This document shows positions 1 through 64,000 of a stretch of 64,000 nucleotides of DNA, piece after piece (the first letter of the stretch is position 1; each line of letters opens with the position of its first letter). This DNA comes from an uncultured Pseudokineococcus sp. Its GTDB lineage: Bacteria > Actinomycetota > Actinomycetes > Actinomycetales > Quadrisphaeraceae. A program made the translations under genes and the position numbers. The notes under the pieces were generated by a model that had not been told where the DNA came from, did no database searches, and worked only from the letters and a program-made list of their open reading frames with translations. The stretch lies in assembly GCF_947499845.1 (NCBI RefSeq), contig NZ_CANMPM010000004.1:186001-250000 (forward strand), given 5' to 3'.

Positions 1-2
1 GC

Positions 3-2000
3 GAGGACGAGGCCCGCCCGGAGACGGCGGCGCCCGAGACGACCACCCCGGAGGTCGCCGCCGAGGCGGCCCCCGACGCCGTCGCGGACGCGCCGGCGAC
101 GGACGGCCCGGCGAGCGACGAGCAGCCGGCGGACGGGGCGGACGCGGGCGCGGCGGTGGAGCCGACCTCCCCGGTGACGACGGCCGAGGACGTCGCCCGC
201 GACGCGGCCGGGCTCGACCCGGAGGGCGCGGTGGACGCCCCCCGCGCCGAGGACGCCTCCTCGCCCGAGGACACCCCCTCGCCCGAGGACACCGCTTCGC
301 CCGAGGACGCGGGCCCGGTCACGGAGGCGGCCGTGCCCTCGGACGACGCCGTGGCGGTGGGCAGCACGGCGGACGAGGTCGTCAGCGACCCCGTCGCCGA
401 CGCCGACCCCGGGACCACCTCCGACGACGCGGCCACGGTCGCCGACGCCGCCCCGGCCGCGACGGAGCCGGCGGTCGAGGCGGAGCCGGGGACGAGCCCC
501 GCGGCGGAGGCCGCGCCGTCCCCCCGACCGGCGCCACGCCCCGGCCCCGGTCGACCGGGGCCGCGCCCCGGCGGGCCGCGCCCCGGCGCCGCCGGACCCG
601 CCCCGTCGCCCGGTGCGTCGTCCCCGTCCGCGCCGTCCCACTCGGCGTCCTCGCGAGGCCCCCGCCCGGCGGGCCGTCCGGGCGGCCGCCGTCGTGACGA
701 GGCCGCGGGGGCGCCCGCGGTGAGCGCCGAGCACGCGCCCGCCGACACGGCCGAGTGGGGCCGCGTCGACGACGAGGGCGTCGTCCACGTGCGCACGGCG
801 GACGGCGAGCGGGTCGTCGGCTCGTACCCGGACGTCGCCGCGGACGAGGCGCTGGCCTACTTCGGCCGCCGCTTCGCCGACCTCGTGGCGCAGGTCGACC
901 TCGTCGAGCAGCGCCTCGACGTGGCCGACGCGCCCGTCGGCGAGCTGCGCTCGGCCCTCGCGAAGGTGTCCCGCGCCCTGCAGGACGCGACCGCCGTCGG
1001 CGACCTCGCCGGCCTGGGCGAGCGCGTGGACGCCCTCGGCGCCCGCGTCACCGAGCGCGAGCGCGAGGCGAACATCGCCCGCGAGCAGGCCCGCGGCGTC
1101 GTCCGCGCGCAGCGCGTCGAGCTCGTCGAGGAGGCCGAGGCGCTCGCGGAGGCCGACCCCGCGCAGGTGCAGTGGAAGGCCTCCGGGGAGCGGCTGCGGG
1201 CGCTGTTCGACCTGTGGCGCGAGCAGCAGCGCGCCGCCGGCACGGCACGCCTGCCCAAGGGCGAGGAGGACGACCTCTGGCGCCGCCTCAAGCACGCGCG
1301 CAACCGCTTCGAGCGGCACCGCCGGCACCACTTCGCCGAGCTCGACGCGCGCCACGGCGAGGCCAAGGCCGTCAAGGAGGGCCTCATCGCCGAGGCGGAG
1401 GCGCTCTCCGGCTCGACCGAGTGGGGCCCGACGTCGACGGCCTACCGCCAGCTCATGGACCGCTGGAAGGCGGCCCCGCGGGCGGCGCGCAAGGAGGACG
1501 ACGCCCTGTGGGCGCGCTTCCGCGCGGCGCAGGACGTCTTCTTCAGCGCCCGTGACGCCAAGGACGCCGAGCAGCTGGAGGGCGAGAAGGAGAACCTCGC
1601 CGTCAAGGAGGCCCTGCTCGTCGAGGCGGAGGCCATCCTCCCCGTCCGCGACGTGCGGGCCGCCACGGCCGCCCTGCGCGACGTGCAGGAGCGCTGGGAC
1701 GCCGCCGGCCGGGTGCCGCGGGCCGACCTCGGTCGCATCGAGAAGCGGATGCGGGCGGTCGAGCAGGCCGTGCGCGACGCCGACTCCGAGCGCTGGCGGC
1801 GCACCAACCCCGAGGCGCGGGCCCGCGCCGAGGGGGCGCTGGGCCAGCTCCAGGACTCCATCGCCGGGCTCGAGGCCGAGCTCGAGCAGGCGGAGGGGGC
1901 CGGGGACGAGCGCGCCGTGCGCCGCGCCCGGGAGGCTCTCGACGCCCGCCGCGCCTGGCTGCAGCAGGTGGAGCGGGCGGCCGCCGACTTCAGCGGCTGA
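3..2000 (+). CDS. DUF349 repeat protein, 5' end outside the window
   Basis: The frame is open from the first complete codon, so the true start lies upstream. A GTG at 156 is only an internal candidate, because the same acidic Ala/Pro/Glu-rich sequence continues on both sides of it. Roughly the first 240 visible residues are low complexity, with an 18-bp tandem repeat giving SPEDT units at 261-314 and a Pro/Gly/Arg-rich stretch near 520-690. From about 760 on, the protein is helical and charged, and from 1140 to 1980 it shows the repeated W-x(5)-R/Y-x2-L-x-D-x-W type pattern of DUF349 domains, at least three copies with predicted coiled coil. The DUF349 family has no settled function in actinobacteria. 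A strong hairpin terminator follows at 2021-2064. The family call is fairly safe; a role is not claimed. Confidence 0.8.
   Translation, partial: EDEARPETAAPETTTPEVAAEAAPDAVADAPATDGPASDEQPADGADAGAAVEPTSPVTTAEDVARDAAGLDPEGAVDAPRAEDASSPEDTPSPEDTASPEDAGPVTEAAVPSDDAVAVGSTADEVVSDPVADADPGTTSDDAATVADAAPAATEPAVEAEPGTSPAAEAAPSPRPAPRPGPGRPGPRPGGPRPGAAGPAPSPGASSPSAPSHSASSRGPRPAGRPGGRRRDEAAGAPAVSAEHAPADTAEWGRVDDEGVVHVRTADGERVVGSYPDVAADEALAYFGRRFADLVAQVDLVEQRLDVADAPVGELRSALAKVSRALQDATAVGDLAGLGERVDALGARVTEREREANIAREQARGVVRAQRVELVEEAEALAEADPAQVQWKASGERLRALFDLWREQQRAAGTARLPKGEEDDLWRRLKHARNRFERHRRHHFAELDARHGEAKAVKEGLIAEAEALSGSTEWGPTSTAYRQLMDRWKAAPRAARKEDDALWARFRAAQDVFFSARDAKDAEQLEGEKENLAVKEALLVEAEAILPVRDVRAATAALRDVQERWDAAGRVPRADLGRIEKRMRAVEQAVRDADSERWRRTNPEARARAEGALGQLQDSIAGLEAELEQAEGAGDERAVRRAREALDARRAWLQQVERAAADFSG
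261..314 (+). repeat. 18-bp tandem repeat, 3 copies, coding
   Basis: Three consecutive 18-bp units beginning TCGCCCGAGGAC encode SPEDT/SPEDA repeats in the disordered N-terminal part of the DUF349 protein. Confidence 0.75.
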
Positions 2001-2020
2001 GCCCCCGCTGCCCCCACCGC

Positions 2021-2064
2021 CCGAGGGCCGGGCGCCCGTCCACAGGCGGGCGCCCGGCCCTCGG
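2021..2064 (+). terminator. Perfect 18-bp stem-loop terminator
   Basis: An inverted repeat with 18-bp perfectly matched arms (2021-2038 and 2047-2064) and an 8-base loop lies 20 bases after the DUF349 stop codon. There is no T-tract, which is usual for actinobacterial intrinsic terminators. It ends before the next start at 2097. Confidence 0.75.
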
Positions 2065-2084
2065 CGGCTCCCTCCGGTCGGCGC

Positions 2085-2090
2085 CACGAT
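2085..2090 (+). promoter_or_regulatory. Possible leaderless -10 (CACGAT)
   Basis: CACGAT ends 6 bases before the GTG at 2097. The spacing matches other candidate leaderless promoters in this window, and the same hexamer precedes the gene starting at 26812. The first base departs from TAnnnT, so the call is weak. Confidence 0.35.
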
Positions 2091-2096
2091 GCCGGG

Positions 2097-2738
2097 GTGA
2101 CGACGGACGCCGCCCCCGCCGGACCGCCCACCGGCCCGGGCCTCCGCCGCGCCGTCGCCCCCGACGGCGTGTGGACCCCGGGCGCGGTGCCCGCGGCCGT
2201 CCTGCGGGCGATGGCGGCCGAGGGGCTGCTCGTGGAGCTGGTGCCGCACGTCTTCGCCGCGGCCGACCTGGCGGGTGACGCGGTGGTCCGCGCCGGCGCG
2301 CTCGCGGCGGCGGTGGAGGGGGCCACCGGGCCCGGCTCGCCCGTCGTCGCGCGGGCGCTGCTCGACCGCGGGGTCGTGGGCCTGGCGGCGGCCGCCTGGG
2401 TGCACGGGCGCTCGGTGCACGGGTCCGGGGGCCCGCCCGCGCGCGTCGACCTGCTCGTGCCCCTCGCCACCGGGTCCCGGCCCGTGCCGGCGCCCCTGCG
2501 GCTGCGCCGGGTCGCCGACCCGTGGGCTCGCAGCGCGTGGGTCGGCCCCCTGCGCGTCAGCGACCCCGACCGGGCGCGCGAGGACGCGGGCGCCGCGGAC
2601 GACGACGTCCGGGACGCCGCGGCGCTGGCCCGGCTGCGCCGCGCGGCGGGGGCGGGGGCGCGCCCGGCCCGACCGGACGGGCGGCCCCGTCAGGGGGTGC
2701 TGTGGCCGGCCTCCTCGCGGCGCCCCGTCGAGCGGTAG
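2097..2738 (+). CDS. AbiEi-like antitoxin-family protein (uncertain)
   Basis: A 213-residue protein. The N-terminal half reads like the small winged-helix/AbiEi-type proteins common in actinobacteria ([20 protein letters not shown], then AWVHG and a basic LRLRR stretch). No AbiEii toxin partner lies next to it, so a toxin-antitoxin role is not supported. It begins just after a terminator, with a possible leaderless promoter. Its last 49 bases overlap the 3' end of relA on the opposite strand, so the C-terminal tail (Arg/Pro-rich after about residue 185) is antisense to the relA ACT-domain end. Codon use is normal for the region. Function unknown. Confidence 0.5.
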
Positions 2739-5128
2739 ACGTCGAAGACGCCGTCGACGCGCCGCACCGCGGCGAGGACGTGGTCGAGGTGGCTCGGGTC
2801 GCCCATCTCGAAGGTGAACTTGGAGATGGCCACGCGGTCCCGCGACGTCGTCACCGACGCCGAGAGGATGTTGACGTGGTTGTCCGAGAGGACGCGCGTG
2901 ATGTCGGAGAGCAGCCGCGCGCGGTCGAGGGCCTCGACGGAGATCTGCACGAGGAAGACGCTGTCGGCGCCGACCGACCACTCCACCTCGACGATGCGCT
3001 CGGGCTGGCCCATGAGGCCGCTGACGTTGCCGCAGTCGCGGCGGTGCACCGACACGCCGTTGCCGCGCGTCACGAAGCCGATGACCGGGTCGCGCGGCAC
3101 CGGCGTGCAGCAGCGGGCGACCTTCACCCACACGTCGTCGACGCCCTTGACGACGACGCCCGGGTCCCCGGAGCGCCGCCGCGTCGCCGTCCGCGGGGGC
3201 GGGAGGACCGCCTCGGCGAGGTCCTCCTCGGCGCCGCTCTCGCCGCCCAGCGCGGTGACGAGCTTCTGCACGACCGACGCGGCCGAGACGTGCCCCTCCC
3301 CCACGGCGGCGTACAGGGCCGAGACGTCGGCGTGGTGCAGGTCGCGCGCGACCCCGGCGAGGGAGTCGTGGGACATGAGGCGCTGGATGGGCAGGTGCTC
3401 CTTGCGCATCGCCTTGGCGATGGCGTCCTTGCCCTGCTCGATGGCCTCCTCGCGGCGCTCCTTGGAGAACCACTGCTTGATCTTGCTGCGCGCGCGGGGG
3501 CTCTTGACGAAGGTCATCCAGTCCCGGCTGGGGCCCGCGCCCTCGACCTTGGACGTGAAGACCTCGACGACGTCGCCGTTGTCGAGGGTGGACTCGAGCG
3601 GCACGAGGCGGCCGTTGACGCGGGCGCCCATCGTGCGGTGCCCGACGTCGGTGTGGACGGCGTAGGCGAAGTCGACCGGCGTCGACCCGGCGGGCAGCGC
3701 GATCGCGTCGCCCTTGGGGGTGAAGACGTAGACCTCGGCCGCGTTGATCTCGAAGCGCAGGGACTCGAGGAACTCCCCCGGGTCGGACGTCTCGCGCTGC
3801 CAGTCGAGCAGCTGGCGCAGCCAGGCCATGTCGCTGCCGCCCGTGCCGTGGCTGCCCGGGGCCCCGCGGTCGGCCGGGTCCGTCGTGCCGCGGCCCCCGG
3901 CGTCCTTGTACTTCCAGTGGGCCGCGACGCCGAGCTCGGCCCGGCGGTGCATGAGGTGGGTGCGGATCTGGATCTCGACGGGCTTGCCCTCGGGCCCGAT
4001 GACCGTCGTGTGCAGCGACTGGTACATGTTGAACTTGGGCATCGCGATGTAGTCCTTGAAGCGGCCCGGGACCGGCGTCCAGCGCGCGTGGAGCGCGCCG
4101 AGGACGGCGTAGCAGTCCCGGACCGTGTCGACGAGGACCCGCACCCCGACGAGGTCGTAGATGTCGGCGAACTCGCGGCCGCGCACGATCATCTTCTGGT
4201 ACACGGAGTAGTAGTGCTTGGGCCGGCCCGTGACGGTGGCGCGGACCTTGGCCTGCCGCAGGTCGGCCGCGACCTGGTCGCGGACGACCGCGAGGTACTC
4301 CTCGCGGGCGGGGGCCTGCTCGGCGACGAGCCGGACGATCTCCTCGTAGACGCCCGGGTAGAGCGTCGCGAACGACAGGTCCTCGAGCTCCCACTTGATG
4401 GTGTTCATGCCCAGCCGGTGGGCGAGCGGCGCGTAGATCTCGAGGGTCTCGCGGGCCTTGCGCTCGGCGGACGCCGCGGAGACGTACTTCCACGTGCGGG
4501 CGTTGTGGAGCCGGTCGGCGAGCTTGATGACGAGGACGCGGATGTCGCGGGCCATCGCCACGACCATCTTGCGGACGGTCTCGGCCTGCGCCGCGTCGCC
4601 GTACTGGACCTTGTCGAGCTTGGTGACGCCGTCGACGAGCATGGCGACCTCGTCGCCGAACTCCTCCCGCAGCTGGGCGAGGGAGTACGCGGTGTCCTCG
4701 ACGGTGTCGTGCAGCAGCGCGGCCGCCAGCGTCGGCGCCGTCATGCCGAGGTCCGCGAGGATCGTCGTCACCGCGACGGGGTGGGTGATGTAGGCGTCGC
4801 CGCTCTTGCGCCGCTGCCCGCGGTGGGCCTTCTCCGCGACGACGTACGCCCGCTCCACCACGGCCGTGTCGGCCTTGGGGTGGTTGCTCCGCAGGCTGCG
4901 CAGGAGCGGCTCGAGGACGGGCGACGTCGTCGACGGCCGCGAGCCGAGGCGCGCGAGCCGGGCGCGGAAGCCGCTGCCGCCGGGCTCGTCGGCGCGGGGA
5001 GGCTCGCCGGCCGTGCTCGAGGGCGCGGGGACGGGGACGAGCGCGCCCGTCGTCGTGGGGACGGGCGCGCCGGCGCCGGTCTCCTGCTGCGCGGGACCCG
5101 TCTGGGCGACCTCGTCGGACACCGGCAC
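2690..5128 (-). CDS. relA: Bifunctional (p)ppGpp synthetase/hydrolase RelA/SpoT
   Basis: An 812-residue Rel enzyme that makes and hydrolyses the alarmone (p)ppGpp in the cytosol. After a variable N-terminal tail of about 90 residues comes the HD hydrolase domain with an intact HDTVED motif (His140-Asp141), so hydrolysis should be active. The synthetase domain follows, with [20 protein letters not shown] near residues 355-375, then a TGS domain (about 463-526) and a C-terminal ACT domain (about 735-805). Full length for a long actinobacterial Rel. The start is GTG at 5128, preceded by GGGAGG at a good distance. It lies downstream of apt in the conserved actinobacterial order secD-secF-apt-relA, with 128 bp between them and its own candidate -10. 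Confidence 0.97.
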
Positions 5129-5176
5129 CTCCCAGGCGCCCCGGGCGGTCCCGGCGGCGCGTCGTCGCAGGCCACC

Positions 5177-5182
5177 AGCCTA
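5177..5182 (-). promoter_or_regulatory. Possible relA -10 element (TAGGCT)
   Basis: Read on the minus strand, TAGGCT lies about 50 bases before the relA GTG in the apt-relA gap. No convincing -35 is seen. It may allow relA expression separate from the sec-apt transcript. Confidence 0.3.
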
Positions 5183-5256
5183 CGTCCGCGCCCGGGCCCC
5201 GCGGCCGCGCCCCGCTCGACGGGCCCTCCGCCCGACGTCGCGGCCGCGCGGCCGGG

Positions 5257-5814
5257 TCAGAGCCGCAGCAGCGCGTCGACGCGCCGGCCCGGCAGGGCGG
5301 CCCGGCCGCCGAGGGCCTCGATCTCGGCGAGCACGAGCACGCCGTCGACCTCGCCGCCGGCCCGCTCGACGAGGCGGCACGCGGCCGCGGCGGTGCCGCC
5401 CGTGGCGAGCACGTCGTCGACGACGACGACGCGCGCACCCGGGCGCACCGCGTCGGCGTGGAGCTCGACCGTCGCCGAGCCGTACTCGAGGTCGTAGGTC
5501 TCGGCGAGGACCTCGCGCGGCAGCCGGCCCGCCTTGCGCACGGGCACGAAGCCGGCGCCCGCCGCCACGGCGACCGCGGCCCCGAGGACGAAGCCCCGGG
5601 CCTCGACGCCGGCGAGGGCGTCGACGTCGTCGGGGAGGAGGTCGGTGAGGCCCCGCACGGCGTCGGCCAGCGCCGCCGCGTCCGCGAGCAGCGGGGTGAT
5701 GTCGCGGAAGACGACCCCGGGCCGGGGGTGGTCGGGCACCTCCCGCAGGAGGGGCAGCAGACGGTCGGCGAGGCCGTCCGCCGTCGCGGCGCCCGCGCGG
5801 CCGGGATCAGCCAC
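5257..5814 (-). CDS. apt: Adenine phosphoribosyltransferase
   Basis: Purine salvage enzyme converting adenine and PRPP to AMP. The 185-residue form starting at the GTG at 5814 gives the usual family length. It carries the FRDITPLL motif and the PRPP loop VVVVDDVLATGGTAAA. A start at 5883 would add 23 unlikely Arg/Ala-rich residues inside secF. With the chosen start the gene overlaps the secF stop codon by 8 bp, typical translational coupling. The neighbours secD-secF upstream and relA downstream are the standard actinobacterial order. Confidence 0.93.
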   Translation of the reverse strand: MADPGRAGAATADGLADRLLPLLREVPDHPRPGVVFRDITPLLADAAALADAVRGLTDLLPDDVDALAGVEARGFVLGAAVAVAAGAGFVPVRKAGRLPREVLAETYDLEYGSATVELHADAVRPGARVVVVDDVLATGGTAAAACRLVERAGGEVDGVLVLAEIEALGGRAALPGRRVDALLRL

Positions 5815-6916
5815 GTCGGCGCCCGCGCCGCGGCTGCGGGCGCTGGCCCCGCGGACCCTCACCGGCGGCGCCGGCGCCGCCACCGGCGGTGGCGAGCGCG
5901 GCGGTGCCCTCCGCCGGGCCCTCGGCGGCGAGGCGCGCCTCCTCGCGGCGGTGGGCGCGGACCTGCTCGGTGTGCGCCCGCACCCGGTCGTCGCGGCTCT
6001 TGACCTCGGCGAGGATCGCCGGCGCCACGAAGATCGAGGAGTAGGTGCCCGCGAGCGTCCCGACGAAGAGGGCCAGGGACACGTCGCGCAGGGTGCCGGC
6101 CCCGAGGAGCAGGGCGCCGATGAAGAGGATCGAGGCGACCGGCAGGGCCGCCACGACGGAGGTGTTGATCGACCGCACGACCGTCTGGTTGACGGCGAGG
6201 TTGATCTGCTCGAGGTAGGTCCTCGACGACCCCTGCAGCACCCCCGCCGTCTGCTCGCGCACCTTGTCGAAGACGACGACGGTGTCGTACAGCGAGAAGC
6301 CCAGGATGGTGAGGAAGCCGATCACCGAGGCGGGCGTCACCTCGAACCCCACGAGGGCGTAGACGCCGGCCGTCACGACGAGGTCGTGGATCAGCGCGAC
6401 GAGGGCGGCCGCCGCCATGGCGAGGTCCCGGAAGTACACGGCGATGACGCCCGTGACGAGCACGAGGAAGATGCCGATGCCGATGAGGGCCTGACGGGTG
6501 ATGTCCGCGCCCCACACCGGGCCGACGAAGCTCGACGTCACCTGGCTCGGGTCGACGTCGTACGCCGCTGCCAGGGCGTCCACCACGTCGGCGGTCAGGT
6601 CCTCGGGGACGGCCTCGGTCTGGATGCGCACGGAGTCGCCGCCGACCACCGACACCGACGGCGGCTGGGCGTCCGGGAGCACCTCGGCGACGGCCTCGAG
6701 CGCCGGGTCCTCGGAGGCGTCCGCCACCTGGGAGACGCGGTACTCCGAGCCGCCGGTGAACTCGATGCCGGGGTTGAAGCCGCGCACGACGAGCACGAGG
6801 ACGGCCAGCAGGACGACGACGCCCGTGATGGCGAGCAGCCGGCGCCGGCGCTCGACGAAGTCGAAGGACCGACGACCCGTGTACAGGTCGTTGCCGAAGG
6901 CGGCGAAGCTGGGCAC
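5807..6916 (-). CDS. secF: Protein translocase subunit SecF
   Basis: Membrane partner of SecD, which uses the proton motive force to help pull secreted proteins across the membrane. It is 369 residues with six predicted membrane segments. The first (about residues 27-48) is followed by the conserved GIEFTGGSEYRV motif. The second cluster of segments carries the FSLYDTVVVFDKVRE region typical of SecF. The C-terminal tail is basic and Gly/Arg-rich. The GTG start at 6916 is 3 bp after the secD stop, so the two are co-translated. Confidence 0.96.
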   Translation of the reverse strand: MPSFAAFGNDLYTGRRSFDFVERRRRLLAITGVVVLLAVLVLVVRGFNPGIEFTGGSEYRVSQVADASEDPALEAVAEVLPDAQPPSVSVVGGDSVRIQTEAVPEDLTADVVDALAAAYDVDPSQVTSSFVGPVWGADITRQALIGIGIFLVLVTGVIAVYFRDLAMAAAALVALIHDLVVTAGVYALVGFEVTPASVIGFLTILGFSLYDTVVVFDKVREQTAGVLQGSSRTYLEQINLAVNQTVVRSINTSVVAALPVASILFIGALLLGAGTLRDVSLALFVGTLAGTYSSIFVAPAILAEVKSRDDRVRAHTEQVRAHRREEARLAAEGPAEGTAALATAGGGAGAAGEGPRGQRPQPRRGRRRG

Positions 6917-6919
6917 GGG

Positions 6920-9106
6920 TCAGTCCTCCGTCGGGGTCGTGCGGCCGGCGCCGTGGTGGGCGGGGTCGCCGCCCCCGGCGCTGTCTCTGCTGCCGTCGGG
7001 GCTGCCGCCGTCGGAGCCGTCGCCGGACGGGCTGCCGCCGTCGGGGACGCCCTCCTCCTGCTCCTGCCGCTCGCGCGCCTCCGCGGCACGGCGCTCGGCG
7101 ATGGTCATCCGGCGCGGCTGCGCCGCGGCGGCCGGGTCGAGGTCGCCCGGGGTGCGGTCGCGGCGGCGCCGCTCGCCCTCGCCGCCGCCGTCGTCGTCCG
7201 CGGGCGGACGGTCGTCGGCGCCGGCCGCGAGGTCGCGCCCGCTGGCGGGCTGGGCCACGCGGCCCCTCCCGGCGTAGACGGTGCGCCCGAGGTGCTCGGC
7301 GTCGAAGCCGGACAGCCGGTGGCCGCTCGCGAAGAAGCGCGTGCGGGCGAGCAGCGTGACGACCGGGTGCGTGAGCATGACGACGACGAGCAGGTCGATG
7401 AGCGTCGTCAGGCCGAGGGTGAAGGCGAAGCCCTGCACGCCGCCGACCGCGAGGACGTAGAGGACCACCGCGGCGAGCAGCTGCACGACGTCGCTGATGA
7501 TGATCGTGCGCCGTGCGCGCGCCCAGCCGGTCTGCACCGCCGCGGCCACGGAGCGGCCCTCGCGGACCTCGTCGCGCACGCGCTCGAAGTAGACGATGAA
7601 CGAGTCGGCCGTGACGCCGATGGCGATGATGAGGCCGGCGACGCCGGGCAGGCTCAGCCGGTAGCCCGACGTCCAGCTCAGCAGCGTGATGGCGCCGTAG
7701 GCCAGCAGGCCGGCCACCGCGAGGCTCGCGACGGTGACGAGGCCGAGGAGCCGGTACTGCAGCAGCGAGTAGACGACGACGAGCCCGAGGCCGATGAGCC
7801 CGGCCAGCACCCCGCGCTGGAGCTGCTCGGTGCCGAGGGTCGCGGAGATCTGCTCCTGCGTCTGCACCTCGAAGGACACCGGCAGGGAGCCGAAGCGCAG
7901 CTGGTTGGCCAGCGTCTGCGTCGACTCCTGCGTGAAGGTGCCCGAGCCGCCGTCGTCGATGCGGGCCTGGCCGCCGGGGATGGGCCCGTTGACGCTCGGC
8001 GCCGAGATGACGAGGCCGTCGAGGACGATGCCGAACTGGTTCTGCGGCGGCGGCAGCTGCGAGATGCGCGAGGTGATGTCCGCGAAGGCGTCGCCGCCCG
8101 CGCGGGTGAAGTCCATCGTGACGACCCAGCCGCCGGTGGAGAAGCCCTGGTCGTTCGTCGCCGGCTGCGAGGACGCGCCGGTGAGGTCGGAGCCCGTGAG
8201 CTCGACCGGCCCGAGGAGGTACTTGGCCGAGCCGGTCTGGTCGCACGTCGCGAGGGGCAGGACGTCGTCGGACTCCGTGCCGCCCGTGCGGTTGGCGGGG
8301 TCGGTGCAGTCCAGCGCCGCGAACTCGGCCGCCAGGTCGGGGGTGATCCACGCCAGGTCGCTGGCGCTCGTCGGCTCCGACGTCGGCGCGTCGGTCGGCT
8401 GCTCCCCCGGTGCTTCCGTCGCGGGGGCCTCCGTGGCGGGGGCGTCCGTGGCAGGGGCGCCCGTCGTGGGAGCGCCCGTGGTGGGCGCGGTGCGCAGCGC
8501 GGGCGGGATGACGCTGCCCTGCGTCGACCCGGGCGTCGGCTCCGCCGTGGCCGGAGCGTCGGTGGCTGGAGCGTCCGTGGCGGGCGCCTCCGTCGACGGG
8601 GTTTCCGTGGCGGGCGCCTCCGTGGAGGGGGCCGTGGCGCCCGCCGTCGGCGCGTCGGTGGGCGCGCCCTCGCCGGGCTGCGCGGTGGCGTCGATGGGCG
8701 TGGGGCCCGCGACGGCCAAGACGGGACGGAAGGTCATCCGGGCCGACTGGCGGATGAGCTCGAGCGTCGCCTGCTGAGTCTGCGGGTCGCCCGGCAGCTC
8801 GACGAGGATGTTCTGGCTGCCCTGGGCGCTGACGTTCGCCTCGCCGATGCCGCTGCCGTCGACGCGCTGGCGGATGATCTCGATGGCGTCGTCGATGGTG
8901 TCCTCGGTGACCTCGCCGCTCTGGCCCGGCTGGGCCACGGGCGTGAGGATGACCCGCGTCCCGCCCGCGAGGTCGAGGCCGAGGCCCGGCGTCCACGCGG
9001 CGGTGGACCACTGCGCGGCGGCGGCGATGCCGCCGTAGAGCAGCGCCAGGACGACGCCGAGGGCGCCGAGGGTGCGGATCGAGCGGGTGCGGGTCGTGGC
9101 TGCCAC
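6920..9106 (-). CDS. secD: Protein translocase subunit SecD with a long Thr/Ala/Pro insert
   Basis: 728 residues, about 130-180 longer than common SecD proteins. The first membrane segment (about 12-33) is followed by LDLAGGTRVILTP, a SecD signature. The extracellular P1 region is split by an insert (about residues 139-235) made of repeated APATEAP/APATDAP-type units. The rest is standard: the region near GTLGTEQLQRGVLAG, then five membrane segments with GVTADSFIVYFERVRDE, and a charged, Asp/Gly-rich cytosolic tail of about 120 residues. The insert lies outside the membrane and is probably an extended linker through the cell wall. GTG start. Next to secF and yajC. Confidence 0.96.
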   Translation of the reverse strand: MAATTRTRSIRTLGALGVVLALLYGGIAAAAQWSTAAWTPGLGLDLAGGTRVILTPVAQPGQSGEVTEDTIDDAIEIIRQRVDGSGIGEANVSAQGSQNILVELPGDPQTQQATLELIRQSARMTFRPVLAVAGPTPIDATAQPGEGAPTDAPTAGATAPSTEAPATETPSTEAPATDAPATDAPATAEPTPGSTQGSVIPPALRTAPTTGAPTTGAPATDAPATEAPATEAPGEQPTDAPTSEPTSASDLAWITPDLAAEFAALDCTDPANRTGGTESDDVLPLATCDQTGSAKYLLGPVELTGSDLTGASSQPATNDQGFSTGGWVVTMDFTRAGGDAFADITSRISQLPPPQNQFGIVLDGLVISAPSVNGPIPGGQARIDDGGSGTFTQESTQTLANQLRFGSLPVSFEVQTQEQISATLGTEQLQRGVLAGLIGLGLVVVYSLLQYRLLGLVTVASLAVAGLLAYGAITLLSWTSGYRLSLPGVAGLIIAIGVTADSFIVYFERVRDEVREGRSVAAAVQTGWARARRTIIISDVVQLLAAVVLYVLAVGGVQGFAFTLGLTTLIDLLVVVMLTHPVVTLLARTRFFASGHRLSGFDAEHLGRTVYAGRGRVAQPASGRDLAAGADDRPPADDDGGGEGERRRRDRTPGDLDPAAAAQPRRMTIAERRAAEARERQEQEEGVPDGGSPSGDGSDGGSPDGSRDSAGGGDPAHHGAGRTTPTED

Positions 9107-9175
9107 GGCTGCGTCGTCCTCCGAGCGGTCAGGGGCTCCGGGACGCGGCGCCGTCGCGGCGGTCCCCGGGGCGGG

Positions 9176-9538
9176 TCAGGCGGGGCGGCGCGAGCCGTCC
9201 GACGGGTCGTCGCGGGGGTCGTCCTCGACGACGTCGTCGTCGACCATCTGGTCCTCGGCGATGTCGTCCTCGTCGGCGACGGGGGCCGCGGGGTCGACCC
9301 GGCGGGCGATGGCCTGCCGCAGCCACCACGTGCGCACGCCCGGGGCGACCTCGATCTCGACGCGGTCGTCGCGGACGCCGGTGACCGTCCCGAACTGGCC
9401 GGACGCCGTCATGACCTCCGTGCCGGTCGCCAGCTCGCTCTGCATCTGCGCCACGGCCTTGCGCTGCCGGCTGCCCCGGACGCTGAGGAGCACGAGGGGG
9501 ACGAGCAGGAGCAGGAGGACGAGGGAGAAGGGATCCAT
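9176..9538 (-). CDS. yajC: Preprotein translocase accessory subunit YajC
   Basis: A 120-residue protein with one N-terminal membrane helix (about residues 4-20), a basic stretch (RGSRQRK) and a small cytosolic domain containing GTEVMTASGQFGTVTGV, which is diagnostic for YajC. The C-terminal tail is very acidic. YajC associates with SecDF. It is the first gene of the yajC-secD-secF-apt run, about 160 bp after ruvB, and its ATG at 9538 is the natural start. Confidence 0.95.
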   Translation of the reverse strand: MDPFSLVLLLLLVPLVLLSVRGSRQRKAVAQMQSELATGTEVMTASGQFGTVTGVRDDRVEIEVAPGVRTWWLRQAIARRVDPAAPVADEDDIAEDQMVDDDVVEDDPRDDPSDGSRRPA

Positions 9539-9698
9539 GGCGGGGCGGGGCCAGCCTTCGCAGTCGGCGTCAGGGTCGGTCGCGCGATCACTCGGTCGTG
9601 CGGCTGGTCACTCTACGGGAGCACGGCACCGGTCCCGGCGCGCTCAACGGCGGTGCGCCCGCGCCGTGCCGCGCGCGAGATGGCGCCCGGGCGGGCTC

Positions 9699-10916
9699 TC
9701 AGGACGGCGGCGCCGCCCGGTCGTCGTCCCGGTCCTGGCCCTCGCCGTCCCCGTCGCCCCCGTCGTCCTCGCCGTCCTCGCCGTCCCCCAGGGGGAGCGT
9801 CGCCTGCAGCGGCGCGCCCGGCGGCGGGCGCAGCCCGAGGTGGGCCCAGCCGTCCGCGGTCGCGACGCGCCCCCGCGGGGTCCGGCCGAGCAGGCCCTCG
9901 CGCACGAGGAAGGGCTCGGCCACCGTCTCGACGGTGTCGGGCTCCTCGCCGACCGCGACGGCGAGGGTCGAGAGCCCCACCGGTCCCCCGCCGAAGCGGC
10001 GGCACAGCGCGTCGAGGACCGAGCGGTCGAGGCGGTCCAGGCCGAGCTCGTCGACCTCGTAGACGCGCAGCGCGGCGCGGGCGGCGTCGGCGTCGACGAC
10101 GCCCGTCCCCCGCACCTGCGACCAGTCGCGCACCCGCCGCAGGAGGCGGTTGGCGATGCGGGGCGTGCCCCGGGAGCGCCGGGCGATCTCGGCGCCCCCC
10201 GCGGCGGTGAGCTCGACGCCGAGGAGCTGCGCGGAGCGGCGCAGCACCTGCTCGAGCTCGTCGGGGGCGTAGAAGTCGAGGTGGCCGGTGAAGCCGAAGC
10301 GGTCGCGCAGCGGGGCGGGCAGGAGCCCGGAGCGGGTGGTCGCGCCGACGAGCGTGAACGGCGGCAGGTGCAGCGGGATGGCCGTGGCGCCCGCGCCCTT
10401 GCCGACGACGACGTCGACGCGGAAGTCCTCCATCGCCACGTAGAGCATCTCCTCGGCCGGGCGCGCCATCCGGTGCACCTCGTCGACGAAGAGCACCTCG
10501 CCCTCCTCGAGGGAGGACAGGACGGCGGCCAGGTCGCCGGCGTGCTGGATGGCGGGGCCGCTGCTGATGCGCAGCGACTGGCCGAGCTCGGCGGCGACGA
10601 TCATGGCGAGCGTCGTCTTGCCGAGCCCGGGCGGGCCGGAGAGCAGGACGTGGTCGGGCGCCCGGCCGCGGCGGCGCGCCGCCTCGAGGACGAGGGACAG
10701 CTGCTCGCGCACGGCCCGCTGCCCGACGAAGTCGTCGAGGGAGCCGGGGCGCAGGGCCGCCTCGGCGGCGCGGTCGTCGAGGTCCTCGGCCGGCTCGACG
10801 AGGCGGCCGCCGCGCGCCGCGCGCTCCGCGAGCTCGGCCTCCTCCGCGGCGGACGGTCCGCCGGCGAGGCCGACCTCGGAGGAGCCGTCGCCGTGGCGGC
10901 CGGGGCCGGCGCTCAC
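9699..10916 (-). CDS. ruvB: Holliday junction branch-migration ATPase RuvB
   Basis: AAA+ motor that drives branch migration together with RuvA. 405 residues from the GTG at 10916, which overlaps the ruvA stop as GTGA. Visible motifs: LDDFVGQ, Walker [11 protein letters not shown] with Lys100, Walker [11 protein letters not shown], sensor 1 [17 protein letters not shown] and the winged-helix C-terminal domain near TPRGRVAT. Compared with the usual length of about 340-350 it has an extra N-terminal Glu/Ala-rich region and a C-terminal acidic tail of about 25 Asp/Glu/Gly residues. Confidence 0.97.
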
Positions 10917-11542
10917 CGGCCCCGCCCGAGGTGGCGCAGCGCGTCGCGCAGGACGGCGGCGACGTCGCGGTCGTCCTCCTGGCCCTCGTCCGGGGCGACC
11001 GCCGCGACCGCCTCCGCGGCCGCCCGCGCCGTCCAGCCGAGACCCATGAGCGCCTCGACCACCGGGCCTCCCCCGTCGGCGACCGGCGCGGCCGCGGGCG
11101 CCGGGGCGGGAGCCGGACCGGCGCCGGCACCGCCCTCGCGCGCGGGACCGAGCCGGTCGCCCAGCTCGAGCACCAGCCGCTGCGCGCCCTTGCGCCCGAT
11201 GCCCGGCACCCGGCACAGCGCGGTGAGGTCCTCGGCGGCCACGGCGGCCCGCAGGCCGTCGGGCGCGTGGACGGCGAGCATCGCGAGAGCGAGCCGCGGG
11301 CCCACCCCGCTGACGGTCTGGAGCATCTCGAAGACGGCGCGCTCGTCGTCGTCGGCGAAGCCGTAGAGGGTGAGCGAGTCCTCCCGCACGACCATGCTCG
11401 TGGCGAGCTCGGCCTCGGTGCCGACCCGCAGCGTGGCGAGGACGGCCGGCGTGGCGTGGACGAGGAGGCCGACGCCCCCGGTGACGACGACCGCCGCGTC
11501 GAGGCGGACGGACGCGACGGGGCCGCGGACGCTGGCGATCAC
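10913..11542 (-). CDS. ruvA: Holliday junction DNA-binding protein RuvA
   Basis: Tetrameric protein that binds the four-way junction and recruits RuvB. 209 residues from the GTG at 11542 (MIASVRGPV in mature reading), which matches the usual N-terminus. An ATG further upstream at 11575 would add 11 atypical residues. The OB-fold region is followed by helix-hairpin-helix motifs ([14 protein letters not shown] and [17 protein letters not shown]), an Ala/Gly/Pro linker and the C-terminal domain III that touches RuvB ([17 protein letters not shown]). A candidate LexA box and -10 hexamer lie 46-72 bp upstream, between ruvC and ruvA. Confidence 0.96.
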
Positions 11543-11587
11543 GGTGTGCTCCTCGCTGCGGCGCGCCGTCGGCACGGGACGGGCGGA

Positions 11588-11614
11588 CCGGACAGGTGTT
11601 CGACGACGACGCTA
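11588..11614 (-). promoter_or_regulatory. Candidate SOS (LexA) box and -10 of an internal ruvAB promoter
   Basis: On the minus strand, TCGAACACCTGTCCGG (11588-11603) matches the actinobacterial LexA consensus TCGAAC-N4-GTTCGA at 10 of 12 defined bases, with a perfect left half. A TAGCGT hexamer (11609-11614) sits just upstream, so the box would cover the transcription start. The TAG of this hexamer is also the ruvC stop codon. The position fits LexA repression of ruvAB. Confidence 0.5.
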
Positions 11615-12295
11615 GCGCCCCGGCGCGGCGCCCGGGCGCACCCGTCCACCGCGGCGCGCCGTACCCCCGGGGGCCTTGCCCGCGGCGGCTCCCCACGCCC
11701 CGGGCCGCACGGCCCGCGCCGCGCGGTCGGCCTCCGCCCACGCGGCCTGCGCCGCCGTCGCCCGCCCTCCACCAGCGCCGCCACCGCCAGCGGCTCCGGA
11801 GCTCGCGGCCGCTCCCCCGGCGGGCGCCCCGCGCCACAGGTGGCACAGCGCGAGCGCGAGCGCGTCGGCGGCGTCGGCGGGCCGCGGCGCCTCGTCGAGG
11901 CCGAGGATGCGGGTCACCATCGCCGTGACCTGGGCCTTGCCGGCCCTCCCGGAGCCGGTGACGGCGGCCTTGACCTCGCTCGGCGTGTGCAGCCCCACCG
12001 GGACGCCGGCCCGCGCCGCGGCCAGCAGCGCCACGCCCGACGCCTGGGCCGTGCCCATGACCGTGCTGACGTCGTGGCGGCTGAAGACGCGCTCGACGGC
12101 GACGGCGTCCGGGCGGTGCCGGGCGACGGCGAGCTCGAGCGCCTCCGACACCGCGAGCAGCCGCTCGGCCAGCGGCGCGTCCACCGGGGTGCGGACCACC
12201 GCGACCTCGACGAGGAGCGCGCGCCGGCCCGGCAGCCCGTCGACGACGCCGACGCCGCAGCGGGTGAGCCCCGGGTCGACCGCCAGCACGCGCAC
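11612..12295 (-). CDS. ruvC: Crossover junction endodeoxyribonuclease RuvC
   Basis: Resolvase that nicks Holliday junctions symmetrically. 227 residues from the GTG at 12295, giving the canonical N-terminus [16 protein letters not shown] with the first catalytic Asp. The second acidic residue is in AVERVF, and the remaining ones are in [15 protein letters not shown]. The catalytic core ends near residue 170. The last 55-60 residues are an Ala/Gly/Arg-rich extension not seen in short RuvC proteins. It is upstream of ruvAB, as usual in actinobacteria. Confidence 0.95.
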
Positions 12296-12369
12296 CGGCC
12301 CACGGTCGCAGCCGCAGGACGCCTCGGCGCCGCGCGACGCGCCGGGACGGTCGACCCGCGGCGCCCGGG

Positions 12370-13119
12370 TCAGCCGACCTGCGCGAGCACCTCGTCGCTG
12401 GCGTCGAAGTTGGCGTAGACGTTCTGCACGTCGTCGCTGTCCTCGAGCGCGTCGATGAGGCGGAGCACCTTCTCGGCGCCCTCGGCGTCGAGCTCGACCT
12501 GCATCGACGGCACGAACTGCGCCTCGGCGGAGTCGTAGTCGATGCCCGCGTCCTGCAGGGCGGTGCGCACGGCGACGAGGTCGGTGGCCTCGCTGATGAC
12601 CTCGTAGACGTCGCCGGCCGCGTTGACCTCCTCGGCGCCCGCGTCGAGGACGGCCGTGAGGACGTCGTCCTCGCCGAGGCCCTCGGCCGGCACCGTGACG
12701 ACGCCCTTGCGGGTGAAGAGGTAGGAGACGCTGCCCGGGTCGGCCATCGTGCCGCCGTTGCGCGTGAAGGCCACGCGGACGTCGGACGCCGCCCGGTTGC
12801 GGTTGTCCGTGAGGCACTCGACGAGCACGGCGACGCCGTTGGGGCCGTACCCCTCGTACATGATCGTCTGGTAGTCGGCCCCGCCGCCCTCGGCGCCCGA
12901 GCCGCGCTTGACGGCGCGGTCGATGTTGTCGTTGGGGACCGAGCTCTTCTTCGCCTTCTGGATGGCGTCGAAGAGGGTGGGGTTGCCCGTCGGGTCCCCG
13001 CCGCCGGTGCGGGCCGCGACCTCGACGTTCTTGATGAGCTTCGCGAAGAGCTTGCTCCGCTTGGCGTCGACGACGGCCTTCTTGTGCTTGGTGGTTGCCC
13101 ACTTGGAGTGGCCGGACAT
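12370..13119 (-). CDS. yebC: YebC/PmpR family DNA-binding or translation-related regulator
   Basis: 249 residues, normal for the family, beginning [21 protein letters not shown], the conserved N-terminus. Also visible are [18 protein letters not shown] and the [15 protein letters not shown] segment. Family members act as transcriptional regulators or affect translation of poly-proline stretches; which applies here cannot be told. The ATG is preceded by AGGAGG. It lies upstream of ruvCAB in the standard order. Confidence 0.95.
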
Positions 13120-13200
13120 GGCGGATCGACCTCCTGCGCGTGCGGGCCCCGGCCCCCCGCCGGGACGTGCGCTGCGGGCCGGACCGACGGGCTCGTCGGG

Positions 13201-13851
13201 TCAGGCCGCGCGGACGATCTCGGCGAAGAGCCGGTGCACCCGGGTGTCCCCGGTGATCTCCGGGTGGAACGACGTCGCGAGCAGGTTCCCCGCTCGCACC
13301 GCGACGATGGTACCGGCGGCGGGCCCCGCGGGGACGACGCCGAGCGCCTCGACGCCGGGCCCCGCCTCCTCCACCCACGGCGCCCGGATGAAGACGGCGT
13401 GGAGGGGACCGGGCGCCACGGCCGCGGCGGCGCCGTCGGGGTCGGGCCACGCCCGGTCGCTGACGCCCGTGATCTCGAGGTCGGTCTCGAAGCTGTCGAC
13501 CTGGCGGCCGAAGGCGTTGCGGCGGACGGTGACGTCGAGCCCGCCGAGCGTCTGCTGGTCGGGCGTGCCGTCGAGGAGGCGGTCGGCCAGCAGGATCATC
13601 CCGGCGCACGAGCCGTAGACGGGCAGGCCCTCGTGGATCCGGCGGACGAGCGGCTCCCGCAGCTCGAAGACGCGCAGCAGCTTGTCGATGACGGTGGACT
13701 CCCCGCCCGGCAGCACGAGCCCGTGGACGGCGGCCAGCTCCGCCGGGCGCCGGACGACGACCGCCTCGGCCCCGGCGGCCCGCAGCGCGGCCAGGTGCTC
13801 GCGGCTGTCGCCCTGCAGCCCGAGGACGCCGATGACGGGGGCAGCGCTCAC
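13201..13851 (-). CDS. pdxT: Pyridoxal 5'-phosphate synthase glutaminase subunit PdxT
   Basis: Supplies ammonia from glutamine to PdxS for PLP synthesis. 216 residues from the GTG at 13851, giving [17 protein letters not shown] at the N-terminus. The class I glutaminase triad is visible: Cys82 in YGSCAGMI and His/Glu in [10 protein letters not shown] near the C-terminus. [12 protein letters not shown] is also diagnostic. No pdxS is in the window; it must be elsewhere. The gene follows a membrane-anchored protein of unknown function by 11 bp and precedes yebC. Confidence 0.95.
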
Positions 13852-13862
13852 GGCGGTCGACC

Positions 13863-14666
13863 CTACGGGGCGGCGCGGACGCCGCCGGCCACCCCCGACC
13901 CGCCCCCGGAGGGGGTGCTGGGCGCCGGGAGCGCAGCCAGGGGGGACGCGAGCCGGGCGCGCTCGACCTCCCGGGCGGCGCAGGCGTCCTCGAGCGCGCC
14001 CCGCGCACCCGGGTCGGCGGCCTCGAGCTCCACCAGCTCCAGCGCCCCCGCGGGCGGCCGCACGAGCAGCCACGGCGCGAGGGCGGGCGCGGGCTCGCAG
14101 CCGACGTCGACGGTGAGCACGACGTCGGTCGTCCCGCCGGCGCGGACGACGACGGGCGCGTCGGCGCGGGAGGCGAGCCAGCCGGCGCCGGTCAGGGCGA
14201 CCCGGCCGGGGACGCGGCGTCCCGGCTCCCCGGACCCGCCGCCCAGGACGGCGACGTCGACGCCTCCGCGCCCCTCCACGGCGAGGCGGACGGCCAGCAC
14301 CTCGGCGCGCGGGTCCGCGTCGGGGTCGGGGCGCGCCTCCACGACGACGAGGCGCACGGCCCCGGGTTCGTCTGCGGGCTCGTCCGAGGCGGCCGCCGCG
14401 GCAGGGACAGGGGCAGGGCCGGGGACGCCGGACCGCGGCACGAGGCCCGCGGCGCCGACCCCGGCCAGGACCAGGAGGGCGGCGAGGGCGAGCGGGGCCG
14501 GCGCGGCGGCCGGCCCGTCGTGCCGAGCCACCCCGGAGGGCGGTCCCGTCGCCGGGGGCCAGGGACCCAGTTCGTCGGGCGGGTCGGCCGGCGGCCCACC
14601 CCGGGTCGGCGTCGCTCCGTCGCTCGGCTCCGCAGCGGCGCGGCGGCCGAGGCCGTCGCGGCTCAC
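13863..14666 (-). CDS. Membrane-anchored protein of unknown function, paralogue of the protein at 19674-20777
   Basis: 267 residues: a Pro-rich cytosolic N-terminus starting MSRD, one membrane helix at about 57-76, and an extracellular beta-rich domain. I do not recognise the family. The extracellular part aligns by eye with the gene at 19674-20777: LGGGSGEPG versus [24 protein letters not shown] versus CEAPPDWRPWLRVRT, and a second conserved Cys in LEDACA versus LTSACE. The two shared cysteines could form a disulfide. The gene lies 11 bp upstream of pdxT and follows the terminator of the glycosidase gene. Confidence 0.7.
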
Positions 14667-14766
14667 GGCGCGCGCCGGTGCTGCTGCGGGACCTCGGCGT
14701 CCACGACGACCACGCTACGCCGGTGGCCTCCCGGTGGGACGGCCCAGCGCGACGGCCGGTGGACGA

Positions 14767-14809
14767 CGACGGGCCCGCCGCCCCACGGGGTGGGGCGGCG
14801 GGCCCGTCG
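14767..14809 (-). terminator. Perfect 19-bp stem-loop terminator after the GH3 gene
   Basis: Arms at 14767-14785 and 14791-14809 are perfectly complementary over 19 bp with a 5-base loop. It lies 14 bases after the GH3 stop codon and before the next minus-strand gene, so it should separate the two transcripts. Confidence 0.8.
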
Positions 14810-14823
14810 CGGCGGTGGCGCGC

Positions 14824-19473
<4,650 letters not shown>

Positions 19474-19519
19474 CGACAGCTCCGTCGTCAGGGCGGGCGC
19501 CGTCGCCCACCACGGGCGC

Positions 19520-19549
19520 ACGGTAGGAGCCCAGACGAACGATGGACAA
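19520..19549 (-). promoter_or_regulatory. Promoter of the GH3 gene with overlapping direct repeats
   Basis: On the minus strand: -35 TTGTCC (19544-19549), 18-base spacer, -10 TACCGT (19520-19525), leaving a leader of about 40 bases to the ATG at 19473. GACGAACGA occurs at about 19534 and again at 19551, 17 bp apart, straddling the -35. This could be an operator for a sugar-responsive regulator. Confidence 0.55.
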
Positions 19550-19673
19550 GACGAACGACGCACGAGGTGACCAGGCGGGCAGGAGGGACGCACCGGACGC
19601 CTCGGACGCCTCGGGCCGAGGCACCGCAGCGGTGGGGCGACCGAGCCGGGCGTCGGGGCCGGGCCCCCGGGGG

Positions 19674-20777
19674 TCAGGAGGAGGTCCGCGCAGCGCGCGA
19701 CGGGTCGAGCGGCGGCGCGCACGCCCGCCCGACGGCGAGGGCGACCTCGGTCGCGGCGCTGCTGAGGTCGACCGGCACGAGGGGCGGGCCGTCGGCGTCG
19801 TCCCCGCCGGTCCGCTGCGCGAGGAGGCCGGCGTCGCTCGTCAGGTCCCCCACCCGCAGCGCCCCGGCGCACCGGGGCGGGTCGACGGCGAGGACGACGC
19901 TGGTCGTCACGCCCGGGCGGAGCTCGGCCTGGCCGTCGGGGAGCGCGACGCCGGAGATGCCCCCGCCCCCGAGGACCCGGAGGCGGTAGGCCACGTCCGA
20001 GGTGTTCTCGAGCGCGATGCCGACGGCGCGGCCCCCCTCCTCGAGGCCGTGGCCGACGACCCGCACGGGCTCCAGCGCCGTCCTCCGGCGGAGCTCGCAG
20101 GCGCTCGTCAGGACGTCCTGCGCCGAGCCCTCCGCCCCCTCGGGCGACTGCAGCGCGACGACCCGCGCGCCGCCGCCGTCGGTGCGCACCCGCAGCCACG
20201 GCCGCCAGTCGGGCGGCGCCTCGCAGGAAGCCTCGAGCCGCAGGACGAAGGCCCCGACGCCGCCGGCGGGCACGACGAGCGCCTCGCCCGCCCGGTCCGA
20301 CGGGACCCGCGCGCGCCCGCCCACCTCGACCGATCCCGCGACGCCCTCTCCCGGCGGGCCGGTCCCGCCGCCGAGGACGACGGCGTCCTGCGCCCCCAGG
20401 CCGACGACCCGCAGGTCCAGCGCCAGCCCGTCGTCGCCCGTCCCGTCGAGGTCGGGGAAGGCCGAGACGAGCAGGAGCCGGACGTCGGCGGCCTCCTGCG
20501 CGCGCACGGCGAGGAGGGCGACGCCAGCGCCCAGCGCCGCGGCGACGAGGAGGGCCAGGGCGCCGCGCCACCCCGGACGCGGGCGCCGGCCCGCGGGAGC
20601 GCGGGCGGCGTCACCGCCCTCGCCGTCGCTCCCGCCCGCTGCGAGGTCGTCGAGCTCGGTCGCCGGCGCGGGCGCCCCGCCCGGCACCCCCGGCGACGCC
20701 CGACCCGTCATGTCCCGGCCACCCGCCATGTCCCGGCCACCCGTCGCGTCCCGGCCGCCCGTCGCGTCCCGGCTCAT
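19674..20777 (-). CDS. Membrane-anchored protein of unknown function, paralogue of the protein at 13863-14666
   Basis: 367 residues from the ATG at 20777, preceded by GGGAG. The N-terminus starts MSRD and holds 18-bp repeats (ATGGRD/MAGGRD units). One membrane helix lies at about 71-91, then an extracellular part. The first 170 extracellular residues match the other paralogue, including both conserved cysteines. The last 110 residues are a further beta-rich section with an additional pair of Cys (PPRCAGALRV and RACAPPLD). A TAGGGT hexamer on the minus strand at 20819-20824 may be its -10. It is transcribed toward the GH3 gene and ends 200 bp before it. Function unknown. Confidence 0.7.
   Translation of the reverse strand: MSRDATGGRDATGGRDMAGGRDMTGRASPGVPGGAPAPATELDDLAAGGSDGEGGDAARAPAGRRPRPGWRGALALLVAAALGAGVALLAVRAQEAADVRLLLVSAFPDLDGTGDDGLALDLRVVGLGAQDAVVLGGGTGPPGEGVAGSVEVGGRARVPSDRAGEALVVPAGGVGAFVLRLEASCEAPPDWRPWLRVRTDGGGARVVALQSPEGAEGSAQDVLTSACELRRRTALEPVRVVGHGLEEGGRAVGIALENTSDVAYRLRVLGGGGISGVALPDGQAELRPGVTTSVVLAVDPPRCAGALRVGDLTSDAGLLAQRTGGDDADGPPLVPVDLSSAATEVALAVGRACAPPLDPSRAARTSS
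20709..20777 (-). repeat. 18-bp tandem repeat, 3.8 copies, coding
   Basis: Units at 20709-20726, 20727-20744, 20745-20762 and a partial 20763-20777, differing at a few bases. They encode the GGRD repeats at the N-terminus of the membrane protein on the minus strand, starting at its first codon. Confidence 0.75.
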
Positions 20778-20869
20778 CGCCGGCTCCCGCCGCGCCGCCG
20801 TCGGATGAGCACCGCGCCACCCTAGGCAGGCCCGCCGGTGGCCGTCCGGCCCGCGGCGCCGCCCCGTGG

Positions 20870-20875
20870 CACAGT
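20870..20875 (+). promoter_or_regulatory. Possible leaderless -10 (CACAGT) of kynU
   Basis: CACAGT ends 7 bases before the GTG at 20883. No Shine-Dalgarno sequence is visible between them. This spacing is the reason for choosing 20883 over the upstream GTG at 20838. Confidence 0.4.
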
Positions 20876-20882
20876 CGGCGCC

Positions 20883-22196
20883 GTGCTGGACGACGCCCCC
20901 TCGACCTCCCCTCCCGAGGTCCGGACGACGGCGGCGCCGTCGCCCGGCCGGCACGTCGACGCCGACGGCCTCCACCTGCGCGCCGCCGAGCTCGACGCGG
21001 TCGAGCCCCTGGCCCACCTCGTCGAGCGCTTCGTGCGGCCCGAGGGCCTCGTCTACCTCGACGGCAACTCCCTGGGCCCGCTGCCGCGGCACGTGCCCGA
21101 CGCCGTCGCCGACGTCGTGCGCCGCCAGTGGGGCGCCGAGCTCGTGGCCGCCTGGAACAGCGAGGGCTGGTGGGAGGCGCCCCAGCGCGTCGGCGACCGC
21201 GTCGGCCGGCTCGTGGGCGCCGCGCCCGGCCAGGTGGTCGTCGGCGACTCCACCTCGGTGCACCTCTTCCAGTGCTACGTCGCCGCCGCCCGGCTGCGCC
21301 CGGGCCGCCGCGTCGTCGTCGCGGACCCCGACGCCTTCCCCACGGACCTGCACCTGCTCTCCTCGGCGGCCCGGCTGTGCGACCTCGAGGTCGCGCCGGC
21401 CCGGCCCGCCGACGTCCCGGCGCTCCTCGCGGCGCGGGGCGACGAGGTGGCCCTCGTCGCGCTCTCGGAGGTCGACTACCGCACCGGGGAGCGCTGCGAC
21501 GTCGCCGCCCTCACCGCGGCCGCCCACCGCGCCGGCGCCCTCGCCCTGTGGGACCTCGCCCACTCGGTCGGCGCCACGGACGTCGACCTCGACGCGGCGG
21601 GCGCCGACCTGGCCGTCGGCTGCTCCTACAAGCACCTGTCCGGCGGGCCGGGCGCACCGGCGTGGGTCTACGTCGCCCGGCGGCACCAGGCCCTCGTCGA
21701 CCCGCCGCTCACCGGCTGGCACGGGCACGCCGACCCCTTCGCCATGGACGGCCGCTACGCCCCCGCCGACGACGTCCGCCGGATGCGCATCGGCACGCCG
21801 CCGATGATCTCGCTGCTGGCCCTCGACGCGGCGCTCGACGTCCTCGACGACGTCACGCCCGCCCAGCTGCGCGCCCGCTCGACCTCGCTCGTCGGCTTCC
21901 TCGTCGAGGCGCTCGAGGCGCTCGTGCCCGAGCTGCCGCTCGCCGGGCCCCGCGACCCGGGCCGCCTCGGCGGCCACGTCGCCGTCCGCTCCCCCGACGC
22001 CTGGGGCGTCGTGCGCGCCCTCGCCGCCCGCGGCGTCGTCGGCGACTTCCGCGCCCCCGACCTCGTCCGCCTCGGCGTCGCCGCCCCCAGCACGACGCAC
22101 GCGGACCTGGCGACGGCCGTCGTCGACCTGCGCGCCGTCCTCGACGCCGGCGAGCACCGCGACCCCGCGCACGCCGTGCGCCCCACCGTCACGTGA
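20883..22196 (+). CDS. kynU: Kynureninase
   Basis: PLP enzyme cleaving L-kynurenine to anthranilate and alanine in tryptophan breakdown. 437 residues from the GTG at 20883 (an in-frame GTG at 20838 would add 15). Family hallmarks: [22 protein letters not shown], the DLAHSVGA segment with the PLP-binding Asp, Lys250 in [12 protein letters not shown] as Schiff-base lysine, and [13 protein letters not shown]. No tryptophan dioxygenase or kynurenine hydroxylase is in the window. The stop overlaps the next gene's GTG (GTGA), so it is coupled to an SDR. Confidence 0.93.
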
Positions 22197-23275
22197 GCGT
22201 CCTGCCCGACGGCGCCCCCGGCGCCCCGCACGACGGCGCCCCCGGCGCCCCGCTCGACGGCGCCCCCGGCGCGGGAGCGGGCCGCACCGTCCTCGTCACC
22301 GGCGCGAGCTCGGGCATCGGGTGGCACGCCGCGCGCCGGCTCGCCGCGCTCGGCGCCCGCGTGCTCCTGGGGTCGCGCGACGCCGCCCGCGGCGAGAGGG
22401 CGGCCGCGGCGCTGCGGGCGCGCGTGCCGGGAGCCGACGTGGCGGTGGTCGCGCTCGACCTCGCCGACCTGCGGTCGGTGCGGGCCGCCGCCGCCGACGT
22501 GGTCGCCCGCGGCCCGCTCGACGCCCTCCTCGCCAACGCGGGTGTCACCGGGACCCCGGGGCGGCGCGCGAGCGCCCAGGGGCACGAGCTCATGCTCGCG
22601 ACGAACCACCTCGGGCACGCCCTGCTCACCGCCGAGCTGCTGCCGGCCCTCGTCGCCGCGGGCGAGCGCTCGGGCGGGGCCCGCGTCGTCGCCGCCGGCA
22701 GCATCGCCCACCGCTTCGTGCACCCGCCCGCCGACGAGCGGGGCTGGCAGTCGGCCGACCGCTTCGCCTCCTTCCGGGCGTACAGCCGCTCCAAGCTCGC
22801 CGTGCTGCTGCACGCCGCCGAGCTCGACCGGCGCCTGCGGGCGGCGGGCCTGCCCGTCCGCAGCCTCGCGTTCCACCCGGGCTACGCCGTCGACCTCCTC
22901 GACGCCGAGCACCCGCAGGCCGACGGCGGCCGGCCGGCGCGGCCCTCCCCTGCCCGCCGCGCGGCCGCGCACGCCGCCGGGGTGCTGCTGCAGGGCAAGG
23001 ACGGGGGCGCCCGCCCCGCCGTCGCCGCCGTCCTGGCCCCCGGCGCGCTGTCCCGGGGAGAGCGGACGGGCGGCAGGGCGGGGCGGACCGACGACGGCCT
23101 CGTCCACCTCGGCCCCGGCGGCCCGCTGGAGCTCGCGGGCCCGCCGCGACGGGTGCGCACGACCGCCGACGTCCACGACCGCGCCGCCGCGGCACGGCTG
23201 TGGGCGCTCACGGAGCAGCTCGTCGACGCCGACCTCGAGCCGCGCGCCGGCGACCGCCCGGGCCCGCGCCGGTAG
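22193..23275 (+). CDS. Short-chain dehydrogenase/reductase, retinol-dehydrogenase-like
   Basis: 360 residues. After an N-terminal tail of about 28 residues made of 24-bp DNA repeats (DGAPGAP), the Rossmann motif TGASSGIG appears, then NAG in LLANAGVTG, and the catalytic Tyr197 and Lys201 in YSRSK. It resembles the WWOX/retinol-dehydrogenase-like SDRs with their NHLGHALL motif. The C-terminal 100 residues include the [10 protein letters not shown]-type region often seen in such long SDRs. Substrate unknown. Coupled to kynU by a 4-bp overlap. Its TAG stop lies inside a candidate promoter hexamer for the next gene. Confidence 0.85.
22208..22271 (+). repeat. 24-bp tandem repeat, 2.7 copies, coding
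   Basis: Units at 22208-22231, 22232-22255 and partial 22256-22271 encode DGAPGAPx repeats at the N-terminus of the SDR. Confidence 0.75.
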
Positions 23276-23278
23276 CGT
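23273..23278 (+). promoter_or_regulatory. Leaderless -10 (TAGCGT) of the F420-type oxidoreductase gene
   Basis: TAGCGT ends 7 bases before the ATG at 23286. Its TAG is the stop codon of the SDR gene. No ribosome-binding site lies between, which suggests a leaderless transcript starting at or next to the ATG. Confidence 0.55.
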
Positions 23279-23285
23279 CGCCGGC

Positions 23286-24380
23286 ATGAGCGAGGCCGCG
23301 ACCCCCTCCCCCGCCGGTGCCCCCGCCGAGCCCGCCCCGGGCGCCGGTCCCGAGCCGTCGTCGTCCTCGGGGACGGCGTCGCCCTCGCTGACGGTCGGCT
23401 ACGCCGCGATGCTCGAGCAGTTCACCCCCGCCGAGGCGGTCGAGCTGACGGCCCTCGCCGAGCAGCACGGCTTCTCGGGCTGCATGGCGGGGGACCACTT
23501 CGCCCCCTGGGTGCCGCAGCAGGGCCAGGCCGCGTCGATCTGGCCCGTGCTCAGCGCCGTCGGCGAGCGCACCCGCGGCGACTTCGGCTCCGGCGTCGTC
23601 GCCCCGGGCTGGCGGTGGCACCCCGCCGTCGTCGCGCAGGCCTCGGCGACGCTCGCGGCGATGTACCCCGGGCGCCACTGGCTCGGCGTCGGTGCGGGCG
23701 AGGCGCTCAACGAGCACGTCGTCGCGCCGTACTGGCCCGAGGGCGGCGAGCGCTCGGCGCGCATGTTCGAGGCCGTGGAGCTGATGAAGAAGCTCTTCGA
23801 CGCCTCGCTCGCCGGGAAGGACAGCAAGTTCCAGGGCACGTGGTACCGGCACGAGACGACGCGGCTGTGGACCATGCCCGAGCAGCCGCCCGAGGTGCTC
23901 GTCGCCACGGCCGGGCCGCTCAACGCGAAGCGCGCCGGGCGGTCGGCGGACGGCCTCATCACCGTCGGCGCCCCGCTCGAGAAGATCTCCGGCCTCTTCG
24001 AGCGCTTCGACGCCGGCGCCCGCGAGGCCGGCAAGGACCCCTCGACGATGCCGAAGGTGCTGCAGCTGCACCTGTCCTGGGCCCCGACGGACGAGGAGGC
24101 CCTCCGCAACGCCCTCGTCGAGTGGCCCAACGGGGGGATGAAGTTCCCGAAGGCCGACATCCGCTCCCCGCACGACTTCGCGGCGATGGCGCAGATGGTG
24201 CGCGAGGAGGACTTCGAGGGCCGGATGGTCATCTCGAGCGACCCCGACGTGCACCGCGCCGCCATCCAGCGTCACGTCGACCTCGGCTTCGACCGCGTCT
24301 ACCTGCACAACGTGGGCCGCAACCAGCGCGAGTGGGTCGAGGTCTTCGGCCGCGAGGTGCTGCCGGCGCTGCACCGGTGA
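23286..24380 (+). CDS. LLM-class F420-dependent oxidoreductase (glucose-6-phosphate dehydrogenase-like family)
   Basis: 364 residues. After a 35-residue Pro/Ser-rich tail comes a luciferase-like TIM barrel: VGYAAMLEQFTPAEAVELTALAEQHGFSG, GDHFAPWVPQQGQA, PGRHWLGVGAGEALNEHV and KLFDASLAGKDSKFQGTWY. This pattern fits the subfamily of F420-dependent G6PDH-like enzymes (TIGR03557-like) rather than the flavin luciferases. Coenzyme F420 is made by many actinobacteria. The substrate is not determined. Coupled by GTGA overlap to the downstream P-loop gene. Confidence 0.85.
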   Translation: MSEAATPSPAGAPAEPAPGAGPEPSSSSGTASPSLTVGYAAMLEQFTPAEAVELTALAEQHGFSGCMAGDHFAPWVPQQGQAASIWPVLSAVGERTRGDFGSGVVAPGWRWHPAVVAQASATLAAMYPGRHWLGVGAGEALNEHVVAPYWPEGGERSARMFEAVELMKKLFDASLAGKDSKFQGTWYRHETTRLWTMPEQPPEVLVATAGPLNAKRAGRSADGLITVGAPLEKISGLFERFDAGAREAGKDPSTMPKVLQLHLSWAPTDEEALRNALVEWPNGGMKFPKADIRSPHDFAAMAQMVREEDFEGRMVISSDPDVHRAAIQRHVDLGFDRVYLHNVGRNQREWVEVFGREVLPALHR

Positions 24381-24958
24381 CGACGGGCGGCCCCGCGGAC
24401 CCCGGCGGGTCCCGGCCCGGTGGTCGCGCCGGTCAGGCCGCCTCCCGCCTCGTCGTCGTCGCGGGCCCGCAGGCCTCGGGGAAGAGCGCGCTGGCGTCGG
24501 CGCTGGGGGCCGAGCTCCGCCGGCGCGGCGAGCGGGTCGCCGTCGTCGAGCTCGACGCGATCGCCGCGATGGCGCTGCCGACCCTCCCCGGCTGGGCCGA
24601 GGCGCACGCGGTCTTCGAGGAGGTCGTGCGGCTCTGGGCGCGCACCGACCTCACCTGCGTCGTCGCGGAGGGCTCCGGCACCGGGGCCGAGGTCGCGCGC
24701 CTCGTGCGCGTCGCGCCGCCCGGCGCCGCGGTGCTCACCGTGGCCGTGACCACGGACCTGGCCACCGCGCACGCCCGCGCGCAGGAGGACCCGACGCGGG
24801 GGGTGTCGAAGGACCGCGCCTTCCTGCGCGGCGTCTACGACCGCTGGCCGCAGGAGCGGTCGGCGATGGCGCCGGACGTCGTCCTCGACACGACGGCGAC
24901 CGACGTCACCGCCGGCGTCGCCCGCGTCGTCGACGCCCTGGCGGCACGCCCCTCCTGA
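24377..24958 (+). CDS. Small P-loop ATP/GTP-binding protein, kinase-like
   Basis: 193 residues from the GTG at 24377. Walker A GPQASGKSA sits near residue 31, then an acidic residue in VVELDAI, and CVVAEGSG as a likely Walker B strand. This layout matches small nucleotide kinase-like or zeta-toxin-like P-loop proteins. No antitoxin partner is present. It overlaps the F420-type gene by 4 bp, so the two are co-translated and may be functionally linked. Specific activity unknown. Confidence 0.65.
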   Translation: MTTGGPADPGGSRPGGRAGQAASRLVVVAGPQASGKSALASALGAELRRRGERVAVVELDAIAAMALPTLPGWAEAHAVFEEVVRLWARTDLTCVVAEGSGTGAEVARLVRVAPPGAAVLTVAVTTDLATAHARAQEDPTRGVSKDRAFLRGVYDRWPQERSAMAPDVVLDTTATDVTAGVARVVDALAARPS

Positions 24959-25000
24959 GGGGGACGGCGTGCGGCGACGCACGGGGGCCCGGCGGCCGGC

Positions 25001-26443
25001 CTACCGGTCGCCGCAGCCCCGGAGCTCCAGGTCGGTCTCCCCGGCGGGAGCGAGGGCGGCGCCCACGTCCCGGGCGTCGTCCACCCAGACCGCGAGGTCC
25101 TCGGCCAGGTCGTCCCGGCCCCGCGCGTCGTCGAGGCGGACGAGGACGGCCGTGCAGGCGCGCGCGTCGTCGGCCGGGTCCACCCAGGTCGTCCACGTGT
25201 CCCCCGCCCACGCCGTCGTGACGACGTCGTCGTCGAGGTAGTAGCCCTCGTCCTCGGCGACGGCCACGAGCGGCAGGAGCGACAGGGGGAACAGCCCGAG
25301 GGTGCCCGTGCCGAGGACCTCCGCGCCCTCGGGCGCCGCAGGGGCGGGGACGTCGACGCCGGGGGCCAGGCCGGGCGACGCGCCCGGGACGCCGCGGGCG
25401 GCGAGCACCTGCTCGGTGGTCGAGAGCGGCTCGCGCAGCAGCGTCGTGACGGCGCCCGGGCCCTGCGTGTCGGCGACGGCGTCGACGGCCACGTAGCCGT
25501 ACTCGTAGGGGAAGAGCGCGAGCGCGTCGGCGAGCGCGTCGTAGGTGCGGTCGTCCGCATCCCCCTCGTCCGCATCTCCGTCCTCAGGGGCCTCCTCGTC
25601 CCACGACCGCTCCCACGCGTCGTCGTAGGCGTCGAGCTGGTCGTCGTCGAGGCCGTCGTACCAGGCCCAGGCGACCCGCTCGGCGTCCCCCTCGACGACG
25701 GCGGCGTGCGCGCTCACGGCCTCGGGCGGCAGGTCCGCGTCCAGGGCCGCGTCGAGGTCGACGTGCTGGGCGTCGAGGGCGTGCACGAGCTCGTGGACGA
25801 GCGTCTCCTCGACGAGGGGCGACCACCTCGTGCCGCGCAGGACCACCTCGTCGACCTCGGGGTCGTAGAAGCCGAGGACGTCGGCGTCCCCGGCGGACCA
25901 GGCCTCCTCGTAGGTCGCGGCCGACGGCGTGAGCCCCAGGGCGGCGTAGGTCTCCGCCCGTCCGTCGCCCGGGTCGTCGAGACCGGCGGGCCAGGCGTCC
26001 TCGAGGCCCTCGTCGGGGCGCGCGCCGCCGCTCGAGGGGGCGTCACCCGGTTCCTCGCCGTCGAGCGCCGCCGCGAAGGCGTCGGCGTCCAGGGCCCGCA
26101 CGGGCACCTCGCGCTCCCACTCCAGACCGCGCTCGTCGGCGACGAACGCGCGCAGGCGGGGCAGCTCGTCGGGCAGCGCCTCGGCGACGGACCGCTCGCC
26201 CGCCCCTCCCGTGACGCGCTCGAGGACGTCGCCGAGGGACCCGCCTCCTCCTCCGGCACCGCCGGCGAGGAGGACGCCGCCGAGGGCGCCGGTGCCGAGC
26301 CCGGCGCAGCCGCCGAGGACGAGGCCGAGCGCCAGACCGCCGCCGCCCAGCGCCCACGCGGCGCGCGACGGGCCGCGACGCCGCGGCGGTGACGTGGGCG
26401 CGGCGTCGGGCGGGGCCTCGTCGGCCGGGCGGGGGGCGCTCAC
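25001..26443 (-). CDS. Membrane-anchored HExxH putative metalloprotease
   Basis: 480 residues. A Pro/Arg-rich cytosolic start, one hydrophobic segment (about 29-50, containing LGGC, which could alternatively be a lipobox), then a large acidic extracellular domain. HELVHALD (His217, Glu218, His221) is a zinc-protease motif, followed by [13 protein letters not shown], where a downstream Glu could be the third ligand as in gluzincins. The domain is very rich in Asp and Glu. I do not recognise a named family. GTG start; GAGGAT ends 6 bases upstream on the minus strand and could be a leaderless -10. Convergent with the P-loop gene. Confidence 0.65.
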
Positions 26444-26550
26444 CTCGTCATCCTCGGCGGGCGCCCCGGCGCCACCGACGGGGCATCGCTGCCGGTCACC
26501 CGTTCGGGTGCAGCCCGGACGGTCCGACCCACCACGGTCCGATGCCGCAC

Positions 26551-26610
26551 GGTGCAGCCCAGGACGGTGCGGCCCAGGACGGTGCGACGCAGCCCGGTGC
26601 GGCCCGGTGG
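26551..26610. repeat. 15-bp imperfect tandem repeat, intergenic
   Basis: Four imperfect units starting GGTGCRGCCC at 26551, 26566, 26581 and 26596, in the gap between two minus-strand genes. Related degenerate copies extend back to about 26509. No gene is apparent in the gap (26444-26623). Confidence 0.6.
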
Positions 26611-26623
26611 GGCGTCCGCGGGG

Positions 26624-26812
26624 TCACAGGTCCTGCTCGCGCTCCTCGGCGTCCCAGGCCTCGGTGCGCTCGCGCGCCGTCGCCAGCGCCCGCGAGGCCT
26701 CCTCGCGGGAGTCGTAGGGGCCCATGAGGGTGCGGCCCAGGCTCTGCGGCCCGTGCTCCACCTCCCCCGTGGTGACGTTGTAGAACCACGCCGTCCGCTC
26801 GTCGTCCGCCAT
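26624..26812 (-). CDS. Small SPOR-domain-like protein
   Basis: 62 residues from the ATG at 26812: an N-terminal [13 protein letters not shown] segment, then [15 protein letters not shown] and a charged helix. This is the compact SPOR-like small protein often found next to map in actinobacteria. An ATG three codons upstream (26821) is possible, but CACGAT sits 7 bases before 26812 and argues for that start. Divergent from map. Role unknown. Confidence 0.75.
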
Positions 26813-26819
26813 GGCGCCC

Positions 26820-26825
26820 ATCGTG
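26820..26825 (-). promoter_or_regulatory. Possible leaderless -10 (CACGAT) of the SPOR-like gene
   Basis: On the minus strand CACGAT ends 7 bases before the ATG at 26812, the same hexamer and similar spacing as at 2085-2090. Confidence 0.4.
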
Positions 26826-26941
26826 CCCGCGGCGGGGGCACCGGGCGAGCGCGTGGGAGCCGTGCCTGCGGTGGAGCCGTGCCCGTGGCGGGGCCGGCCG
26901 CGGGTCGAGGTCGCCGCGTGCGCCCCCCGGCGCCCCGGTGC

Positions 26942-26947
26942 TTGGAT
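26942..26947 (+). promoter_or_regulatory. Possible leaderless -10 (TTGGAT) of map
   Basis: TTGGAT ends 6 bases before the ATG at 26954, with no Shine-Dalgarno in between. It supports 26954 as the start of map. Confidence 0.4.
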
Positions 26948-26953
26948 GCCGCC

Positions 26954-27844
26954 ATGGCCCCGCCCGCTGCCACCGCCCCCGCCGGGGCGCTGCGACCCGG
27001 TCGGGTGTCCCCGCGCCGCCCCGTCCCCGCGGGCGTGCCCCGGCCGGAGTACGTCGACCGGCAGGCGCCCCGCCCCGACGGGGCGCCCGAGGTGAAGGAC
27101 GCCGAGACCGTCGAGCGGATGCGGGTGGCCTGCCGGCTCGCCGCGCAGGCCCTCGCCGAGGTCGGCCGGCACGCCGTCCCGGGCGCCACCACCGACGACC
27201 TGGACCGCGTCGGCCACGAGTTCCTCCTCGACCACGGGGCCTACCCCTCGACGCTCGGGTACCGCGGCTTCCCGAAGTCCCTGTGCACCAGCGTCAACGA
27301 GGTGGTGTGCCACGGGATCCCCGACTCGACCGTCCTGGCCGACGGCGACATCTGCAACGTCGACGTCACGGCGTACGTGGTGCTCGACGGCGTCGGGGTC
27401 CACGGCGACACCAACGCCACCTTCTGCGTCGGTGACGTCGACGAGGAGTCGCGCCTCCTCGTCGAGCGCACGCGGGAGGCCACCGACCGCGGCATCCGCG
27501 CCGCGCTGCCCGGCCGCGAGCTCAACGTCGTGGGCCGGGTGGTCGAGCGGTACGCGCGGCGCTTCGGCTACGGCGTCGTGCGCGAGTACACCGGCCACGG
27601 CATCGGCACGTCCTTCCACTCCGGCCTCGTCGTCCCGCACTACGACGCGGCTCCCCTGCACGACGACGTCATCGAGGTGGGCATGACCTTCACCGTGGAG
27701 CCGATGCTGTGCCTGGGCACGGCCCGGCACGAGATGTGGGACGACGGCTGGACCGTCGTCACCGCCGACCGGCGCCGCAGCGCGCAGTTCGAGCACACGA
27801 TCCTCGTGACCGGGTCCGGTCCCGAGGTCCTCACGCTGCCGTGA
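26954..27844 (+). CDS. map: Type I methionine aminopeptidase
   Basis: Removes the initiator methionine from nascent proteins. 296 residues from the ATG at 26954. All five metal ligands are visible in context: Asp137 in NVDVTAYV and Asp148 in VHGDTNATF, His in [11 protein letters not shown], Glu in FTVEPML and Glu in QFEHTILVT. The N-terminal 45 residues form the basic/Pro-rich extension typical of actinobacterial MAPs, including [13 protein letters not shown]. The stop overlaps the ppgK start as GTGA. Confidence 0.95.
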
Positions 27845-28650
27845 GCGCCGCGGAGCCGGCACCGGCGACCTCCCGCGGGCGCGCGGTCGGCATCGACATC
27901 GGCGGGTCCGGCATCAAGGGCGCCCCGGTCGACCTCGTGTCGGGGGCCTTCGCCGCGGACCGCGTGCGCGAGCCCACGCCGCAGCCGTCGACCCCGGACG
28001 CCGTCGCGGACGTCGTCGCGGCCCTCGCCGGCCGCTGGCCCGACGGCCCGCTCGGCGTGACCTTCCCGGCCGTCGTCAAGGACGGCGTCACCATGACCGC
28101 GGCCAACGTCGACAAGGCGTGGATCGGGACCGACGCCGCCGGGCTCCTGCGCGAGCGCACCGGCCGCCCGGTCCACGTCGTCAACGACGCCGACGCGGCC
28201 GGCGTCGCCGAGGCGCGCTACGGCGCGGCGAAGGACGTGCGCGGCGTCGTCGTCGTCGCGACGCTCGGCACCGGCATCGGCACCGCGCTGCTGCACGACG
28301 GCGTCCTCGTGCCCAACACCGAGCTCGGGCACCTGGAGGTCGACGGCCACGACGCCGAGACGCGGGCCTCCGACGCCGCCCGCGACCGCGAGGACCTCTC
28401 GTGGAAGGACTGGGCCAAGCGCCTCCAGCGGTACTTCTCGGCGCTCGAGGCGCTCCTGCAGCCGGACCTGCTCGTCATCGGCGGCGGGGTGAGCAAGAAG
28501 AGCGAGAAGTTCCTGCCGCACCTGGACCTGCGCGTCCCGGTCGTGCCCGCGCAGCTCCTCAACACCGCGGGCATCGTCGGCGCCGCGGCCCTGGCGGCCG
28601 AGGCCGACCTCGACCCCGGCACCGCGGACGCCACCGGCTCGCCCGGCTGA
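27841..28650 (+). CDS. ppgK: Polyphosphate glucokinase
   Basis: Phosphorylates glucose using polyphosphate (or ATP). 269 residues, usual length. ROK-fold motifs: [16 protein letters not shown] at the N-terminus, [15 protein letters not shown] with the catalytic Asp, and [11 protein letters not shown]; the [12 protein letters not shown] segment is characteristic of PpgK. GTG start overlapping the map stop by 4 bp. A likely convergent terminator follows. Confidence 0.93.
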
Positions 28651-28659
28651 CCGACGGGT

Positions 28660-28712
28660 CCGGGTCCAGGGCGCCGTCATCCGCACGAGCGAGAGGCGCC
28701 CGGACGTCCCGG
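28660..28712. terminator. Likely bidirectional hairpin between convergent genes
   Basis: A two-part stem: CCGGG (28660-28664) with CCCGG (28708-28712), and GGGCGCC (28669-28675) with GGCGCCC (28695-28701), with a small internal loop and a 19-base loop. It sits between the convergent ppgK and the repeat-protein gene. Confidence 0.4.
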
Positions 28713-28764
28713 GGGGGCGCTGCACCTCGGCAGCTCCCCGCCGGGCCGACTCCGGGCGCTCGGG

Positions 28765-30030
28765 CTAGGAGCGGTCGTCGGCCTCCACCGTGAGGACGAC
28801 CTCGCGGCGGCGACGCAGCCACGGCGGCAGCAGGAGCAGGGACGCGAGCGCCACCAGGGGCTCCGACGGCTGGGCGGGGTCCGACGGCTGCGCCGGCTCC
28901 GACGGCTCGACCTCGACGGCCGGGACGTCGGGCAGCACGGGCTCGGCGGGCGCCTCCGGCTCGGACGGGGCCGGCTCGACCGACGGCTCGGACGGGGCCG
29001 GCTCGACCGACGGCTCGGACGGGGCCGGCTCGACCGACGGCTCGGGCTGCTCCGGCTCGGGCTCGGCGGGGGCGTCGACGACCGGCACCACCGGGAGGGC
29101 GGGCTCGGGGTCCGGCTCGGCCGGCTGGTCGAGGACGGGCTCCTGGACGTCGGGCGCCTGGGCGTCGGGTGCCTGGGCGTCCGGAGCTGCGGCGTCGGGG
29201 GCCTCGGCGTCCGGCGCCTGCGCGTCGGGGGCCTCGGTGTCCGGGGCTTGCGCGTCGGGGGCCTTCACGTCGGAGCCGCCGCCCATGGGGGGCGTGGTGT
29301 CGGGCTGCTCGGCGTCCGGGTCCTGCGGCCGGGGCGTCAGCGGCTCGCCGGTACCCGGCGTCGGGACGTCCGGCGTCGTGTCGGGCGTGGTGCCCGGGTC
29401 CGTGCCGGGGACGCCCGTGGAGGGCTGGTCCGTGACGGGCGGGTCCACCGGCGGGTCGGTGACCGGCGGCTCGTCCGGGTCCTCGACCAGCGGGGGCTGC
29501 GCCGGCCCCTCGACGCCGGGCCCCTCGACGCCCGGCGGCTCCTCGTCGACGGGCGGGTCGGCCGGCGCCGGCACCGCGGGCTCCGGCACCGCCGGCGCGG
29601 GATCCGCCGGAGCAGCGGGCTCGGGGGCCTCCGCCGGCGCCTCGGGCGCAGCGGTCGAGGAGGTCGTCGGGGACGCCGGCGTGGGGCGGGGCAGGCCGAG
29701 GACCTCGGGCGGGACGGGCGCGAGCCACCCCTCCGCCTCCTGCGGGTAGGGGCGGGCGTCGAGCAGCGACCGCGGGGCCCGGCCGGACGCCGACCCGCCC
29801 TCGCCGGCGGCCTCGACGAGGCCACCGTCGGAGGCGAGGCCGGCGGCGCCGGCGGCCTCGGGCGTCGGCGTCGGGCGGGGCACGGCGCCGTCGGCGGAGG
29901 CGGCGCGGACGCGGACGGTCTCGCCCGACGCCGAGGCGAGGGCGCTGTGGCCGGCGGCGACGAGCAGCACGATCCCGGCGCCCACGGTGACGACCTCGGC
30001 GGGGTTGCGGAGGGGGCGGCGAGCGGGCAC
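28765..30030 (-). CDS. Surface protein with Pro/Glu/Asp-rich repeats and membrane segments at both ends
   Basis: 421 residues. A basic N-terminus and a hydrophobic stretch (VVTVGAGIVLLVAAGHSALA, about 13-32) look like a signal peptide or anchor. Most of the protein is low complexity: PDAQAPDAEAPD-type five-residue units (about eight copies), SVEPAPSEP nine-residue units (three copies) and many Pro/Asp/Glu pairs. Near the C-terminus a hydrophobic segment (LVALASLLLLPPWL) is followed by RRRREVVL, giving a positively charged stop. No LPxTG motif is seen. I infer an extended rod spanning the cell wall. The GTG start is preceded by a GGGAGGGGGAG ribosome-binding region. Confidence 0.75.
   Translation of the reverse strand: MPARRPLRNPAEVVTVGAGIVLLVAAGHSALASASGETVRVRAASADGAVPRPTPTPEAAGAAGLASDGGLVEAAGEGGSASGRAPRSLLDARPYPQEAEGWLAPVPPEVLGLPRPTPASPTTSSTAAPEAPAEAPEPAAPADPAPAVPEPAVPAPADPPVDEEPPGVEGPGVEGPAQPPLVEDPDEPPVTDPPVDPPVTDQPSTGVPGTDPGTTPDTTPDVPTPGTGEPLTPRPQDPDAEQPDTTPPMGGGSDVKAPDAQAPDTEAPDAQAPDAEAPDAAAPDAQAPDAQAPDVQEPVLDQPAEPDPEPALPVVPVVDAPAEPEPEQPEPSVEPAPSEPSVEPAPSEPSVEPAPSEPEAPAEPVLPDVPAVEVEPSEPAQPSDPAQPSEPLVALASLLLLPPWLRRRREVVLTVEADDRS
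28961..29041 (-). repeat. 27-bp tandem repeat, 3 exact copies, coding
   Basis: Units at 28961-28987, 28988-29014 and 29015-29041 are identical by eye. They encode the SVEPAPSEP repeats of the minus-strand surface protein. Exact identity suggests recent copy-number change. Confidence 0.85.
29145..29275 (-). repeat. 15-bp degenerate repeats (PDAQA units), coding
   Basis: About eight copies of a five-codon unit encoding PDAQA, PDTEA, PDAEA or PDAAA in the repeat surface protein. The DNA copies differ at many third positions, so this array is older than the adjacent 27-bp one. Confidence 0.7.
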
Positions 30031-30085
30031 GCGCTCCCCCTCCCTCGCGGCCGACCGGGGCGCGGGGCCGCCGGTCCTCGAGCCC

Positions 30086-30115
30086 GGCGCAGTTGCGCCA
30101 GGTCCCCCGAGAGTA
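30086..30115 (-). promoter_or_regulatory. Possible promoter and operator of the repeat-protein gene
   Basis: On the minus strand a TACTCT hexamer (30110-30115) is followed by a 6-bp-arm inverted repeat centred on AC (30086-30099) that would overlap the transcription start. This is an operator-like layout. No clear -35. Confidence 0.35.
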
Positions 30116-30261
30116 GCCGTCGGCCCTCCGCCGGTCCGCCGATCCGAGGAGCGGACCGACGCGCCGAGGGGCGCCTCACCCGTTCGGCCCTCCCGGCGAC
30201 CACCCGCCCCGCAGCCACCTCGGTCACCCGCTCGGGCGCCCGCCGCAGGGCCCTGGCGACG

Positions 30262-30308
30262 GTGCGCGACCGGCGCGTCGGCGAGCGTGCGCGACCGGCG
30301 CGTCGGCG
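30262..30308. repeat. 22-bp direct repeat, 2 copies, intergenic
   Basis: Identical 22-bp copies at 30262-30283 and 30287-30308, 25 bp apart start to start, in the 295-bp gap (30031-30325) between two minus-strand genes. The rest of this gap holds only the promoter-like sequence near 30086-30115. Confidence 0.65.
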
Positions 30309-30325
30309 TCGTCCGGGCCGCCCCG

Positions 30326-31879
30326 TCAGGCGGTGGGGGCCGCCTCCAGGTGGACCGCCTTCAGCGCGGTGAGCTCGCCCAGCAGGTCCGGGCCGAAGCC
30401 CCGGCCCTGCCCGCTGCCGCGACGGGGGTCGGCCGAGCCGCCCGGCGCGCCCCCGAAGACCGCGTTGACCTTGACGGTGCCGACCTCGAGCGCCTCGGCC
30501 GCCTCCAGGGCGTGCGCGGTGCTCGGGGTGAGGACGGTGGCGGCGAGCCCGTAGTCGCCCGCCGCCGCGAGCGCCAGGCCCTCGGCGAAGGAGGCGACCC
30601 GGGTGACCGCGGCGACGGGCCCGAAGGTCTCCTCCGTCATGAGCCGCATGCCGTCGGTGCAGCCGTCGAGCACCGTCGCCGGGTAGAAGGAGCCCGGCCG
30701 GTCGAGCCGGGCGCCCCCGGCGAGCACGCGCGCGCCCGCCTCGACGGCCTCGCGGACGTGCTCGTCGACGAGGGCGAGCTGGCGCTCGTCGACGAGCGGC
30801 CCGAGACCGGTCGCGGGGGCCGCCGGGTCGCCCGGGCGCAGGCCGTCGGCGAGGGCCACGAGCTCGGCCAGGACGGCGTCGGCCACGTCCTCGTGCAGGT
30901 ACACCCGCTCGACCGCCGTGCACAGCTGGCCCGTGTTCGTGAAGGCGCCGACGGCGACCTGCTGGGCCGCCCACGCCGGGTCGACGCCGGCGTCGACGAC
31001 GAGCGGGTCCTTGCCGCCGTTCTCGAGCAGGGCCCGCCCCCCGCGCGCGCCGACGGCCGCGGCGATGCGGCGGCCGGTCTCGGTGCTGCCGACGTGGGCC
31101 ACGACGTGCACGCGCGGGTCGGCGGCCAGGGCGGCGCCCGTCGCGCCGTCGCCCGCCAGCACGTTCAGGACGCCGTCCGGCAGGGCCCCCGCGATGCGGC
31201 GCGCCAGCTCGTGGCCGGCGCGGGCCGAGCGCTCGGAGGGCTTGTGCACCACCGTGTTGCCCGTGACGAGGGCCGCCGCGAGCAGGCCCGCCGCCGCCGG
31301 GTACGGGTCGTTCCACGGCGTCAGGACGGCGACGACGCCGCGAGGCTCGCGGCGGACGACGTCGACGGCGTCGACGGACCCCCCGAGCGAGCGGCCCGTG
31401 TCGAGGACGCCGGTGACGGCGGCCTCCTCGAGCAGCTCGGCGGCCACCTCGGCGGAGGCCCGCGCCTGGCCCAGCAGCCGGCCCGTCGTGGATGTGAGCA
31501 GGGCCCCGAGCTCGTCGGCGTCGGCGCGCACGGCCGCGGCCGCGGCGCGCAGGGCGGCCGCGCGCTCCCCGGGAGGGGTGCGGCGCCAGGCGGTGCGCGC
31601 GGCGTCGGCCGCGGCCACGGCGCGCCCGACCTCCTCGTCCGTCGCGGGGACCACCTCGCCGACCCGCTCCCCCGTCGCCGGGTCGACGACCTCCAGCACC
31701 CGGTCGCCCTCGGCGGCGACGGCGCGACCTCCGACGAGGTGCTCGCCCAGCCGGTGCGGGGCGGCGCCCGCAGCGGTGCCGGCGGCCGCGCCCGGGCCCC
31801 GGGCGGGCTCGCCGGCGGGGACGTCGCGGCCCGGCACGAGGTGCGGGGTCGAGGGCTCGGGGGCGGAGGAGGAGGTCAC
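30326..31879 (-). CDS. NAD(P)-dependent aldehyde dehydrogenase
   Basis: 517 residues. After about 45 residues of Pro/Ala-rich tail comes the ALDH fold: TPWNDPYPAAAG, KPSERSARAG as coenzyme site, the catalytic Glu in LLENGGKDPLVV, the nucleophilic Cys in NTGQLCTAVERV, and TEETFGPVAAV near the C-terminus. It oxidises an aldehyde to the acid; succinate-semialdehyde or betaine-aldehyde-type substrates are possible, but nothing fixes the substrate. Divergent from the glycan operon. GTG start with a TAGACA hexamer 6 bases upstream. Confidence 0.9.
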   Translation of the reverse strand: MTSSSAPEPSTPHLVPGRDVPAGEPARGPGAAAGTAAGAAPHRLGEHLVGGRAVAAEGDRVLEVVDPATGERVGEVVPATDEEVGRAVAAADAARTAWRRTPPGERAAALRAAAAAVRADADELGALLTSTTGRLLGQARASAEVAAELLEEAAVTGVLDTGRSLGGSVDAVDVVRREPRGVVAVLTPWNDPYPAAAGLLAAALVTGNTVVHKPSERSARAGHELARRIAGALPDGVLNVLAGDGATGAALAADPRVHVVAHVGSTETGRRIAAAVGARGGRALLENGGKDPLVVDAGVDPAWAAQQVAVGAFTNTGQLCTAVERVYLHEDVADAVLAELVALADGLRPGDPAAPATGLGPLVDERQLALVDEHVREAVEAGARVLAGGARLDRPGSFYPATVLDGCTDGMRLMTEETFGPVAAVTRVASFAEGLALAAAGDYGLAATVLTPSTAHALEAAEALEVGTVKVNAVFGGAPGGSADPRRGSGQGRGFGPDLLGELTALKAVHLEAAPTA

Positions 31880-31885
31880 GGGGCA

Positions 31886-31891
31886 TGTCTA
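31886..31891 (-). promoter_or_regulatory. Possible leaderless -10 (TAGACA) of the aldehyde dehydrogenase gene
   Basis: On the minus strand TAGACA ends 6 bases before the GTG at 31879. Confidence 0.35.
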
Positions 31892-32013
31892 CCGCCCGCC
31901 GCCGACGGCGCCGCTCCCCGCCCGCCGCCGCCGCCGGCGCCGCCGCCCCCGCGCCGCGCCGGGACGGCGACGCGCCTCGCACCCGGGGCACGGCGCTGTC
32001 GGTCCTCCGTAGT

Positions 32014-32019
32014 AGGAAG
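32014..32019 (+). promoter_or_regulatory. Ribosome-binding site (AGGAAG) of the glycan operon's first gene
   Basis: AGGAAG lies 6 bases before the ATG at 32026 and fixes this start, where the conserved MRVLGVNA N-terminus begins. It is one of few clear Shine-Dalgarno sites at a first gene here, in contrast to the leaderless type. Confidence 0.65.
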
Positions 32020-32025
32020 TGCCCC

Positions 32026-33669
32026 ATGCGCGTCCTCGGCGTCAACGCCGTCTTCCACGACCCCGCTGCCGCCCTCGTCGTCGACGGCGAGGTCGTCGCC
32101 GCCGCCGAGGAGGAGCGCTTCAGCCGCCGCAAGCACGGCAAGCGGCCCGTCCCCTTCTCCGCGTGGGAGCTCCCCGAGCTCGCCATGCGCTGGTGCCTGT
32201 CCGAGGCCGGCCTCGAGCCGGGCGACCTCGACGCCGTCGCCTACTCCTACGACGCGTCCTGGTGCCGCCCGGCCGAGGAGATGGGCCTGCAGGACCCGTG
32301 GGACCACCTGCGCACCACCTACGCCGAGAAGGTCGCCGGCTTCCTCACCACCGCCCTGCCCGGCCTGGACCGTGACAAGGTCGTCCCGGTGCGCCACCAC
32401 GTGGCCCACGCCGCGTCGGCGGGCCTCGCCGTGGCCGAGGACTCGAGCGTCCTCGTCCTCGACGGCCGCGGCGAGCGCGCCTCGCACCTCGCGGGCCGCT
32501 ACGTCGACGGGAAGCTCGACGTCCTCACCACCACGGACCTGCCCGACTCGGTGGGCCTCGTCTACGAGTCGCTCACGGAGCACCTGGGCTTCCTGCGCAG
32601 CAGCGACGAGTTCAAGGTCATGGCGCTGGCGTCCTACGGCGAGCCGCGCTTCGCCGACGCGCTGCGCGAGCACCTGCACGCCACGGGCGACGGCCGCTAC
32701 GTCGCGCGCGAGCCCGACTGGACGCGCTTCGCCCCGCGCCGGGTCGACGACGGCACGTGGGGCGGCGCGCACGCCGACCTGGCCGCGTCCGTCCAGCTCC
32801 TCGTCGAGGAGCTGCTCGTCGACCTCGCCACCTGGCTGCACGGGCAGACCGGCGACCGGCTGCTGACGATGGCTGGCGGCATCGCCCTCAACTGCGTGGC
32901 CAACAGCCGCGTGTGGCGCGAGTCTCCCTTCGAGGAGGTCTGGGTGCAGCCCGCCTCCGGCGACTCGGGCACGGCGCTCGGCGCGGCCCTGCAGGTCAGC
33001 GCCGACGCGGGCGTGCGGCCGCGGCCGATGCCGGGCGCCGACCTCGGCCGCTCCTGGTCCGACGACGAGCTGGCGGCGTGGCTGCGCACGGCGCGCGTGC
33101 CCTTCACGACGCCGGACGACCTCGCCGGCGAGGTGGCCGACGTCCTGGCCGCCGACGGCGTCGTCGCCTGGTTCGACGGGCGCGCCGAGTTCGGCCCCCG
33201 GGCCCTCGGCCGGCGCTCGCTCATGGCCCACCCCGGCCGCGCGGAGAACCTCGAGCGCCTCAACGACGTCAAGGGCCGCGAGCAGTTCCGCCCCGTCGCG
33301 CCCATGGTGCTGGCCGAGCGCGCCGAGGAGATCTTCGCCGACGGGCCCTTCCCGAGCCCCTACATGCTCTTCGTGCACACCGTCCGCCCCGAGTGGCGCG
33401 AGCGGATCCCCGCGGTCACGCACGTCGACGGCACGGCGCGCATCCAGACGGTCGACGCCGAGCGCACCCCGCACGTCGCGGCTCTGCTCGAGGCCTTCGC
33501 CGAGCGCACCGGCCTGCCCGTCGTCGTCAACACGAGCCTCAACACCGCGGGCCGGCCCATGGTGGACGACCCCCGCGACGCGCTCGAGCTCTTCGGGTCC
33601 GCGCCCGTCGACGTGCTCGTGCTCGGCCCCCACCTCGTGCGCCGCGCCGACGCCTTCGCCGCGGCGTGA
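32026..33669 (+). CDS. O-carbamoyltransferase, NodU/CmcH family
   Basis: 547 residues. Family members transfer a carbamoyl group from carbamoyl phosphate, via carbamoyl-adenylate, to a hydroxyl of a sugar or antibiotic. Visible motifs: N-terminal VLGVNAVFHDPAAALVVDG, metal-binding HHVAHAAS (about 124-131), MAGGIALNCVANS, PASGDSGTALGAAL, and the C-terminal domain with GPRALGRRSLMAHP, REQFRPVAPMVL and NTSLNTAGRPMVDDP. Both domains are complete. It heads the heptose-type glycan operon and overlaps the next gene by GTGA. In Pseudomonas LPS a heptose is carbamoylated by a member of this family (WapO), so a carbamoyl-heptose is a reasonable inference. Confidence 0.92.
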   Translation: MRVLGVNAVFHDPAAALVVDGEVVAAAEEERFSRRKHGKRPVPFSAWELPELAMRWCLSEAGLEPGDLDAVAYSYDASWCRPAEEMGLQDPWDHLRTTYAEKVAGFLTTALPGLDRDKVVPVRHHVAHAASAGLAVAEDSSVLVLDGRGERASHLAGRYVDGKLDVLTTTDLPDSVGLVYESLTEHLGFLRSSDEFKVMALASYGEPRFADALREHLHATGDGRYVAREPDWTRFAPRRVDDGTWGGAHADLAASVQLLVEELLVDLATWLHGQTGDRLLTMAGGIALNCVANSRVWRESPFEEVWVQPASGDSGTALGAALQVSADAGVRPRPMPGADLGRSWSDDELAAWLRTARVPFTTPDDLAGEVADVLAADGVVAWFDGRAEFGPRALGRRSLMAHPGRAENLERLNDVKGREQFRPVAPMVLAERAEEIFADGPFPSPYMLFVHTVRPEWRERIPAVTHVDGTARIQTVDAERTPHVAALLEAFAERTGLPVVVNTSLNTAGRPMVDDPRDALELFGSAPVDVLVLGPHLVRRADAFAAA

Positions 33670-35258
33670 CGGCGGCCGTCCCCCCGGCCGACGCCCCGCG
33701 CGCGGCAGCGGCGAGCGAGGGCGCCGCGGGAGCCGGCGTCGCCCACGACGTCGTCGTCCCCAGCATCGGACGCCCCAGCCTGCTCGCGCTGCTGCGCAGC
33801 CTGGCGGGCCAGGACGGCCCGCCGCCCGCCGAGGTCGTCGTCGTCGACGACCGCCGCGAGCCCGACCCCGGGCTCGAGGCCGACCTCGTGCGCGCCCTCG
33901 GGGAGGACCCGGGGGCGCCGCCGTGGCGCCTGCGGGTCGTCCGCAGCCGCGGCCGGGGCCCCGCCGGGGCGCGCAACCTCGGCTGGCGGGTGACGTCCTC
34001 GCCCTGGGTGGCCTTCCTCGACGACGACGTCCTCCTGCCGGCCGGCTGGTCGCGCGGGCTGGCCGCGGACCTCGCCGCGGCGGGCGACGACCTCGGCGGC
34101 TCCCAGGGGCGCCTCGACGTCCCCCTGCCCGCGGGGCGCCGCCCCACCGACTGGGAGCGGGGCACGAAGGGCCTGGAGACGGCGGCGTGGGCCACGGCCG
34201 ACATGGCCTACCGGCGCCGGGCCCTGGAGGACGTCGCCGGCTTCGACGAGCGCTTCCCCCGCGCCTACCGCGAGGACGCCGACCTGGCGCTGCGCGTGCG
34301 CCGCGCCGGGTGGCGCCTGGAGCGCGGGCGCCGCACGACGACGCACCCGGTGCGCCCCGCCGACGCCCTCGTGAGCCTGCGCGTGCAGGCCGGCAACCGG
34401 GACGACGCCACCATGCGCGCCCTCCACGGGCCGCGGTGGCGCGAGGTCGCCGACGTCCCGCGGGGGCGCCTGCGCTGGCACGCGGCCACGTGCGCCGCGG
34501 CGCTGCTCGGCGTCGGCGGGCTGCTGGCCGGCCGGCCGCGCGCGGCCGCCGTCGGGACGCTGGCCTGGACGGCGCTCACCGCCGACTTCGCCCGGCGCCG
34601 CATCGCCCCGGGCCCGCGCACCGGCGCGGAGGTCCGCGCCATGCTGCTGACGAGCGCCGCCATCCCGCCCGCCGCCGTGCGCCACCGCGTGGTCGGCGAG
34701 CGCGCGGCGCGCCGAGGGCTGCCCGCGTGGCCGCCACCGGTGCGGGCCGTGCTCTTCGACCGCGACGACACCCTCGTCCACGACGTGCCCTACAACGGCG
34801 ACCCGGCCCGCGTGGAGCCGGTCGAGGGCGCGCGTCAGGTCGTCGCCGCCCTGCGGGACGCGGGCGTCGCCACCGGCGTCGTCAGCAACCAGTCCGGCGT
34901 CGCGCGCGGGCTCCTCTCCCCCGCCCAGGTCGAGGCGGTCAACGCCCGGGCCGACGAACTCGTCGGCCCGCTGGGCACCTGGCAGTGGTGCCCCCACGGC
35001 CCCGAGGACGGCTGCCGCTGCCGCAAGCCCGGCCCGGGCCTCGTCGAGCGGGCCGCCGCGGCCCTGGGCGTGCCGGTCGGCGCGTGCGCCGTCGTCGGCG
35101 ACATCGGCGCCGACGTCGAGGCCGCCCGTGCAGCCGGGGCGCGCGGCGTGCTCGTGCCGACGGCGCGCACGCTGCGCCGCGAGGTCGAGGACGCGCCCCA
35201 CGTCGCCGACGACCTCGCGGCCGCCGTGCGGATGCTCGTGCCGGGCGCGCTGGCGTGA
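33666..35258 (+). CDS. Fusion of GT2 glycosyltransferase and GmhB-type heptose-bisphosphate phosphatase
   Basis: 530 residues. Residues about 27-235 form a GT-A glycosyltransferase 2 domain: VVVPSIGRPSLLALLRSL, VVVVDD, and the metal motif LDDD at 118-121. A hydrophobic stretch (about 277-315) may hold a membrane-associated segment. From about 358 to the end is a HAD phosphatase with Asp365 and Asp367 in LFDRDDTLV, VVSNQSGVARG and VVGDIGADVEAA. It also carries the zinc-binding CPHGPEDGCRCRKP (from Cys442) that marks GmhB. GmhB removes the C7 phosphate from heptose 1,7-bisphosphate. Overlaps both neighbours by 4 bp. Confidence 0.88.
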   Translation: MTAAVPPADAPRAAAASEGAAGAGVAHDVVVPSIGRPSLLALLRSLAGQDGPPPAEVVVVDDRREPDPGLEADLVRALGEDPGAPPWRLRVVRSRGRGPAGARNLGWRVTSSPWVAFLDDDVLLPAGWSRGLAADLAAAGDDLGGSQGRLDVPLPAGRRPTDWERGTKGLETAAWATADMAYRRRALEDVAGFDERFPRAYREDADLALRVRRAGWRLERGRRTTTHPVRPADALVSLRVQAGNRDDATMRALHGPRWREVADVPRGRLRWHAATCAAALLGVGGLLAGRPRAAAVGTLAWTALTADFARRRIAPGPRTGAEVRAMLLTSAAIPPAAVRHRVVGERAARRGLPAWPPPVRAVLFDRDDTLVHDVPYNGDPARVEPVEGARQVVAALRDAGVATGVVSNQSGVARGLLSPAQVEAVNARADELVGPLGTWQWCPHGPEDGCRCRKPGPGLVERAAAALGVPVGACAVVGDIGADVEAARAAGARGVLVPTARTLRREVEDAPHVADDLAAAVRMLVPGALA

Positions 35259-36565
35259 GCGGGACCGCCGGCTCGGGGGCCGCCCGCTCCGGTGCCGCCG
35301 GCTCGGAGGACGCCGGTTCGGGGGCCGCCGGCTGGGAGCACGACCGGGGCGCGACCCGGCGGGTGCTCGCCGTCCGCCTCGACAGCGACGGCGACGTCCT
35401 GCTCACGGGCCCCGCCGTCCTCGCGCTGGGCACGGGGGCCGACGGCGCCCCCCGCGAGGTCGACCTGCTCGTCTCCCCGCAGGGCCGGGCGGCGGCCCAC
35501 CTGCTGCCGGGGGTCGCGGAGGTCCGGGTCGAGCAGGTGCCGTGGAGCGGGTACGCGCCCGCCGCCGCCGACCCCGCGGCGCTGCAGGCCCTCGTGGCCT
35601 GGATGGCCGGGCGGGCGCACGAGGAGGTCGTCGTCTTCACCTCCTTCCACCAGAGCCCGCTGCCCATGGCGCTCCTGGCCCGGCTGGCCGGGGCGCCGCG
35701 CGTCGTCGGCACGAGCGAGGACTACCCGGGCTCCCTGCTCGACGTCCGCCACCGCCGCCCGGGCGGTGCCGACGGCAGCGGAGGCGGCCACGAGGTCCTC
35801 GCCGCCCTCGACCTCGTGGCGGCCACGGGCCGCGCCGTGCCGAGCCGCCCCCGCCTCGCCGTGCGGACCGACCTCGTCGACGCCGCCGAGCGCGCCCTGC
35901 CCGCGCCGCCCAGCGGGGCGCGCGGCCTCGTGGTGCTGCACCCGGGGGCGTCCGTGCCCGCCCGCGCGCCCTCGCCCGCCGTCGCCGCGGACGCCGCGGC
36001 CGCGCTCGTCGACGACGGGTGGGCGGTCGCGCTCACCGGCTCCCCCGCCGAGGCCCCGCTCGTCGAGGACGTGCGCGAGCGCGCGTCCCGGGCGGCGGAC
36101 CCAGGGGCGGGCGGCCGGGCAGAAGGCACAGGGGCGGGCGGCCGGGCAGAAGGCACAGAGGCGGGCGGCCTGCTGGTCGACCTCGCCGGCGCCACGGACC
36201 TCGCCGGCCTGGCCGCCCTCCTGCGGCGCGCCGACGCCGTCGTCGTCGGCAACACCGGGCCGGCCCACCTCGCGGCGGCCGTGGGCACGCCGGTCGTCTC
36301 GCTCTTCTCCCCCGTCGTGCCCGCCGAGCGCTGGGCGCCGTGGGGGGTGCCCACCGTCCTGCTGGGCGACCAGGGGGCGCCGTGCGCCCTCTCCCGGGCC
36401 CGCGAGTGCCCAGTCCCGGGGCACCCGTGCCTGCAGCTGGACGGCCGCAACGTCGTGGAGGCCGTACGGTCGGTCGTCGGCGTCCAGCCCGGTGGCGCCG
36501 CAGGATCGGTCGAGCGGGTCGCGGGGTCGAGCGCCGCCGGGACGCGAGGAGGAGCACGCCCGTGA
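35255..36565 (+). CDS. Glycosyltransferase family 9 (heptosyltransferase-like), first copy
   Basis: 436 residues. After a Gly/Ser/Ala-repeat tail of about 30 residues comes the GT9 fold: RVLAVRLDSDGDVLLTGPAVLAL, LVVLHPGASVPAR (the usual GAS in the donor domain) and VVVGNTGPAHLAAAVGTPVVSLFSP. GT9 enzymes typically use ADP-heptose. The middle has a 27-bp DNA repeat giving AGGRAEGT units at about residue 285-305, likely a surface loop. Coupled to both neighbours by GTGA overlaps. Confidence 0.9.
   Translation: MSGTAGSGAARSGAAGSEDAGSGAAGWEHDRGATRRVLAVRLDSDGDVLLTGPAVLALGTGADGAPREVDLLVSPQGRAAAHLLPGVAEVRVEQVPWSGYAPAAADPAALQALVAWMAGRAHEEVVVFTSFHQSPLPMALLARLAGAPRVVGTSEDYPGSLLDVRHRRPGGADGSGGGHEVLAALDLVAATGRAVPSRPRLAVRTDLVDAAERALPAPPSGARGLVVLHPGASVPARAPSPAVAADAAAALVDDGWAVALTGSPAEAPLVEDVRERASRAADPGAGGRAEGTGAGGRAEGTEAGGLLVDLAGATDLAGLAALLRRADAVVVGNTGPAHLAAAVGTPVVSLFSPVVPAERWAPWGVPTVLLGDQGAPCALSRARECPVPGHPCLQLDGRNVVEAVRSVVGVQPGGAAGSVERVAGSSAAGTRGGARP
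36102..36168 (+). repeat. 27-bp tandem repeat, 2.4 copies, coding
   Basis: Identical units at 36102-36128 and 36129-36155 plus a diverged partial copy, in frame within the first GT9 gene (AGGRAEGT units). Frame is kept because 27 is a multiple of 3. Confidence 0.8.
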
Positions 36566-37581
36566 GGGTCCTGCTGTGGCACGTGCACGGCTCGTGGACG
36601 ACGTCGTTCGTCCAGGGGCGGCACACGTACCTGCTGCCGGTGCTGCCCGGGCGCGGCCCCGACGGGCGCGGCCGCGCCCGCACGTGGCAGTGGCCCGCGT
36701 CGGCCGTCGAGGTGACGCCCGAGGAGCTGGCCGCCGCCCCGCCGGACGTCGTCGTCCTCCAGCGCGCCCACGAGGGCGAGCTGCTGCGCCGCTGGACCGG
36801 CCTCGTGCCGGGCGTCGACGTCCCCGTCGTCCACCTCGAGCACGACGCCCCCACCGACCACGCCGCGCGCAGCCGCCAGCGGGCGGCCGACGGGCGCGAC
36901 CTCGTCGTGCACGTGACCGCCTACAACGCGCTCATGTGGGACAACGGCGCGGCGCCGACGACGGTCGTCGAGCACGGCGTCGTCGACCCCGGCGCGCTCG
37001 CCACCGGCGAGCGGGCCTCCCTCGGCGTCGTCGTCAACGAGCCGGTGCGGCGCGAGCGCGTGGCCGGCACCGACGTCGTCCTCGACCTCGCGCGGGCCCT
37101 GCCCGTCGAGGTGTACGGCATGGGCATGACGGCGCTGGGCGAGCTCGCCGACGCCCGCGGCGTCCCCGCCCTCGGCAGCGCCTCCGGGGCGCTGCACGAC
37201 GACCTGCCCCAGCACCGCATGCACGCCGAGCTCGGCGCCCACCGCGCCTACCTGCACCCCTACCGGTGGACGAGCCTCGGCATGGCGCTCGTGGAGGCCA
37301 TGACGATCGGCATGCCCGTGCTCGCCGTCGCCAGCACGGCCGCCGCCGACGCCGTGCCGGCGGCCGGCGGCGTCGTCAGCGCCGACCCGCGGGTCCTCGC
37401 CCGGGCGGCCCGCGCGTGGCTCGACGACCCGGCCCGGGCCCGGGAGGCCGGCGCCGCCGCGCGCGAGCACGCCCTCGCCCGCTTCGGGCTCGACCGCTTC
37501 CTCGCCGACTGGGACGAGGTCCTCGACGCCGTCGTCGCCGGCGGGCTGCCCGCGGCCGCACGCCGGGAGGTCCTCGCGTGA
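36562..37581 (+). CDS. Glycosyltransferase, GT4-like (GT-B fold), divergent
   Basis: 339 residues. The N-terminus VRVLLWHVHGSWTTSFVQGRH and the C-terminal LHPYRWTSLGMALVEAMTIGMPVLA (the E-x7-E-type donor site region) indicate a GT-B glycosyltransferase. The middle part (HLEHDAPTDHA, VYGMGM) is not familiar. Donor and acceptor are unknown. Starts with GTG inside the previous stop and ends within the next start. Confidence 0.8.
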   Translation: MRVLLWHVHGSWTTSFVQGRHTYLLPVLPGRGPDGRGRARTWQWPASAVEVTPEELAAAPPDVVVLQRAHEGELLRRWTGLVPGVDVPVVHLEHDAPTDHAARSRQRAADGRDLVVHVTAYNALMWDNGAAPTTVVEHGVVDPGALATGERASLGVVVNEPVRRERVAGTDVVLDLARALPVEVYGMGMTALGELADARGVPALGSASGALHDDLPQHRMHAELGAHRAYLHPYRWTSLGMALVEAMTIGMPVLAVASTAAADAVPAAGGVVSADPRVLARAARAWLDDPARAREAGAAAREHALARFGLDRFLADWDEVLDAVVAGGLPAAARREVLA

Positions 37582-38801
37582 GGGTCGCGATGGTGTCCGA
37601 GCACGCCAGCCCGCTCGCGGCGCTGGGCGGCGTCGACGCCGGCGGGCAGAACGTCCACGTCGCCCACCTGGCCGCGGCGCTGGCGGCGCGCGGGCACGCG
37701 GTCGACGTCTACACGCGCCGCGACGCCGTCGACCTGCCCGAGCAGGTCGAGCTCGTCGACGGCGTCACGGTGGTCCACGTCGACGCGGGCCCCCCGGCCG
37801 AGGTGCCGAAGGACGCGCTGCTGCCGCACATGGAGGCCTTCGGCCGGCGCCTCGCCGAGCACCTGCTCGAGCAGCCCGCCGACCTCCTGCACGCCCACTT
37901 CTGGATGAGCGGGGTGGCCACGCGCGAGGCCGCCCGCTCGGTGGGGCTGCCGTGGGTGCAGACCTTCCACGCCCTCGGGTCGGTGAAGCGGCGCCACCAG
38001 GGCGGGGAGGACACGAGCCCGCCCTCGCGCGTGGCCACGGAGACCGAGCTCGCGGCCGAGGCGGACGCCGTCCTCGCCACCTGCCGCGACGAGGTCTCCG
38101 AGCTGGCCGACCTGGGCGCCCCGCACGACCGCGTGCGCGTCGTCCCCTGCGGCGTCGACGTCGACCTCTTCACCCCCGAGGGGCCCGTCGGCGGGCCGGA
38201 GCGGCGCGAGCCGCACCGCGTCGTCGTCGTGGGCCGGCTCGTGGAGCGCAAGGGCGTCGAGGAGGTCGTGCGGGCGCTGGCCCTCGGGCTGACCTCGGCG
38301 CTGGCGCGGACCGAGCTGCTCGTCCTCGGCGGCCCGCCCGCCGACCACCTCGGGATCGACGCGGAGGCCCAGCGGCTGCGGGGCCTGGCCGAGGAGCTCG
38401 GCGTCGCGGACCGCACGCACCTCCTGGGGCGCGTGGACCACTCCGACCTCCCCGCGCTCCTGCGCGGGGCGGACGTCGTCGTCGCCACCCCCTGGTACGA
38501 GCCCTTCGGCATCGTGCCGCTCGAGGCGATGGCCTGCGGCCGCCCCGTCGTGGGCAGCGCCGTCGGGGGCCTGCTCGACACCGTGGCCGACGGCGTGACC
38601 GGCGCCCTCGTGCCCCCGCGAGACGCCGTGGCGCTGGCCGCGGCCCTCGGGCCCCTGCTCGAGGACGCCCCCCGGCGCGAGGCGTGGGGCCGGGCGGCGC
38701 GCGAGCGCGCCGTCGCCGGCTTCAGCTGGCGCGAGGTGGCCGCCCGCACCGAGGACGCCTACGAGGGCGTGCTCGCCCGCACCCGCCTGGAGGCCCTGTG
38801 A
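37578..38801 (+). CDS. Glycosyltransferase family 4
   Basis: 407 residues with the full GT4 layout: VRVAMVSEHASPLAALGGVDAGGQNVHV at the N-terminus, DLLHAHFWMSG, then HRVVVVGRLVERKGVEEVV starting the second domain and ATPWYEPFGIVPLEAMACGRP with the E-x7-E site. It resembles the MshA/sucrose-phosphate-synthase-like branch; no cysteine-ligase partner for mycothiol is near, so a mycothiol role is not supported. Donor probably a nucleotide sugar. 4-bp overlaps on both sides. Confidence 0.88.
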   Translation: MRVAMVSEHASPLAALGGVDAGGQNVHVAHLAAALAARGHAVDVYTRRDAVDLPEQVELVDGVTVVHVDAGPPAEVPKDALLPHMEAFGRRLAEHLLEQPADLLHAHFWMSGVATREAARSVGLPWVQTFHALGSVKRRHQGGEDTSPPSRVATETELAAEADAVLATCRDEVSELADLGAPHDRVRVVPCGVDVDLFTPEGPVGGPERREPHRVVVVGRLVERKGVEEVVRALALGLTSALARTELLVLGGPPADHLGIDAEAQRLRGLAEELGVADRTHLLGRVDHSDLPALLRGADVVVATPWYEPFGIVPLEAMACGRPVVGSAVGGLLDTVADGVTGALVPPRDAVALAAALGPLLEDAPRREAWGRAARERAVAGFSWREVAARTEDAYEGVLARTRLEAL

Positions 38802-41236
38802 GCGACGAGCCGACCCCCCGCGAGACGACCGGCCGCGAGACGAGCGGCCGCGAGACCAGCGGCCCGGGGCCCGAGCCGGGCCGGGAGGCGGTCGCGCCCG
38901 CCGGGCCGCACGAGCACGTGGAGGGCGGCCCGTGGCTGTCCGAGCACGTCGACGAGCTCGTGGCCGCGCTCGGGCGGCTGCGCGCCAGCGCCGACCGCGT
39001 GCACCGGTGGGGCGCCGAGCTCGCGGGCGTCCTCGCCGGGGGCGGGCGCCTGCTCGCGGCCGGCAACGGCGGCAGCGCGGCGGAGGCCCAGCACCTGACG
39101 GCCGAGCTCGTCGGGCGCTTCGTGGGCGAGCGCCGGCCGCTGTCGGCCATCGCGCTGCACGCCGACTCCTCGAGCACGACGGCCATCGGCAACGACTACG
39201 GCGAGCGCGAGGTCTTCGCCCGCCAGGTGCAGGCGCACGGCCGCCCCGGCGACGTCGTCGTCCTGCTGTCGACGTCCGGGCGCAGCCCCAACGTCCTGGA
39301 GGCGGCGGCCCGGGCGCGGGCCGGCGGCCTGCGGGTGTGGGCGCTCACCGGCCCCGCCCCGAACCCGCTGGCCGAGCTGGCCGACGAGGTCGTCGCCGTC
39401 GACGCCCCCTCGACCTCGGGCGTGCAGGAGGGGCACCTCGTGCTCGTCCACGCGCTGTGCGCCGGCGTCGACGCGGCGCTCGCGGCAGCCGACGCCGGCG
39501 CCCAGCGGCCGGTGGCCGTCCCGGGCGCGGCTCCCGCGGCCGTCGACGCCGCCGCGGACCTCGCGGGGTCCGAGGCGTCCGCGGGCCTCGGGTCCGCCCC
39601 GGGCCGGGACGCCCTCCCGCACGAGACCCTCGGTGCTGTCGTGGTTGAGCCGGTCGACCAGGAGCCGGTCGACCAGGGCGCCGAGGACGACGTCGAGCCG
39701 CCTCGTCGACGCCGCCGGCGGGTCGTCGTCGTCGGCGACGTCGTCCTCGACCGCGACCTCGACGGCGTCGTCGAGCGGGTCGCCCCGGACGCGCCCGTGC
39801 CGGTCGTCGACCTGCGGGCGACGACGGAGAGCCCCGGCGGCGCCGGCCTCACCGCCCTGCTCGTGGCCGCCGGGCGCGGCGACGGGCGAACCCCGGCCGG
39901 AGCGCCGCGCGGCGCGGAGGACGCAGGCGTGGACGTCGTCCTCGTCGCCCCCGTCGGCGACGACGAGGACGGCGAGCGGCTGAGGGCGGCGCTGGCCGCC
40001 GCCGACGGCTCGCTGGAGCTCGTCGCGCTCCCCCACACCGGCGCCACGAGGACGAAGACGCGCGTGCGCGCCGCGGGGCAGTCGCTCGTGCGCGTCGACT
40101 CCGGCGGCCCGGGCACGCCCTCGGCGCCCGACCTCGACGAGCTGCGCGCCGTCCTCGCGCGCGCGGACGTCGTCCTCGTGTCGGACTACGGCGCCGGCAC
40201 GACGCACGACCCCGGCGTGCGCGCGGTGCTCGGCGCGGCCGCCGCGGCGGTCCCGGTGGTCTGGGACCCGCACCCCCGCGGCGGGGAGCCCGTCCACGGC
40301 TGCGCGCTCGTGACGCCCAACCTCTCCGAGGCGGCGCGCGTCCTGGGCGGCGCCCCGCGCGCCGACGACGCGGCCGGCGCGCTGGCGCGGCGGTGGGCCG
40401 CGCGGGGCGTCGTCGTCACCGCGGGCGAGCGCGGGGCCTTCCTCGGCCTCCCGGGCAGCGAGCCCGTCTACGTGCCGGCACCCCTCGTCGCCGGCGGCGA
40501 CCCGTGCGGCGCGGGCGACCGCTTCGCCGCCACGGCCGCCCTGGCCCTCGCCGACGGCGCCGTCCTGCCCGAGGCCGTCGTCGACGCCGTCGCCGACGCC
40601 TCGGCGTGGGTGGCGGGTGGCGGCGCCTCCGGGTGGCGGGCGCACCGCGCCGCGGCCCCGACGCGCGCCGCGGCGCCCTCCGGCGGGAGCGGGGCGCTCG
40701 CGCGGGTGGAGGGCCCGACGGCCGTCGGCGTCCCCGCCGGCAGCGCGTCCGCGGCGGACGCGCGCGCCCTCGTCGCGGGGGTCCGCGCCGCCGGCGGTGT
40801 CGTCGTCGCCACGGGCGGGTGCTTCGACGTGCTCCACGCCGGGCACGTGGGCTGCCTCGAGGCGGCGCGCCGGCTCGGCGACGCCCTCGTCGTCCTCGTG
40901 AACTCCGACGCGTCCGTGCGCCGCCTCAAGGGCGAGGGCCGTCCGGTCCAGAGCCAGGCCGACCGCGTCCGCGTCCTCGAGGCGCTGGAGGCGGTCGACG
41001 CCGTCGCCGTCTTCGACGAGGACGACCCCCGCGAGGCCCTGCGCGTCCTGCAGCCGGACGTGTGGGCCAAGGGCGGGGACTACGGCGCCGCGGGCGCCGA
41101 CATGCCCGAGGCGCCGCTCGTGCGGGGCTGGGGCGGGCGGGTCGTCCTGCTCCCCTACCTCGACGGGCGCTCGACCACCGAGATCCTCCGCCGCGGGGCC
41201 CCCGCGGCGGTCGTCGCAGAGCAGGAGAACCCGTGA
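38798..41236 (+). CDS. Three-domain fusion: GmhA isomerase, HldE kinase and HldE adenylyltransferase
   Basis: 812 residues carrying three steps of ADP-heptose synthesis. Residues about 45-240 are a SIS-fold GmhA (sedoheptulose-7-phosphate isomerase): AAGNGGSAAEAQHLTAEL with Asn90, TSGRSPNVLEAA, and SGVQEGHLVLVH with the catalytic Glu/His context. A linker with acidic and Arg-rich stretches (about 241-306) leads to a PfkB-type kinase (about 307-610) with GDVVLDRDLDG, SPGGAGLTALLVAA and GDPCGAGDRFAA with catalytic Asp574. Residues about 665-812 are an RfaE2-type nucleotidyltransferase with GGCFDVLHAGHVGCL (HAGH at 680-683) and the AKGGDY segment. The kinase uses DPCGAGD instead of the common DTTGAGD. 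The product should be ADP-D,D-heptose. Confidence 0.9.
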   Translation: MSDEPTPRETTGRETSGRETSGPGPEPGREAVAPAGPHEHVEGGPWLSEHVDELVAALGRLRASADRVHRWGAELAGVLAGGGRLLAAGNGGSAAEAQHLTAELVGRFVGERRPLSAIALHADSSSTTAIGNDYGEREVFARQVQAHGRPGDVVVLLSTSGRSPNVLEAAARARAGGLRVWALTGPAPNPLAELADEVVAVDAPSTSGVQEGHLVLVHALCAGVDAALAAADAGAQRPVAVPGAAPAAVDAAADLAGSEASAGLGSAPGRDALPHETLGAVVVEPVDQEPVDQGAEDDVEPPRRRRRRVVVVGDVVLDRDLDGVVERVAPDAPVPVVDLRATTESPGGAGLTALLVAAGRGDGRTPAGAPRGAEDAGVDVVLVAPVGDDEDGERLRAALAAADGSLELVALPHTGATRTKTRVRAAGQSLVRVDSGGPGTPSAPDLDELRAVLARADVVLVSDYGAGTTHDPGVRAVLGAAAAAVPVVWDPHPRGGEPVHGCALVTPNLSEAARVLGGAPRADDAAGALARRWAARGVVVTAGERGAFLGLPGSEPVYVPAPLVAGGDPCGAGDRFAATAALALADGAVLPEAVVDAVADASAWVAGGGASGWRAHRAAAPTRAAAPSGGSGALARVEGPTAVGVPAGSASAADARALVAGVRAAGGVVVATGGCFDVLHAGHVGCLEAARRLGDALVVLVNSDASVRRLKGEGRPVQSQADRVRVLEALEAVDAVAVFDEDDPREALRVLQPDVWAKGGDYGAAGADMPEAPLVRGWGGRVVLLPYLDGRSTTEILRRGAPAAVVAEQENP

Positions 41237-42039
41237 CCGAGAGCTCCACCCCGACCGACCCGACGACGCCGGCCGACCCGGGCGCCGGGACCGGCCGCAC
41301 GATCGCCCCGGCCACCGGCCCCGCCGTGGGCCCCGAGGGCGGCATGGCCGGTCAGCGCGAGCTGGGCGTCGTCTACGTCACGGGCGGCTCGTCCGGCCTC
41401 GGCGCGGCCGTCGTCGAGGTCGTCACCGCCCTCGGCGGCACCGCCGCCGTCGTCGACCGCGACGCGCCCGCCTCGGGCGCCCCGCACGCCGTCGCCGACG
41501 TCTCCGACGCGGCCTCGGTCGAGCGCGCCGTCGCCGAGCTCGTCGAGCAGGTGGGCCCGCCGACGGCCGTCGTCACCGCCGCGGGCACCGACGCCGTCGG
41601 CCGCCTCGAGGACGTGCCCGCCGAGCGCTGGGCGCAGGTCGTCGGCGTCAACCTCGTCGGCACGGCCGCCGCGGTGCGCGCGTGCCTGCCCCACCTCAAG
41701 GCCTCCCGCGGCGTCGTCGTCACCGTGTCGAGCTCGCTCGGGCTGCGCGCGGCGAGCGACGCGACCGCCTACTGCGCCAGCAAGTTCGGCGTCGTCGGCC
41801 TCACCCGCGCCCTCCAGCTCGAGCTGGCCGGCGAGGTCGGCGTGACGATGCTCGTGCCCGCCGGGATGCGCACGAAGTTCTTCGACGGCCGCACCGAGCA
41901 GTACAAGCCCGGCCCGGACGCCGACCTCATGGACCCGCGCGTCGTCGCCCACTCCGTGGTCCACGCGCTGCGCCAGCCCGTCGGCACCGAGGTGCGCGAG
42001 ATGGTCGTCACCGTCTCGACGGAGCCGTCCTGGCCCTGA
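41233..42039 (+). CDS. Classical short-chain dehydrogenase/reductase of the glycan operon
   Basis: 268 residues, with a 40-residue Thr/Pro tail (an internal ATG at 41344 is an alternative start). TGGSSGLG cofactor motif, TAAGTD, SSSLGLRAASDATAYCASK with Tyr180 and Lys184. It is a classical SDR, not an extended epimerase like HldD, so it would oxidise or reduce a keto/hydroxyl group on a sugar or nucleotide sugar. It could modify the heptose or finish an epimerisation. Overlaps the fusion gene by GTGA and the next gene by CTGA. Confidence 0.85.
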   Translation: MTESSTPTDPTTPADPGAGTGRTIAPATGPAVGPEGGMAGQRELGVVYVTGGSSGLGAAVVEVVTALGGTAAVVDRDAPASGAPHAVADVSDAASVERAVAELVEQVGPPTAVVTAAGTDAVGRLEDVPAERWAQVVGVNLVGTAAAVRACLPHLKASRGVVVTVSSSLGLRAASDATAYCASKFGVVGLTRALQLELAGEVGVTMLVPAGMRTKFFDGRTEQYKPGPDADLMDPRVVAHSVVHALRQPVGTEVREMVVTVSTEPSWP

Positions 42040-43226
42040 CGCCCGGCCCCGCGCCCGCCGCCCCGACGGCGCCGCCGTCCGGGGCGGCCGGGCCGCGGGT
42101 CGTCCTGGCGCTGCGCGCGCTGGGCCTCGGGGACGCCCTCGCGGGCGTCCCCGCCCTGCGCGGGCTGCGGCGGGCGCGTCCCGACCACCTGCTCGTGCTG
42201 GCGGGCCCGCCGGGGCCCGGTGAGCTGCTGCGGCGCCGGGGCGTCGTGGACCGAGTGCTGCCCGTGGAGGGCGTGCGCGCCCTCGACGAGGCCGCGGTCG
42301 CCGGTGCGCTGCGTGCCTCCCCCGACGTCCTGCCCCCGGGGCGCTGCGTCGACCTCGCCGCCAACCTCCACGGCCGAGGGCCGCAGAGCGCCCGCGCCCT
42401 GCGCACCGTGCTCGACGAGCGGGGCACCGCCGGAGCGCTCCTCGTCGGGCACCGCTGCGCTGCAGCCGGTCTCGAGGACGGTCCGGAGTGGGACGGCGAC
42501 GCGGCGGAGGTCGACCGGTGGGTGCGCCTCGTCGTCGCCGCCGGCGGGCCGTGCTCGGCGGACGACCTCGTGCTGCCCCCCGCGGGCCCCGGGGTCGGCA
42601 CGGGCGCGGGTCCGCGGGCGGGCGCCGGCGAGGTCTCGGGCGCGGACGGGACCGGGGTGGGCGACGACCTCCGCCGTCTCGCGGGGGCGGTCGTCCTGCA
42701 CCCGGGCGCCGCGTCGGGCTCACGCCGGTGGCCGGTCGACCGGTGGGCGGCGCTGGCCGCCCGGCTCCTGGCGGACGGCCACCGGGTCGTGCTCACGGGC
42801 GCGGGCGCCGAGACGGAGCTCACGGGGGAGGTCGTCCGTCGGACGCGGGCGGCGAGCGCCGGAGCCGCCCGCACCGGAGGGCCCGACGACGACGCGGGAC
42901 CCCTCGTCGACCTGGCGGGCCGCTGCGACCTCGAGCAGCTGGCCGACCTGGTGGCGCGCGCCCGCGCGCTCGTCTGCGGGGACACGGGCGTGGCGCACCT
43001 GGCGACCGCCCTGCGCACGCCCTCGGTGCTCCTGTTCGGGCCGACGTCACCGGCCGCGTGGGGGCCGGCGGTGGACCGGGACCGGCACGCCGTCCTCTGG
43101 CCGGCGCCGGACGCGGGCTACCGCGGCGACCCGCACGCCGACGCCGTCGACCCGGTGCTCGCGCGCACCGGGGTGGACGACGTCCTCGCCGCCCTGCGGG
43201 CGCTGCCGTCCCGGCCGGCCGCGTGA
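42036..43226 (+). CDS. Glycosyltransferase family 9 (heptosyltransferase-like), second copy
   Basis: 396 residues if it starts at the CTG at 42036, which overlaps the SDR stop as CTGA exactly as GTGA does at the other junctions. No ATG or GTG in frame lies between there and the conserved RVVLALRALGLGDALAGVPALRGL. GT9 features follow: VDLAANLHGRGPQS, VLHPGAASGSRRWPVDRWAALA and ALVCGDTGVAHLATALRTPSVLLFGPTSP. ADP-heptose is the usual donor for this family, so with the first copy it suggests two heptosyl transfers. Coupled downstream to an alkA-like gene. Confidence 0.85.
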   Translation: MTPGPAPAAPTAPPSGAAGPRVVLALRALGLGDALAGVPALRGLRRARPDHLLVLAGPPGPGELLRRRGVVDRVLPVEGVRALDEAAVAGALRASPDVLPPGRCVDLAANLHGRGPQSARALRTVLDERGTAGALLVGHRCAAAGLEDGPEWDGDAAEVDRWVRLVVAAGGPCSADDLVLPPAGPGVGTGAGPRAGAGEVSGADGTGVGDDLRRLAGAVVLHPGAASGSRRWPVDRWAALAARLLADGHRVVLTGAGAETELTGEVVRRTRAASAGAARTGGPDDDAGPLVDLAGRCDLEQLADLVARARALVCGDTGVAHLATALRTPSVLLFGPTSPAAWGPAVDRDRHAVLWPAPDAGYRGDPHADAVDPVLARTGVDDVLAALRALPSRPAA

Positions 43227-44158
43227 GCGAGGCGACCGCGGCGCAGCCCCTCGCCGCGGCGAGGGTCGCCTTCACGCCGCCGCTGCACGCGCCGCAGCTG
43301 TTCGGCCACCTCGCGGCGACGGCCGTCCCCGGGGTCGAGGCGTGGACCGACGGGGCGCTCGTCCGCAGCCTCGCGCTGCCCGGTGGACCGGGCGTCGTCC
43401 GCGTCGCCCCGCCGGGGCCGGACGAGGACGCCGTCGTCGTGGCGCTCCTGAGCGGATCCCCGGCCGACCTGCCCGCGGCGGTGGCCGCCGTCCGCTGGTG
43501 GCTCGACCTCGACGTCGACCCGGCCGCCGTCGACCCCGTCCTCGTGCGCGACGCGGCGCTGGCCCCGCTCGTCGCGGCGGGCCCCGGGAGGCGGGTGCCC
43601 CGCTCGGCCGGAGCGGCGGAGACGGCCGTGCGGGCCGTGCTCGGCCAGCAGGTGAGCACGGCGGCGGCGCGCACCCACACCGGTCGGCTCGTCGCCGCCC
43701 ACGGCACGCCGCTCCCGGAGCCGGTGGCGGGCGTCACGCACCTCTTCCCGACGCCGGAGCAGCTCACCGCGGTGGCGGCCGCCGAGCTGGCGCTGCCCCG
43801 GACGCGGCAGCGGACCCTCCTCGGCCTCGTCGCCGCCCTGGCCGAGGGGCTGCTCGCGCTGCCGCCCGGCCGACCCGCCGCGCCGGTGCGCGAGGAGCAC
43901 CTCGCCGCCCTGCGGGCGCTGCCCGGCGTGGGCCCGTGGACGGCCTCGACCGTCGCCCTGCGCGGGCTCGGCGACGACGACGCCTTCCTGCCGGGCGACC
44001 TCGGCGCGCTCGCCGCCGCGCGCGACCTCGGCCTGGCCGACGACGCCCGGGCCCTCGAGCGCCGGTCGAGCGCCTGGTCCCCCGTGCGCGGCTACGCCCT
44101 GCAGCACCTGTGGGGCGCGCTGCCGCACCCGATCAACGCGCTGCCGGTCGGTCGCTGA
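43223..44158 (+). CDS. alkA: AlkA-type DNA-3-methyladenine glycosylase
   Basis: 311 residues. Base-excision enzyme for alkylated purines. An AlkA N-terminal-like domain precedes the HhH-GPD core: RAVLGQQVSTAAARTHTGRL, then ALPGVGPWTASTVALRGLGDDDAFLPGDLG with catalytic Asp259. It overlaps the second GT9 gene by GTGA, an unexpected partner for a glycan operon. Its last 26 bases overlap the convergent antiporter gene. No methyltransferase (Ada/Ogt) is beside it. Confidence 0.9.
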   Translation: MSEATAAQPLAAARVAFTPPLHAPQLFGHLAATAVPGVEAWTDGALVRSLALPGGPGVVRVAPPGPDEDAVVVALLSGSPADLPAAVAAVRWWLDLDVDPAAVDPVLVRDAALAPLVAAGPGRRVPRSAGAAETAVRAVLGQQVSTAAARTHTGRLVAAHGTPLPEPVAGVTHLFPTPEQLTAVAAAELALPRTRQRTLLGLVAALAEGLLALPPGRPAAPVREEHLAALRALPGVGPWTASTVALRGLGDDDAFLPGDLGALAAARDLGLADDARALERRSSAWSPVRGYALQHLWGALPHPINALPVGR

Positions 44159-45398
44159 CCTCGCCCCGGGCCTCCCCGCTCCCGCTGCCGCCGCTCTCCC
44201 CCTCGCCGCTCCCCCCGTCACTGCTGCCCCTAACACTGCTGCCGCCCTCGAACCAGCGCGCGACGAGGACGTCGGTCGAGGAGTGGGCGAGGACCGACAG
44301 CACGATCGTCAGCGCCACGAGGTGGAAGAGCTCCTGGCTCGCCGGGATGCCCGAGCCGAGCACGAGGAGCCCGTAGACGACGGACGCGAAGCCCTTGGGC
44401 CCGAACCAGGCGGCCGCGACCTGCTCGCGCACCGGCAGGCCGGTGCCGAGGAAGGAGGGGAAGAGGGCTACGGGGCGGGCGACGACGATGACCGCCACGG
44501 CGAGCACCCAGCCGAGCACGGGGATCTCGCCGAGGAACTGCGGGGAGACGAGCGCCCCGAAGACGAGCAGCGCCGCCAGCTTGAGCAGCTCGGAGACGAG
44601 CTCGCCGAACTCCTCGAAGGCCTCGTGGTGGCGCGGCGAGACGGTCGCCGTCGTCACGCCGGCGGCGAAGGCGGCGAGGAAGAGGTTGCCGTGGGTGGCC
44701 TGCCCCAGCCCGAGGACCAGCAGGCCGATCGCCACGGCCGTCAGCGGCTGGTAGTCGTGCGAGGCCGCGAAGAAGCGCGTCGCCTCGAGCTTGAGCGCCA
44801 CGAGCGGGACGACGACGCCGATGGCCAGGCCGACGGCGAGCTCTCCTGCCAGCGTGCCGAGGTCGAGGTCCTCCGCGCCCGAGGCCACGGACAGCAGCAC
44901 GAGGACGAAGGGCAGGGCGAGGCCGTCGTTGAGGCCGGACTCGACGTTGAGGAGGTGCCGCAGCCGCTGGGGCACCTTCTCGTTGCCGACGAGCGCCGCC
45001 GCGAACACCGGGTCCGTCGGGGCGAGGACGGCGCCGAGCAGGAGGGACTCGACCCACGAGAGGTCGGTGAGCAGGTGGGCCAGCACCGCCGTCACGCCGA
45101 GGGTGAGCGGCAGCCCGAGGACGAGCGCCCGCCCGGGCAGGCGCCACGCGGACCGCAGGTCCGACCAGCCCGCCCGCATCCCGTCGGAGAAGAGGACGGC
45201 GAAGAGCGCCAGCTCGGCGAGGGTCCCGACGACGTCGTCCTCCGGGGCCAGGGGCAGGACGTCGGTCACGCCGCTGCCGAGCAGGAAGCCCGCCGCGAGG
45301 AAGAGGACGGCCGTGGACAGCACGGTGCGTCGCGCCAGGTTGGAGAGCAGCACGGCCACGAGCAGGACGGCCGCGAAGGCGACGAGGAGGGCGGTCAC
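44133..45398 (-). CDS. Cation/proton antiporter, CPA1/NhaP type
   Basis: 421 residues starting at the GTG at 45398. About 11-12 hydrophobic segments. The central NVESGLNDGLALPFVLVLLS region carries the acidic ion-binding residues (ESGLND) typical of CPA1 Na+/H+ exchangers, and GAVLAPTDPVFAAALVG matches the TDP motif. The C-terminal 35 residues are a Ser/Gly-rich hydrophilic tail. Probably exports Na+ or K+ in exchange for H+. Its 3' end overlaps alkA by 26 bp. CAGCCT 7 bases before the GTG could be a leaderless -10. Confidence 0.9.
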   Translation of the reverse strand: MTALLVAFAAVLLVAVLLSNLARRTVLSTAVLFLAAGFLLGSGVTDVLPLAPEDDVVGTLAELALFAVLFSDGMRAGWSDLRSAWRLPGRALVLGLPLTLGVTAVLAHLLTDLSWVESLLLGAVLAPTDPVFAAALVGNEKVPQRLRHLLNVESGLNDGLALPFVLVLLSVASGAEDLDLGTLAGELAVGLAIGVVVPLVALKLEATRFFAASHDYQPLTAVAIGLLVLGLGQATHGNLFLAAFAAGVTTATVSPRHHEAFEEFGELVSELLKLAALLVFGALVSPQFLGEIPVLGWVLAVAVIVVARPVALFPSFLGTGLPVREQVAAAWFGPKGFASVVYGLLVLGSGIPASQELFHLVALTIVLSVLAHSSTDVLVARWFEGGSSVRGSSDGGSGEGESGGSGSGEARGEVSDRPAAR

Positions 45399-45420
45399 GC
45401 CCGCCAGGCTGGCGCAGACC

Positions 45421-45474
45421 CGCCGACCCGGCCCGGTGGCGCCGTCGCGCCGACCCGGGCCGGTGGCGCCGTCG
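45421..45474. repeat. 27-bp tandem repeat, 2 copies, intergenic
   Basis: 45421-45447 and 45448-45474 differ at one base. They lie in the gap (45399-45575) between two divergent genes; a GCGGCG-rich run follows at about 45485-45530. Confidence 0.7.
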
Positions 45475-45575
45475 CGGCGGGCCGGCGTGGCGGCGCGGCG
45501 GCGCGGCGGCGCGGCGGCGGGTCCGGGTGGCGGCAGGCCCGTGCCCCGGGGCACGGTCGTGCGGTGGGTGGTGAC

Positions 45576-45938
45576 GTGGGCGTGGACGGGGACCGGTCGG
45601 CGCGGGCGACGGCGGACGCCGACCGCGACCGCCTGCTCGCGCGCTACCGGGAGCTCGTCCTCGACGTCCTGCCGCGGCGGGGGCGGGCGGAGGGGTGGGC
45701 CGTGCAGGTCGACCACTGCGTGGGCCGTGTCGTGCTCGACAACACCCTCGGCGGTGCCTGGCGCACCGTGCTGCCGGCCGGGCGCGGCGCGGCCTACGCG
45801 CGCCTGGCGCCCGACGACCTGGCCCGCGCCGTCGTGCTGGCCGAGCGGATGGACGCCGAGGGCGCCGACCTCGTCGCCGAGCTCGACGCCCGCAGCCTCG
45901 CCTGGCGCGGCAAGCCCGCCAAGCGGCCCCCGCGCTGA
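45576..45938 (+). CDS. Conserved hypothetical protein, about 120 residues
   Basis: Starts considered: GTG at 45564, 45576 or 45582; 45576 is chosen without strong evidence. The protein has LLARYRELVLDVLPRRGR, a central HCVGRVVLDNTLGGAWRTVLP and a basic end RSLAWRGKPAKRPPR. This pattern recurs in uncharacterised actinobacterial proteins. No membrane segment or catalytic motif is evident. A large hairpin follows at 45978-46025. Confidence 0.55.
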   Translation: MGVDGDRSARATADADRDRLLARYRELVLDVLPRRGRAEGWAVQVDHCVGRVVLDNTLGGAWRTVLPAGRGAAYARLAPDDLARAVVLAERMDAEGADLVAELDARSLAWRGKPAKRPPR

Positions 45939-45977
45939 GGGGGGCGAGGACGGCCGCGCCCCGCCGGCGGGTCCGGC

Positions 45978-46025
45978 ACCTGGTCGACGGAGGTGACCGT
46001 GCACGGTCCCCCGCGTCGACCAGGT
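45978..46025. terminator. Nested inverted repeats on one axis (terminator or operator)
   Basis: Outer arms of 12 bp (45978-45989 and 46014-46025) and an inner perfect 14-bp palindrome GACCGTGCACGGTC (45995-46008) share the same centre (46001.5). On RNA it would be a long interrupted stem after the upstream gene; on DNA it could be an operator or cruciform. Confidence 0.45.
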
Positions 46026-46091
46026 CCGTCGTCAGGAGCCGTGGGGGTCCGTCGCCTCGTCCTCCGGCGCGACGTGCGCCGCCGCCGTCCC

Positions 46092-46097
46092 CAGGAT
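46092..46097 (+). promoter_or_regulatory. Possible leaderless -10 (CAGGAT)
   Basis: CAGGAT ends 6 bases before the ATG at 46104. No ribosome-binding site between. Confidence 0.45.
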
Positions 46098-46103
46098 GGA
46101 CCG

Positions 46104-46982
46104 ATGGCCTCCCGCGAGACGACGCACGACGACCTCCCCACCGAGCTCGGCGAGGTGGTGGAGCGCCGCCGCCTCGGCGGCGGCGACATCGGCGCCTCGG
46201 AGGAGGTGCGGCTGGCCGACGGGCGGCGCCTCTTCGTCAAGCGCTACGCCCGTGAGGACGGCGCGGAGATGGTCGCCTCGGAGGCCGCGGGGCTGCGCTG
46301 GCTGGCCGGGGCCGACGGCGGGCCGCCCGTGCCCGAGGTCGTCGCGGCGCAGGGGCAGGTGCTGGCGCTCGAGCTGGTCGACGTCGCCGGGAGCGCGGCG
46401 TCCGACGACGAGGGCCTCGAGCGCTTCGGCCGCGAGCTGGCCGCGCTGCACGACGCGGGCGCCGACGCCTTCGGCGCCGTGCCCGGGGGCGCGTCGCCGC
46501 ACCTGGGGTCGCTGCGGGTGCCCGTGGAGCCGACGTCGTCGTGGCCGGCCTTCTGGGCGCAGCAGCGGGTGCTGCCGCTGGCCCGGCTGGCGACCGACCG
46601 CGGGCGGCTCGCGCCGCGCGACCTCGCCGCCGTCGAGGGCGCCGCCGCCCGCGCCGAGGAGGTCATGGGCCCGCCGGAGCCGCCGAGCCGGTGCCACGGG
46701 GACCTGTGGTGGGGCAACGTCGTCCGCGCCCGGGACGGCCGCCGGTGGCTGCTCGACCCGTCCGCGCTCGGCGGGCACCGCGAGGCCGACCTCGCGCTCC
46801 TCGACCTCTTCGGCGGGCTCCCGCCCCGGCTCGTGGCCGCCTACGAGGAGGCCCACCCCCTCGCCGACGGGTGGGAGGGGCGGGTCGCGCTGCACCAGCT
46901 CGTGCCGCTCCTCGTCCACGCCGCGCTCTTCGGCGGCCCGTACGGGCCCGCGGCGGGCGAGGCGGCCCGCACCGGGCTCTGA
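46104..46982 (+). CDS. Fructosamine kinase-family protein
   Basis: 292 residues with an APH-like kinase fold: GGGDIGASEEVRLADGRRLFVK at the N-terminus, a hinge near LALELVD, CHGDLWWGNVV with catalytic Asp200, and LLDPSALGGHREADLALLDLFGG with the second acidic motif. This matches the fructosamine-3-kinase-like family, which phosphorylates glycated amines (deglycation). The ATG at 46104 is supported by a CAGGAT hexamer 6 bases upstream. A G-rich minisatellite follows its stop. Confidence 0.88.
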   Translation: MASRETTHDDLPTELGEVVERRRLGGGDIGASEEVRLADGRRLFVKRYAREDGAEMVASEAAGLRWLAGADGGPPVPEVVAAQGQVLALELVDVAGSAASDDEGLERFGRELAALHDAGADAFGAVPGGASPHLGSLRVPVEPTSSWPAFWAQQRVLPLARLATDRGRLAPRDLAAVEGAAARAEEVMGPPEPPSRCHGDLWWGNVVRARDGRRWLLDPSALGGHREADLALLDLFGGLPPRLVAAYEEAHPLADGWEGRVALHQLVPLLVHAALFGGPYGPAAGEAARTGL

Positions 46983-47004
46983 CGGCGACGGCGAGGAGAA
47001 GCGG

Positions 47005-47067
47005 AGGACGGGGAGGACGGGGAGGACGGGGAGGACGGGGAGGACGGGGAGGACGGGGAGGACGGGG
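47005..47067 (+). repeat. 9-bp minisatellite (AGGACGGGG)x7, G-quadruplex prone
   Basis: Seven consecutive identical 9-bp units. Each has a run of four G separated by five bases, so the plus strand can fold into G-quadruplexes. It lies between the 3' ends of two convergent genes (46982 and 47078), where it might stall transcription or replication. Confidence 0.9.
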
Positions 47068-47077
47068 AGGCCCGGCG

Positions 47078-48241
47078 TCAGCCGGTGACGAGGAGGGCGA
47101 CGCCCCCGACGACGAGGGCCGGCACCACCGTGACGGCGCTCGCGAGGACCGCCGAGCGGCGTCGCAGCGCCAGCAGCGGGATGAGCGCGTCGCCGTCCTG
47201 GCTCACGGCGTTGGCCAGCAGCGTCGCGAAGGGCACCGCCCCCGTGAGGTAGAGCGACGTCAGGACGATCTGGACGGCGCAGCCGGGCACGAGCCCGACG
47301 AGGGCCCCGACGACGACGCCGGCGACGCCGACGAGCGGCAGCTGCGAGCCGTCGAAGCCGGTGGCGCCCGAGAGCACCTCCCAGCCGACGAAGACGGCGG
47401 CCACCCACCCGACGATGACGGACGTCTCGGCGGCGCCGCGGCGCAGCACCTCCGCCGGCGTGCGCACGTCGGCGGCCAGGCGCTCGCGCCCGCCGCGGCG
47501 GGCCAGCAGGACGGCGCCGCAGACGAGCGAGCCGAGGACGCCCAGGACGAGCAGCGGGTCGACGCCACCCAGGGCGGCCAGCGGCCCGGTGCGCGCCTGC
47601 GCCGCGACGGCGACGGCGGCCGGCACCGACAGCAGGACCACCGCCCAGAAGACCCGGTCCAGCGGCTCCAGCCGCTCGGCGGGTGCCGAAGCTCGGAGCG
47701 GGGGCGGCCCGGACGGCGGTGGTGACGCCGTCACGCCGACCGGGCCCGCGCGGAGGGCGAGCCGGCGCCAGGGGCCCCCGCTCGTCGTCGCCGCGGCCCG
47801 GCGCACGGCCGGCACGGCCCGCTCGGCGGCGAGGTCCTCCGGCGAGGGACCGAGGCCCACGGCGTCGACGACGTAGCCGGTGACGACGCCGGTCACGAGG
47901 AGCACCGCGTGGACGACGAGGGCCGTCACGGGCTCGCCCGCGATGATCACCCACGAGGAGTCGCCCATCGTCGCGACGAGGGCGGCGACGACCGTCCCGA
48001 AGGAGACGGACCCGCGCAGGAAGAGGGGGACGACGAGGATCGCCCCGGCGCAGCCGGGCGAGACGCCGAGCAGCGCGCCCACGGCCGGCGCCCAGCGCGC
48101 CCGGCGGGCGAGGAGGTCGAGCAGCCGGTCCCCGTGGCGCACCTGCAGCCACCCGAAGGCGGCCACGAGCACGGCCACGGGGACCCCGACCTGGAGGAAC
48201 GCGTCCGCCAGGGCGGTGGCCAGCCGCTCGAGGAGGGGCAC
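47078..48241 (-). CDS. Multi-pass permease, putative heavy-metal/manganese transporter-like
   Basis: 387 residues with about 10 hydrophobic segments in two related halves: the first with LLGVSPGCAGAILVVPLFLRGSVSFGTVVAALVATMGDSSWV, the second with LVGLVPGCAVQIVLTSLYLTGAVPFATLLANAVSQDGDAL. The internal repeat (PGCA, then a hydrophobic stretch, then DG/GDS and D) fits the 10-TM putative metal-exporter family (ArsP_2-like, 'putative manganese transporter'). Substrate not certain. GTG start 6 bp after the UXS-like gene stop, so likely in the same transcript. Confidence 0.7.
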   Translation of the reverse strand: MPLLERLATALADAFLQVGVPVAVLVAAFGWLQVRHGDRLLDLLARRARWAPAVGALLGVSPGCAGAILVVPLFLRGSVSFGTVVAALVATMGDSSWVIIAGEPVTALVVHAVLLVTGVVTGYVVDAVGLGPSPEDLAAERAVPAVRRAAATTSGGPWRRLALRAGPVGVTASPPPSGPPPLRASAPAERLEPLDRVFWAVVLLSVPAAVAVAAQARTGPLAALGGVDPLLVLGVLGSLVCGAVLLARRGGRERLAADVRTPAEVLRRGAAETSVIVGWVAAVFVGWEVLSGATGFDGSQLPLVGVAGVVVGALVGLVPGCAVQIVLTSLYLTGAVPFATLLANAVSQDGDALIPLLALRRRSAVLASAVTVVPALVVGGVALLVTG

Positions 48242-48247
48242 CGCCGG

Positions 48248-49312
48248 TCAGGCGCCCGCGGGCACCGCTCCGGCGGGCACGCCGCCGGCGCCGTCACGGG
48301 ACCCCGCCGCGACGGGGCCCGTGCCGCCGTCCGCGAGGGCCTCGCGGAACCACGCGACGGTGCGGGCGAGCCCGTCCTCCCACGCGACCTCCGGCGCCCA
48401 CCCGAGCGCCTCGGCCGCGAGGCGCGTGTCGGGGCGGCGGACCTGCGGGTCGTCGACCGGGCGCCCGACGAAGGCGAGCTCGGAGGGGGACCCGGTGGCG
48501 GCGATGACGTCCTCGGCGATGCGCCGCACGGTCAGCTCGTGCGGGTTGCCGATGTTCAGCGGCCCGGCGTGGCCGGAGGAGGCGAGCAGCAGGATGCCGC
48601 GGACGAGGTCGTCGACGTAGCAGACCGAGCGTGTCTGCAGGCCGTCGCCCGCCACCGTGACGGGCTCCCCGGCGAGCGCCTGCCGCACGAAGGTGGGGAT
48701 GGCCCGACCGTCGTGGGGCCGCATCCGCGGGCCGAAGGTGTTGAAGATCCGCACGATGCCCGTGTCGACGCCGTGAGAGGTGCGGTACGCCGTCGTCAGC
48801 GCCTCGGCGTAGCGCTTGGCCTCGTCGTAGACGCCGCGCGGGCCGACGGGGTTGACGTGGCCCCAGTACTCCTCGGGCTGCGGGTGCACCTGCGGGTCGC
48901 CGTAGACCTCGGAGGTGGACGCCAGCACGAAGCGGGCGCCCTTGTCCTTCGCGAGCCCGAGGGCGTGCATCGTGCCGATCGAGCCGACCTTGAGCGTCTC
49001 GATGGGCAGCTTGAGGTAGTCCACCGGCGAGGCCGGCGACGCGAAGTGCAGGACGAGGTCGACGTCCCCCGGCACGTGCACGTAGTCGGTGATGTCGCAC
49101 CGCACCAGCCGCAGTCCGGGGTGCTCGACGACGTGCGCGAGGTTGGCCGGCGTCCCGGTGAGGAAGCTGTCGAGGCCCACGACCTCGGTGCCGCGGGAGA
49201 GCAGCTCCTCGACGAGGTGGCTGCCGAGGAAGCCGGCCGCCCCGGTGACGACCGCCCGCCGCGGCGGGTCGGGGCGGGTCGTCACCGGGGCGATCGAGGT
49301 CAGGTCGCTCAC
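48248..49312 (-). CDS. Extended SDR sugar-nucleotide enzyme, UDP-glucuronate decarboxylase-like
   Basis: 354 residues. Rossmann motif VTGAAGFLGSHLVEELL, FLTGTPANLAHV, HFASPASPVDYLKLPIETLKVGS, and STSEVYGDPQVHPQPEEYWGHVNPVGPRGVYDEAKRYAEAL with Tyr162 and Lys166. The order of these motifs matches UDP-xylose synthase (UDP-glucuronate decarboxylase) better than dTDP-glucose dehydratase, so the product is probably UDP-xylose. The C-terminal 25 residues are an Ala/Gly/Pro tail. It lies 8 bp after the DUF2795 gene and 6 bp before the permease gene. It may supply a pentose to the glycan made by nearby transferases. Confidence 0.85.
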   Translation of the reverse strand: MSDLTSIAPVTTRPDPPRRAVVTGAAGFLGSHLVEELLSRGTEVVGLDSFLTGTPANLAHVVEHPGLRLVRCDITDYVHVPGDVDLVLHFASPASPVDYLKLPIETLKVGSIGTMHALGLAKDKGARFVLASTSEVYGDPQVHPQPEEYWGHVNPVGPRGVYDEAKRYAEALTTAYRTSHGVDTGIVRIFNTFGPRMRPHDGRAIPTFVRQALAGEPVTVAGDGLQTRSVCYVDDLVRGILLLASSGHAGPLNIGNPHELTVRRIAEDVIAATGSPSELAFVGRPVDDPQVRRPDTRLAAEALGWAPEVAWEDGLARTVAWFREALADGGTGPVAAGSRDGAGGVPAGAVPAGA

Positions 49313-49320
49313 GCGGGCTC

Positions 49321-49518
49321 TCAGGCCTGGTCGGAGAAGGCGGAGCTGACGCCGCTCGGGCCCTCGTACTCGCGGTCCGGGATGCCGCGCAGCGCCTCGA
49401 GCACGTCGTCGGGGGCGCCGCTGTCCTCGGCCTTCTTGACGATGGCGTCCTTGCCGGCCGGGTAGTCCAGGCCCGACAGGTGCTTCTGCAGCTCGATCGG
49501 GTTGGGGCGGTTCGCCAT
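49321..49518 (-). CDS. DUF2795 small protein
   Basis: 65 residues, beginning MANRPNPIELQKHLSGLDYPAGKDAIVKKAEDSGAPDDVLEAL, in which QKHLSGLDYPAGK is the DUF2795 signature. GGAGG precedes the ATG at 49518. Cytosolic, no membrane segment. The role of DUF2795 is unknown. It starts the minus-strand run DUF2795-UXS-like-permease. Confidence 0.88.
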   Translation of the reverse strand: MANRPNPIELQKHLSGLDYPAGKDAIVKKAEDSGAPDDVLEALRGIPDREYEGPSGVSSAFSDQA

Positions 49519-49691
49519 GGCTCCTCCAGCGTGGTCGGGCGCCGAGGGGTCGGCGCCGGTGTCTCCGCCTCGCCCGGGCGCGCTGGCCCGGACGTCGCAC
49601 GGGTCGCGCCGGTGCGCGCCCGCGGCCCCGCGCGGGGGCCGGCGCGGACACTCTGCCGCCTCCTCCCGACGGGCGCGCGGCGGCCCCCCGC

Positions 49692-49697
49692 TAGCGT
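49692..49697 (+). promoter_or_regulatory. Leaderless -10 (TAGCGT) of the second GT2 gene
   Basis: TAGCGT ends 8 bases before the GTG at 49706, with no ribosome-binding site. It decides the start; an upstream ATG at 49502 would extend through the divergent DUF2795 promoter region. Confidence 0.55.
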
Positions 49698-49705
49698 CGC
49701 GGCCC

Positions 49706-50626
49706 GTGAGCACGCCTCCCCCTCCCGAGCCCGCCCCTGCCGCTCCGGCGAGCACCCCCGCCGCCGCCCCCGCCGGTCGGGGCGGGGCCCGCCGCGGCGC
49801 GCGGACCACCGTCGTCGTGGCGAGCATGAACCGGCGCGAGGAGCTGCTGGCGAGCCTGCGCCGGCACGAGGGCCCCGTCGTGCTCGTCGACAACGGCAGC
49901 ACCGACGGCACGGTCGAGGCCGTGCGCGAGCAGCTGCCGCACGTCGACGTCGTCGCGCTGCCGGCCAACCGCGGCGCCGCGGCGCGCACCATCGGCGTCG
50001 AGCGGGCGCGGACCCCGTACGTGGCCTTCGCCGACGACGACTCCTGGTGGGCGCCGGGGATGCTCGAGCGCGGCGCCGACCTCTTCGACGCCTCCCCGCG
50101 GCTGGCCCTCGTGTGCGGGCGGATCCTCGTCGGCCCGGAGGAGCGGCCCGACGGCATCGGCGACCTCATGGCGCGCTCCGCGCTCGGCACGGACGACGAC
50201 CTGCCCGGCCCGTCGCTGCTCGGCTTCGTCGCGTGCGCCGCGATGGTCCGCCGCGACGCCTTCCTCGAGGCCGGGGGGTTCGACGACGTCGTGTTCTTCC
50301 CCGGCGAGGAGGAGCGGCTGTCCTACGACCTGGCGGCCGCCGGTCACGGGCTCGCGTACGTCGAGGACCTCGTCGTCCACCACCACCCCTCGCCGTCGCG
50401 GGACGCCCCCCGCGAGCGCCAGGTCCGCATCGCCCGCGCCGCGCTGCTCACCGCCGTCATGCGCCGCCCCTGGCCGGCCGTGGCGCGGAGCCTCGTGACG
50501 ACGCTGCGCTCGCACCCCGAGGCCGTGCGCCGGGCGCTGCCGTCCCTGCGGGCCGCCCTGCGGGCGCGGCGGCCCAACCCGCCCGCCGTCGAGGCCGGCA
50601 TCCGGGCGCTGCGGCAGGGGGGCTGA
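49706..50626 (+). CDS. Glycosyltransferase family 2
   Basis: 306 residues from the GTG at 49706. After a Pro/Ala-rich tail: TTVVVASMNRREELLASLRRH, VVLVDNGSTDGTVEAV, LPANRGAAARTIGVERARTPYVAFADDDSWW with the metal-binding DDD, and MVRRDAFLEAGGFDDVVFFPGEEERLSYDL. It is a GT-A enzyme with a C-terminal helical end (LRALRRAL-like), no membrane segment. Donor and acceptor unknown. The upstream DUF2795-UXS pair on the other strand could provide UDP-xylose for it. Confidence 0.88.
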   Translation: MSTPPPPEPAPAAPASTPAAAPAGRGGARRGARTTVVVASMNRREELLASLRRHEGPVVLVDNGSTDGTVEAVREQLPHVDVVALPANRGAAARTIGVERARTPYVAFADDDSWWAPGMLERGADLFDASPRLALVCGRILVGPEERPDGIGDLMARSALGTDDDLPGPSLLGFVACAAMVRRDAFLEAGGFDDVVFFPGEEERLSYDLAAAGHGLAYVEDLVVHHHPSPSRDAPRERQVRIARAALLTAVMRRPWPAVARSLVTTLRSHPEAVRRALPSLRAALRARRPNPPAVEAGIRALRQGG

Positions 50627-50677
50627 GGCGCACGAGGTCCGAGGTCCTCCTCCGGAGGAGGACGTCGGCGGCGCGGG

Positions 50678-50683
50678 TAGCGT
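50678..50683 (+). promoter_or_regulatory. Leaderless -10 (TAGCGT) of the siderophore-interacting protein gene
   Basis: TAGCGT ends 7 bases before the GTG at 50691, the third close copy of this arrangement in the window. Confidence 0.55.
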
Positions 50684-50690
50684 CGTCGCC

Positions 50691-51635
50691 GTGTCCGACC
50701 GCACCGCCGCGCCCTCCCCCGACGACGAGCCGCCCGCCGGCGCCCAGCCCGCGAGCGCGTCCTCGGCCGGGCCGTCGGCCGGCACGCCGACCGGCTCCTC
50801 GACCGGTCCGGGGCCGCGCCACGTGCCCGCGCACGGCCTGCACCTGCTGCACGTCGTCCGGACGGAGACCGTGACGCCGCAGATGCTGCGCGTCGTCCTC
50901 GGCGGGGCGGACCCGGCGGTGTTCACGGACGCGGCGCCGGGCGCGAAGGTCAAGATGGCGTTCCCCGCGCCGGGCGCGGGCTCCCCCGGTCTGGACGAGC
51001 TCGCCGTCTGCGCGCGGCGGTCGTACACCGTGCGGCGCGCCCGCGCCGGGGAGGGTGCCCGTGCCGGGGACCCCGCGGCGGGCGAGGTCGACGTCGACGT
51101 CGTCCTCCACGAGGGCGGGCTCGCCTCGAGCTGGGCGCAGGCCGCGCGGCCGGGCGACACCGTCGGCGCCTCCGGGCCGTCGTCGGGCTACCGGGCGCTG
51201 CCGACGACGGACGTCCACCTCCTCCTCGCCGACGCGACGGGCCTGCCCGCCGTCGCCGCCGTCGTCGAGGCGCTGCCCCCGGGCGCGCGAGCGGTCGCCG
51301 TCGTCGAGGTCGCGGACGCCGCCGAGGAGCAGGAGGTGGCCACGGCCGCCGACGTGGAGTGGCGCTGGGTGCACCGCGGGCCGGACGTCGCCGTCTCCGG
51401 CCAGCCCCTCGAGGCCGCCGTGACCGGGCTGGACTGGCCCGCGGGCGACGGCGAGCAGGTGCAGGTCCTGCTGGCCGCCGAGTCCGGCGCGGTGCGGCGC
51501 CTGCAGCGCCACCTCTCGGAGGTGCGGCGCGTCGACCCGCAACGGGTGCACGCCAAGGGCTACTGGAAGGTCGGCGCCTCGAAGAACGCCCCCGGCGTGC
51601 GGCGGCTGCGGCCGACGACGCCGCTCCCGGGCTGA
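50691..51635 (+). CDS. Siderophore-interacting FAD protein (SIP/ViuB family)
   Basis: 314 residues. Reduces Fe3+-siderophore in the cytosol to release iron. After a Pro/Ser-rich tail of about 40 residues: TVTPQMLRVVLGG, RRSYTVRRA (FAD-binding RxYTxR-type motif), EVDVDVVLHEGGLASSWA with the conserved HGDxGPAxxWA-like segment degenerated to HEGGLASSWA, then GASGPSSGY. The C-terminal AKGYWKVGASKNAP is characteristic of the family. No siderophore biosynthesis or uptake genes are near. Leaderless-type promoter. Confidence 0.88.
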   Translation: MSDRTAAPSPDDEPPAGAQPASASSAGPSAGTPTGSSTGPGPRHVPAHGLHLLHVVRTETVTPQMLRVVLGGADPAVFTDAAPGAKVKMAFPAPGAGSPGLDELAVCARRSYTVRRARAGEGARAGDPAAGEVDVDVVLHEGGLASSWAQAARPGDTVGASGPSSGYRALPTTDVHLLLADATGLPAVAAVVEALPPGARAVAVVEVADAAEEQEVATAADVEWRWVHRGPDVAVSGQPLEAAVTGLDWPAGDGEQVQVLLAAESGAVRRLQRHLSEVRRVDPQRVHAKGYWKVGASKNAPGVRRLRPTTPLPG

Positions 51636-51742
51636 GGCCGGGCGGCGCCGTCCGTCGCGCTGGGCCTCCGCTGCGCGACTGGCCCGCCCGCCGTCGCGCC
51701 CCCAGCATGGGCCGCTCCCGCCCGCACCACCCTGGAGGACCC

Positions 51743-52024
51743 GTGTCCCGCTCCGGCGACGACCTGCACCTGCGCATCGGCCGCGACGAGCTCGTGCTCC
51801 GGCAGCGCTACGAGCTGCTGAGCATCCTCAACGACGTCCTCATGGCGCTGTGGTTCGTCATCGGCAGCATCCTCTTCTTCTGGGAGTCGACGACGTACGC
51901 CGGCACGTGGTTCTTCCTCGTCGGCAGCCTCCAGTTCCTCGCCCGCCCCGCCATCCGCCTCGCGCGCAAGATCCACCTGCAGCGTCGGCACGGCTCGCCG
52001 CTCGACAGCGGCGCCGAGTACTGA
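51743..52024 (+). CDS. YrhK-domain membrane protein
   Basis: 93 residues from the GTG at 51743, preceded by GGAGG at a good distance. RYELLSILNDVLMALWFVIGSILFFWESTTYAGTWFFLVGSLQFLARPAIRLARKI contains two membrane segments separated by a short loop and matches the YrhK-like domain. Function unknown. A weak 7-bp hairpin follows. Confidence 0.8.
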   Translation: MSRSGDDLHLRIGRDELVLRQRYELLSILNDVLMALWFVIGSILFFWESTTYAGTWFFLVGSLQFLARPAIRLARKIHLQRRHGSPLDSGAEY

Positions 52025-52050
52025 CCCGGGGACGGCGGCGCCGGCGCGGA

Positions 52051-52070
52051 CCGAGCCGCCGCGGGCTCGG
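52051..52070 (+). terminator. Weak hairpin after the YrhK-like gene
   Basis: CCGAGCC (52051-52057) pairs with GGCTCGG (52064-52070) around a 6-base loop, 27 bases after the stop. The rest of the gap to 52272 shows no gene that I can support. Confidence 0.35.
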
Positions 52071-52259
52071 CGGGGCGTCACGCCGTCGGACCGACGCGGC
52101 CGCGGACCTCGAGGGCCGACGCGCCGTCACGACGCCCCTGATGTCCGCGGTCGACGCGAGCCGACTCGTTCGGATGGTCGTCGTACGCACGTTCGAGTGA
52201 CAGGGCATCGTCGCAGGTCAGGGGCCTGCAGCGAGGGCTCGGTTGTCGGTGGTCGCCCC

Positions 52260-52265
52260 TAGCGT
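52260..52265 (+). promoter_or_regulatory. Leaderless -10 (TAGCGT) of the DUF222/HNH gene
   Basis: TAGCGT ends 7 bases before the GTG at 52273, which fixes that start rather than the GTG at 52243. Confidence 0.55.
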
Positions 52266-52272
52266 CGTCCCC

Positions 52273-53739
52273 GTGGCGGTCGAGGACGGCGGACGCGACG
52301 GGACGGGCGAGCAGCCCGCCCCGCCCGCACCGACGAGCCCTCCCAACGCTCCCGCTCCGACCCCCGACCCGACCACCGAGCCCGACGCTGAGCCTGCCGC
52401 CGGGCAGGACGGCGCCACGGTCGCCGACGGTCTCGCGGCCCTGACCGCGACCCTCGACGCCCTGCTCGCCGCCGAGACCTGGCGGTGCACTGACGACGAG
52501 GTCCGCGCCGCGGTGGTCGGCCTCGAGCGCCTGGCGTCCCGTCTCGACGCCGTCCGCCTGCGCCTGCTGTCCACCGCCGAGGAGCGCCGCGTCGGACGCG
52601 CGTCCGGGGCACCGTCGACCGCCGACTGGCTCGTCGGCGCCACGACCACCCGCGCCGAGCACGCCCGCCGTCGGGTCGACCTCGCCGTCGCGCTCGACAC
52701 CGACCTCGCCCCGACCCGCACCGCCCTCGCGTGCGGCGACCTGACGGGCGACCACGCCGGCGTCATCCGCACCGCCCTGCTGCGCCTGCACCCCGACGTC
52801 GACCCCGCGACCCGAGCAGACGCCCAGGCCTTCCTCGTCGAGCAGGCCCGCCACCTCGACCCGCGGCAGCTCGCCCGCGTGGGCCGCCACCTCACCGCCC
52901 GCCTGGACCCGGGTGCCGACGACGACCTCGCCCGCACCGAGGCGCGCCAGGAGGACCAGCGGCAGGTCCGGTGCACCCAGACCGACGACGGCGCCTGGCT
53001 CCTGTCCGGCGTCCTCGACCCGGTCGGCGGCGCGACCCTCATGGCCGCTCTCGAGCCGCTCTCCACCCCCCGGCCCGCGTCCGACGGCACCCCGGACACC
53101 CGCTCGCACGCCCGACGGCTGGCCGACGCGCTGCTCACCGTCGCCGACGCCCACCTCGCCGGCCGCGCCGGGTCCTCGTCCTCACGGCCGCGACTGCTGG
53201 TCACGGTGCCGCTGGCGACCCTTCTCGACCCCGCGGCACCCGGCGCCGCTCCTGGCCACCTGCCCGGCGGCCACCCCGTCTCCGGCGAGACGGCGGGCCT
53301 GCTCGCGTGCGACGCGCAGCTCGTGCCCGTCCTCACGACGGCGGAGGGACGACCGCTCGACGTCGGCCGCTCCGTCTACGCGTGGCCCGAGGCCATCCGC
53401 ACCGCCATCCGGCTGCGGGACCAGACCTGCACCTTCGGCTCCTGCACCCGCCCCGCCGAGTGGTGCCACGTCCACCACGTCACCGAGTACTCCCGCGGCG
53501 GGTCGACCAGCGAGCGCAACGGCACCTGCCTCTGCGGCCACCACCACCGCCTCGTCCACCGCCAGGGCTGGCGCGGCGAGCTGCGCGGCACCCAGGTCGT
53601 CTGGCACCCGCCGGACAGCAGCGATCCCCACGTCCCGCCCCCGCCCTGGCGAGAACGGGTCGACCGCGTCGTCGACGCGTGGCGCCGGCGCGCTTACACA
53701 GATTGCGAAACCGCTACACGGCCCGACGGTCACAGCTAG
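52273..53739 (+). CDS. DUF222/HNH endonuclease-like protein with an altered 3' end
   Basis: 488 residues from the GTG at 52273. DUF222 helical region (about 50-330) followed by an HNH domain: CTFGSCTRPAEWCHVHHVTEYSRGGST then CLCGHHHRLVHRQGW, with paired Cys and the catalytic His cluster intact. This family is abundant in actinobacteria, often as degenerate selfish-like genes; the activity is unproved. The last about 16 residues (YTDCETATRPDGHS) are encoded by DNA of clearly lower GC, where the foreign island starts. So the native C-terminus was probably replaced by the insertion. Confidence 0.85.
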   Translation: MAVEDGGRDGTGEQPAPPAPTSPPNAPAPTPDPTTEPDAEPAAGQDGATVADGLAALTATLDALLAAETWRCTDDEVRAAVVGLERLASRLDAVRLRLLSTAEERRVGRASGAPSTADWLVGATTTRAEHARRRVDLAVALDTDLAPTRTALACGDLTGDHAGVIRTALLRLHPDVDPATRADAQAFLVEQARHLDPRQLARVGRHLTARLDPGADDDLARTEARQEDQRQVRCTQTDDGAWLLSGVLDPVGGATLMAALEPLSTPRPASDGTPDTRSHARRLADALLTVADAHLAGRAGSSSSRPRLLVTVPLATLLDPAAPGAAPGHLPGGHPVSGETAGLLACDAQLVPVLTTAEGRPLDVGRSVYAWPEAIRTAIRLRDQTCTFGSCTRPAEWCHVHHVTEYSRGGSTSERNGTCLCGHHHRLVHRQGWRGELRGTQVVWHPPDSSDPHVPPPPWRERVDRVVDAWRRRAYTDCETATRPDGHS

Positions 53740-55978
53740 CCTCTTCGTTGCCTCGAAGAGCGACTCACTTTCCGCCACCCCCCTTCAGTATGCCCGTGAC
53801 CCACAGGAGAGAGACGACATGGTGCGCTTTAGCGCTCTAAAGGTCAGCAATTTTCGCGCGATCGAGGCCATGGAATTGCTCAACCTTACTGACTTCATCG
53901 TCATTGCAGGTCCAAACGGTAGCGGAAAATCATGCGTCTTCGACGCGCTGCGGCTTATTAAATCTGTTTATGGTGGATACCAGGCCAACGAGTACATGCA
54001 GTGGTTCGGTGAGTTCCAGATCAATCTGAACGACCGGCGAGAATTAGCCCGACTCTTCCGCGAACCGACACGAGAAGTGAGCATCACCGCAACGGTGCAA
54101 CTGTCGGACGAGGAGAAGGGGTATCTAACGGGGAACGCTGAGTCTGCTCTTGAACCCCTAGTGTGGGCGGAGGTAACGGGCCAGTCGCTGGAGAACTACG
54201 CCTACTCAACGACGGCTATCGCCACTCAATATCGCCAGTATGGCACGCAGGTCGCGCAACGCATCAGCGAACGAGCAGCACAACTGCGCGCGGCTCTTGA
54301 CGCAGAGAACTACGAACTACGACTGACCATCTCCCCAGACTTCTCACTACAGGCGCTGCCGTGCCCTGTCATGGAAATGGTGTTTCAGATATTCGACCCG
54401 GACCACCTAGGCATATTGGACTACCACAGCGCCTCGAGGAGCTACCAGCGGGAGACCGTCGGCGGCGTCAACCTGGATGCTCGTCAGGTAGAAAGTCAGC
54501 GACGCAGCCAGTCCTTGTATAACTGGCAGGGCAAGTACGCCAACGTTAAGACGGAACTAGCGGCCACCTACATTCGTGAGTTAATCGCACGGGAATCCGG
54601 TACTGGATCAAGCGTCTCCGACCTGAACGAGACACTGAAGGAGCTGTTCGCGACCTTCTTCCCCGACAAAGAGTACCTGGGAGTGCAGGCCCAGGCCAAC
54701 GGCACGTTGTCCTTTCCCGTGCGGACCAGAGCGGGCCAGTTGCACGACATTAATGACTTAAGTTCAGGAGAGAAGGAGGTCGTCTACGGCTACCTACGCC
54801 TGAAGGCCTCTACGCCGCGTAACTCCACGATTCTATTGGACGAACCCGAACTTCATCTCAACCCGGGATTACTACAAGGTTTTCCCGATTTCTACCACCG
54901 GCACCTCGGTCGCGCCCAAGGCAACCAACTGTGGCTAGTAACGCATTCGGACGCCCTACTCCGTCAGGCGGTAGGCAACGGTAATTTTAGCGTCTTTCAC
55001 ATGACCACGGCCAGCGAGCCCAGCACGGGAAATCAAGCCATCCCTGTGCTAGCGGACTCTGAAGCCGAACAGGCGATTATCGACCTCGTTGGCGACCTGG
55101 CAACGTACCGCCCACAGGGCGCAGTCGTCCTCTTCGAGGGTGGTGGAGACACTGAGATAGACGTGCTGATTACCTCGCGCCTATTCCCGGCATTCGCCGG
55201 GCGCGTCAACCTCGTCAGCGGGGGCAGCAAGAAGCGCGTGCGGGACCTTCGAGAAGTCCTGAGCCAGACAGCACAAGACATCGGCCTGGCTGATCGCTTC
55301 TACGCCATTACGGACAAGGACTCCGCGGCCTACACTGCCGCGGAGGTTGGGGCGAGGCACTTCTCATGGGATGTCTACCATATCGAGAACTACCTACTCG
55401 AGCCGAAGTTTATTCGAGCGGCCGCTGTGGCTCTTTTGGCGCGGGATCCCTTTTCAAACGACGACGACGTCCTAGCTCACCTACGGGTGTGTGCTGAACA
55501 ACTCGTCTCCGACCAGGTTATGGAGAGGCTACAGGCCTGGGCGAATGACGCACTCGTTGCTTCCATCCAAGTGCGGGGCCCGTCGTCCCCCGACCCCGCC
55601 GACGCACTAATGCCCTCAATCACGGCAACTTTCAGTCGCCTCGACAAGGCCCGCGAGCAGCTGACCAATCGAGAGGCACTGCAAAAAATGGCTCGGACCT
55701 TCGACAGGGAGGTGCGTGATTGGCTAGCCGATGACTCTTGGATCAAGGAGTTCCCGGGCCGCCGACTACTCAAGGCCTTCGTTGGTCAACATTTGGGCGG
55801 GAGCGCCAACTATGAGGCATTTAGGAATCTAGTGTTGGACAAGATGGTCGATGCTGGCCATCAACCTGCAGGCATGCAATCGGTGATTGACAGGATCAGG
55901 CCATAAGGAGTGACGCAGTGACATTAGCTGACTGATGCGAGTCCAGCTCTGGCCCTTTTGGTGACCGTCCTGCTTAGG
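53690..55978. other. Low-GC island (probable horizontal insertion)
   Basis: From about 53690 the base composition drops sharply (by eye to the mid-50s % GC, against well over 70% around it) and returns at about 55976, just before the glnE stop. TTA, ATA, AAA and TTT codons appear here and almost nowhere else in the window. The island holds one gene. I see no integrase, transposase, tRNA or direct-repeat attachment site at the ends. Confidence 0.8.
53819..55906 (+). CDS. OLD-like AAA ATPase with TOPRIM/DUF4435-like C-terminus
   Basis: 695 residues. ATG at 53819 with AGGAGA upstream. Residues 1-400 are an ABC/SMC-type AAA ATPase: FSALKVSNFRAIEAMEL, Walker A GPNGSGKS (31-38), a long insert with coiled-coil-like sequence, the LSSGEKEVVYGYL signature, Walker B TILLDEPELHL with Asp341-Glu342, and His376 in WLVTHSD. 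Residues about 430-560 are TOPRIM-like: VVLFEGGGDTEID with Glu440, and YAITDKDSA with Asp499 and Asp501, then HIENYLLEP as in DUF4435. This is the stand-alone OLD layout (ATPase plus nuclease), some members of which defend against phages. No second gene (such as a GajB helicase) is present. Clearly foreign composition. Confidence 0.82.
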   Translation: MVRFSALKVSNFRAIEAMELLNLTDFIVIAGPNGSGKSCVFDALRLIKSVYGGYQANEYMQWFGEFQINLNDRRELARLFREPTREVSITATVQLSDEEKGYLTGNAESALEPLVWAEVTGQSLENYAYSTTAIATQYRQYGTQVAQRISERAAQLRAALDAENYELRLTISPDFSLQALPCPVMEMVFQIFDPDHLGILDYHSASRSYQRETVGGVNLDARQVESQRRSQSLYNWQGKYANVKTELAATYIRELIARESGTGSSVSDLNETLKELFATFFPDKEYLGVQAQANGTLSFPVRTRAGQLHDINDLSSGEKEVVYGYLRLKASTPRNSTILLDEPELHLNPGLLQGFPDFYHRHLGRAQGNQLWLVTHSDALLRQAVGNGNFSVFHMTTASEPSTGNQAIPVLADSEAEQAIIDLVGDLATYRPQGAVVLFEGGGDTEIDVLITSRLFPAFAGRVNLVSGGSKKRVRDLREVLSQTAQDIGLADRFYAITDKDSAAYTAAEVGARHFSWDVYHIENYLLEPKFIRAAAVALLARDPFSNDDDVLAHLRVCAEQLVSDQVMERLQAWANDALVASIQVRGPSSPDPADALMPSITATFSRLDKAREQLTNREALQKMARTFDREVRDWLADDSWIKEFPGRRLLKAFVGQHLGGSANYEAFRNLVLDKMVDAGHQPAGMQSVIDRIRP

Positions 55979-58900
55979 TCAGTCGTCCTCCCACCCGAAC
56001 AGCAGCCGCTCGACGACCGCCCTCGCCCGGCGGGTGCGGCGGCGGTGCTCGTCGTCCAGCGCGCCGGCGGAACCGGTCGGCATCCCCAGGAGGCGCGCGA
56101 CGCCCTCGAGGTCGTCGAGGTCGGTGGGGACGACGTCGCCGGGGCGCCCGGTCCACAGGGCGATCGCGGCGCGCACGCGCGAGCCCCAGCGCCAGGCGTC
56201 CTCGAGGACGTCGGCGTCCTCGGCCGCGACGAGGTCGGCCGCGGTGGCGGCCGCGAGGGCGCCGAGCGTCGACGTCGTCCGCAGCGCGGGCACGCGGTGG
56301 GCGTGCTGCAGCTGCAGGAGCTGGACCGTCCACTCGACGTCCGAGATGCCGCCGGGCCCGAGCTTGACGTGCCGGCGCGGGTCGACGCCGCGGGGCAGCC
56401 GCTCGGACTCCACGCGCGCCTTGATGCGGCGCACTTCGCGCACCCGCGCGTCGTCGAGCCCGCCGGCGGGGTAGCGCACGCCCTCGACGAGGGCGGTGAA
56501 GGCGGCGCCGAGCTCGGCGTCCCCGGCGACGACCTCGGCGCGCAGCAGCGCCTGGGCCTCCCACACGTCCGACCAGCGCGCGTAGTAGGCGGCGTAGGAG
56601 GACAGCGAGCGCGACAGCGGGCCGTTCCGGCCCTCCGGGCGCAGCGCGGCGTCGACCTCGAGCGCCGGCTCGGGGCCGAGGGACTTGAGGAGGCGCTGCA
56701 CCTCCCCCGCCACGGCGACGGCGACGTCCTGCGCCTGCTGCTCGGAGGCGCCGTCGCGCGGCTCGTGCACGAAGAGCACGTCGGCGTCGCTGGCGTAGGT
56801 GAGCTCGCGCCCGCCGAGGCGGCCCATCCCGACGACGGCCATGCGCACCGGGAGGGGCTCCCCCAGCCGCGCCGACACGGCGCGGACGGCGGCCACCAGC
56901 CCGCCCTGCAGCACGACGCGCGTCGCGGCCGACAGCGCTTCGCCCACCTCGTCGAGCGTGACGACGCCGGACAGGTCGCCGACGGCCGTGCGGGTCATCT
57001 CCCGCCGCCGGACGGCGCGCACCGCGGTGACGGCGTCGACGGGGTCGCGGTGGCGCGCCAGCACGGAGCCGACCTCGGCGCGCAGCTGCTCGTACGGGCG
57101 CGGGCGCAGCTCGGACTCGCCCTCGAGCCACCGGGCCGCCTCCGGCGCCTGCAGCAGAAGGTCGGCCGCCATGCGGCTGCCGGTGAGGAGGTTGGCGAGG
57201 CGCTCGGCGGCCACGCCGTCGTCGCGGAGCATCTGCAGGTACCAGTGGGTGCCGCCGAGGGACTCCGACAGCCGCCGGAACGACAGGAGCCCGGAGTCGG
57301 GGTCGGCCCCGTCGGCGAACCAGCCCAGCAGCACGGGCAGCAGCTGGCGCTGGATGGACGCCCGCCGGGTCACACCCGCGGTCAGCGACTCGAGGTGGCG
57401 CAGCGCCCCCGCCGGGTCGCGGTACCCGAGGGCCTGCAGCCGCTCGCGGGCCGCCTCGGGGCCCAGCCGCACGTCCTCGGTCGACAGCCGCGCGGCGGCC
57501 CCCAGCAGCGGCCGGTAGAAGAGCCGCTCGTGCAGGCGCCGCACGGTCGTGCGGGTCTGCTGCCAGCGCTCCTCGAGCGCCGCCTCGCCGTCGAGGCCGG
57601 CGGCCCGCGCGAGGCGGCGCAGGTCCCCCTCGCCGGTGGGCAGGACGTGCGTGCGCACGAGGCGCGACAGCTGGAGCCGGTGCTCGAGCACCCGCAGCCA
57701 CCGGTAGGCGCGGTCGAGGGCGCCGGCGTCGCCGCGGCCCACGTACCCGTAGGTCGCCAGCGCCTCGAGGGCGTCCAGCGTCGTCGCGCTCCGCAGCCGC
57801 GGCTCGGCGCGCCCGTGCACGAGCTGCAGCATCTGGACGCTGAACTCGACGTCGCGCAGGCCACCGGGGCCGAGCTTGAGCTGGCGGGGGGCCTCCTTGG
57901 CCGGGATGTGGTCCTCGACGCGGCGGCGCATCGCCTGGGTGTCCGTGACGAAGCCCGGGCGCTGGGCGGCCTCCCAGACGAAGGGGCGCACCGCCGCGAG
58001 GTACGTGGCCGCGACCTCCGCGTCACCGGCGACGTACCGCGCCTTGAGGAGCGCCTGGAACTCCCACGTGCTGGCCCACCGCTCGTAGTAGGCGCGGTGG
58101 CTCTCCGGCGTCCGCACGAGCGGGCCGGCGCCGCCCTCGGGCCGCAGGTTCGCGTCGACGGGCCACAGGGCGCCCTCGGCCGTGTACGCCGAGCAGTGCT
58201 TGGCCAGCAGCCGCGCGAGCTTCGTGCCGACGGCGACGGCCTGCTCCTCCGAGGCGCCCTCCCCCGGCTCGACGGCGTAGACCACGTCGACGTCGCTGAC
58301 GTAGTTGAGCTCGCGCCCCCCGCACTTGCCCATCCCGATGACGGCGAGGCGCGCGGCGCGGTGCTCCTCGCCCACGTCGCGGCGGGCGAGCGCGAGCGCC
58401 GTCTCCAGGGCGGCGCCCGCGAGGTCGGCGAGCTCGCGGCCGACGTCGCCGACGCGGCGCTCCGGGGTGCGGGCGGCCAGGTCGCGCCCGGCGAGCGAGA
58501 GTAGGCGGCGCCGGTAGGCGCGGCGCAGGTCGTCGCCCGTGGCCTCCGGCGCCGCCACGGGAGCCGGGTCCTGCGGGTCGGCGCCCACCCACCGCAGCAG
58601 CTCGGCGCGCAGCGCCTCGCCGGGCACGGGGACGTCGTCCTCCTCGAGGACCTCGGCGTCGCCGGGGTGGCGCACGAGCCCGTCGGCCAGCGCCGACGAT
58701 CCGCCGAGGACGGCGACGAGCCGGTCACGGCCGGGGCCGGGCACCGAGAGCAGCCGCAGCGCCGGCGAGCCCGGGTGCTCGGCCATCCGGGCGACGGCGC
58801 GGAGCGCCGCGTCGGGGTCGGGGGAGGCCCCGAGGACCTGCACGAGCTCCTCTGCCGCCTCCTGCGGGGGCAGCGACGCCGACGGCGCGGGAGGACGGCG

Positions 58901-59059
58901 CGCCCCGCCGCGCGCCGGCGGCCGCGCTGCGCCCTCGACGGCGCCCCAGCGCCGGAGGACCGCCCCTGTCGCCTGCTCCGCCAGGACGCGCTGCGCCGCA
59001 CCGGGGTCGGTGAAGCCGCGGCGGGCGAGCAGCGCCGTCGAGACGGTCGGGGCGCTCAC
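55979..59059 (-). CDS. glnE: Bifunctional glutamine synthetase adenylyltransferase/deadenylylase
   Basis: 1026 residues. Controls glutamine synthetase by adding and removing AMP on a tyrosine. Two nucleotidyltransferase domains are visible: GMGKCGGRELNYVSDVDV (near residue 230-245, deadenylylation side) and GMGRLGGRELTYASDADV (near 730-745, adenylylation side), each with the D-x-D pair. Full length. GTG start at 59059 overlapping the preceding gene's stop as GTGA. The 3' end borders the low-GC island and appears intact (FGWEDD end). Together with glnA2 this is the actinobacterial nitrogen cluster. Confidence 0.95.
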   Translation of the reverse strand: MSAPTVSTALLARRGFTDPGAAQRVLAEQATGAVLRRWGAVEGAARPPARGGARRPPAPSASLPPQEAAEELVQVLGASPDPDAALRAVARMAEHPGSPALRLLSVPGPGRDRLVAVLGGSSALADGLVRHPGDAEVLEEDDVPVPGEALRAELLRWVGADPQDPAPVAAPEATGDDLRRAYRRRLLSLAGRDLAARTPERRVGDVGRELADLAGAALETALALARRDVGEEHRAARLAVIGMGKCGGRELNYVSDVDVVYAVEPGEGASEEQAVAVGTKLARLLAKHCSAYTAEGALWPVDANLRPEGGAGPLVRTPESHRAYYERWASTWEFQALLKARYVAGDAEVAATYLAAVRPFVWEAAQRPGFVTDTQAMRRRVEDHIPAKEAPRQLKLGPGGLRDVEFSVQMLQLVHGRAEPRLRSATTLDALEALATYGYVGRGDAGALDRAYRWLRVLEHRLQLSRLVRTHVLPTGEGDLRRLARAAGLDGEAALEERWQQTRTTVRRLHERLFYRPLLGAAARLSTEDVRLGPEAARERLQALGYRDPAGALRHLESLTAGVTRRASIQRQLLPVLLGWFADGADPDSGLLSFRRLSESLGGTHWYLQMLRDDGVAAERLANLLTGSRMAADLLLQAPEAARWLEGESELRPRPYEQLRAEVGSVLARHRDPVDAVTAVRAVRRREMTRTAVGDLSGVVTLDEVGEALSAATRVVLQGGLVAAVRAVSARLGEPLPVRMAVVGMGRLGGRELTYASDADVLFVHEPRDGASEQQAQDVAVAVAGEVQRLLKSLGPEPALEVDAALRPEGRNGPLSRSLSSYAAYYARWSDVWEAQALLRAEVVAGDAELGAAFTALVEGVRYPAGGLDDARVREVRRIKARVESERLPRGVDPRRHVKLGPGGISDVEWTVQLLQLQHAHRVPALRTTSTLGALAAATAADLVAAEDADVLEDAWRWGSRVRAAIALWTGRPGDVVPTDLDDLEGVARLLGMPTGSAGALDDEHRRRTRRARAVVERLLFGWEDD

Positions 59060-60033
59060 GCCGGCGCCCCGCTCGTCGCCGCAGCCGCCGCCACCGCCGG
59101 CGCGGGAGCCGTCGGCCGCACGGATTCGCCCGCCGGCGCCCCGGGCGAGCGCTCGGCACGGGCGGCCGCCGCCTCCGCCAGCAGGACCCGCGCGTGCCGG
59201 CGGGCGCCCTCGGCGAGCTCGGGCTCGGCCTCGGCGACCGCGCCGACGACACCCTCGACGGTCAGCCCGCCGGCGGCCAGCTGGCGGCGGACGTCGTCGT
59301 CATCGCACCAGGCGGCGACGACCTCGCCGGTGGCCTCCGGGTGGTACTGCACCCCGCGGGCCCGACCGACGCGGAAGACCTGGACGTCGCACGCCGCCGA
59401 CGTGGCGAGAACCTCGCCGCCCGCCGGCAGCTCCAGCACCGCGTCGCCATGGGACTGGACGGCGCGCCACGGGCCGTCCCCGCCGACCGCAGACAGCAGG
59501 TCGTCCTCGACGCCGTCCACCGGCAGCACCGGCAGGACCCCGTGCTCGGGCCCCCGCGGCGCCGGCCCGGTGCGGCCGCCCGTGGCGCGGGCCAGCAGCT
59601 GGGCGCCGAGGCACACCCCGAGCACGGGCGTGCCGTCGGCCACGCAGGCGGCGAGCAGGGCGCGCACGGCGGGCAGCCACGGCCAGCGCGCGTCGTCGTC
59701 AGCCGCTGACGTGCCGCCGAGGACGACGAGCGCGTCGTGGCCGCCGTGGCGACGGCCGGGGCCCCGTCGGCCGAGCGAGGACGGCAGCGGCTGCCCGAGG
59801 TCGGGGCGGACGACGTCGACGACCGCGCCCTCCCGCACCAGCGCGTCGCCGAGCACCGCCGGCGGGCACACGTCCTCGTGCTGGACGACGAGCACCCGCA
59901 GCGGCTCGTCCGCACCCGAGCCCTCGCGACCCGAGCTCTCGCGACTGCCGCCGGCGCGCCCAGTGCCCTCGCGCCCAGTGCCCTCGCGCCCGGTGCCCTC
60001 GTGCCCCACGCCGGCCCCCTCGCCGCCCGTCAC
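59056..60033 (-). CDS. Class I glutamine amidotransferase-like protein
   Basis: 325 residues. After a tail of REGTG repeats (15-bp DNA repeats), the GATase1 fold: VLVVQHEDVCPPAVLGDAL, DALVVLGGTSAADDDARWPWL, GVCLGAQLLA with Cys141, and GVQYHPEATGEV with His231 and Glu233. The triad is complete. It resembles GuaA-like stand-alone GATases and could hydrolyse gamma-glutamyl compounds. The C-terminal 60 residues are Ala-rich. Sits between glnE and glnA2, coupled to glnE by GTGA and 10 bp after glnA2, so it shares their transcript. Confidence 0.87.
   Translation of the reverse strand: MTGGEGAGVGHEGTGREGTGREGTGRAGGSRESSGREGSGADEPLRVLVVQHEDVCPPAVLGDALVREGAVVDVVRPDLGQPLPSSLGRRGPGRRHGGHDALVVLGGTSAADDDARWPWLPAVRALLAACVADGTPVLGVCLGAQLLARATGGRTGPAPRGPEHGVLPVLPVDGVEDDLLSAVGGDGPWRAVQSHGDAVLELPAGGEVLATSAACDVQVFRVGRARGVQYHPEATGEVVAAWCDDDDVRRQLAAGGLTVEGVVGAVAEAEPELAEGARRHARVLLAEAAAARAERSPGAPAGESVRPTAPAPAVAAAAATSGAPA
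59956..60005 (-). repeat. 15-bp tandem repeat, 3.3 copies, coding
   Basis: Units at 59956-59970, 59971-59985 and 59986-60000 with a partial fourth, encoding REGTG repeats at the N-terminus of the amidotransferase. Confidence 0.75.
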
Positions 60034-60043
60034 GTCGTCGGCC

Positions 60044-61414
60044 TCAGAGCCAGGAGAGGAAGCGGCGCAGCTCGAAGGGCGTCACCTGGGCCCGGTAGTC
60101 GACCCACTCGGCACGCTTGTTGCGCAGCACGTGCTCGAACATGCTCTCCCCCAGCGTCTCCGCGACGAGCTCGCTGCCCTCGGTGAGCGAGATGGCGTGG
60201 TCGAGGCTGGCGGGCAGCTGCCCGATGCCCATCGCGCGCCGCTCGGCCCCGGACAGCAGGGCCACGTCCTCCTCGACGCCGTCGGCGAGCGGGTACTCCT
60301 CCTCGACGCCCTTGAGGCCGGCCGCGAGCAGGACGGCGTAGGCGAGGTAGGGGTTGGCGGCCGCGTCGATGCCGCGGTGCTCCACGCGCGCCGACTGCGC
60401 CTTGCCGGGCTTGTACATCGGCACCCGGACGAGCCCCGAGCGGTTGTTGTGCCCCCAGGCGATGTCCGACGGCGCCTCGGACCCGCCCCAGAGCCGCTTG
60501 TAGCTGTTGACGAACTGGCTCGTGATGAGCGTCGTCTCGGGCGCGTGGCGCAGGAGGCCGGCGATGAAGTGGCGCGCCGTCGCGCTGAGCTCGTACTTGG
60601 CGCCGGGCTCGTGGAAGGCGTTGCGGTCGCCCTCGAAGAGGGACAGGTGCGTGTGCATGCCGCTGCCCGGCTGGTCGGCCAGGGGCTTGGGCATGAAGGA
60701 GGCGTAGACGCCCTGCTGCAGCGCGACCTCCTTGACGACCGTGCGGAACGTCATGACGTTGTCGGCCGTCGTCAGCGCGTCGGCGTACCGCAGGTCGATC
60801 TCGTTCTGCCCGGGGCCGGCCTCGTGGTGGCTGAACTCCACGGAGATGCCCATGGCCTCGAGCATCGCGATCGCCGCGCGCCGGAAGTCGTGGGTCGCGC
60901 CCCCGGCCACGTGGTCGAAGTAGCCCATGGTGTCGACCGGGACCGGCGGGTGCACCGGGTCCGTCCGACCGTCGCCCACGCTGTCCGCGGGCGTGCCGCG
61001 GAAGAGGTAGAACTCGATCTCGGGGTGCGTGTAGAAGGTGAAGCCCTTCTCCGCCGCCCGCGACAGGGTGCGCTTGAGCACGTTGCGGGAGTCCGCGAGC
61101 GCCGGCTCCCCGTCGGGCGTGAGGACGTCGCAGAACATCCGCGCCGTGCCCGCGCTGCCGCCGTCGCCGCGCCACGGGAGCACCTGGAAGGTCGACGGGT
61201 CGGGCCGGGCGATCATGTCGGCCTCCGACCGCCGCGCCAGGCCCTCGATCGAGCTGCCGTCGAAGCCGATGCCCTCCGAGAAGGCGCCCTCGAGCTCCGC
61301 GGGCGCGATGGCCACCGACTTCAGGCCGCCCAGCACGTCGCTGAACCACAGCCGGACGAAGCGGATGTCGCGCTCCTCGATCGACCGGAGCACGAACTCC
61401 TGCTGGCGGTCCAT
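60044..61414 (-). CDS. glnA2: Type I glutamine synthetase, GlnA2-like
   Basis: 456 residues from the ATG at 61414. N-terminus MDRQQEFVLRSIEERDIRFVRLWFSDV closely fits GlnA2 of actinobacteria. Catalytic motifs: GIGFDGSSIEG, FEVEF-type HPEIEFYLF, HHEAGPGQNEIDLRY, SGMHTHLSLF and NPYLAYAVLLAAG. The C-terminus (ESMFEHVLRNKRAEWVDYRAQ) lacks the NLY-type tyrosine segment that is adenylylated in GlnA1, so this isoenzyme is probably not a GlnE target, though glnE is next to it. Condenses glutamate (or a related acceptor) and ammonia. The glnE-glnA2 neighbourhood is conserved in mycobacteria. Confidence 0.93.
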   Translation of the reverse strand: MDRQQEFVLRSIEERDIRFVRLWFSDVLGGLKSVAIAPAELEGAFSEGIGFDGSSIEGLARRSEADMIARPDPSTFQVLPWRGDGGSAGTARMFCDVLTPDGEPALADSRNVLKRTLSRAAEKGFTFYTHPEIEFYLFRGTPADSVGDGRTDPVHPPVPVDTMGYFDHVAGGATHDFRRAAIAMLEAMGISVEFSHHEAGPGQNEIDLRYADALTTADNVMTFRTVVKEVALQQGVYASFMPKPLADQPGSGMHTHLSLFEGDRNAFHEPGAKYELSATARHFIAGLLRHAPETTLITSQFVNSYKRLWGGSEAPSDIAWGHNNRSGLVRVPMYKPGKAQSARVEHRGIDAAANPYLAYAVLLAAGLKGVEEEYPLADGVEEDVALLSGAERRAMGIGQLPASLDHAISLTEGSELVAETLGESMFEHVLRNKRAEWVDYRAQVTPFELRRFLSWL

Positions 61415-61590
61415 CCGTCCCCATCCCTTCGCCGGTGCCGGACCGCGCTCGCCCCTCGGGCGCGGCGGCCCGAGCGGGCGGGCCACCGGCCGCCGGGCGT
61501 GGTCGTGCGGACCTCGTCCCGGCGACGTGCGCGGTGCGCCCGCGGGCGCGGCGCCCATCCTGCCAGCGGCCCGCCCCGGCGACCCGGTAG

Positions 61591-61695
61591 CCCGCGACCC
61601 CGTCGCCCGAGAGCCCGTCCCCCGAGAGCCCGTCCCCCGAGAGCCCGTCCCCCGAGAGCCCGTCCCCCGAGAGCCCGTCGCCCGCGAGCCCGTCA
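61591..61695. repeat. 15-bp minisatellite, 7 units
   Basis: Seven 15-bp units of CCCGAGAGCCCGTCC type; units two to five are identical, the sixth differs in its last base and the first and last are more diverged. It lies between the divergent glnA2 and exporter genes. Array expansion or loss would change the promoter spacing. Confidence 0.9.
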
Positions 61696-61764
61696 CCGAC
61701 GACGTCGCCGCCCGCGGCGCCCGCGGTGGCGCGCCCCCGAGGGGTGGAGACGCGTGCCCCGGCA

Positions 61765-61770
61765 TACCGT
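61765..61770 (+). promoter_or_regulatory. Leaderless -10 (TACCGT) of the DHA2 exporter gene
   Basis: TACCGT ends 6 bases before the GTG at 61777, fixing the start. The same TACCGT serves as -10 for the GH3 gene. Confidence 0.5.
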
Positions 61771-61776
61771 CCCGGC

Positions 61777-63417
61777 GTGACGAGCACCCCCCGGCAGTCC
61801 TCGCAGGCCCATCCCGAGCCCGGCGACGGCCGCGACGAGAGCCGCCCCCCGCGTCCCCGCAGCGGCGGGGGCGAGAGCCGGGGACAGGAGGAGGGGTCCG
61901 AGCGCGGTCACGAGCAGGGCCAGGACCCGCGTCGCTGGAAGGCGCTGGCGGTCTGCCTGGTGTCGGGCTTCATGACGCTGCTCGACGTCTCGATCATCAA
62001 CGTCGCGCTCCCCTCGATCAGCCAGGACCTCGGCGCCAGCGGCAGCGACCTGCAGTGGGTGCTGTCGGGCTACGCGCTGGCCTTCGGCCTCGTGCTCGTG
62101 CCGGCGGGACGCCTGGGCGACGCGCACGGACGGCGACGCGTCTTCGTCGCCGGCCTCGCGACCTTCACCCTCGCGAGCCTCGCGTGCGGCCTGGCGCCCT
62201 CCCCCGGCTGGCTGCTCGCCTTCCGCCTGCTGCAGGGCGTCGGCGGCGGCCTCCTGCAGCCCCAGGTGGCCGCCTTCATCCAGTCGCTCTTCTCCGGCCC
62301 CGAGCGCGGGCGCGCCTTCGGCCTGCTCGGCACGAGCATCGGGCTGTCGACGGCGGTCGGCCCCCTCCTCGGCGGGACCATCCTCTCGGTCGACCCCGAC
62401 CCGTCGTCGTGGCGCCTCGTCTTCTTCGTCAACATCCCCATCGGCCTCGCGGGCGTCGTCCTGGCGCTGCGGTGGCTCCCGGCGAGTCGGCCGGCGGACG
62501 ACGGCGGGCCCCGCCCGAAGGTGGACCTCGTCGGCGTCGCGCTGCTGGCCCTCACCCTCACCGCGCTGCTCCTGCCCCTGCTCGAGCAGCCCCCGGCGCT
62601 GGCCTGGGTCGCCCTGTGGGTCGCGTCCGCGGCGCTCGCCGTGGCCTTCGTGCGGTGGGAGCAGCGTCGGGGGCGCACCGGGCGGGACGCCGTCGTCGAC
62701 CTGTCCCTCTTCCGCGCGAGCCGCTACCGCAACGGCGTGCTCGTGGGGCTCGTCTACTTCACCGGCTTCACGACGATCTTCTTCGTCCTGTCCATCTACC
62801 TCCAGGACGGCCTCGGCATGTCGCCCCTGGCGGCGGGCCTCACCCAGACGCCCTTCGCCGTCGGCGGCGCCATCACCCCCGTCATCGCCGGGAGGGCGGT
62901 CGAGCGGCTCGGCCGCCGGCTCGTCGTCGGCGGCCTGACGGCGGTGGCCGTCGGGCTCCTCGGGGTGCTCGCTATCGTGGCGACCCTCTCGAGCTCCCTC
63001 GAGCCCTGGCAGCTCGGCCTCGTCCTCGTCGTCCCGCTCCTCGTCGGCGGCGCGGGCAGCGGCGTCGTCATCTCCCCCAACACGACCCTGACCCTGTCCG
63101 TCGTGGAGCCGGGGAGCTCGGGCTCGGCCAGCGGGGTGCTGCAGACGAGCCAGCGCATCGGCTCGTCCGTCGGCATCGCCCTCGTCGGCGCCGTCTACTT
63201 CGGCGTCGTCGCAGCCTCCGGCGGGAGCACCGGCGGCGGGGTCCCCGGCGGTGGGGGCGGCGGCGGGGGCGACGCGAGCGCCTACGGGGCGGGGCTGTCG
63301 GCCAGCCTGGCGGTCGCCGTGGTGCTCGTCCTGCTCGCCCTCGTGCCGGCCGTCGCCGACCTGCGCGCCGAGCGGCGCGAGCAGCGGGCCGACGAGGGCG
63401 CCGACGCCTCCGCCTAG
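61777..63417 (+). CDS. Major facilitator superfamily exporter, DHA2 (EmrB/QacA) family
   Basis: 546 residues. A hydrophilic N-terminus of about 50 residues, then about 14 membrane segments. Diagnostic MFS motifs: LDVSIINVALPSISQDL, GYALAFGLVLVPAGRLGDAHGRRRVFVAG (motif A), LLGTSIGLSTAVGPLLGG (motif C), typical of drug exporters, and the 14-TM size of DHA2. Drives H+-coupled efflux of drugs or metabolites. No TetR or MarR regulator is beside it. Gly-rich loop near residue 500. Confidence 0.92.
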   Translation: MTSTPRQSSQAHPEPGDGRDESRPPRPRSGGGESRGQEEGSERGHEQGQDPRRWKALAVCLVSGFMTLLDVSIINVALPSISQDLGASGSDLQWVLSGYALAFGLVLVPAGRLGDAHGRRRVFVAGLATFTLASLACGLAPSPGWLLAFRLLQGVGGGLLQPQVAAFIQSLFSGPERGRAFGLLGTSIGLSTAVGPLLGGTILSVDPDPSSWRLVFFVNIPIGLAGVVLALRWLPASRPADDGGPRPKVDLVGVALLALTLTALLLPLLEQPPALAWVALWVASAALAVAFVRWEQRRGRTGRDAVVDLSLFRASRYRNGVLVGLVYFTGFTTIFFVLSIYLQDGLGMSPLAAGLTQTPFAVGGAITPVIAGRAVERLGRRLVVGGLTAVAVGLLGVLAIVATLSSSLEPWQLGLVLVVPLLVGGAGSGVVISPNTTLTLSVVEPGSSGSASGVLQTSQRIGSSVGIALVGAVYFGVVAASGGSTGGGVPGGGGGGGGDASAYGAGLSASLAVAVVLVLLALVPAVADLRAERREQRADEGADASA

Positions 63418-63486
63418 CCCCCTCCTCCCGAGCCCCCGAGCCGCCGAGCCGCCGAGCGACCGGGCGGGGGCCGGGCGCCGCGTGGC

Positions 63487-63492
63487 TACGCT
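63487..63492 (+). promoter_or_regulatory. Leaderless -10 (TACGCT) of nadE
   Basis: TACGCT ends 6 bases before the ATG at 63499, with no ribosome-binding site. Confidence 0.5.
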
Positions 63493-63498
63493 CGCGGC

Positions 63499-64000
63499 AT
63501 GCCCTCCCTGCGCCTGGCCCTGGCCCAGGTCGACACCACCGTGGGCGACCTCGACGGCAACGCGGCGCTCGTCCGGCGCGCGGCCGCCGAGGCCGCGGCG
63601 GCGGGCGCCGACCTCCTCGTCCTGCCCGAGCTGGCGCTCACCGGGTACCCGGTGGAGGACCTGGCGCTGCGCCGATCCTTCGTCGACGCCTCCCGCGCCG
63701 CCGTCGGCCGCCTCGCCGAGGACCTCGCCGCGGACGGCCTGGGAGACCTGCCCGTCCTGGTCGGCTACGTCGACCGAGCCTCGGGTCCCGTCGCCGAGGG
63801 CGTCAGCGCGGCCGGGCGCGGGCAGCGCGAGGGCGGCGGCGAGGAGTCCGCCGGCAGCGAGAGCGGCGCCACCGGCGTCCCGAAGGGCCTGCCGCAGAAC
63901 TGCGCCGCGCTGCTCCACGGCGGGCGGCAGGTCGGCCGGTACGCCAAGCACCACCTGCCCAACTACGGGGTCTTCGACGAGTTCCGCATCTTCGTGCCCG
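63499..64000 (+). CDS. nadE: Glutamine-dependent NAD+ synthetase, 3' end outside the window
   Basis: Only the first 167 residues are visible; the frame is open at the window edge. They form the nitrilase-type glutaminase domain: LRLALAQVDTTVGDLDGNAALV, LLVLPELALTGYPVEDLAL with the catalytic Glu, and YAKHHLPNYGVFDEFRIF with the catalytic Lys. The GYPVEDL and LPNYGVFDE signatures are those of glutamine-dependent NAD synthetase rather than generic nitrilases. The synthetase domain should follow outside. An internal Ser/Gly/Glu-rich loop (about residues 95-130) is an insert. Confidence 0.93.
   Translation, partial: MPSLRLALAQVDTTVGDLDGNAALVRRAAAEAAAAGADLLVLPELALTGYPVEDLALRRSFVDASRAAVGRLAEDLAADGLGDLPVLVGYVDRASGPVAEGVSAAGRGQREGGGEESAGSESGATGVPKGLPQNCAALLHGGRQVGRYAKHHLPNYGVFDEFRIFVP

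Follow-up and report, generated by a model that had tools for sequence, protein, structure and literature searches.

A cwg-type operon of an uncultured Pseudokineococcus sp. likely to direct synthesis of a heptose-containing envelope glycan or glycolipid

Nine plus-strand open reading frames at bp 32026-44158 of the window (the whole stretch of DNA analyzed here: 64,000 nucleotides of an uncultured Pseudokineococcus sp., contig NZ_CANMPM010000004.1, positions 186,001-250,000) include homologues of the enzymes that make activated heptose. To our knowledge, organisms of this type lack LPS. What, then, would a conserved operon for sugar assembly, expected to yield activated heptose, be used for? 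Re-examination of the sequence found the coordinates, strand and gene order given in the initial annotation to be correct, and the enzyme identities proposed there for the nine genes agree with Pfam domain calls.

The nine genes are joined by eight 4-base junctions, seven of which are GTGA (33666, 35255, 36562, 37578, 38798, 41233 and 43223) and one CTGA (42036). These overlaps had been described previously and were confirmed, but two of the eight, those of the GT4 gene (37578) and the second GT9 gene (42036), hinge on which start codons are assigned. Automated gene calling favoured ATG 37590 for the former and GTG 42195 for the latter, which leaves no overlap at either position. For the second GT9 gene, a CTG start near 42036 is more likely than GTG 42195 because the reading frame is kept in congeners from approximately bp 42099 on and no in-frame ATG, GTG or TTG is present from the stop codon of the preceding short-chain dehydrogenase/reductase (SDR) gene to bp 42123. 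In this region, the CTGA is shared by one congener (L045), and a second (L046) has a GTG one codon past the SDR stop.

The heptose enzymes are encoded by two fusion genes. The sixth gene (38798..41236) encodes an 812 aa protein in which GmhA (approximately bp 39026-39484), HldE kinase (39713-40627) and nucleotidyltransferase (40769-41194) domains lie in one open frame, with Pfam matches to SIS_2, PfkB and CTP_transf_like, respectively. The second gene (33666..35258) encodes a GT2 glycosyltransferase (approximately bp 33750-34325; Pfam E-value: 3.3e-13) fused to a HAD-type phosphatase (approximately bp 34740-35240) resembling the heptose-1,7-bisphosphate 7-phosphatase GmhB; the first PDB match of this part is an unnamed HAD hydrolase (3l8h), followed by D,D-heptose 1,7-bisphosphate phosphatases (4pnh and 2gmw). 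Judged by sequence, the operon encodes all four steps to NDP-D-glycero-D-manno-heptose: GmhA would convert sedoheptulose-7-phosphate to D,D-heptose-7-phosphate, the HldE kinase would convert this to heptose-1,7-bisphosphate, GmhB would produce heptose-1-phosphate and the HldE nucleotidyltransferase would produce NDP-heptose. The top NCBIfam models for these proteins are HldE, the rfaE domains and GmhA for gene 6 and GmhB for gene 2, all with scores under the curated cut-offs. Such scores could mean that these homologues no longer act on heptose (using, for example, a different ketose-phosphate) and that the GT9 enzymes use another donor. We consider this extremely improbable: 50 of 80 named loci combine all four heptose domains, approximately 150 residues of the GmhA domain align with solved phosphoheptose isomerases, and comparable enzyme sets taken from several kingdoms have made ADP-heptose in assays.

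The initial annotation described this pathway as one to ADP-heptose. While the four steps stand, "ADP" may be too narrow, since the sixth protein carries the STTR5 arginine (codon at bp 41168-41170), which the published text consulted links to CDP- and UDP-heptose as well (the NTP-promiscuous type). All 21 aligned sequences, including three paralogues, have this arginine, and the first position of the motif is Y in the window protein, not F/L. CDP- or UDP-heptose is thus a possible product of the fusion. No HldD 6-epimerase scored over the TIGR02197 cut-off (274.6 bits) in this genome (97.55% complete), where the best match had 87.7 bits, and with five candidates scored per genome only one of 396 genomes in a sample of the phylum exceeded it, a genome outside the 34 in which a carbamoyltransferase of the clade discussed below was found. 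An extended SDR at bp 48248-49312 was considered as the missing HldD and rejected, as it scores 49 bits with this model and is fitted far better by UXS1 structures. As no 6-epimerase was found, D,D-heptose is probably used directly. In the parts consulted of a survey that traced sugar pathways through genomes (PMC7725333), ADP-linked L-glycero-heptose is recorded in Gammaproteobacteria only; where the survey missed the Helicobacter ADP-glycero-heptose pathway, it labels its own result a false negative.

Conservation beyond this strain, on which the initial annotation had staked its reading, was examined in 97 loci (80 named loci, many from Streptomyces, and 17 further relatives). The exact order carbamoyltransferase-GT2-GmhB-GT9-GTB-GT4-GmhA-kinase-nucleotidyltransferase was found in 41 of the 80 and 13 of the 17. 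The core order through the final GT9 is common to the window, its relatives and the Streptomyces loci, with the window adding the fusions and an inserted SDR. GT2 and GmhB are fused in 31/97 loci (both parts found in 71) and GmhA and the kinase in 15/97 (both parts found in 74). Matches to GmhB and the first GT9 (GT9a) are missing from four Streptomyces loci (L078, L090, L106 and L108). The operon is spread over many genera and families, far beyond Streptomyces, and because it is conserved across families the arrangement is not due to chance. A strain-specific operon or recent island can be rejected, given this conserved order and an operon GC content (0.79-0.81) equal to that of the surroundings. 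The classical SDR (41233..42039; PF00106, adh_short, E-value: 1.5e-32) is an optional member, with a match in 25/80 named loci. The ninth gene, encoding an AlkA-type DNA glycosylase (43223..44158; AlkA_N, E-value: 2.5e-26), directly follows the second GT9 gene in only 2/17 relatives, both of the window's genus, and in 0/80 named loci. Its functional membership, implied when AlkA was originally listed in the glycan operon, is not borne out; AlkA is probably a passenger outside the glycan system.

The first gene encodes an O-carbamoyltransferase of the NodU/CmcH/TobZ family (CarbT; 32026..33669) with Carbam_trans_N and Carbam_trans_C domains (E-value for the latter: 1.8e-64) and 13 orthologues that are 64-95% identical. 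Proteins of this clade (>850 bits) were found in 34 of the 396 phylum-sample genomes, including the window's own. Inspected by eye, these have GmhA/HldE within approximately 10 kb on the same contig in 27 cases, on another contig in four and none found in three, although absences are soft because these searches scored three (CarbT) and two (GmhA/HldE) candidates per genome. At 1e-30, GmhA/HldE matches occur in 70 genomes, 39 of them outside the 34 and many of these 39 with GmhA-only matches. In 10/80 named loci CarbT stands without the rest of the operon, and as nine of these ten genomes have GmhA/HldE matches elsewhere, the physical link between CarbT and the heptose genes is loose. Heptose, which is carbamoylated in Pseudomonas LPS and which the initial annotation suggested by analogy, is a candidate acceptor; membership of the CarbT family does not predict the acceptor.

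Among the Streptomyces loci, the order matches that of a described operon: cwg ("cell wall glycan"), which comprises SCO6179-6190 of Streptomyces coelicolor and was named in 2002 by Hong, Paget and Buttner (cited in PMC6767563 and PMC5839063). In the parts of this literature consulted, the operon belongs to the cell-envelope stress regulon and serves as a marker of wall stress, its product is still just predicted, and its gene list includes a phosphoheptose isomerase (cwgH), a bifunctional synthase and a heptosyltransferase (cwgE). The published annotation of SCO6180-6183 and SCO6185-6188 fits position by position (cwgB-J). By order, CarbT corresponds to cwgB, the GT2 and GmhB parts to cwgC and cwgD, the first GT9 to cwgE, the GT-B enzyme to cwgF (by position alone, as SCO6184 lies outside the published rows compared), the second GT4 to cwgG, the GmhA and HldE parts to cwgH and cwgI, and the final GT9 to cwgJ. 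Orthology of the Streptomyces loci to SCO6179-6190 is supported through a comparison of S. violaceorubidus (L079) with the published S. coelicolor cwg promoter alone: a 29-base match with two mismatches ends 146 bases before the GTG where homology of the first gene begins (published distance: 147). At ≤8 mismatches the published promoter was found in just 4/80 named loci, and among Streptomyces-type loci a looser pattern occurred no more often than expected at random. A scan of the window's genus and family for a SigE-type promoter (AAC-N15-19-GTC) upstream of CarbT, insensitive when applied to Streptomyces, gave no match in the window or in eight loci of its family; a stricter pattern misses L079 and matches 5/43 loci against approximately 5.6 expected by chance (0.13 per stretch), with one of the five (L071) being an artefact because the start is off the contig. 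The promoter search upstream of the operon did show GTAGGAAGT just before the start codon, conserved in three aligned genus members. Based on the gene order in Streptomyces loci, the L079 promoter match and the positional fit of the published gene list, we read the operon as a divergent cwg-type operon. The glycan system that had looked undescribed is therefore known from its Streptomyces homologues, and its tridomain fusion is also in print: isomerase/kinase/nucleotidyltransferase fusions have been reported in actinobacteria (Tang et al. 2022, as cited in PMC11573728 and PMC10948575). A literature search that left Hong 2002, Tang 2022 and Tang 2024 outside found no described link between cwg and heptose, and we do not claim that none is published. 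The annotated names of cwgH and cwgE already hint at such a link.

Besides the heptose enzymes, the operon encodes five glycosyltransferases and one carbamoyltransferase. In addition to the GT2, the glycosyltransferases are a first heptosyltransferase-like GT9 (35255..36565; PF01075, E-value: 4.1e-17), a GT4-like GT-B enzyme (36562..37581; PF00534, E-value: 2.9e-9), an MshA-like GT4 (37578..38801; PF00534/PF13439; TIGR03449 score of 256 bits, under the 462.5 cut-off) and the second heptosyltransferase-like GT9 (42036..43226; PF01075, E-value: 1.2e-26), which matches heptosyltransferase II (1psw, E-value: 1.3e-12). Domain searches of the nine proteins revealed no flippase, polymerase, ligase or ABC exporter, and their hydropathy peaks in a simple scan were only 1.63-1.88, one stretch of the GT2 part being borderline hydrophobic by eye. 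Without an export gene and with such low hydropathy, a "surface" location rests on the name and regulation of the Streptomyces operon. The product might instead be a soluble heptose-containing specialized metabolite or an intracellular oligosaccharide, following septacidin- or mycothiol-like logic. Consistent with this are the lack of any identified export or polymerization gene or clear transmembrane helix among the nine proteins, the MshA-like GT4, the use of NDP-heptose in septacidin synthesis by Streptomyces, and the structurally known relatives of CarbT: after its best PDB match (7xb6, whose title gives no substrate) come natural-product enzymes (novobiocin type, GdmN and TobZ carbamoyltransferases). 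Nevertheless, a soluble product is unlikely for an operon conserved over many genera and families, with no NRPS/PKS domain detected when ten neighbouring proteins were searched and with a Streptomyces homologue in the cell-envelope stress regulon. NDP-heptose is also a known donor for bacterial protein heptosylation, so the GT9 and other glycosyltransferases could decorate cell-surface proteins; however, five glycosyltransferases and a carbamoyltransferase suggest an oligosaccharide, and no autotransporter-heptosyltransferase family is among the domain matches listed, making this very improbable. We regard it as likely that this cwg-type operon serves a heptose-containing envelope glycan or glycolipid.

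Two neighbouring genes have counterparts in Streptomyces loci. A UDP-glucuronate decarboxylase-like SDR gene (48248..49312, minus strand; 338 bits with UXS1 structures, next best 145) has a match in 58/80 named loci, in either orientation. By inference it is cwgA, the first gene of the Streptomyces loci; it possibly supplies UDP-xylose, which suggests a pentose in the product. A GT2 gene (49826..50626, plus strand; PF00535, E-value: 4.6e-21) resembles the gene following the second GT9 in many Streptomyces loci and has a match in 28/80 named loci. In the envelope glycan proposed here, D-glycero-D-manno-heptose would be used directly and transferred by the GT9 enzymes, the GT2 and GT4 enzymes would add other sugars (perhaps xylose from the decarboxylase-like enzyme), CarbT would carbamoylate a sugar hydroxyl in the cytoplasm and the finished unit would be exported by machinery encoded elsewhere. 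The fusions and 4-base overlaps may keep consecutive steps at equal dose.

The comparison gives the cwg product a concrete predicted composition: D,D-heptose, perhaps xylose, and a carbamoyl group. Direct use of D,D-heptose, possible CDP- or UDP-heptose and a pentose are the new inferences. We suggest, tentatively, that cwg-type operons across much of Actinomycetota might make a carbamoylated envelope glycan with D-glycero-D-manno-heptose (possibly CDP-/UDP-derived) and xylose, a Gram-positive functional counterpart of the LPS-core heptose region, attuned in Streptomyces to stress on the wall. As NDP-heptoses trigger the innate-immune receptor ALPK1, Gram-positive heptose makers are of interest to immunologists.

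Three known systems resemble this operon in part. With the Gram-negative ADP-heptose/LPS inner-core pathway it shares the GmhA, HldE and GmhB steps and GT9 transferases; in contrast to that pathway, no HldD epimerase was found in the genome, and lipid A/Kdo enzymes are absent from the nine operon proteins and ten neighbours searched. Tridomain NDP-heptose synthetases (Tang et al. 2022; 2024), for which a comparison through citing papers established no layout difference, likewise combine isomerase, kinase and nucleotidyltransferase in one protein, and their STTR5 arginine is present in the window fusion. The cwg operon of S. coelicolor differs in that the window has fused GT2-GmhB and GmhA-HldE, an inserted SDR, an appended AlkA, a decarboxylase-like gene detached downstream and no visible SigE-type promoter. 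The homologous Streptomyces loci nonetheless encode the same series of proteins: a carbamoyltransferase, GT2, GmhB, GT9, GT-B, GT4, GmhA, HldE and GT9.

The nine plus-strand genes at bp 32026 to 44158 were called by codon preference and checked by translation. A 4-base overlap word is found at each of the eight junctions (GTGA at seven and CTGA at one). The initial annotation of a nine-gene operon is therefore correct with respect to strand, the eight 4-base junctions and, following Pfam and NCBIfam analysis, enzyme identities. The GC content of the operon (79-81%) is similar to that of its surroundings, with the window ranging from 66 to 81% in 4-kb steps. Two overlaps are decided by the choice of start codon, as the gene caller favoured ATG at 37590 and GTG at 42195. 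For the second GT9 gene (GT9b, 42036..43226), a start at CTG 42036 is credible, as ATG, GTG and TTG are absent in frame from the stop codon of the preceding SDR gene (41233..42039) to bp 42123, which lies within a stretch conserved in two congeners.

Based on Pfam and NCBIfam domains, the operon encodes a carbamoyltransferase, a GT2 fused to a GmhB-like phosphatase, a GT9, a GT4-like GT-B enzyme and an MshA-like GT4, followed by a single 812-residue protein that combines GmhA, PfkB kinase and nucleotidyltransferase (GmhA-HldE), a classical SDR, GT9b and AlkA. Matches among proteins of solved structure concur and include phosphoheptose isomerases, D-beta-D-heptose 7-phosphate kinase, heptosyltransferase II and O-carbamoyltransferases; for the GmhB-like part, D,D-heptose 1,7-bisphosphate phosphatase is the second-best match, after an unnamed HAD hydrolase. 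As the NCBIfam scores of the heptose enzymes fall under the curated cut-offs, their predicted function is based largely on the co-occurrence of all pathway steps.

Relatives were sampled as 59 genomes including the window's own; 12 others share its family, and 46 represent different families within the order. GmhA-HldE was matched at E ≤ 0.001 in 37 of these (own counted), many matches being weak; matches at E ≤ 1e-67 were found in 12/12 other genomes of the family and at E ≤ 1e-60 in 10/46 from the other families. The carbamoyltransferase was found in nine of 13 relatives (own counted); of the four in which it was not found, two are fragmented drafts from the family and two belong to other families. 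Among 17 stretches fetched from genomes selected for strong hits, 13 have the exact nine-domain order, three (L056, L057 and L060) carry the remaining genes without an adjoining carbamoyltransferase and GT2, and one (L061) is without hits to carbamoyltransferase, GT-B and GT4. Judged by domain content and order, these comparisons show that the operon enzymes are encoded and conserved as a group.

L056, L057 and L060 also contain a second, diverged HldE (kinase 34-37% identical), adjoining their operons and near an aldehyde dehydrogenase homologous to that encoded at 30326-31879 (minus strand), divergent from the window operon. A homologue of this dehydrogenase is near the operon in 11 of the 80 named loci (best 80 of 434) and in 9/10 fetched same-family stretches.

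Named genomes were scanned with a carbamoyltransferase alignment as query and the best 80 of 434 confirmed relatives were taken as loci, hence the counts cover only loci carrying this gene. The nearest of them are actinobacterial, and the window's genome is taken to be actinobacterial on this basis. The exact order is retained in 41 of the 80, with examples in Georgenia, Cellulomonas, Sanguibacter, Nakamurella, Promicromonospora, Couchioplanes and many Streptomyces. A further 29 loci are incomplete or differ in order, several lying on a stretch truncated by a contig end; the order is changed in Microbispora, Nonomuraea and Rhodococcus rhodnii. The other 10 have the carbamoyltransferase alone. 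All four heptose domains lie within the fetched stretch in 50 of the 80. By record title, nine of the carbamoyltransferase-alone loci belong to Geodermatophilaceae (at genus or family level), and the tenth is an unverified record titled Bacillus. GmhA/HldE matches were found outside the fetched stretch in 9/10 of these genomes, and all five regions fetched from the nine have the same order without the carbamoyltransferase (GmhB-GT9-GTB-GT4-GmhA-HldE-GT9), four with GT2 in front and one beginning at a contig end. Because heptose genes stand elsewhere in nine of these genomes, the carbamoyltransferase is probably a pathway partner without obligatory physical linkage.

In the 396-genome phylum sample, 58 genomes passed when searched strictly with the carbamoyltransferase alignment, scoring over 850 bits in 34 (own counted), 578 in one and approximately 440 or below in 23. 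When the carbamoyltransferase and GmhA/HldE listings were matched up by eye, with two candidates scored per genome, GmhA/HldE matches were on the same contig within approximately 10 kb in 27 of the 34, on another contig in four and not found in three. Scored in the same way, 70 genomes have a GmhA-HldE match at 1e-30. Because 39 of these fall outside the 34, heptose genes appear to occur also without a carbamoyltransferase of this clade; many of the 39 are GmhA-only matches, while some have a good HldE (such as genomes G258, G331 and G404).

Using the NCBIfam heptose 6-epimerase model, nothing above cut-off was found in the window's genome (best 87.7 versus 274.6 bits), and the one phylum genome of 396 with such a match is outside the 34. 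The predicted end product is for this reason the D-glycero form. The window nucleotidyltransferase has an arginine that, in the excerpts of PMC11461863 and PMC11573728 referring to Tang et al. 2024, is tied to the use of CTP and UTP besides ATP; it is invariant in 21/21 rows of the alignment, three paralogues included.

Other features of the window include a plus-strand stretch at approximately 53820-55906 with a GC content of 55-61% in an otherwise 75-80% GC window. Its ATPase matches PADLOC model AriAB (3.3e-191), which we take to be PARIS-type anti-phage defence, and the stretch looks recently acquired. A DUF222 protein (52243-53739, plus strand) is encoded directly 5' of it. Between called genes, at 61579-61694, a 15-bp unit is repeated in tandem in as many as 7.7 copies with a 93-94% match. 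The minus-strand gene at 28765-30030 has long tandem repeats; its 421-aa product has no match in Pfam, and two congeners encode proteins approximately 52% identical to part of it.

We propose that a glycan would be assembled in the cytoplasm, with the GT9 proteins transferring D,D-heptose and the remaining glycosyltransferases adding further sugars, and that carbamoylation would precede export through genes located elsewhere. Because no transport or polymerase genes and no clear membrane helices were identified among the nine proteins (Pfam, NCBIfam and hydropathy scan), the operon could instead make a small soluble product, which we consider unlikely though worth weighing. The exported glycan is the preferred reading, and may contain pentose if a decarboxylase-like protein encoded near the operon makes UDP-xylose; this protein matches UXS1 structures at 338 bits, with the next match at 145.

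The initial annotation had proposed an undescribed glycan system. This novelty is not upheld, as the operon belongs by gene order to the kind of the Streptomyces coelicolor "cell wall glycan" (cwg) operon, and a Streptomyces locus has a close match to the published promoter. In Streptomyces (loci L087 and L079), a decarboxylase-like SDR comes first, followed by carbamoyltransferase, GT2, GmhB, GT9, GT-B, GT4, GmhA, HldE, GT9 and GT2. In the portion of PMC5839063 available, SCO6180-6183 are described as transferase, transferase, dehydratase and transferase, and SCO6185-6188 as transferase, phosphoheptose isomerase, bifunctional synthase/transferase and transferase; SCO6183 is named a putative heptosyltransferase in an excerpt of PMC5882110. 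On our reading that the "dehydratase" corresponds to GmhB, a protein similar to HisB (NCBIfam), the listed cwg genes, which leave out SCO6184, agree with this order. The cwg promoter sequence is given in part of PMC6767563, and these 29 bases occur with two mismatches in S. violaceorubidus, 146 bases 5' of a GTG start. Among the 80 named loci (best 80 of 434), three more have it at four to seven mismatches and the other 76 are above eight. In our view, order plus promoter identify the Streptomyces loci as cwg, and the window operon appears related to cwg by homology of the whole operon. Its value is a testable composition prediction for a glycan still called "putative" in the sections of the cwg literature seen.

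The GmhA-HldE fusion is found in 15 and the GT2-GmhB fusion in 31 of 97 loci (17 relatives plus the best 80 of 434 named), both parts being found in 74 and 71, respectively. The SDR is found in 25/80 named loci (best 80 of 434). Only L045 and L046, both from the window's genus, have AlkA directly 3' of GT9b; in five family loci it is further downstream, behind an unrelated gene. While the UDP-glucuronate-decarboxylase-like gene is first in the Streptomyces loci, in the window it lies on the minus strand, approximately 4 kb 3' of the operon. Relative to cwg, the window operon is of the same kind but divergent, with gene fusions.
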